In this document: one piece after another, positions 1 through 50,289 of the stretch
Numbering within the stretch: position 1 is the first letter of the stretch
Layout: each line of letters begins with the position of its first letter
Assembly: GCF_000455285.1 (NCBI RefSeq)
Contig: NZ_HG005294.1
Location: 1-50,289 of the forward strand
Length of the DNA: 50,289 bases
Direction: 5' to 3'
From: Candidatus Stoquefichus massiliensis AP9
GTDB lineage: Bacteria > Bacillota_I > Bacilli_A > Erysipelotrichales > Coprobacillaceae
The notes under the pieces: model-generated
What the model was told of the DNA's origin: nothing
The model's database searches: none
Seen by the model: the letters and a program-made list of their open reading frames with translations, nothing else
Program-made: the position numbers and the translations under genes

Positions 1-921
1 ATTATAGCCCATATTTATCCAACCATGAATTAATTCTAGTAACTTATAATCAAACATTGGGTTACTAAATGTACGTAAAGAATTATATTTAGATAATTTC
101 GTAATATTTTCCTCAATTAAAACTAGTGACTCATCTTTATGTTCACTTTCTATAAGATTTTTAATTTTTAGTAAGACATACATAAGATCATGCTTTGTTT
201 GAACTATTTGGTATGACAATTTTGCTGTTTCATTATATAAGTCTTTTGAATATTTGCTTTTTAATAACTCATTATTAAGATAAATATTATTATGATAATT
301 AAATATCATGTTATAGTATAGTATAAAAAAAGTGATAGTTAATAAAATAAATAAAATCAGTAAATTATATATAATTTGTGTGTTTATAGAATTGTAAAAT
401 ATAGATTCATATAATATGGTAAATGTTGATAATAAGAAGAAAGTAAAGAAACAAAATGGCAACCAATCATTATTTTTTAATACTTTTTCTTCCTTTTTTT
501 CAATTTTGAAGAATAAAAATCCCAGAATAAAAAACAGTATTCGAGATATTAATGAAACACTAACAATAGAAATAGTTGTAGAACTTATATTTTGAGGACT
601 AATTTTAAAAATAAAACAAACAATAAATAATGATATTGTATTTGAGATAATTAAGCATGCAATCAAAATAGAAGGTACAATAAAAAAATATAAGTTAAAT
701 TTCTTTTTATTAAATGATATAAATATCATTTGAGTAAATATAAGACATATTAATAATATGAAGTTATTCATAAAAAACTCATTTAAAATATAGGTCTCAC
801 ATATACAAAAAATAGATACCAATAACATAAATGACTTTTTTTCAATTTGAAAAATTTTAAAATTAAAGTAGGAAAGAATAAAATCTTCTAGAAAAATCAT
901 TACAAAATCAAATAAAATCAT
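1..921 (-). CDS. agrC: AgrC-like quorum-sensing sensor histidine kinase (partial, C-terminus outside window)
   Basis: The frame is open from an ATG at 921 to the window edge, about 307 codons, so the ATPase domain is missing. The first ~200 residues are a run of hydrophobic segments typical of a polytopic AgrC sensor. After them comes a charged linker and the motif QTKHDLMYVL, which fits the H-box of HPK10-type kinases (family form RHDxxNHL) with His as phospho-acceptor. The start ATG overlaps the stop of the response regulator gene as ATGA, so the two are translationally coupled. Known role of the family: binds the cyclic autoinducing peptide outside the cell and phosphorylates AgrA. The ligand here is inferred to be the product of the AgrD-like gene at 1892-2038. 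Confidence 0.85.
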   Translation of the reverse strand, partial: MILFDFVMIFLEDFILSYFNFKIFQIEKKSFMLLVSIFCICETYILNEFFMNNFILLICLIFTQMIFISFNKKKFNLYFFIVPSILIACLIISNTISLFIVCFIFKISPQNISSTTISIVSVSLISRILFFILGFLFFKIEKKEEKVLKNNDWLPFCFFTFFLLSTFTILYESIFYNSINTQIIYNLLILFILLTITFFILYYNMIFNYHNNIYLNNELLKSKYSKDLYNETAKLSYQIVQTKHDLMYVLLKIKNLIESEHKDESLVLIEENITKLSKYNSLRTFSNPMFDYKLLELIHGWINMGYN

Positions 922-1622
922 CGCAATAAAAACAATTCATATTCATTAATTAAATTATTTTGATATTTTCTTCCTACTGTATAAATTTCATCATCAATCA
1001 TTATCACTTTTGATTTTTTTACGTCTTTTGTATAATTAAAATTAATAACAAGATTTCTTTCAATTTGAATAAGATCTCGATAATTTATCCCATTCATAAA
1101 CTTTTCTAAAGATGATATTATTGTATAATCTTGAGTAGTTGTTTTTACTAGAATATCATGACCTATAGATAAAATAAATATGATTTCACCTAATTTAATA
1201 GAAACTTTTCTACCCTTAGAAGTTATTATTACTTTAAATATGTTATTTATAAAGAAATCTTTAGCCTGCTTAAAAACTTTAGGTGCATCTGTTTCATATT
1301 TGGATTTTCTAATAAATTGAAAAAAGCCAATAGATAATGCAGGAAAAACAAACTCATCATGCAAAGATATGAATATAGTTATCATATTAGGAAATAATCT
1401 TTTTAGATGTTTTATTAAATTTAATCCACTATAATTTGTTTGCAAGTCAATATCAACAAAAATTATTTCAATGGAGGTCAGAGATAATATATTATAAAAA
1501 TCACTAGTAAAAATTAATAACTCTATTGGATCATTTTGATTAAGAAATGAAAAACATTCCAAAACATCACTTTTCATTTTTTCTATAAACGATAAATCAT
1601 CATCAGCAATAACAACATTCAT
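918..1622 (-). CDS. agrA: LytTR-family response regulator, AgrA-like
   Basis: 234 residues. An N-terminal receiver domain shows the acidic pair in VVIADDDLS and a phospho-acceptor Asp in IIFVDIDLQ. The C-terminal ~100 residues form a LytTR DNA-binding domain (KVIITSKGRKVSIKLGEI ... IQIERNLVINFNYTKDV), as in AgrA, ComE and FsrA. RBS GGAGGG precedes the ATG. It is the first gene of a two-gene unit with the kinase (ATGA overlap) and lies downstream of the AgrD-like prepeptide gene on the same strand. Predicted role: activates agr and target promoters in response to the peptide. Whether it controls the lanthipeptide locus cannot be read from the sequence. Confidence 0.9.
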   Translation of the reverse strand: MNVVIADDDLSFIEKMKSDVLECFSFLNQNDPIELLIFTSDFYNILSLTSIEIIFVDIDLQTNYSGLNLIKHLKRLFPNMITIFISLHDEFVFPALSIGFFQFIRKSKYETDAPKVFKQAKDFFINNIFKVIITSKGRKVSIKLGEIIFILSIGHDILVKTTTQDYTIISSLEKFMNGINYRDLIQIERNLVINFNYTKDVKKSKVIMIDDEIYTVGRKYQNNLINEYELFLLR

Positions 1623-1692
1623 AACTATCCCTCCATATTTTATTCTATACTATTCTATAAAATATTAACTCTGCCATTAAATAGTTTAATTC

Positions 1693-1730
1693 ATTATAAC
1701 ATATGAATTTCGGATTTACTAATTTGTAAT
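1693..1730 (-). promoter_or_regulatory. Candidate extended -10 promoter for agrA-agrC
   Basis: On the minus strand the sequence TGTTATAAT gives an extended -10 element (TATAAT at 1693-1698). The hexamer 17 bases upstream does not resemble TTGACA. A poor -35 with a good extended -10 is typical of activator-dependent or TG-n promoters. It lies about 70 bases upstream of the agrA start. Confidence 0.45.
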
Positions 1731-1841
1731 AAATTTATAATAAAATATAATTACTGCATAAAATAATTATCATTACATTTTTTAGGAAACGTGTGTATAT
1801 TTAACTTATGGAGAATTATTATATCAATTAGCAATTACTAA

Positions 1842-1881
1842 AAATCCTTCCAAATCAAAGGTTAATTTTCAGGAAAGATTT
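1842..1881 (-). terminator. Hairpin terminator after agrD
   Basis: Minus-strand arms AAATCTTTCC and GGAAGGATTT pair over ten bases (one G-U) around a 20-base loop, followed by a short T run. It begins just after the agrD stop codon, so the prepeptide is probably a single-gene transcript, with agrA-agrC read from a separate promoter. Confidence 0.5.
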
Positions 1882-1891
1882 TTAACATTCT

Positions 1892-2038
1892 TTAGTTTTT
1901 ATTTTTTAATTTATCTGGTTTCTTAGGATTATAAGGACCTATAAAAGAATATGATGATCTTGTTGCATATGCCAAAGAATTTAAAAAGTAACAAAAGAAT
2001 TTAGCAAACTTTTGGCTTAAAGATTTATTTGATATCAT
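1892..2038 (-). CDS. agrD: AgrD-like autoinducing peptide precursor (48 residues)
   Basis: A 48-residue frame that starts at ATG 2038 behind a good RBS (AGTAGGTG) and ends at 1892-1894. It has the AgrD layout: a basic, hydrophobic amphipathic N-terminus (about residues 6-22, including FAKFFCYFLNSLAYA), a short signal core (SSYSFIG, residues 28-34) and a hydrophilic tail starting PYNPKKP. The core contains no Cys, so AgrB-type processing would have to make a Ser lactone (as in FsrD/GBAP) rather than a Cys thiolactone. A five-residue ring Ser29-Ile33 is one possibility. The C-terminal tail is basic rather than acidic, unlike S. aureus AgrD. It lies beside AgrA/AgrC-like genes, with an AgrB-like gene 0.8 kb away on the other strand. 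Confidence 0.8.
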   Translation of the reverse strand: MISNKSLSQKFAKFFCYFLNSLAYATRSSYSFIGPYNPKKPDKLKNKN

Positions 2039-2290
2039 TTTTTCACCTACTTTCTATGAAATATTGTTAAATAATATGTTATATGATTTAAATGAAAAAT
2101 CTTAAAAATCAACTTAAAATAATTTATATTGACTATATAAAACACTAATCATTAAAATTATATGCAGGTTCATAAGTAACTAAACAAACCAAACCATATT
2201 AGGAAACAATATTTCTTTTCAAAATAAATTCTTTATTATGAAATAACTATAAAACAATCCAAATAAATCTTCAAGAATTATTTCATGTAA
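2039..2290. other. Intergenic region between divergent agrD and xre
   Basis: Together with the promoter and operator to its right, this 250-base AT-rich gap separates agrD (minus) from xre (plus). It must carry the agrD promoter, but I could not pick a convincing -35/-10 pair. TTAAGTTGATTTTTAAG-like sequence near 2100 could be a degenerate LytTR-type repeat. No gene is visible. Confidence 0.4.
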
Positions 2291-2320
2291 TTCGAATTTT
2301 GTTCATAAATAACATATAAT
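2291..2320 (+). promoter_or_regulatory. Promoter of the Xre-family gene
   Basis: TTCGAA at 2291-2296 and TATAAT at 2315-2320 are separated by 18 bases. The start site would fall near 2327, directly before the palindrome at 2331-2343. Confidence 0.55.
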
Positions 2321-2330
2321 GTTACAAATC

Positions 2331-2355
2331 GTCGCATTGCGACCTAGAGTCGCAT
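2331..2355. promoter_or_regulatory. Palindromic operator, probable autoregulation site of the Xre protein
   Basis: GTCGCATTGCGAC (2331-2343) is a perfect 13-base palindrome, and the half-site GTCGCA is repeated at 2349-2354. It is GC-rich in a very AT-rich gap and lies between the -10 box and the RBS of the Xre gene. That is where a repressor would block its own transcription. Confidence 0.6.
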
Positions 2356-2386
2356 AAAAAAGATTATTCTTGGTATGGTGATAAAA

Positions 2387-2674
2387 ATGAGTCATAGTAC
2401 TTTAGCAAAACAATTAAAAAAAATTCGTATTGAAAGAAAAATGAGTCAATATGATGTAGAAAAGGCGACAGGAATTGATAGAACTACCATATCAGCATAT
2501 GAAACTGGAATTAGGGAACCTAGTCTAAATAATCTATATAAACTTGCTGATTTATATTTAGTGAGCTTAGATTTTATGTGTGGCAGAATAAGCAAAAGAA
2601 CTATAGATGTGTCTAACATCAATGATCAACTTTATAAAAAAATTCTTGCACTGCTATACAATCATAATACCTAA
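2387..2674 (+). CDS. Xre/Cro-CI-type transcriptional regulator
   Basis: 95 residues from the ATG at 2387, chosen over the ATG at 2375 because GGTGAT sits four bases upstream. Residues ~5-62 form a helix-turn-helix domain of the HTH_3 type: LAKQLKKIRIERKMSQYDV, then ATGIDRTTISAYETGIREP, then LNNLYKLADLYLVSLDFMCG. No extra sensor domain is present. The palindrome directly upstream suggests autoregulation. It lies between agrD and agrB, which suggests it may set the level of autoinducer processing; that link is inferred. Confidence 0.9.
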   Translation: MSHSTLAKQLKKIRIERKMSQYDVEKATGIDRTTISAYETGIREPSLNNLYKLADLYLVSLDFMCGRISKRTIDVSNINDQLYKKILALLYNHNT

Positions 2675-2835
2675 TTATAAATATTTGATTCCTTATGTTG
2701 TACTATATTAAACATATACGATGCAGTATTTATTCTATAAATATTTACTAATCAATAAATAAATCTATGTAAATTGAAATAATTAGAAAGGAAATCTATA
2801 TAAATAAATTTACTATATGGGTTGTTTAGATACAA

Positions 2836-3366
2836 ATGAAATTAATAATTAATTATTTATTTAATAAAATCGGAGATAATCATTACGATAAAGAAGTATT
2901 ACTCTATGGACTTGAGGTTTTGGTGTATAATATATTTACACTTTTTCTATTGATAATAATTTCGTTGATATTTAAAAATTACTATTTTGGTTTTTTCTTT
3001 ATCCCTGTCTTCTCAATATTAAGAATTACAATAGGCGGATATCACTGTAAAACAATATATGGATGCACAACTTTAATGGCTGTTATTTACTCACTTACAA
3101 ATATTTTAATGCAGTTTAATTATTATAATTTAATTCTAAAAATAATAAGCCCCTTCCTTATTTTTGTTTTATTATTTATCAAACCGTCTGTAGAAAACAG
3201 AATAAATTTTGGGCAATTCGATGTTTACTATAAATATCTACTACAAGTTTTATTTATTTTATTTTATTTTGTTTTATTTAATTCAACTGCATTCTCCCCA
3301 GTATTTTCTGCATTACTTATTGTCGAAATAATGTATCAGTTATATTTAATTACTCATAAATTATAA
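2836..3366 (+). CDS. agrB: AgrB-like accessory gene regulator peptidase
   Basis: 176 residues, about five to six hydrophobic segments. The core motif ILRITIGGYHCKTIYGC contains His70 and Cys77, spaced by seven as the catalytic His77/Cys84 pair of S. aureus AgrB. The family cleaves AgrD at the membrane and forms the (thio)lactone. The upstream RBS is weak (an AGGAAA lies more than 30 bases before the ATG), and a short overlapping frame MGCLDTNEINN starts just upstream. Unlike classical agrBDCA operons, the gene is on the opposite strand from agrD, agrA and agrC and follows the Xre regulator. Confidence 0.88.
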   Translation: MKLIINYLFNKIGDNHYDKEVLLYGLEVLVYNIFTLFLLIIISLIFKNYYFGFFFIPVFSILRITIGGYHCKTIYGCTTLMAVIYSLTNILMQFNYYNLILKIISPFLIFVLLFIKPSVENRINFGQFDVYYKYLLQVLFILFYFVLFNSTAFSPVFSALLIVEIMYQLYLITHKL

Positions 3367-3470
3367 TTAATATGAATATTTCACCCCTATGATGACAGTG
3401 TATTAATCAAAATGACGACACTTATAGTTGTATTTCTATACCAACCGCAACCTCCAAGAGGTAAAATGAT

Positions 3471-3491
3471 TTTGTAGATTATATCTACAAA
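3471..3491 (+). terminator. Weak hairpin downstream of agrB
   Basis: TTTGTAGAT and ATCTACAAA form a nine-base perfect stem with a three-base loop. The downstream sequence is T-rich but has no clean T run. It may end the agrB transcript. Confidence 0.4.
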
Positions 3492-3510
3492 TATTTCTAT
3501 TAAAAGCTAA

Positions 3511-3834
3511 CTATATAAAAAGAAGTTAAGAGCATTGTCAAGAATTGAGCTGCTTATCATTGATGAATTTTTATTGACACCAACAACTACTGCTCAGCAG
3601 TCAGATATACTGGAATTACTTGAATTGAGATATAATAATCATTCAACAATATTTGCATCACCGTTTCTGCCACAGGGATGGCATCAGAATTTATGTGGCG
3701 CTGCAACAGCTGATGCAATTCTTGATAGAATAATTGCAAATTCTTATCTGATTCATATAAAAGGCTCTAAATCAATAAGAGCAAGAGAAAAAATATTTAA
3801 AGATAATCATAGTACATATTCGCCCATGATTTAA
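3511..3834 (+). pseudogene. IS21-family istB remnant (C-terminal part)
   Basis: The reading frame begins after a stop at 3508-3510 with LYKKKLRALSRIELLIIDEF, so no proper start exists. What remains is the C-terminal ~105 residues of an IstB/DnaC-like ATP-binding helper: LLIIDEFLL (Walker B region), QQSDILELLELRYNNHSTI, LPQGWHQNL and ADAILDRIIANSYLIHIKG. The Walker A part and the whole of istA are absent. It marks an old insertion between the agr locus and the lanthipeptide locus. Confidence 0.85.
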
Positions 3835-3849
3835 ACTAATACAAAAAAG

Positions 3850-3891
3850 AGAATTCAAAATCATTGTATTTAACAATGAAATTTGAATTCT
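3850..3891. terminator. Strong bidirectional hairpin terminator
   Basis: The arms 3850-3868 and 3874-3891 pair through AGAATTCAAA / TTTGAATTCT and ATTGT / ACAAT. A T-rich stretch follows on the plus strand and an A/T-rich one on the minus strand. It separates the plus-strand istB remnant from the minus-strand lanthipeptide operon and could end both. Confidence 0.65.
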
Positions 3892-4054
3892 TATTTTTAT
3901 ACACTTGAAAACAAATTTAAACTTTCTTTTTTAATGAAATATAATGTCATCATTTTCATTAAGATATTATCATCACCTTTATTGAGGTACTATTGTTATT
4001 TAATTAACACAGTACGTGCAATGAAATGAAATATTCACAATTTTTTTATGCGTA

Positions 4055-4672
4055 TTATAGACTCATTTTATTTATTATAAATCCTTCTGCATATTTCACA
4101 CATGATTTTATACCATTAAGCTTATCTTTAGCATCAATATATAACATTAAATCTTGGTTTCTCCTCATATACTTATCTATTTGAGAAGTATAATTTACTA
4201 ATATTTCTTTCTTTTTATCTTCATATTCTGTGATATCTATAAAGAGATTAGGTGTGAATTCAGCGCTTGTTAAAGATTCATAAAATATTAAATTTTTACA
4301 TATTGATTTAACCGATAAACAATTCTTAGCAATATTAATATGATCTTGATGAGTATCTTTAAAGTATTGGCAAAAAATTGTATCAATTTGGTGTTTTTTT
4401 ATTATATCTGTAATAAAGTCAATTGTTTCAGAACAGTGTAATAAATTCCCATCTTTAATTTCGCCTATTAACACTTCATCAATTTCCATACATAAAATAG
4501 CACTTCGAATTTCTTTAACTCTATCTTTATAAGTTTTTTGTTCCCAATTTCCTCCTTTTGTCATTACTAAATAAATAATTTTCTTCCCATGTTTTTTTAA
4601 TTTTAATAATGTTCCTATGCACCCTAATTCAATATCATCCGGATGTGCACCAATTATTAGTATATTATCCAT
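4055..4672 (-). CDS. PIG-L/LmbE-family N-acetyl-sugar deacetylase
   Basis: 205 residues. The zinc-binding motif AHPDDIELG is at residues ~9-17 and a second metal/active-site motif DTHQDH is near residue 109. This is the PIG-L family, which includes MshB, BshB and the teicoplanin GlcNAc deacetylase; these remove N-acetyl from GlcNAc-type sugars. It is the last gene of the lanthipeptide operon, 22 bases after the exporter, with RBS GGAGGAAATG. With a GT1 glycosyltransferase in the same operon, the simplest reading is that a GlcNAc attached to the peptide is converted to glucosamine. The substrate is inferred. Confidence 0.85.
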   Translation of the reverse strand: MDNILIIGAHPDDIELGCIGTLLKLKKHGKKIIYLVMTKGGNWEQKTYKDRVKEIRSAILCMEIDEVLIGEIKDGNLLHCSETIDFITDIIKKHQIDTIFCQYFKDTHQDHINIAKNCLSVKSICKNLIFYESLTSAEFTPNLFIDITEYEDKKKEILVNYTSQIDKYMRRNQDLMLYIDAKDKLNGIKSCVKYAEGFIINKMSL

Positions 4673-4694
4673 GTCATTTCCTCCAATCTACAGA

Positions 4695-6485
4695 TCATTT
4701 TAGTACAATTCCTTCACTTTGAATCTTGTACATTTTTGTATATATCCCTTCATTTGACAACAATTCATTATGACTACCTTCTTCAACAATTTCTCCTTTT
4801 TCAAGAACTAATATTTTAGTTGCGAAATTTACGTTTATAAATCTATGAGTAATAATAATATTAATTTTATTACTATTATTATCATACAATTGTTTAAATA
4901 TTTCAAATTCCGATAAGGGATCCAAAGAAGCTGTAGGTTCATCCAAAATCATACAATCGGAGTTTTTCATAAAAAGGCGTGATAATCCCAGTTTTTGCCA
5001 TTGTCCACCAGAAAGCTGAGTTCCGCCATCAAACCAATATCCTACCTGTTGATCATATTGCTCTGGTAAATGTGAAATAAAATCTGCTGCTGCTGCTTTT
5101 TTACTACTTTTTATAATTTTATCTAATCTTGTTAATTCACTGATACTTCCAAATCCTATATTATCTTTAACTGTAAACTGATATTTATTATAGTCTTGGA
5201 AAAGAGTTGCTAAACAATTACGTAATGACTCCTTTTTTATATCCCTAATCTCTATATCATTAATTGTAATACTTCCTTCATAATCATCATATAAACCATT
5301 AATTAATTTAATCAAAGATGTTTTTCCAGAACCATTTTCTCCAACAATTGCAAGTATTTCTCCTCTTTTTACTTCAAAATTAATATCCTTCAAAGCATAT
5401 TCTTGTCTATTAGGATATCTGAATGACACATTTTTAAACTTAATACTAAATATTTCTTTTATTTCTTTGAAACCATCTTTATTTGTAGGTTGTAATTTAA
5501 AGAAAACCTCAATATTCTCCAAATACAATGAATCTTTATACATATTAAAAAAACTGCTTACTAAATTTTGAATGGCACTTTCAATTTTAGATGTGGTATT
5601 AATATATGTTATGGTTGTTCCAACTAACAATATTCCCATGCTAGATTCATATATGGCAAGACAAACTATGATAAAAGTAACAATACAATTAGCAACTTGA
5701 TAAATTCCAGAAAAAGTGGTTTGTTTTTTTAAAATCATAATATTTTCATCAAAAAATTTCTGCCTTAAAACACTAAATTGTTGTATCAAATAATTTGATA
5801 AATTAAATAATTTCACCTCTTTAATATACTCATCTTTTATTAACAAATGGGCTATATACCATGATTTTCTCTCATGATTTGTTCTATTCATTAATACTTT
5901 ATACTCATTTTTACTTATTGACGTGAAATATTTTGCAGCAATACATGATAATAGAACAAATCCAAGGATTAGGCTAGGATGCCACAACATTAAAATGAAA
6001 AATGCAGAGATCAAATTTATAATCTGACTTATTATTGTCAATGCTGATGTAATTATACTAAATGGTCTAATTCCTATTTCCTGTTCTGCTCTTTGAATTA
6101 TGTCATAAATTTGTGGATTTTCAAAATCTTGCATGTCAAATTTTAAAGTTTCTTTTAAAAATTTTTCATTAAGTCCCAAGTATAAATATTCTTTATATTT
6201 AGACAAAAGGAAATTATATACACTATTAATAATTATAGAAAGTAAACTTAATAGTAGAAAAACACCTAACCTTTTTCCTATCATTTTATTGGCAATATTC
6301 AATTGAATATAGTTTATTATTTCTTGAGTATTTATCATAGATATATAAGATAATAGTACATTTAATATACTAAGAATCATACATATTATAATAATGAAAA
6401 TTTTCAAATCAGCTAACAATGAAAATATATATTTTAATCTCTGGATAAAAAGTAATATCTTATCTTTTCTTTTTGTTTTTTTCAT
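4695..6485 (-). CDS. lanT: ABC transporter (TMD-NBD fusion), lanthipeptide exporter LanT-like
   Basis: 596 residues: an ABC exporter half-transporter with a six-helix membrane domain over residues ~25-320 and an ATPase domain over ~345-590. Walker A is GENGSGKTS (~residue 383), the signature LSGGQWQKLGLSR (~488), Walker B MILDEPTASLD (~513) and the switch His is in IIITHR. There is no N-terminal C39 peptidase domain, so it is the NisT/SpaT type that exports the modified precursor with its leader still attached, and a separate protease must remove the leader. The start overlaps the preceding gene by 26 bases. Confidence 0.88.
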   Translation of the reverse strand: MKKTKRKDKILLFIQRLKYIFSLLADLKIFIIIICMILSILNVLLSYISMINTQEIINYIQLNIANKMIGKRLGVFLLLSLLSIIINSVYNFLLSKYKEYLYLGLNEKFLKETLKFDMQDFENPQIYDIIQRAEQEIGIRPFSIITSALTIISQIINLISAFFILMLWHPSLILGFVLLSCIAAKYFTSISKNEYKVLMNRTNHERKSWYIAHLLIKDEYIKEVKLFNLSNYLIQQFSVLRQKFFDENIMILKKQTTFSGIYQVANCIVTFIIVCLAIYESSMGILLVGTTITYINTTSKIESAIQNLVSSFFNMYKDSLYLENIEVFFKLQPTNKDGFKEIKEIFSIKFKNVSFRYPNRQEYALKDINFEVKRGEILAIVGENGSGKTSLIKLINGLYDDYEGSITINDIEIRDIKKESLRNCLATLFQDYNKYQFTVKDNIGFGSISELTRLDKIIKSSKKAAAADFISHLPEQYDQQVGYWFDGGTQLSGGQWQKLGLSRLFMKNSDCMILDEPTASLDPLSEFEIFKQLYDNNSNKINIIITHRFINVNFATKILVLEKGEIVEEGSHNELLSNEGIYTKMYKIQSEGIVLK

Positions 6486-6903
6486 AACTTCTTCTTTTTA
6501 GTTCTGCTTCATGTAAAATATTCCATATATTTTCTTCAGTATTAATAATTTTCTCCAAAACATTGTATGGATCATTAAAATTAATTTGATTATCTTTCAA
6601 TAACAAAATAGCCTTTTTAAACAATTCTTTTGATACATCATTTTTTGTTCCCTCAAAATCAATAATTTCATTATTAATTAAAATAAGTTTAAATAAAACA
6701 AAATGTTGATTTTCTCCCATAGCAAGAGGTACACTATTCCATCCCACATTAATCTGTTTAATATTAGAGAATGGTATACATTTATATGGCTCCACTTTTT
6801 TCATCTTTTCAAAAAAACTTATTGGACAATATATTTTTAATTCTTTTTTTTCATCATCTATTTCCCATCCATTCTTAACATTACCTATTAATAAATTTTG
6901 CAT
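6460..6903 (-). CDS. Unknown protein in lanthipeptide operon
   Basis: 147 residues, soluble, no signal peptide. I do not recognise it. The first ~95 residues alternate short hydrophobic strands and read like a small beta-rich domain (KELKIYCPISFFEKM ... FSNIKQINVGWNSVPLAMG ... HFVLFKLILINNEIIDFEG), somewhat like bacterial PH-type domains. The last ~50 are helical and end in a basic tail. It sits between the reductase and the exporter (2-base gap upstream, 26-base overlap downstream), so it is an integral part of the operon. Possible roles are an accessory modification factor or self-protection; neither can be shown. Confidence 0.75.
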   Translation of the reverse strand: MQNLLIGNVKNGWEIDDEKKELKIYCPISFFEKMKKVEPYKCIPFSNIKQINVGWNSVPLAMGENQHFVLFKLILINNEIIDFEGTKNDVSKELFKKAILLLKDNQINFNDPYNVLEKIINTEENIWNILHEAELKRRSYEKNKKKR

Positions 6904-6905
6904 AA

Positions 6906-7646
6906 TTAATTTCTCCTTTCATATTTATCCTCTTTTTTATTTTTTCTTTTGAAGTATAACACTTCATTTATACTATCATACATTAAATATTCATTTTTCC
7001 AATATTGAACTTCACTATCATCTACATGTTGAAATTTATATCTTGAAAAATGTTTATGATAATAATTAAAAACATTTTTTAACATATCAGGAATTTCTAA
7101 TTTATTTTTTAAAAATAACTTTATATAATTACTTATATTTTCACAATCATTCTCTTTTAATTCTATTTTTTTATCCAAACAACTTAATTTTAAGTCGAGT
7201 GATATCCCCAAATAGCTATAAATCATTTCCATATACCCTTCAACCATTTCTATTCCTGAATTCGAACTGGTTGTCAATAAAATTCCACTTTTACCAAGAA
7301 ATGGCATACGATGATTTAGATAAGCAATTCTATCTAATAATACCTTAAAATTTCCAGGGATATTATTAATATAAACTGGTACTGAAAACACAATTACATC
7401 TGCCCATTTAATATCATCAATAAATACTGTTTGATCATCTTTTAAAATACACATACCAGTTGTAAAACAACGCTGACAACCTAAACACACATTAATGTCA
7501 TAATCAGAAATATATTTATATACTATATTGACTTTCTGCTTTTCATTTTGAAATTTTTCATTCAATATATCTAGTACATACTTCGAAAAGACTTCATTTG
7601 TTCCAAGTTTTCTATTACTACAAACTAAAATAAATATATTAGTCAT
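6906..7646 (-). CDS. NAD(P)H-dependent FMN reductase-like flavoprotein, possible dehydro-residue reductase
   Basis: 246 residues from the ATG at 7646, preferred because AAGGAG lies seven bases upstream; longer in-frame starts would run through the hairpin. It is a flavodoxin-fold protein: FILVCSNRKLGTNEVFSKY is the phosphate-binding region, the Cys-rich loop CLGCQRCFTTGMCI typical of iron-sulfur-flavoprotein/multimeric-flavodoxin relatives follows, then VIVFSVPVYINNIPG. It lies directly after lanA. Known LanJ enzymes reduce Dha/Dhb to D-Ala/D-Abu but belong to other families. A reductase encoded next to lanA therefore suggests, by inference, reduction of dehydro residues in the core peptide. 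Confidence 0.8.
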   Translation of the reverse strand: MTNIFILVCSNRKLGTNEVFSKYVLDILNEKFQNEKQKVNIVYKYISDYDINVCLGCQRCFTTGMCILKDDQTVFIDDIKWADVIVFSVPVYINNIPGNFKVLLDRIAYLNHRMPFLGKSGILLTTSSNSGIEMVEGYMEMIYSYLGISLDLKLSCLDKKIELKENDCENISNYIKLFLKNKLEIPDMLKNVFNYYHKHFSRYKFQHVDDSEVQYWKNEYLMYDSINEVLYFKRKNKKEDKYERRN

Positions 7647-7665
7647 ATTTTTCTCCTTAAAGAAG

Positions 7666-7694
7666 TATCGCCTATCTAGTATAGATAAGCGATA
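7666..7694 (-). terminator. Intercistronic hairpin after lanA (attenuator or processing site)
   Basis: TATCGC and GCGATA, then TATCTA and TAGATA, form a 13-bp stem with one mismatch and a three-base loop between the lanA stop (7703) and the reductase RBS. There is no T run behind it on the minus strand. Such hairpins after lanA commonly let only part of transcription through, or stabilise the lanA mRNA, so that the precursor is made in excess. Confidence 0.7.
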
Positions 7695-7702
7695 CAATCA
7701 AA

Positions 7703-7906
7703 TTAGCAATCGCTACTCTCTGTATAGTTAGATCCAGTAGTAAGTCCAGTAATAATTTGTGATGATGCAGTGAACAAACTTACAGTTGCTTCAATACAAT
7801 ATCCTGATGATGTAGTAACCCATGTTAAACTCATTGGTGATGGTTCACCTTCATTGCCTTCAGACCCAACTAAACCCAACTCAAAATCTTTTAACTTTTC
7901 AGACAT
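7703..7906 (-). CDS. lanA: Class I lanthipeptide precursor LanA (divergent)
   Basis: 67 residues behind the strongest RBS of the operon (AAGGAAGGAGATG). The leader begins MSEKLKDFELGLVG; DFELGLVG fits the F-x-L box that LanB and LanC recognise. An acidic, Gly-rich stretch (SEGNEGEPSP) follows, then a Ser/Thr-rich core starting MSLTWVTTSSGYC and ending TESSDC. The putative core has about 18 Ser/Thr but only two Cys (residues ~37 and 67), so at most two thioether rings are possible and most Ser/Thr could stay dehydrated, be reduced or be glycosylated. No NisP-type cleavage motif and no protease gene are visible. Confidence 0.85.
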   Translation of the reverse strand: MSEKLKDFELGLVGSEGNEGEPSPMSLTWVTTSSGYCIEATVSLFTASSQIITGLTTGSNYTESSDC

Positions 7907-7957
7907 AATTTTTCATCTCCTTCCTTTTAATTTTATTTAAACAATTGTTATAATTGT

Positions 7958-9046
7958 TCAAATCATGAAAAATTTAAAATATAAATCTATTGAATCACAT
8001 GTTATTTGTTTTAATAAGGACTGAGCTAAAAATCCATTAACTACGGAACTTTCTTTTGCTGTCATGTCAGCACTTTTTTTAACATTTTTATATCTTTTAA
8101 TTATAATATTGTTAAATTCATTTTTTTCTTCCAAACTTATCATTTTTTTATAATATAAATTTTCTATCATTCTAATAATTCCAGAAATTCCAGAACATAC
8201 ATTTGAAGTTATTAGATCTCTATCAACTAAACAAATTAATTCCTTCATTTTTTCTTTTTCATAATCATAAGAAATATTTAAGATGGTCTTCGAAATTATC
8301 AATGTATATAATGTTCCTAATTTGCCATTACCCCAATTTAAATCATTTCTATTAATAATTTTTTGATTCAGTAAATTATCGTACACTTCTTTTTGCAGTT
8401 TTAAAATTATTTCCTTTTTTAAATTTAAATTTAGACAACTACTATTAGCAAGAAATAATAATAATCCTGAATATCCATGTGCTATTCCAGTAGGGATAGC
8501 TTCTTTATTAAATATTAAATATTTATCTATTTTCTTTATGATAATTTCTATAATGTTTTTTTCTAAGCCTACCATTTCTAAATAATTTAATATTCCTACT
8601 ATTCCTTTAAAGTAATCTAATATATTTGGAAAATTATTATTCTTTTTCATTATAATTAATCTAAAATCAACTTTTAATAAACTTTCTAAATACCATTTTA
8701 TTAATGTATTAATTTTTTCATATAATACATAATAATTTGAATCCAACTCTTTTAATACATAAAGCATATATCCTAATCCTGAATATCCATATCCTAAATC
8801 AAAAGATAGATGATAGGTATTTATTAATTTTAATAATAAATCAATTAAACTTCGAATTTCATTTTTATTATTAAAATATACTTTCTTATTTTCATCTTTA
8901 TCAATAGATACCAAACATATATAAATAACAACATCCCTATAAACTATAAATTTCTCTTCATCATTATCATAATGTATAATGATATCTTCATTATCAATTA
9001 ATATAGTGATTTTAGAACCACCAATATGTTTAATCTGTATTTTCAT
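7958..9046 (-). CDS. lanC: LanC-like lanthipeptide cyclase with altered zinc site
   Basis: 362 residues from the ATG at 9046 (17-base overlap with the glycosyltransferase gene). It is a LanC-type protein by its repeated Gly-rich helical hairpins: LGYGYSGLGYML (~residue 90), TGIAHGYSGLLLF (~188), NWGNGKLGTLY (~238) and NVCSGISGIIRMI (~284). The GxAHG His is present. The family's W-C-Y-G zinc Cys is Gly here (WGNG), and the C-H-G pair reads C-S-G, so two of the three NisC zinc ligands (Cys284, Cys330, His331 in NisC) are missing. The protein may be a structural partner in a LanBCT complex or a poor cyclase rather than a normal enzyme. Confidence 0.82.
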   Translation of the reverse strand: MKIQIKHIGGSKITILIDNEDIIIHYDNDEEKFIVYRDVVIYICLVSIDKDENKKVYFNNKNEIRSLIDLLLKLINTYHLSFDLGYGYSGLGYMLYVLKELDSNYYVLYEKINTLIKWYLESLLKVDFRLIIMKKNNNFPNILDYFKGIVGILNYLEMVGLEKNIIEIIIKKIDKYLIFNKEAIPTGIAHGYSGLLLFLANSSCLNLNLKKEIILKLQKEVYDNLLNQKIINRNDLNWGNGKLGTLYTLIISKTILNISYDYEKEKMKELICLVDRDLITSNVCSGISGIIRMIENLYYKKMISLEEKNEFNNIIIKRYKNVKKSADMTAKESSVVNGFLAQSLLKQITCDSIDLYFKFFMI

Positions 9047-10349
9047 TATCATCCATATACACTTTTTTAAAAACATTATTAACAACTTCTGATACATTAT
9101 CATAATCAAATGAAAGCTGCTTAAAATTTTCATCTATATTTATATCTAAAATTGATAATATATGGTTTTCAAAAAAATTCATTGATGAAGGAAATTTATA
9201 AGTTGTTATTCCAATTTTTAAATGTTCCAATATCATTCCATTTAATCGTTGTTCACTAGATATTGGAAATACTATCATTGGAGTCTTATAAAATATAGCT
9301 TCTTTTATGCTATTCATCCCTCCTGAAGTAATAAATATTGAACTATTTTTTAAGACAAATAATTGAGGCACTCTTTGTTTTACTAAAACCTTTTGATTAA
9401 TTCCCATTTCATTTACAATAGATTTTATTTGTTTTGTTGCCTTCCCACCAGAAATAATTATTTTATAGTTAGGTAATTTTTCATTTATTATCTTCAAAAT
9501 ATCACTATAATAGTTTATTTCTCTACTCATAAATGAACCTGTTGCTATATATATCAATTTATCCTTACAAAATCGTTTAATGGTATTACTTACATTTTTT
9601 TCAACAATGAAGTCACTTTTAGATGGTGAACAAATTAATATATTATTTCTATTATTGAGAATTGGCTGCAATGATTTCTGTGAGAATATAATATTGACTT
9701 TTTCTAATGGATCATATTGATAAAACGGTCTAATGTAATCTTCATTTAAATTACTAGCTGTCTCTTGATAAATTTTTTCCAAATGACTTTTAAAATTTAT
9801 TAAATATTCTTTTGGTACACTTAATAAATAGTCAACTATTCCCAAAAAGTTTGGTAAAATATAATTCCATGAATTCATTAAATAATCCCATGAATATAAA
9901 TTATTTGTAATATAACCAACAGTTTTAATACTTTCATATTTTTCTTTATTTTTAATTTTCATCCAATAGATATCTGTAGAATCTCTAAAGACAACATTTG
10001 GACAAAAAACATCAATAAATTCTTCGATTTTTAATGATACATCTTCATAATAGTTAAATATTCCGATTGAATCCTTTGATAAAAATTCGTCATAAAATTT
10101 TATAAAATCTTTTTCTTCTGCATAAGTAATCATTTTTTTATCTTTTCTCATTGCTTCTTCTCGATGCTTTTTTTTCCAATAGTTATTTGGATAAACAATA
10201 TAATTAATACAGTTTTCTTTACAGTAATCAATGTTCTGACTATTTATCAAACATACCACATCATGTCCCATACTTTGCAATTTAAGTATAAATGACTTAA
10301 TGGGAATAATATGACTTACTGCATAACTAGTAAGAAAAAGTATTTTCAT
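9030..10349 (-). CDS. GT1-family (UGT/MGT-like) glycosyltransferase
   Basis: 439 residues from the ATG at 10349, which overlaps the lanB stop as ATGA. It has a GT-B fold: the N-terminal acceptor half starts MKILFLTSYAVSHIIPIKS, and the C-terminal donor half has LIYIATGSFMS, then IIISGGK, LVKQRVPQLFVL and the nucleotide-sugar signature FITSGGMNSIKEAIFYKTP ... PISSEQRLNG. The family transfers sugars from UDP/TDP donors to small molecules, including antibiotics. Lying between lanB and lanC with a sugar deacetylase at the operon end, it probably decorates the lanthipeptide with an N-acetylated sugar. Donor and attachment residue are unknown. Confidence 0.88.
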   Translation of the reverse strand: MKILFLTSYAVSHIIPIKSFILKLQSMGHDVVCLINSQNIDYCKENCINYIVYPNNYWKKKHREEAMRKDKKMITYAEEKDFIKFYDEFLSKDSIGIFNYYEDVSLKIEEFIDVFCPNVVFRDSTDIYWMKIKNKEKYESIKTVGYITNNLYSWDYLMNSWNYILPNFLGIVDYLLSVPKEYLINFKSHLEKIYQETASNLNEDYIRPFYQYDPLEKVNIIFSQKSLQPILNNRNNILICSPSKSDFIVEKNVSNTIKRFCKDKLIYIATGSFMSREINYYSDILKIINEKLPNYKIIISGGKATKQIKSIVNEMGINQKVLVKQRVPQLFVLKNSSIFITSGGMNSIKEAIFYKTPMIVFPISSEQRLNGMILEHLKIGITTYKFPSSMNFFENHILSILDINIDENFKQLSFDYDNVSEVVNNVFKKVYMDDNENTD

Positions 10350-12790
10350 TTCTTCATCACTCCCTTTCCTTTTGAGAGAAAACATTTTAAGCTGTAATAT
10401 ATACTCTCTATATTAGCCATTGTTTCATTTTCAATAGATCTATTTATTCCAATAGTTCTATTAAAGTTCATATGAAAAAGACTTAATAGAATATCTTTAT
10501 AGTTTTCTTTTTCTACTATTATTTGCATTAAGGAATTTAACTTGTTAACTAATACTATATTTTCCTGATATATATATAAGTAATGTTTGTTATATAAACC
10601 TTTATAAATATCAAAAATTTTTTTTCTTAGCAAATCAGTTGTTTTATTTCTTTTATAATACTCTTTATATTCTTTTAATAATTCATCAACATCACAATAA
10701 TTTTCAATTTGTTTTAGTAAATCAAAAGTCCAAAAATAATATAAATCTTGTTTCAATTCTTTATCAGGATATGCATAATTAATGATTTTTTTACTTAACT
10801 CTGAGGTTATCATAAAAATTTCCTCAATTTTTTTTATAAGTTCTATTCCTCCATATCTATTAATCTCTGGCATATATTCATCAATAATGCACTTATCAAT
10901 AATTTTTTGTTTTTCTAAAGTAGCAATCATTTTATCAATTTTAGAAAACATAAAATTTTCTTTTTTTATTCTAATTCTAAGATGGCTTTCAGGATCTTTA
11001 TATCGTAAATAAAATATATTTCCTTTTATATCACCACTTGCAAATTCCTTTAAATGATTAATAATAAAATTATCCATATAATCTTCCTTCATATATAATT
11101 TTAAACTAATCCAATCTCTATTAACTTTGAAAATATGTTTTTTATACTTCGGAGATATACTATTCTCCCCACTACAATTTATTTGAAAAATTGTCTCAAA
11201 AATATATTTTTTGTTATTTTTTATTTCTGATAAAAGAAGTTCATCTTCGTTAAAATCACATGTCCTAATATTAATTTTCTTTTTTTGATTTAACTCTTTT
11301 CTTAAAATTTCTAATTCATCATCATTTGATAAATTTAAAATCAAGTAATTATCTTCCGTTCCACAATATACTATATTTTTCATACTATAATTAGTTAACA
11401 AACTATTTATTTCTTTTTTAAATATCAATATATTGTCAATTGTAAAATTTTCTTTTAATAATCGTATTTCAAATGTTTTTAATATGAAATTTTTATAAGT
11501 TATTTTCGGACAAATTTTTGACCCTTTAAAAGTTTCAAAAATTTGTGAAAAAATACTTAATAAATTTTTTTTTGAACATTGATCAATAGTATAAATAGAT
11601 TTTATAATATCAGGTGCGAAATTTAAGTTCGTCATATTGTTAATAGTAAAATTAATAATGTGTCCATTTAACCCATTAATGAATTTTAAAATTCCATTTA
11701 TTGGACAAATATAAACATCATTTATAGATAATCTTTTCTTTCCTTCGACTATTGTTTCACATCCATATTCTAAATAATATTCACTATCACTATAGCAATT
11801 TAATACATTAGCAATTCGTGATTGTTTAGGAAAATAGCATAACTCAACATTGTCAAATTGATTATTAATAGACTTAATTTTACATCTTGCTTTGTAAAAT
11901 CTACCAAGAGCTTTATATGACATATCACTACCAATTAATGGAGTAACTATGTATTTATAAGTATCCTTAAACTTAAAAATATTTAAAGATATCTCAAAGG
12001 AATTTTCAGCTAATTTACTATTTTCATTATTATAATCTATTTTTATATCAGAAAGATCTAAATGATTATTATTTATTTTATAAATATAATTATTTATTTT
12101 ATTAAATAGATACTTGTCTTTTTGTGGAAATCCAATACCACTTATTTCATCAAACACATCAATAACATTTACTGAATCATAATTATATTTTTCTATATAT
12201 TTCATATAGTATCCTTCTAAAACATATTTATTATTAGCAAACATATTTAAAAAAATAACAAGTTCATTTATATCCTTTTTTATATTTGAATCTAAATTAA
12301 TTTTTTCTTCATTATACAAATCTACAGATACATAATTTTCTGATTCACTTAATTTTTTCAATTTTGATGTTATTTTAAAATAATCTTGTAATCCTTTTTG
12401 AATTTTTGATTGATTATAATTACTTATATCATTTTTTATTTTTTCAAGTTCTTGTAATTCTATATTTAATTCGTCTTTATACAATAGTATAACACTAATC
12501 AAATTGTCTATGTTTCGTTCATAAAGAAGAGATAATCTTAAATTTGAAATTAAAAAACCATTTTTTAATAATTCATTTATATAGTTATATATTATATTAT
12601 CTTCTATCTCATTGTATTCTTTTCTTATTATCTTAATAATTGTGTTTATATCCACAAAATCTTTTTCGGCAATTTCTTGTATTATTAAAAATGGTTTATG
12701 ATTATTAATTAATATTTGAGTGTTTTTCAAAGCAGTTTGATTATGAAAGCAATCAATCCACTTATTCAAAATTAATTCTTCATTTAACAA
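10346..12790 (-). CDS. lanB: LanB dehydratase, major C-terminal part (after frameshift)
   Basis: Read here from a TTG at 12790, but the frame is open further upstream (IGKKLRVKVNNSLLLNEE), joining the N-terminal fragment across the A8 tract. It contains the rest of the tRNA-Glu-dependent glutamylation domain and, from about residue 540, the elimination domain: DWISLKLYMKEDYMDNFI, FYLRYKDPESHLRIRIK and the C-terminal helical repeat region. With one base added in the tract, the gene spans 10346-13215 as 956 residues, the normal LanB size. Known role: glutamylates Ser/Thr of LanA from Glu-tRNA and eliminates glutamate to Dha/Dhb. The stop overlaps the glycosyltransferase start. Confidence 0.88.
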   Translation of the reverse strand: MLNEELILNKWIDCFHNQTALKNTQILINNHKPFLIIQEIAEKDFVDINTIIKIIRKEYNEIEDNIIYNYINELLKNGFLISNLRLSLLYERNIDNLISVILLYKDELNIELQELEKIKNDISNYNQSKIQKGLQDYFKITSKLKKLSESENYVSVDLYNEEKINLDSNIKKDINELVIFLNMFANNKYVLEGYYMKYIEKYNYDSVNVIDVFDEISGIGFPQKDKYLFNKINNYIYKINNNHLDLSDIKIDYNNENSKLAENSFEISLNIFKFKDTYKYIVTPLIGSDMSYKALGRFYKARCKIKSINNQFDNVELCYFPKQSRIANVLNCYSDSEYYLEYGCETIVEGKKRLSINDVYICPINGILKFINGLNGHIINFTINNMTNLNFAPDIIKSIYTIDQCSKKNLLSIFSQIFETFKGSKICPKITYKNFILKTFEIRLLKENFTIDNILIFKKEINSLLTNYSMKNIVYCGTEDNYLILNLSNDDELEILRKELNQKKKINIRTCDFNEDELLLSEIKNNKKYIFETIFQINCSGENSISPKYKKHIFKVNRDWISLKLYMKEDYMDNFIINHLKEFASGDIKGNIFYLRYKDPESHLRIRIKKENFMFSKIDKMIATLEKQKIIDKCIIDEYMPEINRYGGIELIKKIEEIFMITSELSKKIINYAYPDKELKQDLYYFWTFDLLKQIENYCDVDELLKEYKEYYKRNKTTDLLRKKIFDIYKGLYNKHYLYIYQENIVLVNKLNSLMQIIVEKENYKDILLSLFHMNFNRTIGINRSIENETMANIESIYYSLKCFLSKGKGVMKK

Positions 12791-12825
12791 AAGAGAATTA
12801 TTTACTTTTACTCTAAGTTTTTTTC

Positions 12826-13215
12826 CTATTTTTTTTCAACCTCTATTAAAAACTTCGTTATCCATTCATAATCAAGTAATAGATTTTTCTTTAAACTATT
12901 ATATTGAAAACTATATGTTTTTTCACATGAAGTTTCATCTATAAATTTTCCAAGGGATACAAATGAGTTTATTCCAAATGGTGTTGTACGGATAGATGCA
13001 CGTTTAATATACTTAATCAACGATATAATACTCTGCCTCTGATTTTTTTGCTCTTCATATTCATTATTGATAGAGTTATACAATGATATCGAATTAATGG
13101 CTAAACTTTCCATAAAATTATTTTTAGTATATTCTAAAATATTATTACATTCATTAAAAATATCATAATTCAGTAATGGTGTTCTCACATAAAAATCATC
13201 TTCAATATAATACAT
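12826..13215 (-). CDS. lanB: LanB N-terminal fragment (before frameshift)
   Basis: 129 residues from the ATG at 13215, chosen because AAGAAGGAG lies seven bases upstream; longer starts lack an RBS. The sequence has LanB N-terminal hallmarks: DDFYVRTPLLNYDIF near the start and KRASIRTTPFGINSFVSLG (the R-x-T-P-F/Y-G motif) about 90 residues in. It ends LLDYEWITKFLIEVEKK at a TAG directly after eight A. Inserting one A continues the frame as EKKIGKKLRVKVN into the next segment, exactly as expected of an intact LanB. It is the first gene of the lanthipeptide operon. Confidence 0.85.
   Translation of the reverse strand: MYYIEDDFYVRTPLLNYDIFNECNNILEYTKNNFMESLAINSISLYNSINNEYEEQKNQRQSIISLIKYIKRASIRTTPFGINSFVSLGKFIDETSCEKTYSFQYNSLKKNLLLDYEWITKFLIEVEKK
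12829..12836 (-). other. A8 homopolymer at the LanB frameshift
   Basis: On the coding strand GAAAAAAAATAG: eight A end the upstream frame at TAG. Nine A would read E-K-K-I-G-K-K-L and restore the full gene. A second A7 run lies at 12818-12824. Homopolymers of this length are sites of strand slippage, transcriptional slippage and sequencing error. Confidence 0.85.
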
Positions 13216-13389
13216 AAAATTCTCCTTCTTTAAATATTTTAACCACATATCCACTTATTAATTTTTGAGTTAAAACAATGTCTTTGCCACAATTACACCT
13301 TATAATTTTTTTATAGAAAAATAAATATTTATAACGTAGTTAACAATTTATCGTCATAAAACACATTAATAAGTCATCATCTTCAACAA
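13216..13389 (-). promoter_or_regulatory. Upstream region of the lanthipeptide operon
   Basis: About 175 bases between lanB and the IS66 remnant must hold the operon promoter. On the minus strand an A/T-rich TTATAA-type -10 candidate lies near 13300, but I see no good -35 and no clear LytTR repeat or other operator. Confidence 0.3.
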
Positions 13390-14021
13390 GTATGCTTACT
13401 AAAATAGTCAACTTAAGTGAAGCTTATATATCCAAATTTCAGGAACGATTATCAAATTATTTAGAAGAACTTATTCATGAATTAAAAAGAGAAATCAGAT
13501 TAGATATTGTATATTGGGATAATATAGTCATAAACATAGCGATGAATCGAACCTAGCTTAGGTTTTATGGCAATAAAGATATTGCACTATATATAGCACA
13601 TAGCCATAATGATAAGGAGAGATTGATTTAAGATAACGTCTTAATGTCATTAAACACATTCAATGAAGGTGAATATGAAAATCTATGTGATACAAATAAA
13701 TACTATGGAGAAACAGAAAAGACATTACTCAAAAGATTGAAGAAATATAAAGATAATTATTTGATATGGACATATAATAAAGAAATCCCATTTAGTAATA
13801 ATATTAGTGAAAGGTCACTAATATCATCAAAGACAAAATGAAAGTATGAGGACGATTTACAAATCTCAAAAATGCATTATATTTTGCGAAAATAGATAGT
13901 TATATAGAAACAGAACATAGACATGGGAATGAATTCAACACTACCCACTAAAAAGAACATTAGAAGTGAATTTAATAAGAATAGAAGAAATGAAAGAACA
14001 AGATTGCGTATTTCATGCTTA
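13390..14021 (+). pseudogene. IS66-family transposase remnant
   Basis: Decayed coding sequence on the plus strand with several frameshifts and stops. Recognisable pieces in order: LSEAYISKFQERLSNYLEEL and LDIVYWDN (near 13420-13520), LGFYGNKDIALYIAHSHND (near 13555-13615), KTLLKRLKKYKDNYLIWTY and PFSNNISERSLISSKTKMKV (13718-13850), then NLKNALYFAKIDSYIE. These match the DDE core and C-terminus of IS66 TnpC. Start, termini and the accessory genes are missing. Confidence 0.85.
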
Positions 14022-14095
14022 ATAATTGTCATCTATGTCCAAAAATTTACATTTAAAAGAAAAATATGCTAAATTATAGACAGGAGGAGAGAAAT

Positions 14096-14497
14096 ATGAA
14101 AAAATTATTATTTTCAAGTATGTTTGCTTTAGCATTAATGTTAGGAGCAATTGGCTGTGTATCTGCTTATGATTGGACTCCAGGTGAAACTTTTATTATC
14201 CCTTCATGGGGTAAAATGAGTGATCCATCAGAAAATTCTATTGCAAAAACAAAGAATGACTCTTATGGATTTATCGAAGCCCTTAGAGATACTTCGTCAC
14301 TTAGTAAGTATGGAGATTATGTCTATGATGGTTCTTCTACGAGATTTTCTGATGACTATTATAAAATCCATGTAAACAATTATACAAAGGTTTATTATAA
14401 GTATAATGAGTCACGAAGCACTTTCAGAATGAGAGCTTGTGGAGAGAATTTCGAACCATCTTCTGGAACAGCAATTGTTGCAAGATTCTGTCAATAG
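14096..14497 (+). CDS. Small secreted protein with dedicated ABC operon
   Basis: 133 residues from the ATG at 14096, which has RBS AGGAGGAG six bases upstream; the in-frame ATG at 14066 lacks one. The N-terminus MKKLLFSSMFALALMLGAIG is a signal peptide; cleavage after VSA (before YDW) is likely, although AIGC could also act as a lipobox. The mature ~108 residues are Tyr/Ser-rich with two Cys (in MRACGENF and ARFCQ) that could form a disulfide. I do not recognise the family. The gene is followed by a partial terminator and an ABC transporter operon, an arrangement common for exported bacteriocins or toxins with immunity pumps; that role is inferred. Confidence 0.75.
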   Translation: MKKLLFSSMFALALMLGAIGCVSAYDWTPGETFIIPSWGKMSDPSENSIAKTKNDSYGFIEALRDTSSLSKYGDYVYDGSSTRFSDDYYKIHVNNYTKVYYKYNESRSTFRMRACGENFEPSSGTAIVARFCQ

Positions 14498-14499
14498 TT

Positions 14500-14542
14500 G
14501 AAAGAAGTTATAGGGACATTTTGTAACCTATAACTTTCTTTT
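14500..14542 (+). terminator. Hairpin between secreted protein gene and ABC operon
   Basis: GTTATAGG and CCTATAAC pair, and the stem extends with GAAAG / CTTTC around a loop of about 12 bases; CTTTTC follows. It would partly terminate after the secreted-protein gene and so favour its expression over the membrane genes. Confidence 0.65.
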
Positions 14543-14611
14543 CTAACAATAAATTATAAGGAAAGGAAAAATTTTGATGTAAACATTTATAATCAAAATT
14601 CGTACACATAT

Positions 14612-15415
14612 ATGAAAACAAATTTAAATCTATTCAAAAATATTATTCTTTTAATAATAATAATAATTTCTGGTACTTTTTTTGGATTAAATATGTTAAA
14701 TGGAATTTCTGTAAATGAATTTAATGAAATATACTTAAAGTTATGGGAACGTGGATTAAATGGAATATTTCTGGTATTGTATCTTATTATCATTTTTGAA
14801 CTTTCTGTTAGTAAATCATATTCATACATTGATAATAAATTTGACAAAAATATCATAATAAGAGTTGGATACAAAAAATATTATTTACAAACAATTATAA
14901 CAATATTTTTAAGTGCTTTTATTTATTCTTTGATAATTCATATTTCAATAATTCTTCTTATGAATATGTTTCATACTTTTGACTTTACAACTATCGCTAA
15001 AGAAAGATTCCAGCATATATATTTTTCTAATAATACATATTTAAATATTTCTATATTTGTATTATTATCAAGCACAGGAAGTTCAATTTTCTGTACTTCA
15101 ATATACCCATTCTTATACTTTATTAAGAACAAATATCTTTGTAAATTTATTCCTGTATTAACTTTTTTCTGTACAATTATTTTATCCTTTATCATATCTC
15201 CTATTTTTCAAAATTTTTTACTAAGTATAACTGGAAATCTTGAAAAAGCAAAAACAATATTATGTAGTATTATACCATCTAGTCTTATTGAGCCTGGTTG
15301 CGGTTGGTATTCTTATGCACTACTAGATTTTGTTTGTGGCGCATCTATTTATATTTTAATAATGTTATTTGGTTTTTGTCTTTTAAAAAGATATAGAGGG
15401 ATTCATGATGATTAA
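14612..15415 (+). CDS. Polytopic membrane protein, ABC-2-like permease
   Basis: 267 residues with about six hydrophobic segments: residues ~8-28, 50-66, 88-112, 145-165, 180-200 and 240-258. The arrangement (long loop after helix 1, a cytoplasmic segment SYSYIDNKFDKNIIIRVG after helix 2) fits ABC-2-type permeases, but no diagnostic motif is visible. It is the first of three membrane proteins around one ATPase at 15939-16547. The next gene overlaps its end by 11 bases, so all are one operon. Confidence 0.7.
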   Translation: MKTNLNLFKNIILLIIIIISGTFFGLNMLNGISVNEFNEIYLKLWERGLNGIFLVLYLIIIFELSVSKSYSYIDNKFDKNIIIRVGYKKYYLQTIITIFLSAFIYSLIIHISIILLMNMFHTFDFTTIAKERFQHIYFSNNTYLNISIFVLLSSTGSSIFCTSIYPFLYFIKNKYLCKFIPVLTFFCTIILSFIISPIFQNFLLSITGNLEKAKTILCSIIPSSLIEPGCGWYSYALLDFVCGASIYILIMLFGFCLLKRYRGIHDD

Positions 15416-15923
15416 TATAACTATATACAAAAATTATAAAAAGATATCTATTTTATATTTAATATGCTTTATTTTCCTATATTGGCAACTTATAAGTGCG
15501 AAAAATATCCCAATTGATTTAATAATAGTTATACCAATGCAATTTTGTATGACTATAAATAATATTTTTATTTTCCAGATTATAAATAGAAATAAAATCA
15601 TGAATCAAATTCAAAATTATATATTATTAAGGATTAACAAAGAGTCCTATACAAACACACTTATCAAAATAGCTATTTTGGATACAATTATAAATATTAT
15701 TGTTATTTATATTTTCCCCATTTTAATCTTCCATAATAATATTCAATCATATAGATTATATTTTCTATTCGTTTTAATAATTTCTCTTATATTTTTTATA
15801 TATGAAATGATTATTACTACAACATTATTTATTAAAAATACACTTATTAAATTTATTTTATATACTATTCCATTTATAGCTAATATAATAATACAATTAT
15901 ACTATTTTCAAAATTTTTATTAG
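15405..15923 (+). CDS. Membrane protein, probable ABC transporter subunit
   Basis: 172 residues, hydrophobic, about five segments. A charged stretch (NRNKIMNQIQNYILLRINKE) follows the second segment and resembles the cytoplasmic coupling region of the neighbouring proteins (RISKKRYTILIIKK at 16534-17019). The start codon lies inside the preceding gene's end (11-base overlap). Its exact family cannot be told. Confidence 0.65.
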   Translation: MMINITIYKNYKKISILYLICFIFLYWQLISAKNIPIDLIIVIPMQFCMTINNIFIFQIINRNKIMNQIQNYILLRINKESYTNTLIKIAILDTIINIIVIYIFPILIFHNNIQSYRLYFLFVLIISLIFFIYEMIITTTLFIKNTLIKFILYTIPFIANIIIQLYYFQNFY

Positions 15924-15938
15924 AAGAGAGGAACAAAT

Positions 15939-16547
15939 ATGATTACATTTAAACACATTAGTAAAACATTTAATAATTCTATAGTTTTAAAAGATATTGA
16001 TTTCACTATTAATGAAGGAGAAATTATTAGAATAAGTGGAACAAATGGATGTGGTAAATCAACCTTATTAAAAATTGCTACTGGTTTATTAAAACCATCT
16101 TCAGGAGAAGTAATTTATAATAAATTTAGTAATGAAATAGGAGCACTCATTGAAAATCCATCATTCATTGAAAATGAAACAGCAATTTATAATCTCAAAT
16201 TTCTTTTTAATTTGAAAAACAAATTCGATGAACCAAAAGTTTCTCAGCTACTAACTGAATTTAAATTGAATCCATACTCAAAAATACCTGTCAAAAAATA
16301 TAGTGTAGGAATGCGACAGAAACTAGGTATTATACAAGCTATAATGGAAAATCAGAAAATAATATATTTTGATGAACCTACTAGGGGATTAGATGAAGAA
16401 AGTGTAGAACTATTTTATAACTTAATAAATAATTTAAATAAAAAAGAAAACAAAACGATTATTATATGTTCACATGAACCTTTAGAAAAGATCTGCTTTA
16501 ATAAAGAATATGTAATTGCTGATGGTATACTTAATGAAAAAGTATAA
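15939..16547 (+). CDS. ABC transporter ATP-binding protein
   Basis: 202 residues, a single short nucleotide-binding domain. Walker A is GTNGCGKST (~residue 35), followed by the D-loop/signature region VKKYSVGMRQKLGIIQAI (a degenerate LSGGQ: YSVGM) and Walker B IIYFDEPTRGLDEES, with the switch His in IIICSHEP. RBS AGAAGAGAGG. This YSxGM-type signature is common in bacteriocin immunity/efflux ATPases such as LanF/BcrA. It energises the three membrane proteins around it; the transported substrate may be the secreted protein at 14096 or a toxic peptide. Confidence 0.88.
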   Translation: MITFKHISKTFNNSIVLKDIDFTINEGEIIRISGTNGCGKSTLLKIATGLLKPSSGEVIYNKFSNEIGALIENPSFIENETAIYNLKFLFNLKNKFDEPKVSQLLTEFKLNPYSKIPVKKYSVGMRQKLGIIQAIMENQKIIYFDEPTRGLDEESVELFYNLINNLNKKENKTIIICSHEPLEKICFNKEYVIADGILNEKV

Positions 16548-17019
16548 ATTTCTACTATACAGTAATTTTTTGAAGATTTTAGTATTATTTTTAACTAAAA
16601 ATATTGCTGAGTATAATAATATAGTGTATTTTCTGCCTACTAATTTATTACATTTAAGCATCAATTTATCAATATTAATTTTTGATATATTATTTATTAC
16701 TGATAGTATTCTTTATTATTTAAAAATACATGATTCTATACTTTTACGTATTAGTAAGAAGCGATATACAATACTAATAATTAAAAAAACAATATTATCA
16801 ACCATTGAAATTCTTATTTCACAATTTATTGTTGTATTTCTGTATTTTCATAATATCAATATTGAAGTTATTTTCACATATACAATTATATTATATTTAC
16901 TATATATAATATGTTTTACTTTGGTTCCTTCATGGATTAACAATTATAAATTATTAATTATTTTTGTTGTCATGCTAATGGTAAAATATATTCTAAAAAT
17001 TAATTTTATGGCATTCTAA
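16534..17019 (+). CDS. Membrane protein, probable ABC transporter subunit
   Basis: 161 residues from the ATG at 16534, overlapping the ATPase gene end by 14 bases; alternative starts lie at 16516 and 16522. About five hydrophobic segments with a basic stretch RISKKRYTILIIKK in the middle resembling that of the 15405 gene, so the two may be paralogous permease subunits. It is the last gene of the operon. The palindrome AATGATACTATCATT just after it (around 17034-17048) is a weak terminator candidate. Confidence 0.6.
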   Translation: MKKYKFLLYSNFLKILVLFLTKNIAEYNNIVYFLPTNLLHLSINLSILIFDILFITDSILYYLKIHDSILLRISKKRYTILIIKKTILSTIEILISQFIVVFLYFHNINIEVIFTYTIILYLLYIICFTLVPSWINNYKLLIIFVVMLMVKYILKINFMAF

Positions 17020-17181
17020 ATATTAATAAATAGAATGATACTATCATTTTATAATATTAAATCATGGGTAATCAAATAATTTAGGGGGATTACCAAATTA
17101 TTTGGGGGGGGGACAACTTTAGGGGTCTTAAAAAAACCTAAAAATAATTTAGGGGGCAACTCATATATTATGTTTTTAACG

Positions 17182-17212
17182 AAAAGGAACATTTTAAGTA
17201 ATGCTCCTTTTT
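17182..17212 (+). terminator. Hairpin terminator inside the short element
   Basis: AAAAGGA and TCCTTTT pair and CATT/AATG extend the stem with one mismatch; TTTTT follows on the plus strand. Confidence 0.5.
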
Positions 17213-17409
17213 GTGTCTAGATTTTTGTTTGATTATTTCTGCTTTTTTCTTCTATAAACTTCTTCTTTAGATTAGGGTATTGTAAGAACTTTTTCATTCT
17301 TATGATTAGCCCATATTAATCTGTATCGTACATATTCAAAATTATCTAATCCTCATAGTTCCTTTCTTTATTATCTAGACAATAATATAATAAAGTGAAC
17401 TATATAAAG

Positions 17410-17439
17410 AAACAACAGTTTGGAATATAACTGTTGTTT
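17410..17439 (+). terminator. Hairpin terminator inside the short element
   Basis: AAACAACAGTT and AACTGTTGTTT form an 11-bp perfect stem with an eight-base loop; the T run continues to 17441. Confidence 0.65.
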
Positions 17440-17557
17440 TTAAACAAAATATTTAGTTAAGATAGACCCCTAAAGTTGTCCCCCAGAGTTGTCCCCTAAA
17501 AACCAGACCCCTAAATAATTTGAATAGCCTAAATCATTTACCTTATAATAATTATTT

Positions 17558-17586
17558 AAAAGAGATTTCAATAGAAATCTCTTTTT
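17558..17586. terminator. Bidirectional terminator at the left end of the conjugation module
   Basis: AAAGAGATTTC and GAAATCTCTTT form an 11-bp perfect stem with a four-base loop, followed by TTTT on either strand. It is the first terminator met downstream of the minus-strand conjugation genes, the last of which stops at 17781. The 17587-17780 stretch holds no gene. Confidence 0.75.
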
Positions 17587-17780
17587 TGCTCAAAATCGTA
17601 TAAATTCTGTTATCAATTTTTAATCTTTCTTTTTTTTAATTATAAAGCTAAATATACATTGTATCATTAAAATAATGATTAATATTTTGATGCTTACCTA
17701 TTAAATTTCTTTATTGAAAATAAATTATATGTTAATATTATTAAATTAAAATATCATGTTACTTTAATTTAAAGTACATA

Positions 17781-19370
17781 TTAAGATTCCTTATTAATCC
17801 CATACCCAAATAGTAATTTACTATCTTGATTATATTCTTTCTGTGTACACTTATCCTTACTATTTCCTTCAATAGTATGAATAATATTATTTTCAACCTT
17901 TTCAACTATCCCCACATGATCAGGATCATTATCACTATTCCAGTCAAAAAATATAATATCGCCACTATCTGGTATATAAGATTTATCTTGCCATTTCTCA
18001 TTTTCTCTAAACCACTTAATACCATCTTCAACTCTTGCAAACTTTGGAATAGTTACATTTAATTGACCGCTTTCGTTTGCACACCAACTTACAAAGCATG
18101 CACACCATTCTACATGTGATGTGAACCCATACCACTGCCAATAAGGCTTCCCACCAACATTACCCACCTGACTTTTTGCAACCATCACAATATCTCCGTT
18201 GCCTAAATGATAATATTGAAATACATGAGAAACATACTGTGGATCACCATAAACGTTTGTCTGCAATTCTGCTTTCTTTTCATCAGAATATACTTTTGCA
18301 TTTGCTCTCGTGTATCCACTAAAATAATCAACTGCCCAACTGATATATCCTTTGCCATAATTATAACCCTGTAATGCAAGAGATAAATGTTCCATATCAT
18401 ATGGTCCACTTACTTCAGCAAGCTTAAAGCAATCTGATAGATAATGTATACCTACTTCAATTGAATAATTTGCATCAGTAATCCCATTAGGCTTTTTGGG
18501 ATATTTTTCATTATATTCACATTCACTTGACTGCATTGGATCACTGCCCTCTCCTCCTGACTCCTGCATCATGACTGCCTGAATAAGTGAAACATATTCT
18601 TCCATATCATACCGCTTAGCATATGTTTCTATAGTTTCTCGGTATTCTATAACTTTATCATTGAGTGGCAGTGTTGCTGAATTAATAGTAGAATCATCTG
18701 ACAATGCTCCAAACACACCAATAAATAACGTAATAATAATCAACAAAATCAATCCCGTTCCAAATGTAATGAGATTATTTATGCCCGTTACAGTCTTTCT
18801 TACAACTGTAAAACTTCCTTTAATCACTTTTCCAGCACCACGTATCCTTTTTTTTGCACCAGATGATGCTTTATTTGCATTCTTAACTTTGTTTTTATGC
18901 TTGTGTAGCATAAACAGTTTCATCTTTTTGCTATAGTTATCAGGATTATAGTTCTGAAATTTAACCTTAATTTTAGAGTCATTATGATAAGTTTTAGAAT
19001 GCGATAGTCTCGCCTTTTTTTCGGATGGTAATCTTGCATTATCATTAACATGACGAACAGTATCTTTACCATTTTTTGTTTTAATTTCTAATTGAGTATT
19101 AGAGGTTTTTATTCTGTCTTTTCTAAGTTTGCCTTGTTCTTTGGCTTTTCTTTTTACATATTGCTTTCCTCGAAATACTGTTTCTGCAGTAGTGATTTTT
19201 CCTCTATTTACAACTTTATTAACAGCATATCTTTGACTAGTAGTTTCTTCAGATTCATCTTGATTCTTTTTTTCACTAATATCCTTCTTTTTATCAAAGA
19301 ACTTTGTATCCTGTTTCTTATCAAGAGTACTGATATGATGATTTGTTTCTTTTGTTTTTATAGTTTTCAT
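17781..19370 (-). CDS. cwlT: CwlT-like bifunctional cell-wall hydrolase (lytic transglycosylase + CHAP)
   Basis: 529 residues. Residues 1-195 are basic, low-complexity and cytoplasmic. A single membrane helix lies at ~200-222 (TFGTGLILLIIITLFIGVFG). A lysozyme-like/SLT domain (~245-350) has the catalytic Glu in MMQESGGEG and the motif LALQGYNYGKGY. A CHAP-type amidase/endopeptidase domain (~390-525) has the Cys in EWCACFVSWC and the His in DPDHVGIVEKV. The VirB1-like role is to open peptidoglycan locally for the mating channel, as Tn916 Orf14 does. It is the last gene of the transfer operon. Its start overlaps the previous stop as TAATG. Confidence 0.9.
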   Translation of the reverse strand: MKTIKTKETNHHISTLDKKQDTKFFDKKKDISEKKNQDESEETTSQRYAVNKVVNRGKITTAETVFRGKQYVKRKAKEQGKLRKDRIKTSNTQLEIKTKNGKDTVRHVNDNARLPSEKKARLSHSKTYHNDSKIKVKFQNYNPDNYSKKMKLFMLHKHKNKVKNANKASSGAKKRIRGAGKVIKGSFTVVRKTVTGINNLITFGTGLILLIIITLFIGVFGALSDDSTINSATLPLNDKVIEYRETIETYAKRYDMEEYVSLIQAVMMQESGGEGSDPMQSSECEYNEKYPKKPNGITDANYSIEVGIHYLSDCFKLAEVSGPYDMEHLSLALQGYNYGKGYISWAVDYFSGYTRANAKVYSDEKKAELQTNVYGDPQYVSHVFQYYHLGNGDIVMVAKSQVGNVGGKPYWQWYGFTSHVEWCACFVSWCANESGQLNVTIPKFARVEDGIKWFRENEKWQDKSYIPDSGDIIFFDWNSDNDPDHVGIVEKVENNIIHTIEGNSKDKCTQKEYNQDSKLLFGYGINKES

Positions 19371-19741
19371 TAAAGACTTTGCTCTCTATTCTTTTGTTTG
19401 AAATACATAGGATATCTAATCTTGATGGCTTCCTGAAAATATTTGGCATACTCACAGTTAAATAATTCATATGGTGTTGTTTCTTTTGATTTAGAATAGC
19501 CATTCCACATATTGAATCCAAAGAGACATGCCTTATATGAACCGCTTGTCTGCCAAGGCTTGTTTAACCCACTACTTTTAATAACATCCTTATCAAAATC
19601 AAACAAGTCATAGACATGATCCCTTGTATTACAATCAATACCTAAAACATAAAATAATGCCTGATGATAGGAATCCTCATATCGGCTCTTTTTCATACAT
19701 TCCTTGTAGAATCTTGAATGTTCCTTATCTTTAAATAACAT
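19370..19741 (-). CDS. DUF6075-like ICE protein
   Basis: 123 residues from the ATG at 19741, with GGAAGTG upstream; the longer frame has no RBS. It is a soluble, mixed-charge protein with FKDKEHSRFYKECM, ALFYVLGIDCNTRDHV and SYKACLFGFNMWNGY. I recognise this as the small DUF6075-type protein often found beside CwlT/VirB4 in Tn1549-like elements, from memory and without a search. Function unknown. Confidence 0.7.
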   Translation of the reverse strand: MLFKDKEHSRFYKECMKKSRYEDSYHQALFYVLGIDCNTRDHVYDLFDFDKDVIKSSGLNKPWQTSGSYKACLFGFNMWNGYSKSKETTPYELFNCEYAKYFQEAIKIRYPMYFKQKNREQSL

Positions 19742-19836
19742 TTTAAACACTTCCTTTCTGCTCATATAAATCGTACATTTGTATATATATAAATAATGTT
19801 TTAAAATTAAATTGAAAAATAGAGAGGAGAACAAAA

Positions 19837-20166
19837 ATGGAGAAAACCTTGAAAATCATTCATGAAATGCTTTATGATGCAGATATCCTAGATACTGAAA
19901 GCGATAGTAAATATTTAGAAACATTAGAGAAAATTGATAAGAAATACAAACAAATACGTAATCTCATCAGTTCAGAACCATTACATAAAAACATCATTAA
20001 GGAACTTGAAGAGCTAGAAAATTTATATGTTAAACAAAATGAGTACTACTCATTTATTGATTTTAAAAGCAGTTTTTTCTGTGGCATTTATATTGGAATG
20101 CAGCTAGAGAAAAATAAAAATACTGAATGGGATACAATTTTAAAATTACTTGAAAACGACTTCTAG
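19837..20166 (+). CDS. DUF6809-like small ICE protein
   Basis: 109 residues, helical and charged, on the opposite strand to nearly all conjugation genes, behind RBS AGAGAGGAG. The sequence has the pattern of small DUF6809 proteins of conjugative elements: HEMLYDADI near the N-terminus and FKSSFFCGIYIGMQLE near the C-terminus. Function unknown. It is separated from the DUF6075-like gene by a ~95-base divergent promoter region. Confidence 0.7.
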   Translation: MEKTLKIIHEMLYDADILDTESDSKYLETLEKIDKKYKQIRNLISSEPLHKNIIKELEELENLYVKQNEYYSFIDFKSSFFCGIYIGMQLEKNKNTEWDTILKLLENDF

Positions 20167-20179
20167 AAAGAAGTCGTTT
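20154..20179. terminator. Convergent hairpin terminator
   Basis: AAACGACTTC and GAAGTCGTTT pair perfectly with a six-base loop. It covers the stop codon of the plus-strand gene and lies four bases from the stop of the minus-strand DUF6674 fragment. Confidence 0.65.
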
Positions 20180-20183
20180 CGTG

Positions 20184-20627
20184 CTATCTGGCATCCTTAC
20201 GATAACTATTTTGTTTTTGTATCGAATTCTTTGAAGAATGAGTGAGTAATTTTATTTCTCCCTTAACAGACGGCTTTTCAAAGTTCTCAATCTTATGCAA
20301 CATTGAGGTTGTTTTAATAACCATTTTCTGTAATGATGAATGAATTGATTTGACACCTTTTTGCATAAGATTTAATTTCTGTTTTTCATGACTGTAATTG
20401 ATTTTCTTTCCAGTCATGATATAGCCTACTGATTTTAAATGTGATTTGACTTGTCTCATTTCTGATGTTAGTTGATCACAAGTATGAGATAGGCCTTCAA
20501 TTTTTTTCATTGCAAAAAAAAGTGATTTTCTCATACTGCTAAGTGTCTCCTTGAAATGAAAAACATTTACTGTTTTTATCAATCCTGATTTACCTTTCTT
20601 CTTAAAATCACAAATAGATTGTTGCAT
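20184..20627 (-). CDS. DUF6674-like protein, C-terminal part (after frameshift)
   Basis: 147 residues as read from an internal ATG. The frame is open 36 bases further upstream (KINNIKSKLINSMQQ), showing that it continues the preceding fragment. It is a long helical, coiled-coil-like protein: SSMRKSLFFAMKKIEGLSH, SEMRQVKSHLKSVGYIMTG, then a basic tail. The combined product of ~250 residues fits the DUF6674 proteins of Tn1549-like elements. Function unknown, likely transfer-associated by position behind virB4. Confidence 0.65.
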   Translation of the reverse strand: MQQSICDFKKKGKSGLIKTVNVFHFKETLSSMRKSLFFAMKKIEGLSHTCDQLTSEMRQVKSHLKSVGYIMTGKKINYSHEKQKLNLMQKGVKSIHSSLQKMVIKTTSMLHKIENFEKPSVKGEIKLLTHSSKNSIQKQNSYRKDAR

Positions 20628-20647
20628 TGAATTGATAAGTTTGGATT

Positions 20648-20929
20648 TTATATTATTAATTTTTTAATTCCACTATCCAAAACCTTTTCAGTTTTTTCAA
20701 TGGCTTGTGACAATCTTGATTTCGTTGAAGGATTCTGCAACTGACTTAGCAAACTTTTAACGTCCTGAAGTTCATTAACAATATCATTATACTGTTTTTC
20801 AATCTGTTCAATATATTCTAAGAGTTCCTTAGTTTCGCTATGTTCTTTTTTGTATCCCTGATTCAACAGCAGGGATAAGTATTCCTTAACTGTTGAATTA
20901 TCATTAATGCTTGGTAATTGCTTTTCCAT
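20648..20929 (-). CDS. DUF6674-like protein, N-terminal part (before frameshift)
   Basis: 93 residues: TVKEYLSLLLNQGYKKE, LLEYIEQIEKQYNDIVNEL and QDVKSLLSQLQNPSTKSRL form the helical N-terminal domain, and it ends DSGIKKLII at TAA. One extra A in the AAAAAA run just before the end would continue as GIKKINNIKSK into the next fragment. Start seven bases after the virB4 side, with no gap. Confidence 0.65.
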   Translation of the reverse strand: MEKQLPSINDNSTVKEYLSLLLNQGYKKEHSETKELLEYIEQIEKQYNDIVNELQDVKSLLSQLQNPSTKSRLSQAIEKTEKVLDSGIKKLII

Positions 20930-20935
20930 CTTTTA

Positions 20936-23272
20936 TCATTCCTTTCTATCAGCAGGTTTCGTTGTCATCAATTTATACAGTTCAGTATTTTTTGGAAAGC
21001 GATTGACAAATGGTACAATATTTCCACCATATTTAATGAGTCCACATCCACTTTGAGCATTTGTGATGTAAGACAGTTGCTCATCTGAAATATTTAATAA
21101 TTTTGCAAGTTTCTCTCTATCCTGATATGCCTGATTAAGCATAACTACAAATTCACTATTTGATAGCATTGTACTTGCCTGAACACTATCCAGTAAATAT
21201 TCAACATTTTGCGTAATGCCAATTGGAAATGCATCTCTTTTTCTAAATTGTCTCCACGCTGAGTTAAAGAATGACGCACTTTCATCATTCTCAAAAACAA
21301 CGTGAAATTCATCAACAATAACATGCGTTCTTTTTCCCTTACGCCAGTTGCTATTGACACGATTAATAAACGCGTCTGTAATAACTAACAGCCCCATTGT
21401 TTTAAGTTGTTTTCCCAGTTTAAAAATGTCATATGAAACTATTCTGCTTGATACATTGACATTTGTTTCATGTGCAAAGACATCTAAACTACCATCCGTA
21501 AAAAGTTCCAACTTTAATGCTAAACTTCGTGCTTCAGGTTCAGGCTGTTCAAGCAGTTTCTTTCTTAATGTTATCAGTGTTGGAACCTTCATGGTCTGAT
21601 AGTAGTCCTGAAAAACCAATGCAATACATCTGTCTATGATACTTCGATCAATTGGCTTAATTCCATCTCTATCCAACTGTTCAAACAAAGACATCACAAA
21701 CTGTGATTTATCGCCAACTGGATTCCCTGAATCTCCATATCCTTCTTCCATATCCAACGCATTAATATGTGTAGAACTTCCTGCAGATATTTGAATGACC
21801 TCTCCTCCTAGTTCCCTAACTAATGGAGCATATTCTCCTTCAGGATCGCAGATTAAGATATCATCATCTGTAGACAAGGCAATAAAGATAATCTGTTCTT
21901 TTGTTAAAAATGATTTACCACTTCCTGGCACCCCTAACTGAAAGGCATTTGGATTTAGCAATAATTCCTTATTGCAGAGGATAAGATTATTGGTAATGGC
22001 ATTCTGACCAAACCATATGCCCTTTCTGTCCATGATTTCCTGAGCCCTAAAAGGAATGAAGACAGATGCACTTTCAGTAATCAGCGTTCTTACAATATTC
22101 AGTTTATTTACACCAACTGGAAGAACAGTAGATAAGCCATCAAGCTGTCGACATGAAAATGCTAACGGCTGAAGTTCACACATATTGGAGCGTGCAATAC
22201 TCATCAGAACATTAGAATCATTATCAAGTTCCTCCTTTGAATCAGCCAAATGACATATTGTTACACATCCTAGCATCATTCTCTGATCTCTTACTGTAAG
22301 ATCATCAAGAAATTCCTTTGCCTCTTTTCTTTGTGTTTCCATATCGTAGGGAATAACTGCTGAAAAGTTGTTATTGGCATTTTGTCGGCGTTGCCAGTTT
22401 GTAATGTTTGTTTCTACTCCCAGCAGACGATTCTCTACTTCCTTAACTGCCTCATCTGTTGGAACGGAAATAATATCCATACTGTACATAAGTGTTTTGT
22501 TCATATCACATAGTTTAGAAACAAAATCATCACTGATATATCTTGCATAATTGGCTAAATATAAGACTCGTCCATACTTATCCCCAATCTTAAAATACTT
22601 ATGATGAAACTCAGGCGTTCTAGGACAGATAACATCCTTAAAATCATGACCTTTTCTTGAAAAATCCTGAAGATCAAACTGAAACAGTTCCTCCTCACCA
22701 CTCCGATAAAAATCATGAAGTATCTTCAGTCTTTCAATCGCATTGAGTTCCTCACATGATGAGCCTAATTTGGTAAAATGTGATGACAATTCTAAGGTTG
22801 TTCTTGCAAAGAAATTTCGTGCATCTTCAATCTCCTTTTTGTAGACTGTAACCGTTATATACTTTTCCTGAATGATTCCATCAATTCCCGAAACCTTTTC
22901 CAGTAGCATTTCATTATATTCCTTACGATATTTATCTAGGTAATCTCCCCTATAAGGAATCAGAATATCTTTCTTAAATTCTTTTAGATCTACTTTTCTG
23001 TTGTTGATTGTTATTTTCGTCATAGTTGAACTATCCAATGAATTTAACAGTTCTGAATAATTAAGAAAAATTCCAATCTGTTCATCTTTCGATGAAATAG
23101 AATAATTAATATCCTTAAATTTATATGTTTTTGTAAACTTATTGCCTATCTTAAAAATTCCATCCTTATATATCACTTCTGCATCCACAACATCCTGCGC
23201 AGACTTAGGAACCTTAAATGTTTCTTTGTTTTGTTTTCTTATTTTCTCGTAACTTTTTATCATTTGGATCAA
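20936..23272 (-). CDS. virB4: VirB4/TraE-type conjugation ATPase
   Basis: About 778 residues if started at the TTG at 23272, which sits three bases behind GGAGGT; the ATG at 23263 is the alternative. The N-terminal ~430 residues are the CagE/TrbE-like region, followed by the ATPase: Walker A GVPGSGKSFLTKEQ near residue 447, Walker B DDDILICDPEGEYAPL, and VIVDEFHVVFEN with DAFPIGITQNVEYLL. It powers assembly of and substrate movement through the T4SS. It overlaps the prgI end by ~59 bases, with the RBS inside that gene. Confidence 0.92.
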   Translation of the reverse strand: MIQMIKSYEKIRKQNKETFKVPKSAQDVVDAEVIYKDGIFKIGNKFTKTYKFKDINYSISSKDEQIGIFLNYSELLNSLDSSTMTKITINNRKVDLKEFKKDILIPYRGDYLDKYRKEYNEMLLEKVSGIDGIIQEKYITVTVYKKEIEDARNFFARTTLELSSHFTKLGSSCEELNAIERLKILHDFYRSGEEELFQFDLQDFSRKGHDFKDVICPRTPEFHHKYFKIGDKYGRVLYLANYARYISDDFVSKLCDMNKTLMYSMDIISVPTDEAVKEVENRLLGVETNITNWQRRQNANNNFSAVIPYDMETQRKEAKEFLDDLTVRDQRMMLGCVTICHLADSKEELDNDSNVLMSIARSNMCELQPLAFSCRQLDGLSTVLPVGVNKLNIVRTLITESASVFIPFRAQEIMDRKGIWFGQNAITNNLILCNKELLLNPNAFQLGVPGSGKSFLTKEQIIFIALSTDDDILICDPEGEYAPLVRELGGEVIQISAGSSTHINALDMEEGYGDSGNPVGDKSQFVMSLFEQLDRDGIKPIDRSIIDRCIALVFQDYYQTMKVPTLITLRKKLLEQPEPEARSLALKLELFTDGSLDVFAHETNVNVSSRIVSYDIFKLGKQLKTMGLLVITDAFINRVNSNWRKGKRTHVIVDEFHVVFENDESASFFNSAWRQFRKRDAFPIGITQNVEYLLDSVQASTMLSNSEFVVMLNQAYQDREKLAKLLNISDEQLSYITNAQSGCGLIKYGGNIVPFVNRFPKNTELYKLMTTKPADRKE

Positions 23273-23621
23273 TTGACCTCCTTCTTGATTCTTCAATATT
23301 TTCTTTCAGTAATTCATAGTAAATATTCTTCGGCTTATAAATAAGTTGGCTTTTTGATAAAAGAAAAGAACGCAATGCATTTCTGACAATAGTTTCCGTA
23401 TTCATTCCTTGATACCTAATAAATCCTAATGATGCAAAAGGTGCTGCACCTAACATACATAACCAACTTGTTAACTCTATTCCTAGAGTATCTTTTACTG
23501 AAAAATATATCACAACTGCAACAATGCACGCTATTGCAGAGAAAAAGCACTGTCTAAAGGATAATCCCAAAACAATGCTTTCCGTATAATCACGTATTTC
23601 CTTATTAATTTTAATTTCCAT
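23214..23621 (-). CDS. prgI: PrgI-family (VirB3-like) conjugation membrane protein
   Basis: 135 residues. A short N-terminal motif KINKEIRDYTESIVLGLSFR is followed by two adjacent membrane segments (residues ~25-45 and ~50-70; CFFSAIACIVAVVIYF and LCMLGAAPFASLGFI) and a basic cytoplasmic tail. PrgI proteins are the Gram-positive VirB3 counterparts and always lie next to virB4, as here. A long hairpin lies directly upstream. Confidence 0.88.
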   Translation of the reverse strand: MEIKINKEIRDYTESIVLGLSFRQCFFSAIACIVAVVIYFSVKDTLGIELTSWLCMLGAAPFASLGFIRYQGMNTETIVRNALRSFLLSKSQLIYKPKNIYYELLKENIEESRRRSIDPNDKKLRENKKTKQRNI

Positions 23622-23665
23622 TTTTAACTCCTTAACTTTTTTATATGCTCACTGATATCAATCAA

Positions 23666-23762
23666 AAAAAAGCAGACAAGTAAACTATACCCTATAGAAT
23701 AGACACGAAATAAAAAAGCGTGTCATCTATAGGGTATAGTTTAGTTTAAAGTCTGCTTTTTA
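23666..23762. terminator. Very long hairpin between secreted-protein gene and prgI
   Basis: Nested arms pair almost end to end: AAAAAGCAGAC with GTCTGCTTTTT, TAAACTATACCCTATAGA with TCTATAGGGTATAGTTTA, and GACACG with CGTGTC around an A-rich loop. On the minus strand it follows the stop of the 23803 gene and ends in a T run, so it can act as its terminator. At ~97 bases it is far larger than needed and could be a MITE or structured RNA. Confidence 0.75.
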
Positions 23763-23802
23763 AATAACCTTATTTTATTATCACTATCTAACAATCACTT
23801 TT

Positions 23803-24696
23803 TTAGATGTACGTTGATCTTGGATAAATATTTTTCCACTCAACATCTCCATTTTTAGTAACAGAGAAACTAATACCTATACTTGCACCTGAACCACTTA
23901 CACCAATGCTCAAACCTGTTACAGAGAATGTTTCATAAAAATGAACATAGGCAGCTCCATAATCCATTAATGTATTTTTTCCATCAGCATCTGCACTATA
24001 TGTCATAGTAAAATTCTTAAATACTTTTGCGTTAACATTAGCAATACCAAATTTATATGTCTGTCCAGCTGATGAATTATATTCTCCAAAAGTATTTCGT
24101 ACAACATTACCATCGTAATGTGTAATAGCATTTGAAGAACTTCTCTTAACAAATCTTGACAACGAACCTATCATACCAATTCCAATAGTATCTTGTAATT
24201 TGTAAAGAGGTGTTCCATTCCAACTACCACTAAAAGTTGCAGATGCATGTGTTCTATTATCGCTTGCTGTATAATTAAATTGTGTTAATTTTAAAGTTGC
24301 AGAAACTGTAGCAGAAGCTCGTGTTGCCATTTCATCTGATCCATCAAAATTTTTAATCGCATTAATTTGATCAGCATCAAAAGTTAAATCAACTAATTCA
24401 CTTTCAGGAAGCTCCTTAAGTTCATAAATATAATCATGGTATTCTTGTCTTTTTTTAAGGATTTCTAATAATTCTTCTTGATTTGGATCATAGTTTGTTA
24501 TACGTCTTGCTTTCTTTACTTTATAATTTTCTAATCTTTGCATAATAGCTCCATACTCACTTGTTTCGTAATGCTTTTGTGTTTCAGGAACTGTGTCTAA
24601 TAAATTCTCATCTTCTAATGCTGAAACTGGAAAAACAGGTATTAATAATGCACATAATGATAGTGATAATAAAATTTTAACAGATTTACATTTCAT
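23803..24696 (-). CDS. Secreted protein of unknown family (cargo paralogue 1)
   Basis: 297 residues behind RBS TAGGAGGC. Signal peptide in the first 26 residues (LLSLSLCALLIPVFPVSA). Residues ~30-110 are charged and helical (YKVKKARRITNYDPNQEEL), a possible propeptide. Residues ~125-297 are Ser/Thr/Gly-rich alternating strands, ending YVHFYETFSVTGLSIGVSG and GISFSVTKNGDVEW. I do not recognise the family. The C-terminal half aligns by eye with the 37889-38743 product. The gene is transcriptionally isolated inside the transfer operon by a hairpin downstream and its own promoter region upstream, and is divergent from a two-helix membrane protein, which could be its immunity partner (inferred). 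Confidence 0.8.
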   Translation of the reverse strand: MKCKSVKILLSLSLCALLIPVFPVSALEDENLLDTVPETQKHYETSEYGAIMQRLENYKVKKARRITNYDPNQEELLEILKKRQEYHDYIYELKELPESELVDLTFDADQINAIKNFDGSDEMATRASATVSATLKLTQFNYTASDNRTHASATFSGSWNGTPLYKLQDTIGIGMIGSLSRFVKRSSSNAITHYDGNVVRNTFGEYNSSAGQTYKFGIANVNAKVFKNFTMTYSADADGKNTLMDYGAAYVHFYETFSVTGLSIGVSGSGASIGISFSVTKNGDVEWKNIYPRSTYI

Positions 24697-24776
24697 ATTT
24701 GATGCCTCCTATAAAGTAAATCTTTTTCTACTTTTACTATATACTTGTAACACTAAAAAAACAGTCTGTTTTTTAT

Positions 24777-24812
24777 CTTGACATTGTGGTATAATTAGTA
24801 TATGGGAAGATT
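24777..24812 (+). promoter_or_regulatory. Candidate promoter for the two-helix membrane protein
   Basis: TTGACA and TATAAT are both present around 24778-24800 but only six bases apart, so they cannot be one promoter. TTGACA could pair with a later TATATG-type box, or TATAAT with an upstream T-rich -35. The exact pair is undecided. Confidence 0.35.
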
Positions 24813-24844
24813 GTTAATTCAATCATAAAAAGGGAGGACCTCAT

Positions 24845-25066
24845 ATGAAAAACAGTATTTTTTTTAAATTTCTAATTTGTATAATTTTATCTATTTTATC
24901 TGTATTAGTTATATTCTCAATAACTAATAATATCTCTACTTTTGACAACGCTAATTATACAGTTATTCTTAGATATATTCTAAGTTGCTGTATAGTTATT
25001 ATTGGACTCATTATTATTTTTGGATTTATATTTCTTAACAAAATTAATGAACTTAGAGATAATTAA
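24845..25066 (+). CDS. Small two-helix membrane protein
   Basis: 73 residues behind RBS AGGGAGGACC. Two hydrophobic helices (residues ~7-27 and ~43-66: FLICIILSILSVLVIFS and CCIVIIGLIIIFGFIFL) joined by a short polar loop. It is transcribed away from the secreted protein gene, is flanked by its own terminator, and stands against the direction of the transfer genes. Family unknown; an immunity-type or regulatory membrane protein is possible by position only. Confidence 0.65.
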   Translation: MKNSIFFKFLICIILSILSVLVIFSITNNISTFDNANYTVILRYILSCCIVIIGLIIIFGFIFLNKINELRDN

Positions 25067-25114
25067 TTATAAACTCTCCATTACCAAATGTATTTATTTA
25101 CTCACTACTAATAT

Positions 25115-25167
25115 AGGGATTAAAATCTATTATATTAAATGAAATAATAGATTAAATAATCCCTTTT
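25115..25167 (+). terminator. Terminator after the two-helix protein gene
   Basis: AGGGATTA and TAATCCCT, then ATCTATTAT and ATAATAGAT, pair around a short A/T loop; CTTTTTC follows on the plus strand. Confidence 0.7.
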
Positions 25168-25202
25168 TCTATGCTAAAGCAAAATTTAATATGAATATTT
25201 TG

Positions 25203-26033
25203 TTATAATCCCATCATATCCTTAACAATTTTGTCACTCATCTTGACAGTCCCTACTAGAATCAGCATATTAAAAATTAATTCTCCAACATAGCTCCATA
25301 CCATACTGACTGCACTTGCCTCAGCATCTACAACTGGCGGTGATCCTGCAAATGCAGAAAAGATAATGCATGCGAGAACAATAATTGCTCCTTCAATACA
25401 AACACTAATATAAGATTTCATAAAACTCATTGTTACATTTTGTGACATTTCTCCTGCACATGCTGACAATGGTATTGGCGAAATTGCTGTATACATATAT
25501 AGCTTAAAGAAACGACCATAAACAGTGAGTATCATGACAAAACTTAGAATGGTTATGAAAATACCACCTAATAATGTAACCGCCCATAAAGGTATGCTTT
25601 CTATAAAGCCACAATCCTCAACTGCATTGATAATCTCCTGAGGCAGTGTCGTGCTTGTCGCTGTTCCTACACCAACTGATTTCATAATTGATGATGTTAT
25701 TCCCTGAATAATTTCAAAGACCATTGTCATGAGTTCCATTCCATAAACAACAAGTCCCCTCGCAATTGCGAACCTTAAAAATAATCTCAATGCATGTTCA
25801 GGTCTCTTGATTTCTGTTAAGTTTGTACATGTCTTGACCATTCCTACAACAAAAAACAAAACTAATAAGGCAAGTCCAATTGCTAAGAGGGCTCCATGAA
25901 TTGTAACTATGGTATTCCATATATGACCGCCTTTAAACTGCTGAGGAGACTGAGTCAGAAGTAGCCATATCTCTGCAAGTTTTTCATTCCATGTATTGAT
26001 GGCATTTGTTAGGTTATCTATAATTCCATCCAA
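25203..26033 (-). CDS. VirB6/TrbL-like conjugation membrane protein
   Basis: 276 residues if started at the TTG at 26033, eight bases behind GGGAGG; the GTG at 26042 inside the RBS is less likely. Multi-spanning, with segments at ~45-70, 95-115, 150-180, 185-205, 215-235 and 245-265. Recognisable stretches are TWNEKLAEIWLLLTQSP, FKLYMYTAISPIPLSACAG and FMKSYISVCIEGAIIVL, which match the TrbL/VirB6-like protein of Tn1549-type elements. It forms part of the inner channel, between the VirB2-like and VirB3-like genes. Confidence 0.85.
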   Translation of the reverse strand: MDGIIDNLTNAINTWNEKLAEIWLLLTQSPQQFKGGHIWNTIVTIHGALLAIGLALLVLFFVVGMVKTCTNLTEIKRPEHALRLFLRFAIARGLVVYGMELMTMVFEIIQGITSSIMKSVGVGTATSTTLPQEIINAVEDCGFIESIPLWAVTLLGGIFITILSFVMILTVYGRFFKLYMYTAISPIPLSACAGEMSQNVTMSFMKSYISVCIEGAIIVLACIIFSAFAGSPPVVDAEASAVSMVWSYVGELIFNMLILVGTVKMSDKIVKDMMGL

Positions 26034-26066
26034 AATATACACCTCCCTACTGAATGGAAATCATAT

Positions 26067-26369
26067 CTACCCACCCACAATAAGATTGAGTATTTCCTTA
26101 GCAAATGTAATGACAATACCTCCTGCAACAGTAAGAAAGCCATTAGCACGTTGTGACGGATCATGGCTCTTAAGTGATAATCCAACCTGAACAACACCAA
26201 AACCTAATAAAATCATTCCAATAGCTCTAATTAATGCAAAAATAAAATTGGACAGATTATTCACAACTGTTAATGGATCTCCCTCAGCATGAACGTGAAC
26301 AATTCCAAAGTTAAGTATTAATACAAATCCAATATATAATAAAAAATATTTCTTTTTTGATAATTTCAT
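26067..26369 (-). CDS. VirB2/Maff2-like small membrane protein of the T4SS
   Basis: 100 residues with a signal-like N-terminus (KYFLLYIGFVLILNFGIVHVHA) and two further hydrophobic segments (FALIRAIGMILLGFGVVQVG and GFLTVAGGIVITFAKEILN) joined by a short polar loop SLKSHDPSQRANG. This is the layout of VirB2-like pilins and of Maff2 mobile-element proteins. It lies at the conserved place between virD4 and virB6. RBS GGAGG eleven bases before ATG. Confidence 0.8.
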   Translation of the reverse strand: MKLSKKKYFLLYIGFVLILNFGIVHVHAEGDPLTVVNNLSNFIFALIRAIGMILLGFGVVQVGLSLKSHDPSQRANGFLTVAGGIVITFAKEILNLIVGG

Positions 26370-26405
26370 TCTTTTTATTGACCTCCATCTCTTATTTAAA
26401 ATAAC

Positions 26406-26447
26406 GATGTAGTTAACATACTAATAAGCAAATTGTTAAACTACATC
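26406..26447 (-). terminator. Hairpin between virD4 and the VirB2-like gene
   Basis: GATGTAGTTAAC and GTTAAACTACATC pair with one bulge around a 17-base loop, followed on the minus strand by GTTATTTT. Attenuator or RNA-stabilising element upstream of the pilin-like gene. Confidence 0.5.
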
Positions 26448-26473
26448 TATGCAGATAATCTCTACATTTAATT

Positions 26474-26501
26474 GAGCAATCTAATGATTATTAGATTGCT
26501 C
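26474..26501. terminator. Hairpin overlapping the virD4 stop codon
   Basis: GAGCAATCTAAT and ATTAGATTGCTC form a 12-bp perfect stem with a four-base loop that contains the last codons and the TAG of virD4. A T run follows only on the plus strand, so on the minus strand it is more likely an RNA-protecting stem than an efficient terminator. Confidence 0.5.
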
Positions 26502-26918
26502 TTTTTCTATTTCTTTAAAATATTTCTCTAAATCTTCTTCACTGTATAATTCGTAGTCTTCATCACTGATTAAAATATTCTGCCAATCATCAATAGAATA
26601 TTTGATTTTACCATGCTTATATCTTTGAGCTTCTCCATCTGCGGTATCTGATATATTGGGATGCTTTAAGATATCAAACTTCTTATCAAACACAGGTCGT
26701 TCTCCTCTTATAAAGAGAAGTGCATAATCATTATCCAGTAGCCTAATTTCATCAGGAGTTAGTAATTCTCTACCTGCCTGCTGATAATTTGTAGAATAAT
26801 TGCCATTACGCCCACTTGATTTGCCAAATGTATTGGTATCCAGTGTTTCCTTGCCAAGATACTCTGACATGAACTTATGTGTCGACTGTTCATTTCCACC
26901 TAAATAATAAAGTTCATC
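26481..26918 (-). CDS. virD4: VirD4/TraG coupling protein, exon 3 (C-terminus)
   Basis: 145 codons plus stop. Exon 3 starts GAT GAA CTT, giving DELYYLGGNEQSTHKFMSEY directly after the intron 2 end; joined to exon 2 it reads VGNCDELYYLGGN, the conserved VirD4 motif (family form GNCDxxLYLGGN). The C-terminal part has LLTPDEIRLLDNDYALLFI and RGERPVFDKKFDILKHPN. The open frame upstream of 26918 (VSVRFGREWKYVLKW) is intron domain VI and not coding. The stop lies in a hairpin. Confidence 0.9.
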   Translation of the reverse strand, partial: DELYYLGGNEQSTHKFMSEYLGKETLDTNTFGKSSGRNGNYSTNYQQAGRELLTPDEIRLLDNDYALLFIRGERPVFDKKFDILKHPNISDTADGEAQRYKHGKIKYSIDDWQNILISDEDYELYSEEDLEKYFKEIEKEQSNNH

Positions 26919-26969
26919 ATGAGGTAAGCTTCTGTCTGTCCATTTAAGGACGTACTTCCACTCCCTCCC

Positions 26970-27003
26970 AAACCGTACAGACACCTCTCGATGTATACGG
27001 CTT
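26970..27003 (-). ncRNA. Group II intron 2 domain V
   Basis: Minus-strand AAGCCGTATACATCGAGAGG, then TGTCTGTACGGTTT: a 34-base hairpin with the catalytic AGC triad at its 5' base and a GAGA-type tetraloop, the diagnostic active-site domain. Domain VI with the bulged-A stretch UACCU follows to the intron end. Confidence 0.85.
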
Positions 27004-27031
27004 TCCACTTGTTATGTTTGCATAATAGTCT

Positions 27032-28849
27032 TTAAGAATGAATAAGTTCATGGCAAGTAGTGCAGACAACAAGGGTTTTACGCCTCATTTTACGCATGAC
27101 CGCAACCCACTCGCTATTTCCTTTTAAGTCTTTTAGTTTCTTCACTTGATGTATTTCCAGTTCATTAGTTTTACATTGACATAGTTCGCAAACTCCGTTT
27201 GCTACTCGTTGTCTAAGTGTATTGGTTTTCATATATCGTGTATATTGAGGTAATGTACTGACATCATCATATTTTGTTGCTTCCATTTTCCTCTTAAAAC
27301 CATCTTTATAGAAAGTGGTTGTTTTAAGACCACTCTTAGTCATGTAAGATAACGTAAATAGGTCATTTATACAGTACCTTCTTTTAATTTCATGTACGTT
27401 TGTTTTATATTTGTTAGCGAATGTTTTATACATGCTATACTTCATCAAATTCGCAAATATTCCTATTTTAAAGGAATCATTTGCTATTGAGTAATAATTG
27501 TACAATCCTCTAATTTCAGCATTGTATGATGCCAATATTTCTATATCTTCCTTATTAACTAATTTACCTCTGTGAAGTGCTACATATCTTTCTTTACCAT
27601 TTTCGTTAATTTTGATTTTAATCGCTTTGTATTCTATCAGTTTATTAACCCATTTTTCTCTAGGAACTAATAATTTTACTACATAGCTTTGACATCTTTG
27701 GATATGACCTCTTGCTGTTTTCGTTGTATCTTGGCTTCTGGAAATTGTAATATCATATCCTAGAAACCTTGCTCTATCACTAGTGTGAGTTATTTTCGTT
27801 TTGGATTCTGACATTTCAAGTTTTAGTTTTGATATCAAAAACTCCTTAATATCTGCCTTGACTTGTTCTGCATCTTCCTTACTGCCAATAACACCAACAA
27901 TGAAGTCATCGCAATACCTAACATACTGAATACGTTTGTACTCATTATCTATTGGTACAGTAGTTGTCATAGTACGTTCTGTATTTTCTAGTTCACGTAA
28001 TTTAGCAGTTCTATTTTTTCGTTCCTCATGTGTTAGAGTTGCCCATTTTTTTCTACCTGTACATCTATAATACGATGTTCTTTTGAATGCTTTCTTATAT
28101 TCAGGATTTGCTTTTTTCTTTGTACCTTTTTCAAAGTTCGTTTGGTATTCTTCCATATATTCATCTAACTGATGTAAATAGATATTAGATAATATTGGAC
28201 TGATACCTGAGCCTTGTGGTACGCCACTGTATGTTTTATTGAATGTCCATTGTTCCATATATCCAGCTTTTAAAAATTTCCAAATCAACTGAATAAATGC
28301 TTCATCATCTATTCTTTTTCTAAGCAGATGAATGACAATGTGATGATCAAAACTATCAAAACAAGCCTTGATATCTCCTTCAACAAACCAGTTCGCTCCA
28401 GTAAAAGTTTTCTGAATTTGTTTTAAAGCAGTTTGGCAACTTCTTTTAGGTCTAAAACCATGTGAAGTCTTTTTAAATGTGACTTCATAAATACTTTCTA
28501 AAATCATTTTAACGACTTCCTGCAACAATTTGTCGTCACTAGATGGAATACCAAGCGGACGCTTCTTCTTGCTATTCTTCTTTGCAATATATTCTCTTCT
28601 TGCAGGTTTAGGTTTGTAACTACGATTTCTTAGAGATTGAATAATTTTTTCTATTCTTTCATCACTCATACCGTCCAATGTTGTTCCATCAGCACCAGCA
28701 GTCATACTACCTTTATTAGCGTATATGTTTTTATATGCAAGCCAATAAAACTCTGGATTATATAAGTTTCTATATAACCTTTGAAATCTATAGTCTTCAT
28801 TCTTTGACTTTTCCGTCAAACTTTTTAATACTTCAATTGGATTTCTCAT
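27032..28849 (-). CDS. ltrA: Group II intron-encoded reverse transcriptase/maturase with HNH domain (intron 2)
   Basis: 605 residues. RT blocks: NKGSMTAGADGTTLDGMSDE, RPLGIPSSDDKLLQEVVK, KTSHGFRPKRSCQTALKQI, VEGDIKACFDSFDHH, YSGVPQGSGISPILSNIYL, then the active site YVRYCDDFIVG. The usual YADD is YCDD here; both catalytic Asp are kept. The maturase X domain follows (RGLYNYYSIANDSFKIG), and the C-terminus is an HNH endonuclease with paired Cys (CELCQC ... CTTCHELIH). All parts needed for splicing and retrohoming appear present. Confidence 0.92.
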   Translation of the reverse strand: MRNPIEVLKSLTEKSKNEDYRFQRLYRNLYNPEFYWLAYKNIYANKGSMTAGADGTTLDGMSDERIEKIIQSLRNRSYKPKPARREYIAKKNSKKKRPLGIPSSDDKLLQEVVKMILESIYEVTFKKTSHGFRPKRSCQTALKQIQKTFTGANWFVEGDIKACFDSFDHHIVIHLLRKRIDDEAFIQLIWKFLKAGYMEQWTFNKTYSGVPQGSGISPILSNIYLHQLDEYMEEYQTNFEKGTKKKANPEYKKAFKRTSYYRCTGRKKWATLTHEERKNRTAKLRELENTERTMTTTVPIDNEYKRIQYVRYCDDFIVGVIGSKEDAEQVKADIKEFLISKLKLEMSESKTKITHTSDRARFLGYDITISRSQDTTKTARGHIQRCQSYVVKLLVPREKWVNKLIEYKAIKIKINENGKERYVALHRGKLVNKEDIEILASYNAEIRGLYNYYSIANDSFKIGIFANLMKYSMYKTFANKYKTNVHEIKRRYCINDLFTLSYMTKSGLKTTTFYKDGFKRKMEATKYDDVSTLPQYTRYMKTNTLRQRVANGVCELCQCKTNELEIHQVKKLKDLKGNSEWVAVMRKMRRKTLVVCTTCHELIHS

Positions 28850-29467
28850 GCCTCACGCACCTTCCTTTCTGTTAGTATTAACAACAAGCTGCTCTCCTTC
28901 GCCATGTAAGCAGTGTTACTGCATCCATTTTTACGGCTTTCCCTGTCATTTCAGGGTTCTCGGACTACTATGAGAGCTGTGTAACCATGCCTTTTTCAAG
29001 GTTTAGGTCATCCCCATTTAGTTATTACAAGATAAGCATTTGATGTTGTCGGAATCGACTTTCGCCATTTGCCCGTTGTCTTACGGTTACTAATTCCTAA
29101 GTATCACTCATTTCCATAACTGCGAAATGTAAATGATAGGAAAATCATACGTTTCAGTTCTATTTCGTATGAAGGGTCGGATTCCCCAGTTTTGGCTATC
29201 GTTTAGGCAGTTTAGCTTTATTCCTTATACATCAATTTTTATTTTCTAATGACGTTAACTTATAGAACTTTGTCTATGTCACCAGTGTTTCTAAATCGAA
29301 ACAACAACATGCTACACTCCCCATTTGGTTTCCCATTTGGATAAGTTGTAAAATAATAGGTTGTAACTATTTGTCACTTTGATACTTTTACCTACTGCTT
29401 GCTTAAGGCAGTATCTTGTAAAAACCACGTAGATATTTTATATTGCGCTATCTACTTATGGGCGCAC

Positions 29468-30315
29468 ACAATTCCCTACGATGCTTTCCCAACTATCTTT
29501 ATATAGTGCCTTAATCTGTGCAAGATTCTGTATAATGATAGATACGAATATTTGCCTTGATCTCATTGTACTTAACAGCTTATCAAACTCATCTGGCAAT
29601 GCAACATTGGCAAACTCATCCATTAAAAAATGAACTGGTATAGGCAGTTCACCACCATGTATAATATCTGCTTGATAATAAAGCATCTGAAACAGCTGTG
29701 TATAAAGCATACCAACAAGAAAATTAAAAGTTGAATCGTTGTCAGGAATAACTGCAAAAATAGCTGTCTTTCTTTCTCCAACTAAATTCAATTCCAATTC
29801 ATCTGTTGCAGTTAAAGACGCAATGCTCTCAAGATTAAAAGCAGCTAATCGTACACCGACACTAATTAAAATTGATTTTGCTGTCTTTCCAGCCGCCTGC
29901 TTATAGATTTTATACTGCTTAACTGCTAGACTGTCAGGCTTTCTTAATTCAAGTCTTTCAAACAGTTCATCTAATGGACTTTGATATTCCTCATCATCCT
30001 CCCTAACATCTGCACTTGAAATCATTTCCATAACCATTGTGAAGTTCTGCTCATCCTTAGGAGCCTCATGCAAAAGATATAGACAAAGTGCCTCTAATAA
30101 TGCTGTTTCAGACTTCTCCCAGAATGGATCATTTGTCTGACTCCCCTTTGGATTGGTATTACGAATAAGATTTGTAATTAACTTCAGTACATCCTTATCA
30201 TCCTTGATATATTCAAACGGATTGTAGCAGTGTGATTTTGACATGTTGATTAAGTCAACAACCTTAATGACATATCCACTCTTTTCTAGAAGATATCCTA
30301 TATCACGCAAAAGTT
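29468..30315 (-). CDS. virD4: VirD4/TraG coupling protein, exon 2 (middle)
   Basis: 848 bases between the two introns. It begins AA CTT TTG CGT, so joined to the G left at the end of exon 1 it reads PKGELLRDIGYLLEKSG. It continues with INMSKSHCYNPFEYIKDD, LIRNTNPKGSQTNDPFWEK, the Walker B-type PVHFLMDEFANVALPDEF and FVSIIIQNLAQIKALY, and ends WESIVGNC at the 5' splice site of intron 2. It carries the all-alpha domain and the catalytic Asp-Glu. The TTG and the in-frame codons beyond 29468 are not a real gene start or end. Confidence 0.9.
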
Positions 30316-30364
30316 ATAGCGATAGGTAATCCTTTGAAGTTATCTCCAGATTTTCCCCCGCTCT

Positions 30365-30398
30365 AAACCGTACGTGAGACTTTCGCCTCATACGGCTT
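30365..30398 (-). ncRNA. Group II intron 1 domain V
   Basis: Minus-strand AAGCCGTATGAGGCGAAAG, then TCTCACGTACGGTTT: a 34-base hairpin with the AGC triad and a GAAA tetraloop, a near-consensus domain V. Domain VI follows with GAUUACCU near the 3' end. Confidence 0.9.
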
Positions 30399-30426
30399 GC
30401 CATCATGTTAAAGTAAAAGTTTTAAA

Positions 30427-32280
30427 TTAGTTTTTATAATTTTCAAATATTTCTGTTATTAAATTTTGTGAGTTTAAAGTCATATTCATAGTTCTCAGCT
30501 TTTTATAAAAATATTTTTCATTTAGGAATAATAGGTTATAGAAAAATTGATGAATGATAACTATATTCGTATGATAATCTTTATTTTCTTCATTAGGATT
30601 TTTCCTTATGGCTATTCCATATGATAGGTTTAATGTCTCTTTTGTTATAAAGCATTTTCCCCTCTGCATAATATAAGCCGATATCAGATTATCATTAAAT
30701 TCAATTGTTTCTTTTGGGTTTCTCAAATCTAATAGTTTTGTTAAACCCTTTTGCTGAACAATTGTTATGTTATCATGTATCTTTTTTCTTCCCTTTATCG
30801 TATAGTCGCAAATTTCTTGACTAAAGTTCAGTGGATTGTATCGTCGAACTCCTGTGATTGGGAGTAATCCTTTATCCTTTACTACATAGATTTTAGTATT
30901 GGGCTGAATTCCATAAGTCAGTTCTCTAAACTCTTTATCCATTTCACAGAATCTTTTTGTTTTGGCAATTGTTCTTAGACGTATTCGCATACTCGGAAGT
31001 AACGAATAGCTCACTTCCATAAGGTTGTTATAAATATTCGTTGCTACTCGATAATAGTTTTGAAGTCCTATAACTGTTGAGTTATACAACCCTATTGACG
31101 TCATAGTATCCTTCCTCACTATATCTAGAAGTCGTTTCTTCATATGCTCTTTTGCCTTGGCTATTGCCTTTCTATTCATATCCGTTTTTGCAACATATCC
31201 ATATTTGGTTTTTCCTTTAGGTATAGCTTTTATTTTAAATCCTAGAAAGTCTGATGAATTCTTTCTAAGATTAACTACTTTTGATTTTTCAGGACTGATT
31301 TCTAATTTCAGTCTCTTATTCAAAAAGTTCACCGTAGCGTAATAATATCTTTGAGCTTCCTGGTAGGACTTGCACATGATTTTAAAATCATCGGCGTAAC
31401 GAACAATAAACCCGTCTTTGAGATTCGTATATTTATGTGCATATCCAAACCAACCCTTACCACCACTTGCATTACCACTTGTTTTAAATGTTTCCCATTG
31501 ACTGCTAACCCACCAATCAAGTTCATTTAGAACGATAAGCGATAATAGGGGACTAATAATACCACCTTGAGGTGTCCCTTTTGTTGGTATACCTTCTCCT
31601 GCTATCTCTGATTTTAGAATTTTACTTATAATAGAAATAATTCTCTTATCTCGTATTCCTAACGTCCAAATCTGTTTTAATAGTTTTCCATGGTCTACAT
31701 TATCGAAAAAACCTTTGACATCTACATCAACACAATAATGGTGATTGGCAACATTGACCAGTGAGACAACTCGACTAATAGCGTGTTCACATGCTCTATT
31801 CTGTCTGAAACCATATGAATGTTTATAAAACTTAGGTTCACAGACAGGCTCTAGCACTTGAAGAATACACTGCTGTACAAGTCTATCCCATATTGTAGGT
31901 ATTCCTAATGGTCTTGTTTTATCACTTCCAGCTTTTGGAATATAGACTCTCTTGACAGCCTGAGGTTGATAGTTATTCAATTTATTTCTTACTTTACGAA
32001 TAACCTCTTCTTCTGTTTTTTTCTTTATATCGGCTATGGTCTTTCCATCTACTCCAGCAGTTTCACTGCCACTATTGGTTTTCAGATTCCGATATGCTAA
32101 TAGGATATTTTGCTTGGAAATAATAATTTCATATAATTTATAGAAATTATTCCCATTTTTACTGCTTGCATAAAGTTCATCAAATACTCTCTGCATGTCA
32201 TAATATTCATTATGACGTAACTTCTTCTTTTTCCTTTGTATGGTCTGTATCCTCCTTCCTAAAGGTTGGGAGTAATACAT
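30427..32280 (-). CDS. ltrA: Group II intron-encoded reverse transcriptase/maturase (intron 1)
   Basis: 617 residues, LtrA-like. RT blocks: NSGSETAGVDGKTIADIK, RPLGIPTIWDRLVQQC, KHSYGFRQNRACEHAISR, YCVDVDVKGFFDNVDH, KGTPQGGIISPLLSLIVL and the active site FIVRYADDFKIM (YADD), then FLGFKIKAIPKGKTKYGY. The maturase X domain follows (IGLQNYYRVATNIYNNL). The C-terminal region (RGKCFITKETL ... IVIIHQFFYNL) looks like a DNA-binding/HNH region with few of the usual Cys, so endonuclease activity is uncertain. Confidence 0.92.
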   Translation of the reverse strand: MYYSQPLGRRIQTIQRKKKKLRHNEYYDMQRVFDELYASSKNGNNFYKLYEIIISKQNILLAYRNLKTNSGSETAGVDGKTIADIKKKTEEEVIRKVRNKLNNYQPQAVKRVYIPKAGSDKTRPLGIPTIWDRLVQQCILQVLEPVCEPKFYKHSYGFRQNRACEHAISRVVSLVNVANHHYCVDVDVKGFFDNVDHGKLLKQIWTLGIRDKRIISIISKILKSEIAGEGIPTKGTPQGGIISPLLSLIVLNELDWWVSSQWETFKTSGNASGGKGWFGYAHKYTNLKDGFIVRYADDFKIMCKSYQEAQRYYYATVNFLNKRLKLEISPEKSKVVNLRKNSSDFLGFKIKAIPKGKTKYGYVAKTDMNRKAIAKAKEHMKKRLLDIVRKDTMTSIGLYNSTVIGLQNYYRVATNIYNNLMEVSYSLLPSMRIRLRTIAKTKRFCEMDKEFRELTYGIQPNTKIYVVKDKGLLPITGVRRYNPLNFSQEICDYTIKGRKKIHDNITIVQQKGLTKLLDLRNPKETIEFNDNLISAYIMQRGKCFITKETLNLSYGIAIRKNPNEENKDYHTNIVIIHQFFYNLLFLNEKYFYKKLRTMNMTLNSQNLITEIFENYKN

Positions 32281-32974
32281 CTCTTAGTCTTACTCGAACC
32301 CATACCATTTCTAATTTTACTTTTACTTTTAACATGACTAGTGCCTATCCCTCCACCGCTTACTTATTTACGGTTTCATTGGTACTATGGCACCTCTCTC
32401 ACTAACATCAATCTAACTTATACGTAACGTTTTCGTTAGAACCGTTTCACTGAAAGTAAATTCTCTACGTTGTTAGCTTTCGACGTTCCGAATATGTTAT
32501 CTGTTCATTTTACCCTTAGGTCACTTCTATGAGCCCGCTACCTTGATAGTGCCTGTAACACTATATGGTCTTTCATAAAGGCGGAGTTTTACTCAACCAC
32601 AGTAGCAACACGTTTGTGTCACCAAGCATTTCTACTTAGTCCCGATATAGACCCGTACATTCGAAGTTTCGTCAGTGGGAATGTCAACCCACATTCTAAC
32701 CATAGGCAACTTATAGACTTCCGGCATATAGGATACATCACTTACCTCTAAATGATTTTCGTCAACTCTACTTGTTACGGTATCTCTCTGCCGACTTCAC
32801 CGAGCTTCTGACACTTCTGTGTTTACTCACGTCCATGCCAGTCGGAGGATTAAAGTTAGCCTTTCAAAGCGTTACCTTATCATTCGACTAATCACATATT
32901 CAGTTCTCCATTTCAAATTCAATATATTTAAATTTGAGATGTGCGTACACTTTTCATGTACGAACGTCTCGCAC

Positions 32975-33473
32975 CTCCTTTTGGATCAAGTACAACGAAC
33001 GAGGTATTGCACTGCATCAGATTCGGCTTTCCGTAGAAACGAGTTTTACCAGCACCACTTCCACCAATCACAATCGTATTCAGATTTCTTCGGTGCTTTT
33101 TACCATCCAAACCGATGCGAACATTCTGAGAAAGAATCTTATTTTTTTGAAAAGTCTTATCTTCATACTTTTTATTGACTGTTTTGGTATTAGCCCATTT
33201 GGCTGAACCATATTCTTCCTTTCGCCTATAGTTTTTTCTGTTTGATATATAAATACCTACTGAACATACATAAGCAATTAGAAATACTGCAACCGTTCGT
33301 AAACTATCCCTACACCAGATAATAGCAAAAGGATCACTGAAAGCATCATTCATTTGCATGAAAGCATTCAGTAACCCCTTATTCATATATGGTGCAAAAA
33401 GCAGTGCCACCCAGACTACTGGAATAATACAAATGACAAGAAATATAATTTCATCACTATTATCTTTCTTCAT
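32975..33473 (-). CDS. virD4: VirD4/TraG coupling protein, exon 1 (N-terminus)
   Basis: The start is placed at ATG 33473 (MKKDNSDEIIFLVICIIPV), 14 bases inside the preceding gene; longer starts run far into it. Two membrane segments lie at residues ~9-27 and ~60-80, followed by EYGSAKWANTKTVNKKYED, Walker A IVIGGSGAGKTRFYGKPN and NTSFVVLDPKG at the splice site. Exons 1, 2 and 3 (499 + 848 + 438 bases) give 1785 bases, 594 residues plus stop, the normal VirD4 size. The protein links the relaxosome to the T4SS channel and pumps DNA with ATP. Confidence 0.9.
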
Positions 33474-33672
33474 AACTGTTTCTTGCCTTTCTATTGATTG
33501 GATTGGCCATTGCTGTTTTGCCGATGATTGTTTCAATAAAATCATAATTCTTATCTTGCTTGATCTGTTCATCTCTTAAACGCTTAAGGGCAGTAATAAT
33601 AATTTTTCTTTCAACATCAGTAACTATAATATTAACAGTCACTTCTTTTTCCTTTTGTTCAAATAACCCCAT
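33460..33672 (-). CDS. Small ICE protein upstream of virD4
   Basis: 70 residues, charged, helical: TVNIIVTDVERKIIITALK and QDKNYDFIETIIGK are the only recognisable stretches; no membrane helix. It lies tightly between the ArdC-like gene (4-base gap) and virD4 (14-base overlap), so it belongs to the transfer operon. I cannot name the family. Confidence 0.65.
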   Translation of the reverse strand: MGLFEQKEKEVTVNIIVTDVERKIIITALKRLRDEQIKQDKNYDFIETIIGKTAMANPINRKARNSYEER

Positions 33673-33676
33673 AAAA

Positions 33677-34588
33677 TCAGCGTCCTATATTGTGATTTTG
33701 TGTATTGACTTTTTCCTGCTGAGTCTTATAAATTCCTCTTTCAATTCTTTTACCCACATCATCACTTAAGTTTTTAGCATTGCTTAACTCTTCCTTAATA
33801 TCCTGCTCGCTCATCCCATAAAAATACTGAGAAACCTGATTAGCAAAATTTTTATCATCAGCGGATATATTATACTTCTGACAAAGCATATAGGCTGAAC
33901 TCTCAACAATAAATCCATCTCTTTCACGATCCATATTGCCATACTGCTTATTAAATTCAACATAACAGATTTCTCTAACCAATCCCTGAAGGAATGAATT
34001 TCCATCAATATTATTCTTATAGAAAATAGTTGATGATTCAGGAGAATAAAGAACATCTTCTTTGCTCATCATTGTATCTGACTTTTGAATTCTTACATTA
34101 CTTGCATAGATGAGTCCACTAATAAGGTCTCTAATTGGAATTTTAGGTGACAAATCTAAATTGACTTTATTGCCTAATTGTGAAACATCAAAGACATACT
34201 TGATTTTATAATTTGTTCCCATTGTCCCATCTTCTTTTTGATATTCCCCAGCAGGCTCAAGTATCTGAATGCCTTTCTCACCTTTTTTAATATACTGCTT
34301 ATTTTCTCGCCAGTGATTGCTGTCCTTAAGCATTGTCGCATCAGGCTTTTGTGCCATAATCAGTAGTGTATTTGAAACTGTATAATCCAATTTTGCCTGC
34401 ATATACAGATAATGTATATACTGCTGAGGATTATCCTTAATCACATCAATCTGCTGAGTAACTTTACTGTAGAGTTCCTGTCGCCTTTGATTCATCATTT
34501 CTGCATATTCTTCCTTTGGCATTCTAGGTTGCTGATTTGCTGATTTTTCCTGAATAGCACTATCAAGCATTTCAAATATATCATTCAT
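33677..34588 (-). CDS. ArdC-like/DUF1738-type protein
   Basis: 303 residues behind RBS AGGAGCG. The N-terminal ~140 residues have the ArdC-N pattern: QYIHYLYMQAKLDYTVSNTL, LIMAQKPDATMLKDSNHWR, KKGEKGIQILEPAG and YKIKYVFDVSQLG. The same pattern opens the 2824-residue protein ([30 protein letters not shown]), so they share a domain. ArdC proteins bind single-stranded DNA and protect incoming DNA from restriction. A metallopeptidase HExxH motif is not visible in the C-terminal part. Confidence 0.75.
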   Translation of the reverse strand: MNDIFEMLDSAIQEKSANQQPRMPKEEYAEMMNQRRQELYSKVTQQIDVIKDNPQQYIHYLYMQAKLDYTVSNTLLIMAQKPDATMLKDSNHWRENKQYIKKGEKGIQILEPAGEYQKEDGTMGTNYKIKYVFDVSQLGNKVNLDLSPKIPIRDLISGLIYASNVRIQKSDTMMSKEDVLYSPESSTIFYKNNIDGNSFLQGLVREICYVEFNKQYGNMDRERDGFIVESSAYMLCQKYNISADDKNFANQVSQYFYGMSEQDIKEELSNAKNLSDDVGKRIERGIYKTQQEKVNTQNHNIGR

Positions 34589-34591
34589 AGT

Positions 34592-35335
34592 TTATCGCTC
34601 CTTTTTCTTTCTTTTTACTTTTTTATGTGAATTTCTCTGTTTAACAGTTTGTTTCTTTTTGGAAATTCGCTGTTCACGTTTTTCCTTGATTTCATTGAGT
34701 TCCTTGCGAACTGATTTGCGTTTGGGCTCAGTAATAGGTGCTTTTTGATCTAAGGTATGCTCGAACTGATTCTCGCCCATCTTCTGTGTTCGAGCCAATG
34801 TGGGGTTTTCATTTGATTTCTCCTCAACTGTCTTGAGAAGAGAATCCACTAATGCATCATGCTCATCATCACTTAAAACAGGAACATCTTTTAATACATT
34901 ATCTTTAGCAGATTGCTGAGCCATGACTGACTTTCTAATAGCCTCTGTATCAATTGTTGCAAGTTCAAACTTATCAATGATTCTACTGATTTTAGATGCA
35001 TCTTCAGCTCGTACCATGATGTCACAAATTCCATTAACATCATTTTTTGATTTAAGTACCGTATAGAGTACACCATAATGTTTTGCCTCCTCCATAAATA
35101 ATTTTAAATCTTCATGACGAATCGCAAAAACCTTTAACTCCTTGCCACTCTTTAGCATGGAATTTAATCTTGCCTTGCCCTTAACTTTTTTCTTGTCTGT
35201 TAGAATAGCATACAATGTAACTGCAAGTGACTTGGATGCCATTCCACCTGCTTTTAATGCAACATTAGCTGCAACCTCAATGCCCTGAAGTGTCATGCGT
35301 ACGACCTGATCGGCTGTTTCTCCTCCTGCGTTCAT
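34592..35335 (-). CDS. pcfB: PcfB-family (DUF3801) relaxosome-associated protein
   Basis: 247 residues from the ATG at 35335 (GGTGAAAAAGAAA upstream), 59 bases inside the relaxase gene end. The DUF3801 core reads ETADQVVRMTLQGIEVAANV, KSLAVTLYAILTDKKKVKG and LKVFAIRHEDLKLFMEEAK, YGVLYTVLKSKND. The C-terminal 60 residues are highly basic (RKELNEIKEKREQRISKK). In pCF10, PcfB works with the relaxase and coupling protein, and here it lies between them as usual. Confidence 0.88.
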   Translation of the reverse strand: MNAGGETADQVVRMTLQGIEVAANVALKAGGMASKSLAVTLYAILTDKKKVKGKARLNSMLKSGKELKVFAIRHEDLKLFMEEAKHYGVLYTVLKSKNDVNGICDIMVRAEDASKISRIIDKFELATIDTEAIRKSVMAQQSAKDNVLKDVPVLSDDEHDALVDSLLKTVEEKSNENPTLARTQKMGENQFEHTLDQKAPITEPKRKSVRKELNEIKEKREQRISKKKQTVKQRNSHKKVKRKKKER

Positions 35336-36674
35336 TTTCTTTTTCACCGTCCTTTCCGTTTTCAATTTCATTTACCTGTTTCAATTTTTCAGCAATCAAT
35401 AGTGATCGCTTTCTGATCTCACTGCATAAAACCACCTCCTTTCGCAGTTCCTTAATTTCTGTTGATAAAGTACCTATATCAGTTTGGAGTTTTTCTTTAG
35501 TATCACTGTTTTTGCATCGTCTCACCTTGTTGTAGAAACATCGTCGTTCCTTAATAAGATTATCCAATCTTTCATTAACTGAGTTTTCATAGTGACCTAA
35601 ATCTTCCATACTATTAATGTTCTTTTTGCAGATAAGTGTTATCTCTTTTGTGATTTTATCCATATAGCGTAAGTCCTCTTTCATAAAAAAATACACCTTC
35701 TTCTGATGAGGTGCATTTTGGGGAATAATTCCCATTCGATATAAATAATGAAAATACAATGCTTTAATGCCAGTTAATTTCTTTGCTTTCTTAAACTGAC
35801 CATGATATCTGTATTTGGTATTGCTTGATTTCAGATTCATTTTTTCTTTTACAAAGATAGATTTTTCAAGTATTCTTGATTTTATATTTTCTTCACTGTA
35901 GTATTCATCATTGGTTAAATTATGAAGTCTAAAGAATTTATCAGATCCAGGTGACTTAACAGCAATATGCTTAACATTTGTTTTAACCTCATATCCATAT
36001 TCTTTTAGATAGCGAACAAACTGGGTAAAGGTTCTTGAATGAATGATTGCTCTATCAACATCATCCTTTATAATAGATCGCTTTGTAGGTATCTTTTGTT
36101 TTTCAGCACGCCACTCTGCATAATGCTTTCCTTTTTTCGGATTCTCAATAACACTTAATTTATATTTTCTGCAAAGCTCGTCGGACAGTCTTCTTAATCT
36201 GTCATAATCTCTATGCTTGTTTAGGAACCTCTTTCTTGTTGTCCATGAAACTGAATTTACAACAAAATGGTTATGAAAATGTCCCTTATCCAAATGGGTG
36301 CTTACAATAACTTCAAAATCATCACTCCACATATGCTCTGCAAGTTCAACACCAATCTGATGTGCTGTTTCAGGCGTGACTTCACCATACTGAAATGACT
36401 GATACCCATGAAATGCTAGTACTCCATCTTCTTTGTGTGCAGATTTCTTTGTCTGTATCATCTGCTGTAAAGCATTGCTTGGATGACAGTTAACTCCACT
36501 CACATAAAACTGCTTTTCTGTTTTTAAATCATCAGTTGTATATTCAATAACATTTTCCAATCCCTTAAAATCATACTGATCAAAATCCTTGTTCTCTGTT
36601 TTTTCTGGATTGGATGCATAATCAATCACTCTTTTAAGATTATCCTTAACTGCCCATATAGAAGTTGTTGCCAT
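35277..36674 (-). CDS. MOBP-type relaxase (MobA/VirD2 family)
   Basis: 465 residues from the ATG at 36674 with GGAGG seven bases upstream. The relaxase domain (residues 1-~250) has the N-terminal Tyr in RVIDYASNPEKT as likely nicking residue and the three-His metal motif in STHLDKGHFHNHFVVNSVSW. RKRFLNKHRDYDRLRRLSDE and KHYAEWRAEK follow. The C-terminal part is a long charged helix. It nicks oriT, stays covalently bound to the strand and leads it into the recipient. The start touches the mobC stop, and the candidate oriT lies ~450 bases upstream. Confidence 0.92.
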   Translation of the reverse strand: MATTSIWAVKDNLKRVIDYASNPEKTENKDFDQYDFKGLENVIEYTTDDLKTEKQFYVSGVNCHPSNALQQMIQTKKSAHKEDGVLAFHGYQSFQYGEVTPETAHQIGVELAEHMWSDDFEVIVSTHLDKGHFHNHFVVNSVSWTTRKRFLNKHRDYDRLRRLSDELCRKYKLSVIENPKKGKHYAEWRAEKQKIPTKRSIIKDDVDRAIIHSRTFTQFVRYLKEYGYEVKTNVKHIAVKSPGSDKFFRLHNLTNDEYYSEENIKSRILEKSIFVKEKMNLKSSNTKYRYHGQFKKAKKLTGIKALYFHYLYRMGIIPQNAPHQKKVYFFMKEDLRYMDKITKEITLICKKNINSMEDLGHYENSVNERLDNLIKERRCFYNKVRRCKNSDTKEKLQTDIGTLSTEIKELRKEVVLCSEIRKRSLLIAEKLKQVNEIENGKDGEKENERRRRNSRSGRTHDTSGH

Positions 36675-37006
36675 CACCTTTCCTCCAATTGTATCGGTTC
36701 ATTATACAAATCTAAAATATGCTTAATTTCATTTTGCAGTAACAGCATTTCTTTCTTATACCTCACAACATCAATTGATTTTGTTTTATAGGCAATCACA
36801 GCTATCTGATTCAGATTGTTTCCTATCATTCTTAACTGCTTAATTGTTTCAATAAAATCAGGACTTGGCTTACTGGAAGGCACTACTTTTCTTAAAAGCG
36901 ATCTTACATATTCCTCTCTAGATAATCCACTCTCTAATACATCCTGATTCAATTTTTCAAATTCTTCATCACTAAGACGAACCTTAATCTCTTTAGTTCG
37001 TTTCAT
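36674..37006 (-). CDS. mobC: MobC-family relaxosome accessory protein
   Basis: 110 residues from the ATG at 37006 (ATG 37009 equally possible). Ribbon-helix-helix N-terminus KEIKVRLSDEEFEKLNQDV ... GLSREEYVRSLLR, then the MobC-typical IKQLRMIGNNLNQIAVIAY. It binds near oriT and helps the relaxase open the DNA. Overlaps the small membrane protein gene upstream by 14 bases. Confidence 0.9.
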   Translation of the reverse strand: MKRTKEIKVRLSDEEFEKLNQDVLESGLSREEYVRSLLRKVVPSSKPSPDFIETIKQLRMIGNNLNQIAVIAYKTKSIDVVRYKKEMLLLQNEIKHILDLYNEPIQLEER

Positions 37007-37100
37007 CATACACACCATGCAACTTCTGTATAAGAATCAGAAGTCCAACTCCACTTAAAACACCAATTTCATAAACCACAAACAACTTCAACAACTCCAT
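36993..37100 (-). CDS. 35-residue membrane peptide (DUF3789-like)
   Basis: Starts at ATG 37100 behind AGAAAGGAGAATG; the longer in-frame extension to 37178 runs through the candidate oriT and lacks an RBS. One membrane helix (LFVVYEIGVLSGVGLLILI) and a short polar tail. Tiny single-helix proteins of the DUF3789 kind are usual beside mobC in these elements; function unknown. Confidence 0.65.
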   Translation of the reverse strand: MELLKLFVVYEIGVLSGVGLLILIQKLHGVYDETN

Positions 37101-37120
37101 ATCACATTCTCCTTTCTTAG

Positions 37121-37205
37121 ATGAGGGTATTAGGGGGATATCCCCTAACAAGCTGACTTTTGGACTCTTTGTACCCAAAAGTCCTTGCTTGCTACAATTC
37201 AGGAC
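37121..37205. other. Candidate origin of transfer (oriT)
   Basis: Two inverted repeats lie in the gap upstream of the mobC-relaxase genes: TTAGGGG / CCCCTAA (37130-37148, five-base spacer) and GACTTTTGG / CCAAAAGTC (37154-37183, twelve-base loop). CTTGCTTGC lies just beyond at 37184-37192. Position and layout (repeats next to a possible nic region, beside mobC) suit a MOBP oriT; the nic site is not identified. Confidence 0.5.
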
Positions 37206-37245
37206 ACAATATGTCTTAAATTTATCATTTGAAATAAAACAAAAA

Positions 37246-37279
37246 AACCAACATTATTTACTATTAATTAATGTTGGTT
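37246..37279 (-). terminator. Terminator of the cargo operon
   Basis: AACCAACATT and AATGTTGGTT pair perfectly around a 14-base A/T loop. On the minus strand seven T follow, so it ends the 37339-38743 operon before the oriT. Confidence 0.75.
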
Positions 37280-37338
37280 AAAAATTAAATAAGATTTAAA
37301 TTATTCATTTTTATATCATATTAGTATGTGTAATTTCG

Positions 37339-37887
37339 TTAAAACATTTTAATGATTTCTCCATTTATATCAAGCAACTCATTAACTGAGCTACAATTGT
37401 TAGTATCATATATAATATAAATATCTAAGATCAAATCTGATTCAATATTCTTCTTATATAAATTTTGTGAACTCTTTATACAATATGAAGATGCATTGGT
37501 TAACTGATTATCACCATAAACAATAATAATTGTTTCCTGACCTCTGTCATTACAATTAAATGTATCAAAATCTTTAGTTGAGGATGCTCCTCCATAATAA
37601 TCATAATTATTTTTTGAATTATCAAGTTTCTTATAGATTGATAATTCTAAATTCTTTTTAGAATTGTCTATATTGAAACTCGATTTATAATAAAGTATTG
37701 CATAATAATCTTTATATCTTTTTTCTTTAACTATATTAATGGAAGTATATCCTTTTAACTGTAATATGTTATCAATTACTGAATTATGATTATCAATGTT
37801 AACCTTATTAGATTTACATAATTTTGGAAGCAGACTTAAACTTAAACCTGTTAATGAAATTAATATAACCAAAATTATTTTTTTCAT
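37339..37887 (-). CDS. Membrane-anchored or secreted protein, partner of cargo paralogue 2
   Basis: 182 residues. N-terminal hydrophobic helix (KKIILVILISLTGLSLSLLP) then a soluble region rich in Asn/Tyr/Ser with four Cys (KLCKSN, FNCND, SYCIKSS, NNCSSV). The start lies one base after the stop of the secreted protein gene, without its own good RBS, so the two are translationally coupled. No family recognised. Possible immunity or co-factor for the upstream product (inferred). Confidence 0.7.
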   Translation of the reverse strand: MKKIILVILISLTGLSLSLLPKLCKSNKVNIDNHNSVIDNILQLKGYTSINIVKEKRYKDYYAILYYKSSFNIDNSKKNLELSIYKKLDNSKNNYDYYGGASSTKDFDTFNCNDRGQETIIIVYGDNQLTNASSYCIKSSQNLYKKNIESDLILDIYIIYDTNNCSSVNELLDINGEIIKMF

Positions 37888-37888
37888 A

Positions 37889-38743
37889 TTAATATACTAT
37901 GCCAGGAACATCTACTTCAATTTGCCATTTTTTTGATGTTGATGATAAACTAACACCTGCTGCTGAACCAGCAGTTCCACCACTAAAACTAATAGATCCT
38001 GTAACAGATTGGTAAGTATGAATGTAAGTAAACTTCATACTCGTTTGCAAGTTTTTTAATTTACTGCTAACTCTTTTAATTTTAACTATCGCTTGTAAAC
38101 TTTCCATATTTCCACTACTTGAATAATCATCAAATGACCAGCAATAACCTTTGTATGAGTCAGCTTTTGCCTGGCTATAAGACATAGAACTTCCATTATG
38201 ACGAGTAACTGACAAACTTTTAGATGTTTGTACTAAATTATTGCCACCACCCCAAGTTAGTGCAACAAAATCTCTACCAGAAGCTGGGCCTTGTTCTGCA
38301 GTACCTGCACCTATTGCCCACTTTGCGTTTCCATATGCACGATATTCGCTTCCTTCTCTAAATAACTGAATTAAAATATTTAATCTTCCTCTAGATGTAG
38401 AATCGTTTCCTAAGTGTGAACTATCTCTTGTCAATAATGATTTTTTATACTCATTAACCTCATCCTCATTCATAAGATGACTATCAATAATTTTACCATT
38501 ATCATCTTTCTTCTCAGAAACATAAACCGTTTTTTCTACTGCACCGACTAATACGCTATCCTCTGTTTCAACATTGTATGGCTGAATATTCTTTAATTCA
38601 TCACCTGTATAATATGTTGTTTCACTATAATAATTTTCTTGTGAATTGTTCGAAATGATACTATCTGCTTTAACATTTACTACCCCTCCTAAACATATTA
38701 AACTTGCTAAGCATGGTATCAAAAATTTCTTCCCTTTAATCAT
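37889..38743 (-). CDS. Secreted protein of unknown family (cargo paralogue 2)
   Basis: 284 residues behind RBS AAAGGAGGAAA. Signal peptide ~residues 1-26 (IPCLASLICLGGVVNVKA). A charged N-terminal region to ~residue 110 is followed by a Gly/Ser-rich, strand-rich domain: LNILIQLFREGSEYRAYGNA, FVALTWGGGNNLVQTSKSL, FTYIHTYQSVTGSISFSGG and AAGVSLSSTSKKWQIEV. That domain matches in order the 23803-24696 product (TLKLTQFNY ... YVHFYETFSVTG ... GISFSVTKNGDVEW). Family unknown. The gene forms a two-gene unit with the 182-residue protein, with its own TATAAT-containing upstream region and terminator. Confidence 0.8.
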   Translation of the reverse strand: MIKGKKFLIPCLASLICLGGVVNVKADSIISNNSQENYYSETTYYTGDELKNIQPYNVETEDSVLVGAVEKTVYVSEKKDDNGKIIDSHLMNEDEVNEYKKSLLTRDSSHLGNDSTSRGRLNILIQLFREGSEYRAYGNAKWAIGAGTAEQGPASGRDFVALTWGGGNNLVQTSKSLSVTRHNGSSMSYSQAKADSYKGYCWSFDDYSSSGNMESLQAIVKIKRVSSKLKNLQTSMKFTYIHTYQSVTGSISFSGGTAGSAAGVSLSSTSKKWQIEVDVPGIVY

Positions 38744-38871
38744 ATCAATTTCCTCCTTTATGCTAATAGTTTAATTTATAAAGGAAGTATTCTCTAGTAT
38801 CATTATATTAAATAATTGTTAATTCTTTGTAATTACATGTATTTATCGACGAAAATCTAAAGATAATATAC
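38744..38871 (-). promoter_or_regulatory. Promoter region of cargo operon 2
   Basis: On the minus strand a TATAAT box (38802-38807) lies ~60 bases before the ATG. The -35 (TTACAA or TTAACA) is poorly spaced. No hairpin separates it from the DpnD/PcfM-like gene upstream. Confidence 0.4.
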
Positions 38872-39069
38872 TTATCTTTCATATAAATCACGCTTTTTAA
38901 TCTTCTCCAGCACATGAAATTCTGTTGAAACATGATTGGCAGAATCTAAGATAATTTCCTGATCATCATATTTTTCCTTCAATTTTCTGATTGCTTCTTC
39001 CTGATTTTCAGCATCAATTATTTCAGTATGCTGTAATATTTCAGTGATTTCCATTTTGTATTTCGGCAT
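38872..39069 (-). CDS. DpnD/PcfM-family small protein
   Basis: 65 residues: YKMEITEILQHTEIIDAENQ, EEAIRKLKEKYDDQEIIL and STEFHVLEK match the small DpnD/PcfM proteins common in conjugative elements of Firmicutes. RBS GGAGGG, start overlapping the stop of the DUF4315 gene by one base. Function unknown. Confidence 0.8.
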   Translation of the reverse strand: MPKYKMEITEILQHTEIIDAENQEEAIRKLKEKYDDQEIILDSANHVSTEFHVLEKIKKRDLYER

Positions 39070-39272
39070 TAAACAGTCCCTCCATTCTCGTTATTTTCAA
39101 AAAAAGAATCAGTAGATTTTTCTAGTTTCTCATACTGATTCTTCAAATTATTTAATTCTTTTAATCGCAATGAAATAAGACTGATTTCACTATCCAGCTG
39201 ATTTCTTTTTTCATTTTTTTGGTGTTTCTGCTGTTCCAGTTTATTAATTTCTTTAGTAATTTTCTTTATCAT
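39069..39272 (-). CDS. DUF4315-like coiled-coil protein
   Basis: 67 residues from the ATG at 39272 with GGAAGGAAAAAA upstream; the ATG at 39287 lies too close to the hairpin. It is a continuous charged helix (KKITKEINKLEQQKHQKNE, LISLRLKELNNLKNQYEKL), the DUF4315 pattern of Tn1549-like elements. Function unknown. Confidence 0.78.
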   Translation of the reverse strand: MIKKITKEINKLEQQKHQKNEKRNQLDSEISLISLRLKELNNLKNQYEKLEKSTDSFFENNENGGTV

Positions 39273-39291
39273 TTTTTTCCTTCCCATATAA

Positions 39292-39315
39292 AAAGCAACC
39301 TTCTGTGGTTGCTTT
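39292..39315 (-). terminator. Terminator or attenuator before the DUF4315 gene
   Basis: AAAGCAACC and GGTTGCTTT pair perfectly with a six-base loop; on the minus strand TTTTT follows, then immediately the DUF4315 RBS. It would reduce expression of everything downstream unless read through. Confidence 0.65.
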
Positions 39316-39343
39316 AATACTAAAATAATTTTTGTGTGATATC

Positions 39344-39592
39344 TTAATTTAATTTATTAAGTTCTTCAAAATTCGTCTCATCAGTATATAAACATATCTC
39401 CAATGCAATCACGAAAGAGGAAAATTCTTCAGCACTCATAATGTAGTGTAATTTTGCAATATCAAAAAAACTAAATATCACTTCGTGAATATCCTCAATA
39501 CTTAAATCATCAGAAGAAATAATAGTTATTGAATATTTTTCATTGCTTTTTCCAATTGTTATAGATATATTTTTATCTATATCATTATTCAT
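39344..39592 (-). CDS. Small ICE protein, unknown
   Basis: 82 residues, acidic, mixed strands and helices (ISITIGKSNEKYSITII, LSIEDIHEVIFSFFDIA). Start one base from the stop of the 88-residue gene (TAAATG), RBS AAGAAGGAA. No family recognised; co-transcribed with its neighbour. Confidence 0.65.
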   Translation of the reverse strand: MNNDIDKNISITIGKSNEKYSITIISSDDLSIEDIHEVIFSFFDIAKLHYIMSAEEFSSFVIALEICLYTDETNFEELNKLN

Positions 39593-39859
39593 TTAACATT
39601 CCTTCTTCCGTCTTTCTACAATAGCATCTAATTCTTCTGTCAGTAATCTTAGTGTATAATGTGCACCTTCAAAATATGCATCTCTAATGCATTCCAGCAA
39701 GAGTTTATTTGCATATTGTCTATATTCACTTGAATAACTTAACTCTCTAAATTCTTCAGAATCTTTAATGCTTTCTATAACGGAAAGTATAACATAGTAA
39801 ACATTATTATTTATTTTCTGTAGAATTTCCTCAAATTCGTTATAATCCATATCCTCCAT
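39593..39859 (-). CDS. Small ICE protein, unknown
   Basis: 88 residues, acidic, helical (YNEFEEILQKINNNVYYVI, LLLECIRDAYFEGAHYTLR). RBS TATGGAGGT upstream of ATG 39859. No family recognised. First of a two-gene pair with the 82-residue gene. Confidence 0.65.
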   Translation of the reverse strand: MEDMDYNEFEEILQKINNNVYYVILSVIESIKDSEEFRELSYSSEYRQYANKLLLECIRDAYFEGAHYTLRLLTEELDAIVERRKKEC

Positions 39860-39932
39860 AAAATTTTACCTCCATATAAATAGAAGTATATAGAATGTAA
39901 AATAATATATCCAATATGCAATTTCATCTTAT

Positions 39933-40889
39933 CTAAAGAATAAGATGTGAATTATTTTTCTTTTTAGTATTGTTTAAAATAAGCAATTCATTTATATCAT
40001 TTGTATGTTTTGGGATTTTGTTATAAACATTAAATTTTTTAGACAAATGAAAATATATCTTTTGATAGGTTTCATAACCAGCACGATCATTATTTGTATG
40101 AACATATATTTCTTTAATATTCTGATTGCTTTTTAGAAATTCATATAGAGCAATTGGCAGATCGGTATCTTCAATACTGCTTCCTATCATCGTAGCACCT
40201 GATAGTGAAAGATAGTTATCTCTTTTCCAATTTCTTTTCTTTTGCTTAATCAAGGTCTGATACGAAAGCATTTCTATGTTGCTTTCAAACAAATGCAGTT
40301 CACTGCTCTCCTTATCAACAAAAGAAAAACTATAAGATCTGTCACAGCCACTCAAATGTCTTTTTTCATTTCCACATATTGATCTTTTAAACGCATAACG
40401 AGGCTTTTTATTATCATCATAACTTAAAAAGATAACTGCATGATCATCCCTTGCCTCGTAAATCATTCCAAGTGAAATATAATAATCAACAATTTCTCTA
40501 TCAATGCATCTTACATTAGTTAAGTAATGAATAACATTTTCATTGCTATCAGCTGAAGGTGGCAGTCTTAGATATCTATTATCATTTTTATGATAAGTTT
40601 TAGATATTTGTGGTTTTTCATTTGTAATACATTCATGAATAAGCAGTGCGGCATCCAAAAAATTCATTTCCTCTACCTTAATCAGATAATCCAATGCTGT
40701 TTTACCACCAATATTTTTTACCCACCAGCACCACATTCCATTGGAAATATGGAGACTACTGTGTGTTCTTGTGACATAATCATTTCTACTTAATTTAACA
40801 AGCTCATTTGGTTCGTAGTTGGACAGATAGGTTAATAAATCTATTTTTTTTACTTCTGCAAGTTGTTCTGTTGTAATATGCCTTTTCAT
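39933..40889 (-). CDS. DUF3991/toprim primase-like protein
   Basis: 318 residues from the ATG at 40889 with GGAGG seven bases upstream. An N-terminal zinc-less CHC2-like/DUF3991 region (VKKIDLLTYLSNYEPNELV, HISNGMWCWWVKNIGGKTA, DYLIKVEEMNFLDAALLIH) is followed by DUF3991 (INEKPQIS...) and a C-terminal toprim fold (ELHLFESNIEMLSYQTLIK, YLSLSGATMIG, IKEIYVHTNNDRAGYETYQ; N-D-R-A-G replaces the usual D-x-D). Likely role: primase or DNA-processing after transfer. Common in Tn1549-like elements. Confidence 0.82.
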   Translation of the reverse strand: MKRHITTEQLAEVKKIDLLTYLSNYEPNELVKLSRNDYVTRTHSSLHISNGMWCWWVKNIGGKTALDYLIKVEEMNFLDAALLIHECITNEKPQISKTYHKNDNRYLRLPPSADSNENVIHYLTNVRCIDREIVDYYISLGMIYEARDDHAVIFLSYDDNKKPRYAFKRSICGNEKRHLSGCDRSYSFSFVDKESSELHLFESNIEMLSYQTLIKQKKRNWKRDNYLSLSGATMIGSSIEDTDLPIALYEFLKSNQNIKEIYVHTNNDRAGYETYQKIYFHLSKKFNVYNKIPKHTNDINELLILNNTKKKNNSHLIL

Positions 40890-40909
40890 TTTTTCCTCCA
40901 TAATTAAAT

Positions 40910-40936
40910 AGAGAAAACTCAAAATAAGTTTTCTCT
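40910..40936. terminator. Hairpin after the 2824-residue gene
   Basis: AGAGAAAACT and AGTTTTCTCT pair perfectly with a seven-base loop, overlapping the stop codon of the giant gene. The minus-strand 3' side has only T-rich sequence, no clean T run. Probable attenuator or mRNA 3'-end stem before the primase-like gene. Confidence 0.55.
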
Positions 40937-43900
40937 ATCGTTCGTAATTTCTAGATTTTATTTCTTTTTCTTCAATGACTTCTCCTGAATCAATAATATT
41001 CTGTTCTTTGGAATTTGTAACATCCAGTTCCTTATTTAATACAGATAAACGACTTAGTTTTTCCTGAAGTTCTTCTTCCTTGATGAAAGGTTTTTTAACT
41101 TCTTCTTTTGCATTTTCAAATTGATTAAGTGTATTTGATAATTCTATTTTCTCACTTTCAAGATTTTTTGGAATGCTTTCAATACGATTGTCCAGTCGAG
41201 TAATATTTCCAAATACATCACTGCCTAAATCAACATAATATGAATTTCTTTTCTTCAGTATTGTCTGATGATGCTTTGTTCCAAGGTTATATTCGATATA
41301 AAGTTCAAACCCACGATACGAACCAATATATGTTTCACTCGTGGTTTTAATCTGCTGTATTGCTAGTAGAAGTGCATTTCCTGCCAGCTCTTTTTCATTG
41401 TAATGCTTATCCAAAATCATCATTCCATCAAATTCCTTAGGATATTCTATACTAACAATATCTTCCTCATACCATTTGATTCTATCTTTCATCACTTGAA
41501 TACGGACCGGATAAAACTTTACAATCTGATCCTCAAGACTGTATTTTTCAGATAAATAGTGCGCTTTAGCCATCTTTAATTTATTGACTTGAATATCCAA
41601 GTCCATCTTTTCCTTAATCTTAGGATTACCGCTTGCCAAAGCTTTAACTTCTGCATAACTGAGTGTTGCTTCGTCAATATCTTCTGCACTTCTCACTGGA
41701 CTTTTTGATGTCATAATCGGACTGATAAATTTCTGTTTATTCTCTATCAACTGATATAAATAGGCATCAAAGGTATTTTCTGTAACATAGCGAAAAATGT
41801 GTACATCTGAATTTGTATTCCCTTGTCTTAAAATTCTTCCAACTCTTTGCTCTAAATCACTTGGTCGCCAAGGACAATCAAGGTTATGAATCGCAAATAA
41901 TTTATCCTGAACATTTGTTCCTGCTCCCATTTTTTGCGTACTACCAATCAAAATTCTCACTTTTCCACTTCGTACTTTTGAAAACAGTTCTTTCTTTTTT
42001 ATATCTGAATTTGCATTATGAATATATGCAATCTCATCATCTGGAACATCATTTCTAACCAACTTTTCATGTATCTCATCGTAGATATTAAAGGTATCTA
42101 CCCTAGGTGTAGACATATCACAGAAAATCAATTGCGTTAACTTTCTATCAGCTGTCTTTTGATAAATTTCCAAAACATTCCTAATGCACTCATTGACTTT
42201 ACTTCCCTCAAATTCAGGTAGCAATGGATCAATTAATCTCTGATCTAATGCTAACTTACGACCATCATTTGTAATCTTCAGCATATTGTCCACTGTTGGA
42301 TCAACTTTTCCATCACGAATTTTTTCTGCACGCTCTGCTAAATCTTCCAATATCTCTTTTTGTATGTCACTTGCTAGAACAGAAATATTATGATAGTGAG
42401 CAGTGGGTGTTGGTAAATTCAGCATATCAGCTGTCTTAACATCAGCACACTCTTTGAAGATCGCTACTAATTCAGGCAGATTATAAAACTTGGAAAAACG
42501 TGTTTTCATACGATAGCCTTTACCCTCTGGTGCTAATTCTATGGCAGTTACTGTTTCTCCAAATGTGCTTGCCCAGCTATCAAAATGCTCTAATCCCATC
42601 TTCCTTAAAGTACTATACTGTAAATAACGCTGTATCGTATACATTTCTGTCATGGAATTTGATATAGGTGTTCCTGTCGCAAAGACAATTCCTTTTCCAC
42701 CTGTTACCTCATCTAAATACTGACACTTCATAAATAAATCACTTGATTTTTGTGCATCCGACTGTGATATATTTCTCATCTTCGTATATAAGAACAGATT
42801 TTTATAAAAGTGACTTTCATCAACAAACAATCTGTCTACACCTAATTCTTCAAAAGTAATGATATCATCTTTTCGCTCCTGCTTATTTAATTTTTCAAGA
42901 CGATCTCGTAGACTTTTCTTCGTTTTTTCTAATTGCTTAACAGTAAATTTTGCACCATTATTGTTTTTAGCATCTGTTATACCATTTGTAATTGATTCAA
43001 TCTGCTGTTCAATTAAATGACGCTGACGTTCAATTGACATTGGAATTTTTTCAAACTGACTATGGCCAATAATGACTGCATCAAAATCACCAGTTGCGAT
43101 TCTTGAACAGAATTTCTTTCTTCTGGTTTTTTCAAAATCTCTTTTCGTTGTGACCAATATCTTTGCTGATGGATAAAGCTGAAGAAACTCTGATCCCCAC
43201 TGTTCAACAAGATGATTCGGAACAACAAACAATGATTTTTGAGATAGCCCTAATCGTTTTAGTTCCATACATGCAGTTACCATTTCAAATGTTTTTCCTG
43301 CCCCAACAACATGTGCTAGCAATGTATTCCCTCCATATAAAATACGTGCAACAGCATCCCTCTGATGCTTTCTCAGGCTAATTTCAGGATTCATGTTTGG
43401 AAACGTCAAATGGTCTCCATCATAGGTTCTTGCTCTAATGGAATTAAACTTTTCATTATAGAGTATTGTCAACTGTTCACGTCTGTCAAAATCTTTCCAC
43501 ACCCACTCGATAAATTTTTCCTTAATAATGTCCTGTTTCTGCTGGGCAATCATTGTTTCTTTTTTATTAAGAACACTAACTTTCTTGCCTTCATCATCAT
43601 ATTCAGTATCATAAATTTGAGTCGGTTTCAGATTAAGTGAATCTTCAATCAGTCTATAAGCATTGGCACGATGCGTACCATAGGATTTTTCTGCTTTTAC
43701 ATTTCCCTTATCCCAGCTTTTATTAGACAGACTCCATGTATCAGTTATATAGGAATAATGTATATGAATCTTCTCCTTAGCAAAATAATCCATACTTAAA
43801 ATCTCATGCATAAAATCTTCATAAATGTCTATAGGTACCCATGTAGCACCAATACGTACTTCAATATCGCTTGCAGTTAAAGGCTCAGGAAGCGCATTTT

Positions 43901-46900
43901 CCAATGCTTTAACATGTTCCGCGTATATAGGATCAATTGTCGCAGACATTTTTGCGATATTCAGTTTTTCCCTAATATTTCCACTTAAATACTCATCAGC
44001 GGTGACGTATTCATCTTCCTTTGTACCATCTATTACATTTGGAATCTTATAGATAACACCTTTTAAACTCTCAATTAATGATGAAATTTCTATATGAGTA
44101 AGTTGACTCATATACTCTAAATCCACTTTGCCACGCTCATTTAATGAAAATAGCAGTGCTTCATTTGGAGTATCAGCATGAGTGATTTCAGCCTTGCGAC
44201 CAATCGTACGCTTTGTAAACATATCTGCTTTTGACTTTAGCGTACCATCTTCATTGAGATTTTCTAATGAACATAGCAGATAATATGAACTGTCATCACG
44301 AAAGACTCTCTTGTTGCTTTGACTGTTAATTAAGCCATATTTTTCTATAAAACCGTCATAAATCTGATTCAGATTTAGTTGTTCTAATTCAATTGTCGTA
44401 TCAGGATAATCTTCTGTCTGATATTCAATTAGCGTTCTGACACTTTCTCTAATCGCAATTAAACCGCAGATACGATTCTTAGCAGTCTTTGAAAAGGTCA
44501 TCTTTGTCATGATACTGTTTTCTCGAAAATAGATCTCATCATCGACAATTGTATAGCTGTAATTTCTAACGGTTGGATTAGCAGGAATTGTTTCTATTTC
44601 TTCATCACTGATTTCATCATCATAAACATATGAAATATCATTTGCATTTCCCTTGATTGATTCAATTGTGGTCAACAACAATTCTTTTAAACTCACATCT
44701 TCAAATGGCTCTACAGTTAAGTCGTCACGACCATACATGCCTTTGGTTTGCTTAAAAGTTCCAAGAACCATATGAGGATTATCAATAAAATATTGATTAA
44801 TGATATTTCCGTCTTTGTCTGCTGATGTCTGTAGCCAGTTTTCTTCCTTGACTATTGGCTTATCTCTTTTTTGCAGGAAAAGTATATCACTGACTGCTTT
44901 GGTATTGGCACTATCCTGAAACGTAGTATTGGGAAGTCTAATAGCCCCCAGTAATTCTGCACGTTCATTGATATATCTGCGAACGGAACCATTGGCTTTA
45001 TCCATTGTAAATCGTGAAGTAATGAATGCAATAACACCACCTGGACGAACCTTATCAATCGTCTTTGCAAAATAATAATCATGGATACTGTAATTGAGTT
45101 TATTGTAGTTAGGATCATTGACCTTAAACTGACCAAAAGGTACATTACCAACTGCAATATCAAAAAATGAATCAGGTAATCTCGTATCTTCATATCCCTC
45201 TACTGCAATACTGGCATTTTGATATAGCTGTTTTGAAATTCGTCCACTGATGCTGTCAATTTCTATTCCATAGAGTTTTGAACTGCTCAGTGAATCAGGA
45301 ACCTTTCCAAAGAAATTCCCAATACCGCAGGCTGGATCAATAATATTTCCATGCCTGAATCCCATATTCTCAATTGCCTTATAGATACTTTCAATCACAA
45401 ACGGTGGTGTATAAAAAGATGTTAGTGTAGACTCTCTGGCACTTTTATAATCTTCATCATTGAGAAGTTGTTTTAACTCTCGATATTCGTAATTCCAAGT
45501 TGTCTTTTTTACATCAAAGACGTCTGCTAATCCACCCCAGCCAACGTATTTTGCTAATACTTCCTGTTCATCTGCAGTGGCAAGTCGATTTTCTTTCTCC
45601 AATAAAAAAAGCAACCTGATGGCTGCAATATTATTTCTATATCTTTCTTTTGGTGCTCCTGCACCTAAAATATCTTCATTTATGGTGTAATTCATCTTTT
45701 CATGTTGCTCCAATATTTTAGGAGCATCTGAATACTCACCTGCAAAACCTAGATACTGTTCATAATCCCATTCATTAACTCCTGCAGGTTTTCCATCTTC
45801 ATAGACAAACACTTCACCGGCTAGAAAATCATAGAACGCTTTACCCTGCCATAGATTATCACCATCACCTGCAATAATACCTTTATGCTCATCATCCCAC
45901 GATACGTCAATATCTTCTATTCTAAGAGAATGAAGAATGCTTTCTAAAGTTCTTACTTCAGTATTTTCACGATATTTATCATCAAGAGCAATTCCATTCT
46001 GACTGCAGTATTCTACTAATTGAGGATAGGGCATAGTTGTACTGATGATTCCATCCCTATCAAAATTCATATCATAATATCCACTATCTTCCCTATAATA
46101 CTGCTCATTGATAAGATAATAATTTTTATCAGTAAGATTCTGTAGCCATTTTGATGCATAGCCACTTAGTTCTTGAGAAACCTCATCATCACTTAAAACA
46201 CTCTCGTTATTTGACAAGTCAATTTCCATATAAGGAGATCTGCTATAGTAATAGATAGGCTTTAATGTTTTCTCTTTATAATCAATTTCAAACTTCATTT
46301 GAGGCTGATTGACTTCCATCCCATTAATATAAGAAATATGGAATATCTCAATAAAATTATCTTTCTGTTCAAAATTATTGCCATGATTGGTAATCATCAG
46401 TTTATCATCACGAGGACCTGCTCCCATAGTCTGCAGACAGCATAGATTATCAATAGTATGTGGAGACAATTTCTGAAACATTGAATACAGTTCACCATAA
46501 ACTGAATTTACTAAGTGTTTGGAATGATCATCATGCAGTGATATATCCTGATATGTTCTTTCGAGAATATCATCAATCATATAGTTTCTGAATTCATCAT
46601 CAGTTGTAAACGCATCATAAATATCCTTATCGTCAATAGCATACTCATTGATAATTTCAATCATTTCTGAGCGTATATATCTTTCTGCCTCAGTGACATC
46701 GGTTTCTCTATCTCGCAGAATTGGATAAACAGAACTGTTGCTGATTTTATCAACAAATATGGGCAAATATTTTTGATATAGTTGCTGTCTTGTTAATCCT
46801 TGAGAAGCAGGCACATCAATTACTTCCTTGAGAAGATGTTGATTGAGTGGATTGTCTGCTAATAATTTTTTAAACTGTTCTTCAGTATATTGCTCACTAA

Positions 46901-49409
46901 ACAGTGGAAAATCCTTATCACGCAGTTCAACACCATTAGATGTATCAATGATTTCATACTCCTTACTTCCAATATAGGCAGTATCACCAATCTTATATAC
47001 ATATTCTCTATGAATATTAATATCGCTGACTGTTTCTATTTTTTCCGGCTGGTTGGTTTTTTTATCTTTTTCTAACTGCTGTCTTTCATATTCAAGCATT
47101 TTTTCATTTTCTTTTTGAACATATGTTGGATAATAATCTTTTTCTATGGGTGTTAGATAGCGATCTAATTCGATGAGTTCTCCAATACGTTTGCTGACCT
47201 GACTCCATTTCAATGTAACAGATATATCCTTTTCACCAATATCTCCACGCTCTAATGTCATTCCCTTAGAATTATGGAATAAATCTATCCATCCAACTGC
47301 AGGATGCGTTCCACCTGTACCATATTCCTTTTTTAGAAAATCAGCATTTTCCTTGTTATTCTTATTTTGCTTAAACTGTTTATATATTCGGTATTTTCCG
47401 TCCCTTGTTCCACTCCCCAGTACAAGAACACGATCAATTTCCTCCTGAGAGAAAAAGATACCTTTTTCTAAATTTTCAGTAGATTCATAAACTGAATTTA
47501 TCTGCTCTTCCATAGTTGGAATCTGTACGTTAGGATCAAAATATCGGGATAAGATAAGTCCATCAATATTTGATGCTACGCTTTTCCACTCAACTTCCTC
47601 TTTTGCAGAGATATGCTCCTGCGTCCCAAAATAGATAAGAAGAAAATCCTCATTCTTTTCAAAACCAAATGGAATATCATCAATCACAAATTCATGAATA
47701 CCAACTGGATAAATGGATTTTGCATAATTAGCTCGTTCACTATCTGCATGAGTTTTCTTAAAATATGAGATGATTTCAGCAGATGAATAGTTCATGTAGG
47801 ACTGATAGGAAAAAATACGATGTTTTGCATCACGATTAAATACTTCAGCAAAATATGAATACTGAAAGCCATTGAGATTCTTCATATTTGGCAGTAGATA
47901 TTCTTTTTTGTCGATTAGATTTGCTACAACTTCCTGAAGATAATCAAAGCCATAGAAAGTAGGATGACCATATTTCCCATAATTTCCATAGCAGATAATT
48001 AAACCATTACGCTCCTTATCCTTTTTAAAGCTCAAACTTGATCCATCATAAAAATCAGGTCGTCTTTTTGTCTTAATAATAGAATCATTATAACTGCCAC
48101 TTAAAAATTTTATTCGTTCCTCAGCAGTTGTATGTTCTGCAAAGTATTCTATAATTTCTGCTCTTGAACGAATAAGAGCCCTATCTTCCCTTAACACTGT
48201 TTCGATTTCATCTAAATCAAAAAATGGTAAAGACTGCTCCTTACCATCTGTTATCTCAATATCTAAATTTAATTGTAAATGATTTCCCTGATTGCTGTCT
48301 CCTCTGCCTGCATTTTCAGGTTGTTCATATGTTGTATCCACTCCAACTGTTTCAATTCCTTGTTGGGTGCTGGATATTGCTCCAGTAACTGGTTCATCAG
48401 TGTTTCCATACGTAACTCCATCTGTTTTTCTATCTCCTGAAGATGAATATTCAGTTGATTGCTGATCTTTAGCGAGAACAGATAACCCTGATGATGTGTC
48501 TTGAGATAATTGACTCTCATCCTTGCGTATCTGCTGTTGAGGACTGGTTCCATCCCCTTGAGATTGGGCATCTGATAATCTCCCACCTGACTGTAATTGA
48601 TTTCCTTCATGAAAATCACTCCTTTCGCTTTCCATATTTTTATTTTGGACTATATCTCTGCTCTTATCAAATGTACGAATCATGATCTGCCTAACATGCA
48701 ATGCAATGTCTTTTAGCCCCATTTCCGTTAAGTCACGATATCCACTTCCTAGTTGACCAATTGTTTCATAGGTGTTAAATAATACAACTCCATTAAAATC
48801 TTCCTTATCAAAATAGTCTAAAGGATTTAATCCACAGCGTTTCAGCAGTGAGTAACCAACACTGTTTTGAATGAGACTTTTATATTCTCTTGTGATTTCT
48901 GCATCTTCCAATTCATCAAGACTGCTGCCACTATGATAATGCAATAAAGAAGTAAGATAATCATTAACGTTCTCATCAGAAATGATTTTAGCAACTTCAA
49001 GAAGAACTGCTCCAAAATCGTTCTTGTCAATACTGCCATACTCATTTTCAAGTCCTGCAGTAAGTTCATCATAATACTCTTCCTTGACTTCCCACAGATA
49101 AAGTGGCCGATTGTCTTTAGCGATTGTATCTGAAACATCAAATACATATTTCAAACCATTATCTGCAATCAAAGCAATTCCTTTGGAGCCTTTTTTTATC
49201 CAGCGATGAAGTTTCTTGTTCCATACATCAAATTCAGCACACGCTGTCGCATTTGGCTTTTGAGCATAAATAAGCAACTGATCTTCAAAAGTTGACTTGA
49301 AGAACCACGATGATGTATCAAGAAAATTGAGCCACTGATCAGCAGATGTTGTCACTGTTAATGTTGTTTCCCTTAATAATTCACATACTGTTTGATATTT
49401 GCTTGGCAT
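40935..49409 (-). CDS. Giant ArdC/DNA-methylase/SNF2-type helicase fusion (2824 residues)
   Basis: Residues ~1-200: ArdC-like domain ([32 protein letters not shown]). ~200-390: low-complexity linker. ~390-1300: large-polyvalent-protein-type domains. ~1300-1550: N6-adenine methylase-like fold with SAM motif [16 protein letters not shown] (~1356) and [11 protein letters not shown] (~1423) in place of NPPY. ~2000-2600: superfamily 2 helicase with [12 protein letters not shown] (~2035), [11 protein letters not shown] (~2196), [14 protein letters not shown] and [11 protein letters not shown] (~2523). Such fusions are a hallmark of Tn1549-like and phage-plasmid elements and are thought to protect or process incoming DNA. 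Whether the methylase is active is unclear because of the altered NPPY. Confidence 0.9.
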
Positions 49410-49433
49410 ACTGCACCTCCTTTTTTAATAGTT

Positions 49434-50159
49434 TTATCTTTCAAAGCTTATTTTTTTAGCTGGATATTTATTTAAATATTCTTTTAGTGTTAAAACTGGT
49501 TTATCTAAAAACCTGATATCTTTCTTTTCATCAATTTCTCTATAACCATTTCTATCTAATCCGATTTTCTGACTGGATATAATGCTTCCCCAAAAATTAA
49601 CTGTTATATGATGACCTATCATTGTCATAATACCTCTATGAGCATCATCATGCTGAACTTCATAGAAGTACACTCCATGAGGAAGTGTATTTCTGTCAAT
49701 TCTTGAGGGAGTAAAAAGGACTGTTTTATTTAAAAAATTTATCTGTTCATAGTGCAGAACATCTGCATTAAAACTCCATTTAGCATTATCAGTTTTATTG
49801 ATCTTATATAATAGATACAAATCCTTTGTAATGCTGATATCTGCAATACTGTTAATCTCATTTTTATTAAACCTGCTCTGCAAATAATCTAAAAATTCCT
49901 TATCTTCACTCTGGAGAATATGACATGCATCATAAACAGCAAAATACGTATCATTTTCATTGACTAATTGTCTAAGGCAAGAATAAAAATGACCTGAATC
50001 CTTTGTAAAATGAACCTTGATATGTGGTTCGTTAATTTTCAATTGATCTATATTTTTTTGGATTCCAATATGGCGAAGTGATCTATGAATTTTATCCCAT
50101 GAACTGTTAAAGTCTATATATGCTTTTTTATGATTTTGTTCAACAACTGCTCTCAGCAT
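49434..50159 (-). CDS. LPD28-like ICE accessory protein
   Basis: 241 residues. The C-terminal half (GVYFYEVQHDDAHRGIMTM, GHHITVNFWGSIISSQKIG, LDRNGYREIDEKKDIRF) resembles the LPD28 domain of large polyvalent proteins, from memory. The N-terminal half (RSLRHIGIQKNIDQLKINE, IKVHFTKDSGHFYSCLRQL, YFAVYDACHILQSEDKEFL) resembles the YodL-type region seen in the same elements. Starts TGATG-coupled to the upstream gene. Function unknown, likely in the DNA-protection module with the giant protein. Confidence 0.65.
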   Translation of the reverse strand: MLRAVVEQNHKKAYIDFNSSWDKIHRSLRHIGIQKNIDQLKINEPHIKVHFTKDSGHFYSCLRQLVNENDTYFAVYDACHILQSEDKEFLDYLQSRFNKNEINSIADISITKDLYLLYKINKTDNAKWSFNADVLHYEQINFLNKTVLFTPSRIDRNTLPHGVYFYEVQHDDAHRGIMTMIGHHITVNFWGSIISSQKIGLDRNGYREIDEKKDIRFLDKPVLTLKEYLNKYPAKKISFER

Positions 50160-50289
50160 CAGCGTTCAGCACCTTTACTTTTATTCTTTTGACTTTTTTC
50201 AATTTGATTCAGTTTTTCTTTTGCCCACTCTGGCATTTTTTCTTCCTTGATAACACCAATCAGATTATATCTTTCAAGCCTTGTTTCCT
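50159..50289 (-). CDS. Partial ICE protein (C-terminus only)
   Basis: The last 43 codons of a gene entering from the right edge: ETRLERYNLIGVIKEEKMPE, then WAKEKLNQIEKSQKN and a basic tail, stop TGA at 50159-50161 overlapping the next ATG as TGATG. Too short to assign. Confidence 0.6.
   Translation of the reverse strand, partial: ETRLERYNLIGVIKEEKMPEWAKEKLNQIEKSQKNKSKGAER

Follow-up and report, generated by a model that had tools for sequence, protein, structure and literature searches.

Two glycosylated lanthipeptides have been described in recent reviews. Those of 2023 and 2025 name NAI-112, of class III, and the 2023 review also names cacaoidin, of class V; neither names a glycosylated member of class I (PMC10373908, PMC12328550; open-access literature). 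This agrees with the first-pass annotation of the DNA studied here, which named glycosylated lanthipeptides of other classes and no class I example with such a gene set. The NAI-112 cluster encodes a glycosyltransferase of its own, AplG (PMC10373908), as is proposed below for a different locus, but NAI-112 depends on a class III synthetase, its sugar is a deoxyhexose N-linked to Trp, and no deacetylase is mentioned. Cacaoidin, a lanthidin, is glycosylated on Tyr and rich in D-Ala and D-Abu that are ascribed to a LanJ reductase (PMC8068269), whereas its cluster has no LanB and contains GT2 and GT4 enzymes, rhamnose genes, a cysteine decarboxylase and an F420-type LanJC. The glycocins, among them sublancin and glycocin F, are likewise ribosomal bacteriocins with an O- or S-linked sugar, which is GlcNAc in glycocin F (PMC10373908), but they have no LanB or lanthionine, their S-glycosyltransferases are of the GT-A type, and again no deacetylase is mentioned.

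A second line of comparison is the bacillithiol module BshA/BshB1, in which transfer of GlcNAc is followed by deacetylation by a PIG-L enzyme. Mycothiol, teicoplanin and paromamine also involve GlcNAc transfer and PIG-L deacetylation. The acceptors in these modules are small molecules or antibiotic scaffolds rather than a LanA peptide. Full-text searches of the open-access literature that combined PIG-L with RiPP terms returned, among the papers listed, none with PIG-L.

The locus described here shares with nisin-type class I systems a two-domain LanB related to NisB, an F-D-L-D-like leader box, an S-P-x motif before the core, the LanC fold and an ABC exporter without a peptidase domain. It departs from them in that its LanC lacks zinc ligands, its core is devoid of basic residues, with Ser and Thr in excess, a GT1 glycosyltransferase, a PIG-L deacetylase and an FMN reductase are added, no S8 LanP is found in the genome, and agr genes adjoin. 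The cluster is genuine and recurs elsewhere, as a variant of the class I type that has a dedicated glycosyltransferase. On balance, and with somewhat better than even confidence, we read it as a glycosylated class I lanthipeptide-type cluster whose product would bear an amino sugar, with agr genes beside it.

Operon layout and recurrence

We analyzed a window of 50,289 nucleotides, part of a 3.5-Mb genome that is 99% complete, and called the genes of the operon and its flanks with Pfam and NCBIfam profiles. The operon runs on the minus strand from position 13215 down to 4055, in the order lanB, GT1 glycosyltransferase, lanC-like gene, lanA, FMN reductase, unknown gene, ABC exporter and PIG-L. 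All of the genes named in the first-pass annotation were recovered, in the order given there. The glycosyltransferase gene overlaps lanB by 4 nt (ATGA) and the lanC-like gene by about 17 nt. A 2-nt gap lies between the FMN reductase gene and the unknown gene, the latter overlaps the exporter gene by 26 nt, and 22 nt separate the exporter and PIG-L genes. This spacing is of the single-operon type. The lanA gene is free on both sides, where about 51 and about 56 nt separate it from its neighbors. The cluster limits first proposed (4055 to 13215) enclose the core genes but leave outside the agr genes (918 to 3366) and a likely immunity ABC set (14612 to 17019).

The LanT-like ABC exporter (4695 to 6485, minus strand; PF00664, PF00005) has no C39 peptidase domain. 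The unknown protein of 147 aa (6460 to 6903, minus strand) was seen at 4/6 loci, including that of genome G048, where its gene lies upstream on the opposite strand. Its structural model is weakly PH-domain-like and had no PDB match with E < 0.001.

For comparison, we searched 43 genomes of the bacterial family, 395 genomes of the class and 392 genomes of the phylum; genomes are referred to below as G000, G017, G027, G048 and G074, with G027 having two loci, C11 and C12. Four other genomes together hold five further loci with the gene set of the window, a recurrence that is more than chance. The genes for the glycosyltransferase, LanA, FMN reductase and ABC exporter occur together at all six glycosyltransferase loci, and it is on these six loci, from one bacterial family, that the whole comparison rests.

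The precursor and its probable maturation enzymes

The lanA gene (7703 to 7906, minus strand) encodes a 67-aa precursor whose translation, alignment and composition show a core that contains 18 Ser/Thr residues and two Cys, lacks Lys, Arg and His, and ends in the tail N-Y-T-E-S-S-D-C. The leader is nisin-like. Its box reads FELG in the window and FDLD, FDLN, FDLQ or FNLD in the relatives, and S-P-x precedes the core in the alignment; the precursors thus combine a leader box of the F-(N/D)-L-D type with a Ser/Thr/Cys core, as in class I. A C-terminal tail of the form (N/G)-Y-T-E-(S/N)-...-C is common to all precursors except that of G027:C12, which is different and shorter, and neither the Tyr nor the last Cys varies in any of the nine sequences of the precursor alignment. 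No S8 subtilisin-family peptidase (LanP) was found in G000, G017, G027 or G048.

Several further features of the precursors were considered. The G027:C11 locus carries four lanA genes in a row (11481 to 12305), three of them near-identical, and the first has one Cys only. A relationship between the G017 and cacaoidin cores, which share SSAPC, was rejected as not significant: shuffling gave 0.03 for the best among five cores and 0.93 for that of the window. The labionin pattern S-x2-S-x2-5-C was, by eye, not conserved across cores. Formation of AviCys was rejected as well: the cluster has no LanD, and in 4/4 genomes checked the matches to PF02441 map elsewhere than the lan operons.

The lanB gene is not a single open frame in the window, a point missed by the first-pass annotation. 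Its N-terminal part (12826 to 13215, minus strand; ATG at 13215, with an open reading frame that can begin at 13254) covers positions 4-99 of the PF04738 profile. These first ~130 codons end with a stop at 12826, directly after an A8 run at 12829 to 12836 on the minus strand (T8 on the plus strand). The remainder, in another frame (10346 to 12832, minus strand), holds the rest of the Lant_dehydr_N domain and a SpaB_C-type elimination domain (PF04738, PF14028, TIGR03891) and is related to NisB. Across the two parts, both the glutamylation and the SpaB_C elimination domain of a class I LanB are found (PF04738, PF14028). Also kept are the stretches R-x3-R-T-T-P, H-x-R-x-R and E-x2-R-Y-G-G, which we take to be those known from NisB. 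The G017 LanB is one intact frame of 960 aa that both halves match end to end, so the break is either recent, an assembly error or the effect of a slippery run; the lanB frame is intact at four other loci. Unless the break is accounted for by transcriptional slippage, phase variation or a sequence error, the copy assembled here, with its frame-broken lanB, may be silent. Five further A8 or A9 runs lie within the window operon, where slippage or phase variation is possible.

A flavin reductase had been noted before, and the gene is indeed present (6906 to 7646, minus strand); what had gone unrecognized is its LanJB-like nature. The protein belongs to PF03358 (2e-17), the LanJB family, with a C-x2-C-x2-C-F motif in the alignment, and among solved structures it is closest to SP1951 of Streptococcus pneumoniae (PDB 1sqs). 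An FMN reductase gene is present at all six glycosyltransferase loci, and we regard the window copy as a LanJB-type candidate. LanJB enzymes of the FMN reductase family reduce Dha and Dhb to D-Ala and D-Abu, with D-residues proven in class II only at the time of the reviewed data (PMC7268733, PMC8068269). As the core has 18 Ser/Thr against two Cys, it is plausible that dehydro residues left over are reduced here.

The most surprising feature of the cluster is its zinc-poor LanC. The LanC-like protein (7958 to 9046, minus strand) has the LanC fold (PF05147, 8e-12), and it does not have the complete Cys, Cys, His zinc site of class I: in the alignment with NisC, W-G-N-G stands opposite WCYG and V-C-S-G opposite ICHG. 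Two of the three NisC zinc ligands are gone. The same number is lost in G017 and G048 and all three in G027:C11, while G027:C12 keeps all. The four zinc-poor loci are the loci whose precursors carry the Y-T-E...C tail; at the G074 locus, LanC was not seen. The Asp and His assigned to the NisC active site are retained in the LanC-like proteins.

Because the change is common to four loci, three of which have an intact lanB, it is not a matter of local decay. Precedents exist for LanC folds without zinc. ThurKC, a class III LanKC, also lacks zinc ligands, although its cyclase is joined to kinase and lyase domains in one protein, whereas the one described here is a stand-alone protein of a LanB system; class III LanKC cyclases without zinc still cyclize (PMC10604976). 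In Clostridium acetobutylicum, an agr-linked LanM-like protein without zinc is dispensable for production of the signal peptide (PMC10301443). Given these two cases, a metal-free cyclase and a changed role are both possible for the LanC-like protein.

Glycosyltransferase and PIG-L deacetylase

The glycosyltransferase (9030 to 10349, minus strand; 439 aa) belongs to family GT1 (PF00201, 4e-11; TIGR01426). Its model has the GT-B fold (pLDDT 86), with a VIA Z of 30.5 to YjiC (rmsd 3.0, 347 residues aligned), and resembles YojK, YjiC and OleD; the relatives are UDP-binding. As expected for GT1, the N-terminal catalytic H13 and, for the C-terminal UDP-binding stretch, G-G-x-N-S-x2-E and E-Q-R-x-N-G are invariant. 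The His of the usual GT1 H-x-G-G is replaced by Ser or Thr here (S-G-G, A-G-G, T-G-G). The donor sugar of a GT1 enzyme is not readable from sequence. No sugar-nucleotide gene was obvious in the loci, which makes a housekeeping UDP-sugar the likely donor.

Full-length relatives occur in G017 (56% identity), G048 (42%), G074 (33%) and twice in G027 (31-32%). In the 43 family genomes, all five LanB genes (5/5) lie within ~2 kb of a glycosyltransferase gene of this group, and all four LanB genomes are among the five with the glycosyltransferase (hypergeometric P 4e-5, physical adjacency not counted). The sixth glycosyltransferase copy, on a 4.4-kb contig of G074, adjoins lanA, FMN reductase and exporter genes; LanB was not detected on this short contig. 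No LanB above the Pfam cut-off was found outside the family in the 395 class genomes sampled, and no glycosyltransferase of this clade outside the family in the 392 phylum genomes sampled. Viral contigs gave no relative of the enzyme, and plasmid and phage collections gave distant matches only. That the glycosyltransferase is a dedicated part of the lanthipeptide pathway, as first suggested, is well supported, since LanB and the glycosyltransferase are always neighbors in the sampled family.

The PIG-L de-N-acetylase (4055 to 4672, minus strand; PF02585, 1e-19) scores 103 bits with TIGR04001, below the cut-off, and no signal peptide was seen. The family motifs AHPDD and H-Q-D-H (H-x2-H) are invariant in three homologues, and the nearest solved relative is BshB1 (6p2t, 9e-17). 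PIG-L family members occur in 26/43 family genomes as different paralogues, whereas those more than 60% identical number four copies in three genomes (window, G017 and G027 twice), all on lan contigs. Their position varies: PIG-L lies 31 nt upstream of lanB in G017, between the exporter and glycosyltransferase genes in G027:C11, with an ATGA overlap with the latter, and ~15 kb from the glycosyltransferase gene in G027:C12. Relatives in G141 and G266 (36% identity) sit among other glycan-type genes, not RiPP genes, as judged by eye from gene types, and PIG-L matches on viral contigs are 22-37% identical over long matches. We rejected a role in bacillithiol synthesis: BshC (PF10079) is absent from G000, G017, G027 and G048, with control genomes positive, which makes a bacillithiol deacetylase unlikely.

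The first-pass annotation had tied its reading to a glycosyltransferase/PIG-L pair confined to RiPP loci. We looked for such a pair in loci without RiPP genes across the genome comparison and found none. The pairing of LanB with the glycosyltransferase is constant in the family, but a close PIG-L is absent from two of the six glycosyltransferase loci (G048 and G074). PIG-L is probably part of the pathway. Transfer of GlcNAc followed by deacetylation, as originally proposed, is still the best reading of close PIG-L relatives at these loci only, ATGA coupling in G027:C11 and the lack of BshC, tempered by the same two loci. With PIG-L beside the glycosyltransferase, GlcNAc would be the natural choice of sugar, giving glucosamine after deacetylation.

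Proposed pathway, rival readings and flanking genes

The gene identities, co-conservation, residue losses and precursor features established here suggest a pathway for which we infer every reaction, the donor, the acceptor and the order of steps. LanB would dehydrate the LanA core at many of its 18 Ser/Thr residues, and the LanJB-type FMN reductase would turn some of the resulting Dha and Dhb into D-Ala and D-Abu. The LanC-fold protein without its zinc site may assist ring closure or replace it via a metal-free route. GT1 would move GlcNAc from housekeeping UDP-GlcNAc onto the peptide, the likeliest acceptor being the conserved Y-T-E...C tail. A cytosolic PIG-L would then strip the acetyl group to leave glucosamine, and the ABC exporter would secrete the product. 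Glycosylation of the peptide is likely, and we hold it with good confidence; an amino sugar made by deacetylation is somewhat favored. On the other side, lanthionine formation itself becomes doubtful with the zinc site lost. Less probably, the product of the Y-T-E...C branch might depend on LanB and yet fall outside the classic lanthipeptides, with Dha and Dhb mostly converted to D-amino acids or used in metal-free closure and with glucosamine on a tail Tyr, Thr, Ser or Cys thiol, adding positive charge to a core that has no Lys, Arg or His.

The identity of the sugar is the point on which the nearest rival turns: the peptide could receive a sugar other than GlcNAc, such as glucose, with PIG-L at work in some other place or on a different group. 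Enzymes that use UDP-glucose are among the solved GT1 relatives, two of six loci have no close PIG-L, and the place of PIG-L differs between loci; the confinement of its close relatives to these loci, one of them overlapping the glycosyltransferase gene by ATGA, argues the other way and leaves this account rather unlikely. The glycosyltransferase might instead protect the producer, capping the peptide intracellularly as OleI does oleandomycin, with the sugar removed outside. We find this very improbable, as no glycosidase was recognized at the loci, a possible immunity ABC set is present, and a deacetylase would be hard to explain if the sugar were only a temporary cap, even though the fold is of the macrolide glycosyltransferase type and the self-immunity model NF000362 of OleI gives a weak match (36 bits against a cut-off of 700).

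It is also conceivable that the window operon is decaying, with lanB broken, the LanC active site lost, no peptide made and the glycosyltransferase and PIG-L as remnants. The frame break, the lost zinc ligands and a position on a mobile element with insertion remnants all fit such a history. Against it, the remaining genes are open and keep conserved motifs, the two lanB halves are similar over their full length to an intact homologue, and the LanC change recurs where lanB is whole; decay therefore appears quite unlikely.

If the preferred pathway with GlcNAc transfer and deacetylation is correct, the product would be a glycosylated class I lanthipeptide whose amino sugar comes from a two-enzyme module (GT1 and PIG-L) fed by a housekeeping sugar nucleotide, and the module could be transferable to other LanB-type peptides. 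It would also point to a family of stand-alone LanC proteins that work without zinc or have another task, for which comparison of zinc-free G027:C11 with zinc-bearing G027:C12 in one genome offers a test of the role of the metal.

Genes of the agr type accompany all six glycosyltransferase loci, which suggests quorum control of the cluster. In the window, they encode an AgrA-like LytTR response regulator (918 to 1622, minus strand; PF04397, PF00072), an AgrD-like peptide of 48 aa (1892 to 2038, minus strand) that matches a G048 peptide and has no Pfam match, and AgrB (2836 to 3366, plus strand; PF04647, 1.4e-18). On the other side of the operon, an ABC ATPase (15939 to 16547) and three membrane proteins, all within 14612 to 17019 on the plus strand and with a Pfam match (PF00005) for the ATPase only, are likely a LanFEG-like immunity set. 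Between the operon and this set lies a gene for a small protein (14066 to 14497) that appears to have a signal peptide and matches no Pfam family. Short broken open reading frames on both sides of the operon (3535 to 3834 and 13392 to 14030) have, by eye, the look of transposase remnants. Downstream, positions 17781 to 30310 encode a lysozyme/CHAP protein, a TraG/VirB4-type ATPase and a coupling-type protein, which places the cluster on an integrative conjugative element. Within this element, a group II intron reverse transcriptase (27032 to 28849) is 74% identical to copies on Enterococcus faecium plasmids.

Follow-up and report, generated by a model that had tools for sequence, protein, structure and literature searches.

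In the available text of one study, zinc binds and activates the thiol in LanC enzymes and one histidine protonates the enolate; the position of Tyr285 in NisC (His277 in LanCL1, Asn in CinM and DurM) stabilises the enolate oxygen, and LanCL1 carrying the substitution H277N stays active (PMC9934072). NisC requires its zinc ligands, according to mutagenesis cited in a second source that was available in part, and is inactivated by the exchange Tyr285Ala; an alignment of 66 class I LanCs in the same source has the CHG motif in 98% and the WCYG motif in 95% of the sequences (PMC3091789). The zinc of class I LanC is taken as essential. A metal-free cyclase with the LanC fold has been described in class III, namely ThurKC, which has Ser, Phe and Asp at the ligand positions, replaces Asp141 and His212 as well, and forms part of a fusion with lyase and kinase domains, as far as the accessible portion of the report goes (PMC10604976). 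In the literature searched, which was available in part, class III was the only source of a characterised zinc-free cyclase of this fold, and among class I LanCs none lacking the zinc ligands was found to have been characterised.

A 2024 survey, in the portion available, counted 14 predicted peptides as ‘B-Unk’, that is, LanB together with a cyclase of undefined triad, and left them uncharacterised (PMC11251773). The clusters described here show the same combination of LanB and a triad-less cyclase, a likeness by combination only, the survey giving a count without members or residues.

Gene cluster around lanC

The window analysed in this study is a stretch of 50,289 nucleotides of Candidatus Stoquefichus massiliensis AP9 (contig NZ_HG005294.1). 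It contains a single minus-strand run of genes for LanB (in two pieces), a glycosyltransferase, LanC, LanA, an FMN reductase, a small protein, an ABC exporter and a PIG-L enzyme, in which the genes for LanB, the glycosyltransferase and LanC overlap end to start. The features of the cluster and its flank are as follows.

918-1622, minus strand: LytTR regulator (Pfam LytTR, 2.6e-8)
2836..3366, plus strand: AgrB-like peptide processing protein (Pfam AgrB, 1.4e-18)
4055..4672, minus strand: PIG-L/BshB1-like de-N-acetylase (Pfam PIG-L, 1.1e-19; TIGR04001, 103 bits, below its cut-off)
4695..6485, minus strand: ABC exporter in the LanT role (Pfam ABC_tran and ABC_membrane; 52% identical to the copy of a Candidatus Stoquefichus relative)
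6460..6903, minus strand: small conserved protein (alignment; present in 5/5 complete clusters)
6906..7697, minus strand: NADPH-dependent FMN reductase, LanJB-type (Pfam FMN_red, 1.9e-17)
7703..7906, minus strand: LanA precursor of 67 aa with a class I FxLx leader, two Cys and the C-terminus NYTESSDC (open reading frame; 78% identical to the Stoquefichus precursor; family alignment)
7958..9046, minus strand: LanC-type cyclase without the zinc ligands Cys284 and His331 in NisC numbering (Pfam LANC_like and alignments)
9030..10385, minus strand: GT1-type glycosyltransferase, overlapping the lanC start and the lanB end (Pfam UDPGT, 4.1e-11; NCBIfam MGT)
10346..12790, minus strand: LanB dehydratase, larger C-terminal piece (Pfam Lant_dehydr_N and _C; catalytic columns retained)
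12826..13254, minus strand: LanB dehydratase, N-terminal piece, separated from the rest by a frameshift in an A-run (Pfam Lant_dehydr_N, 7.6e-11)

As in class I clusters, a LanB with both Pfam domains adjoins LanC, and the precursor combines an FxLx leader with a core containing Ser/Thr and Cys. Unlike the class III fusion proteins, the window LanC is a stand-alone protein that carries no kinase or lyase Pfam domain and would work with LanB. The glycosyltransferase, whose true start is probably at about 10349, and the LanJB-type reductase are encoded in all five complete class I clusters found in this study, and the four of them with a zinc-less LanC have the glycosyltransferase, FMN reductase, small protein and ABC exporter in common. 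For the small protein a role in immunity is a guess. The PIG-L gene is present in three of the four zinc-less clusters, and its product probably acts on GlcNAc put on by the glycosyltransferase; the occurrence of both enzymes together suggests a GlcNAc that is later de-acetylated.

The FMN_red family has been named LanJB in lanthipeptide clusters, according to the part of the source available (PMC7268733), and by analogy the window reductase is predicted to turn Dha and Dhb into D-Ala and D-Abu. Two plasmids, that of lactocin S and one of Priestia, carry homologues of the reductase beside LanM. The LanJB-like gene of the lactocin S plasmid gives a 33% match to the FMN_red protein, which stands in a lanthipeptide cluster in both cases; however, the LanJB clusters seen are of class II, whereas the window reductase belongs to a class I cluster with a glycosyltransferase. 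Bicereucin-type clusters carry LanJB reductases.

The AgrB and LytTR genes flanking the cluster point to probable quorum-sensing control. Between agrB and the cluster lies an IstB (IS21) remnant (window 3535-3834), and by eye a similar IS21 remnant occupies the matching place beside one of the related clusters (L044 1948-2391).

Zinc site and pocket residues

The lanC gene comprises 363 codons including the stop, giving a stand-alone product of about 361 aa; a longer frame opens at 9133, and the start at 9046 agrees with the relatives. The product matches Pfam LANC_like (PF05147) with E = 8e-12 and 44.8 bits, against a cut-off of 23.2 bits that the LanCs of two related clusters (L007, 71.3 bits; L010, 58.6 bits) also exceed, and by its sequence it is a LanC-type cyclase. 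In NisC numbering, Asp141 is retained in the motif DYFKG (Asp144 of the window protein). The earlier note on this DNA, made from the letters alone, had stated that the GxAHG histidine is present and that two of the three zinc ligands are gone, and the alignment bears out both statements: His212 is retained in GIAHG (His190 of the window protein), Gly239 replaces the ligand Cys284 in LNWGNG, and Ser285 replaces His331 in NVCSG. To this can be added that Asn240 replaces Tyr285, and that the third ligand, Cys330, is kept (Cys284 in window numbering), a point left unstated there, so that the positions of Cys284, Cys330 and His331 read Gly, Cys and Ser. All three ligands, within WCYG and CHG, are found in 10/10 canonical class I LanCs aligned (two of them nearly identical). 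Together with the published alignment of 66 LanCs, nearly all of which likewise keep the motifs, this argues that the window substitutions are not chance variation.

NisC, MadC and SpaC belong to the same Pfam family, and the zinc-less LanCs of the window and its relatives also adjoin LanB, LanT and a LanA with an FxLx leader and keep Asp141 and His212; they differ from these enzymes in lacking two or three zinc ligands and in having Asn in place of Tyr285. With ThurKC they share a LanC fold devoid of zinc ligands, but they keep the Asp141 and His212 that ThurKC has replaced and do not match its residues at the ligand positions. This set of residues therefore differs both from canonical class I and from class III.

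The predicted model of the window LanC is weak (mean pLDDT 59.7) and was aligned by VIA-align to NisC first (Z 14.1, rmsd 5.4, 312 aligned). For the LanC of the Stoquefichus relative (L007; pLDDT 70.6) the first eight VIA-align matches are LanC-type cyclases (Z 17.0-13.6), followed by a match at 10.4; MadC is at the top (Z 17.0, rmsd 4.3, 323 aligned), and ThurKC is among them (Z 13.6, rmsd 4.1, 293 aligned). With Foldseek neither model had a match at E <= 0.001, and the fold assignment, with a low-confidence model for the window protein, rests on VIA-align; the alpha/alpha-toroid fold of LanC is thus predicted from the model of the relative. Searched directly against PDB sequences, the window LanC returned antibody matches only, regarded as chance, and a three-row LanC profile found MadC.

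Distribution and conservation of the zinc-less LanC

Among 98 genomes, the window's own and relatives, two more carriers were found. One is a Candidatus Stoquefichus MAG of the same family as the window genome, placed in Erysipelotrichales and probably of gut habitat. Its cluster (L003/L007) is complete, with a 960-aa LanB in one frame and a precursor 78% identical to that of the window, and its LanC carries WGNG and CSG while being only 33% identical to the window LanC. In the other (L010), from the window's own genus, a LanC with WGNG and CNG adjoins a one-frame LanB of 953 aa. A LanB search of the order detected LanB in only 4/315 genomes. The fourth of these, G011, has two LanB clusters: one (L043) with a canonical LanC, WCYG/CHG, and one (L044), whose lanB is also in one frame, with a LanC reading GVAHG, WGNG and INGVSG, in which all three ligands are lost.

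L044 11380-12576 (G011): extreme LanC variant, adjoining LanB and four precursor genes (no Pfam match)

Pfam found no PF05147 domain in this protein, and profile-based mining would therefore miss such a variant. With its canonical and zinc-less class I clusters, which contain the same accessory gene kinds, G011 offers a natural paired comparison.

A zinc-less LanC is thus encoded in 4/5 complete class I clusters among the 315 genomes, and all four proteins come from one bacterial family, each adjoining LanB and a similar precursor. They are only about 22-33% identical to the window protein, yet the acid-base pair Asp141/His212 is kept in 4/4. Nine canonical LanCs (Ssal, a near copy of Sequ, being left out here, in the LanB columns and in the trees) have 17 invariant positions, 12 of which are identical in all four zinc-less proteins. 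The five changed positions are Cys284 (Gly in 4/4), Tyr285 (Asn in 4/4), His331 (Ser, Ser, Asn, Asn), Cys330 (kept in 3/4, Ile in 1/4) and one Gly; the CHG region of G011 differs between alignments A5 and A6, and the reading that preserves GxSG was used. Three of the four proteins are also shorter, at 347-363 aa vs 402-452 aa in the ten canonical LanCs. In the LanC tree the four group together (88/86), with a very long branch for G011, and the LanB tree leaves one vs two origins of the loss unsettled (50/4).

Whether homologues beside similar precursors share the substitutions had been named in the earlier note as the distinction between conserved change and decay. WGNG and the lack of His331 in 4/4 indicate a conserved change, and the sequence comparison supports a loss of the zinc ligands that is neither random decay nor private to the window strain. 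The same note would have given way to other Cys or His residues filling the metal site; no further Cys/His column is common to all four proteins in the four-way alignment. The sole such column is His212, and the only other one with Cys/His in at least two of the four is Cys330, lost in one, which makes a replacement metal site unlikely.

The profile of three LanCs identified 3/315 genomes of the order and missed the G011 variant, recovered by the LanB search, so this figure is an undercount. Across the class, a four-row profile matched 3/395 genomes, plus one weak match (6e-4, two stops) taken as chance. Coverage outside the phylum consisted of a contig pattern scan, plasmids and viral contigs. 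The scan of genome contigs gave 503 pattern stretches with one relative, the Stoquefichus record; the LanC search of plasmids had no match, the LanA search of plasmids gave eight records at E 0.7-0.8, judged chance, and LanC and LanA searches of viral contigs found none. A second, canonical LanC acting in trans was also considered, and none above the Pfam cut-off was found in the window genome (G000), G001 or G006, weak matches at E 0.016 and 0.046 being taken as chance.

Precursor peptides

The last two thirds of the precursor contain 1-2 Cys and 10-19 Ser/Thr in the zinc-less clusters and in a cluster fragment in G041 (L067), compared with 3-5 Cys and 7-11 Ser/Thr in canonical clusters; the count covers 18 rows, several of them identical, and Scap, with no annotated LanA, is absent from it. 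A single, C-terminal Cys is found in the G001 precursor and in one of the four precursors of the zinc-less G011 cluster, while in the canonical sister cluster of G011 (L043) the precursor carries three Cys and a related ending, TEGC. The proposal, made from the window alone, that the loss goes with a Cys-poor precursor thus extends to the relatives, with 1-2 Cys beside a zinc-less LanC vs at least three beside a canonical one, including this contrast within a single genome. In every zinc-less precursor the C-terminal Cys of YTE..C is retained; in the alignment the family shares only this element, M1, the leader residues L5, F8 and L10, and one Pro. That Ser/Thr are in excess and an FMN reductase is encoded suggests reduction of many dehydro residues to D-amino acids in place of their use in rings.

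Six distinct zinc-less-type precursors, counting that of G041, contain 10 Cys, of which 0/10 fit the strict labionin motif SxxSx(2-5)C. A labionin-type arrangement with Thr allowed fits 6/10 Cys (4/4 upstream, 2/6 C-terminal), but shuffled sequences often fit too (0.20-0.62) and the zinc-type sister fits as well, and it was rejected. The 4.4-kb contig of G041 (L067 1068-4091) carries a glycosyltransferase, an FMN reductase, a precursor with YTESEC and AgrB. The order-wide LanB search found no LanB in G041, and neither LanB nor LanC lies on this contig, which, coming from a fragmented assembly, is either a fragment or a degenerate cluster.

Divergence rates and the state of lanB

Between the window and Stoquefichus clusters, identity is 78% for LanA, 70% for the PIG-L enzyme, 56% for the glycosyltransferase, 52% for the FMN reductase and the ABC exporter, 50% for LanB and 33% for LanC; the regulatory AgrB, at 24%, is lower than LanC. 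LanC is thus the fastest-diverging enzyme of the cluster in this pair. The LanC/LanB identity ratio is 0.66, 0.87 and 0.81 in three zinc-less pairs (G011 left out, and the window LanB represented, as in the trees, by its 814-aa piece only) vs 0.86-1.27 in 36 canonical pairs from nine clusters, so that two of the three zinc-less ratios fall below all canonical pairs and the third is at the edge. Since identities of about 30% are near saturation, the window-Stoquefichus pair bears most weight in this comparison. The high divergence suggests that LanC is partly freed of constraint, pointing to a relaxed or changed function.

In LanB, 33/42 invariant positions are kept, including every invariant Arg, Asp, Glu and His, and dehydration is therefore expected to be functional, with a proviso for the interrupted lanB of the window. 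The split, a point absent from the earlier note, is a frameshift at an A-run (12826-12790) that may be a real mutation, a sequencing error or slippage; in a homopolymer, an error may be the cause. Because of the split, the window copy of the cluster may be silent.

Possible function of the zinc-less LanC

Our leading but tentative reading is that this class I LanC works independently of metal: having shed the zinc half of its pocket, it would still handle the dehydrated peptide and possibly close one C-terminal ring. The half that was shed would be the thiol-activating one, and the retained half, with Asp141, His212 and Asn in place of Tyr285, would handle the dehydroamino acid; since Tyr285Ala inactivates NisC, Asn at this position may not function in a class I enzyme. 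From the ligand loss, the retained pocket, the gene content and the precursor pattern we infer the following steps, ring and order. The clusters would make Ser/Thr-rich, Cys-poor peptides, in which LanB would dehydrate Ser/Thr, the LanJB-type reductase would convert some dehydro residues to D-amino acids, and the glycosyltransferase would attach a sugar that the PIG-L enzyme, where present, would de-N-acetylate. LanC would bind the dehydrated peptide and, in a metal-free reaction, close no more than one or two rings, for which the C-terminal Thr...Cys of YTE(x)2-3C is the conserved candidate, and the ABC protein would export the product. The more specific idea of a split pocket, a metal-free class I catalyst on dehydro residues that either closes a single substrate-assisted C-terminal ring or protonates the enolate after hydride transfer from the reductase, is rather unlikely.

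The leading idea of the earlier note was a catalytically dead LanC, serving as a scaffold or chaperone for LanB, the transporter and the leader, with rings absent or formed without enzyme help; this is nearly as probable as the leading reading above. It fits with metal ligands lost in 4/4 while the gene remains open, full length and beside LanB, and with the rank of LanC as the fastest-diverging enzyme, but a pure scaffold would need neither Asp141 and His212 nor the Asn fixed at position 285, all present in 4/4, and every precursor has its C-terminal Cys. The three pocket residues argue for more than a scaffold and the fast divergence argues the opposite, and our preference goes narrowly to a LanC that handles the dehydrated peptide without metal, over a pure scaffold. 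The overall reading of the earlier note therefore stands as regards a conserved loss, no substitute ligands and a Cys-poor precursor, while scaffold, uncatalysed closure and metal-free catalysis are all still candidates.

It is improbable that the cluster is being lost and that LanC has changed without selection. The frameshift in the window lanB, the high divergence of LanC and the G041 contig, where only a glycosyltransferase, an FMN reductase and LanA accompany AgrB, are in line with such ongoing decay, but the WGNG state recurs with open frames across four lineages, three of which have an intact LanB, the invariant glycines, Trp, Asp and His are retained, and the lanB split lies in a homopolymer. 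Slightly less probable still is a pocket repurposed to act with the LanJB-type reductase, or with another nucleophile, on dehydro residues instead of joining Cys. The electrophile half is indeed kept and the thiol half lost, a LanJB-type gene accompanies every complete cluster, and Ser/Thr far outnumber Cys; however, reductase and glycosyltransferase are likewise encoded in the sister cluster, whose LanC is canonical, and LanJB proteins are not known to need such a partner. Metal binding through alternative Cys/His ligands is very improbable, for although each zinc-less LanC has further Cys and His and neither model (mean pLDDT 59.7 and 70.6) resolves the metal site, the His212 column alone has Cys/His in 4/4.

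A class I lineage devoid of the metal site but retaining the acid-base pair, one of whose genomes also carries a zinc-bearing sister cluster, amounts to a natural experiment on the roles of the two pocket halves. It could tell whether selection maintains catalysis by LanC, or its scaffolding alone, where the product contains one or two Cys. From the clusters, gut bacteria are predicted to make Cys-poor peptides that bear D-residues and an amino sugar; for class I, no description of such a product was found in the literature searched, available in part.

Other features of the window

Beside lanB, an ABC ATPase gene on the plus strand and genes for three small membrane-like proteins occupy window 14612-17019 and are perhaps involved in immunity (LanFEG-like); the three small proteins had no Pfam match. 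Adjoining these putative immunity genes, window 14066-14497 encodes a secreted-looking protein of 143 aa with a signal-like N-terminus and no clear family in Pfam and NCBIfam searches. Two reverse transcriptases are encoded farther along (window 27032-28849 and 30427-32280), the first with group II intron maturase and HNH domains, and both lie inside what appears by eye to be a conjugative element at about 17.8-49.4 kb.
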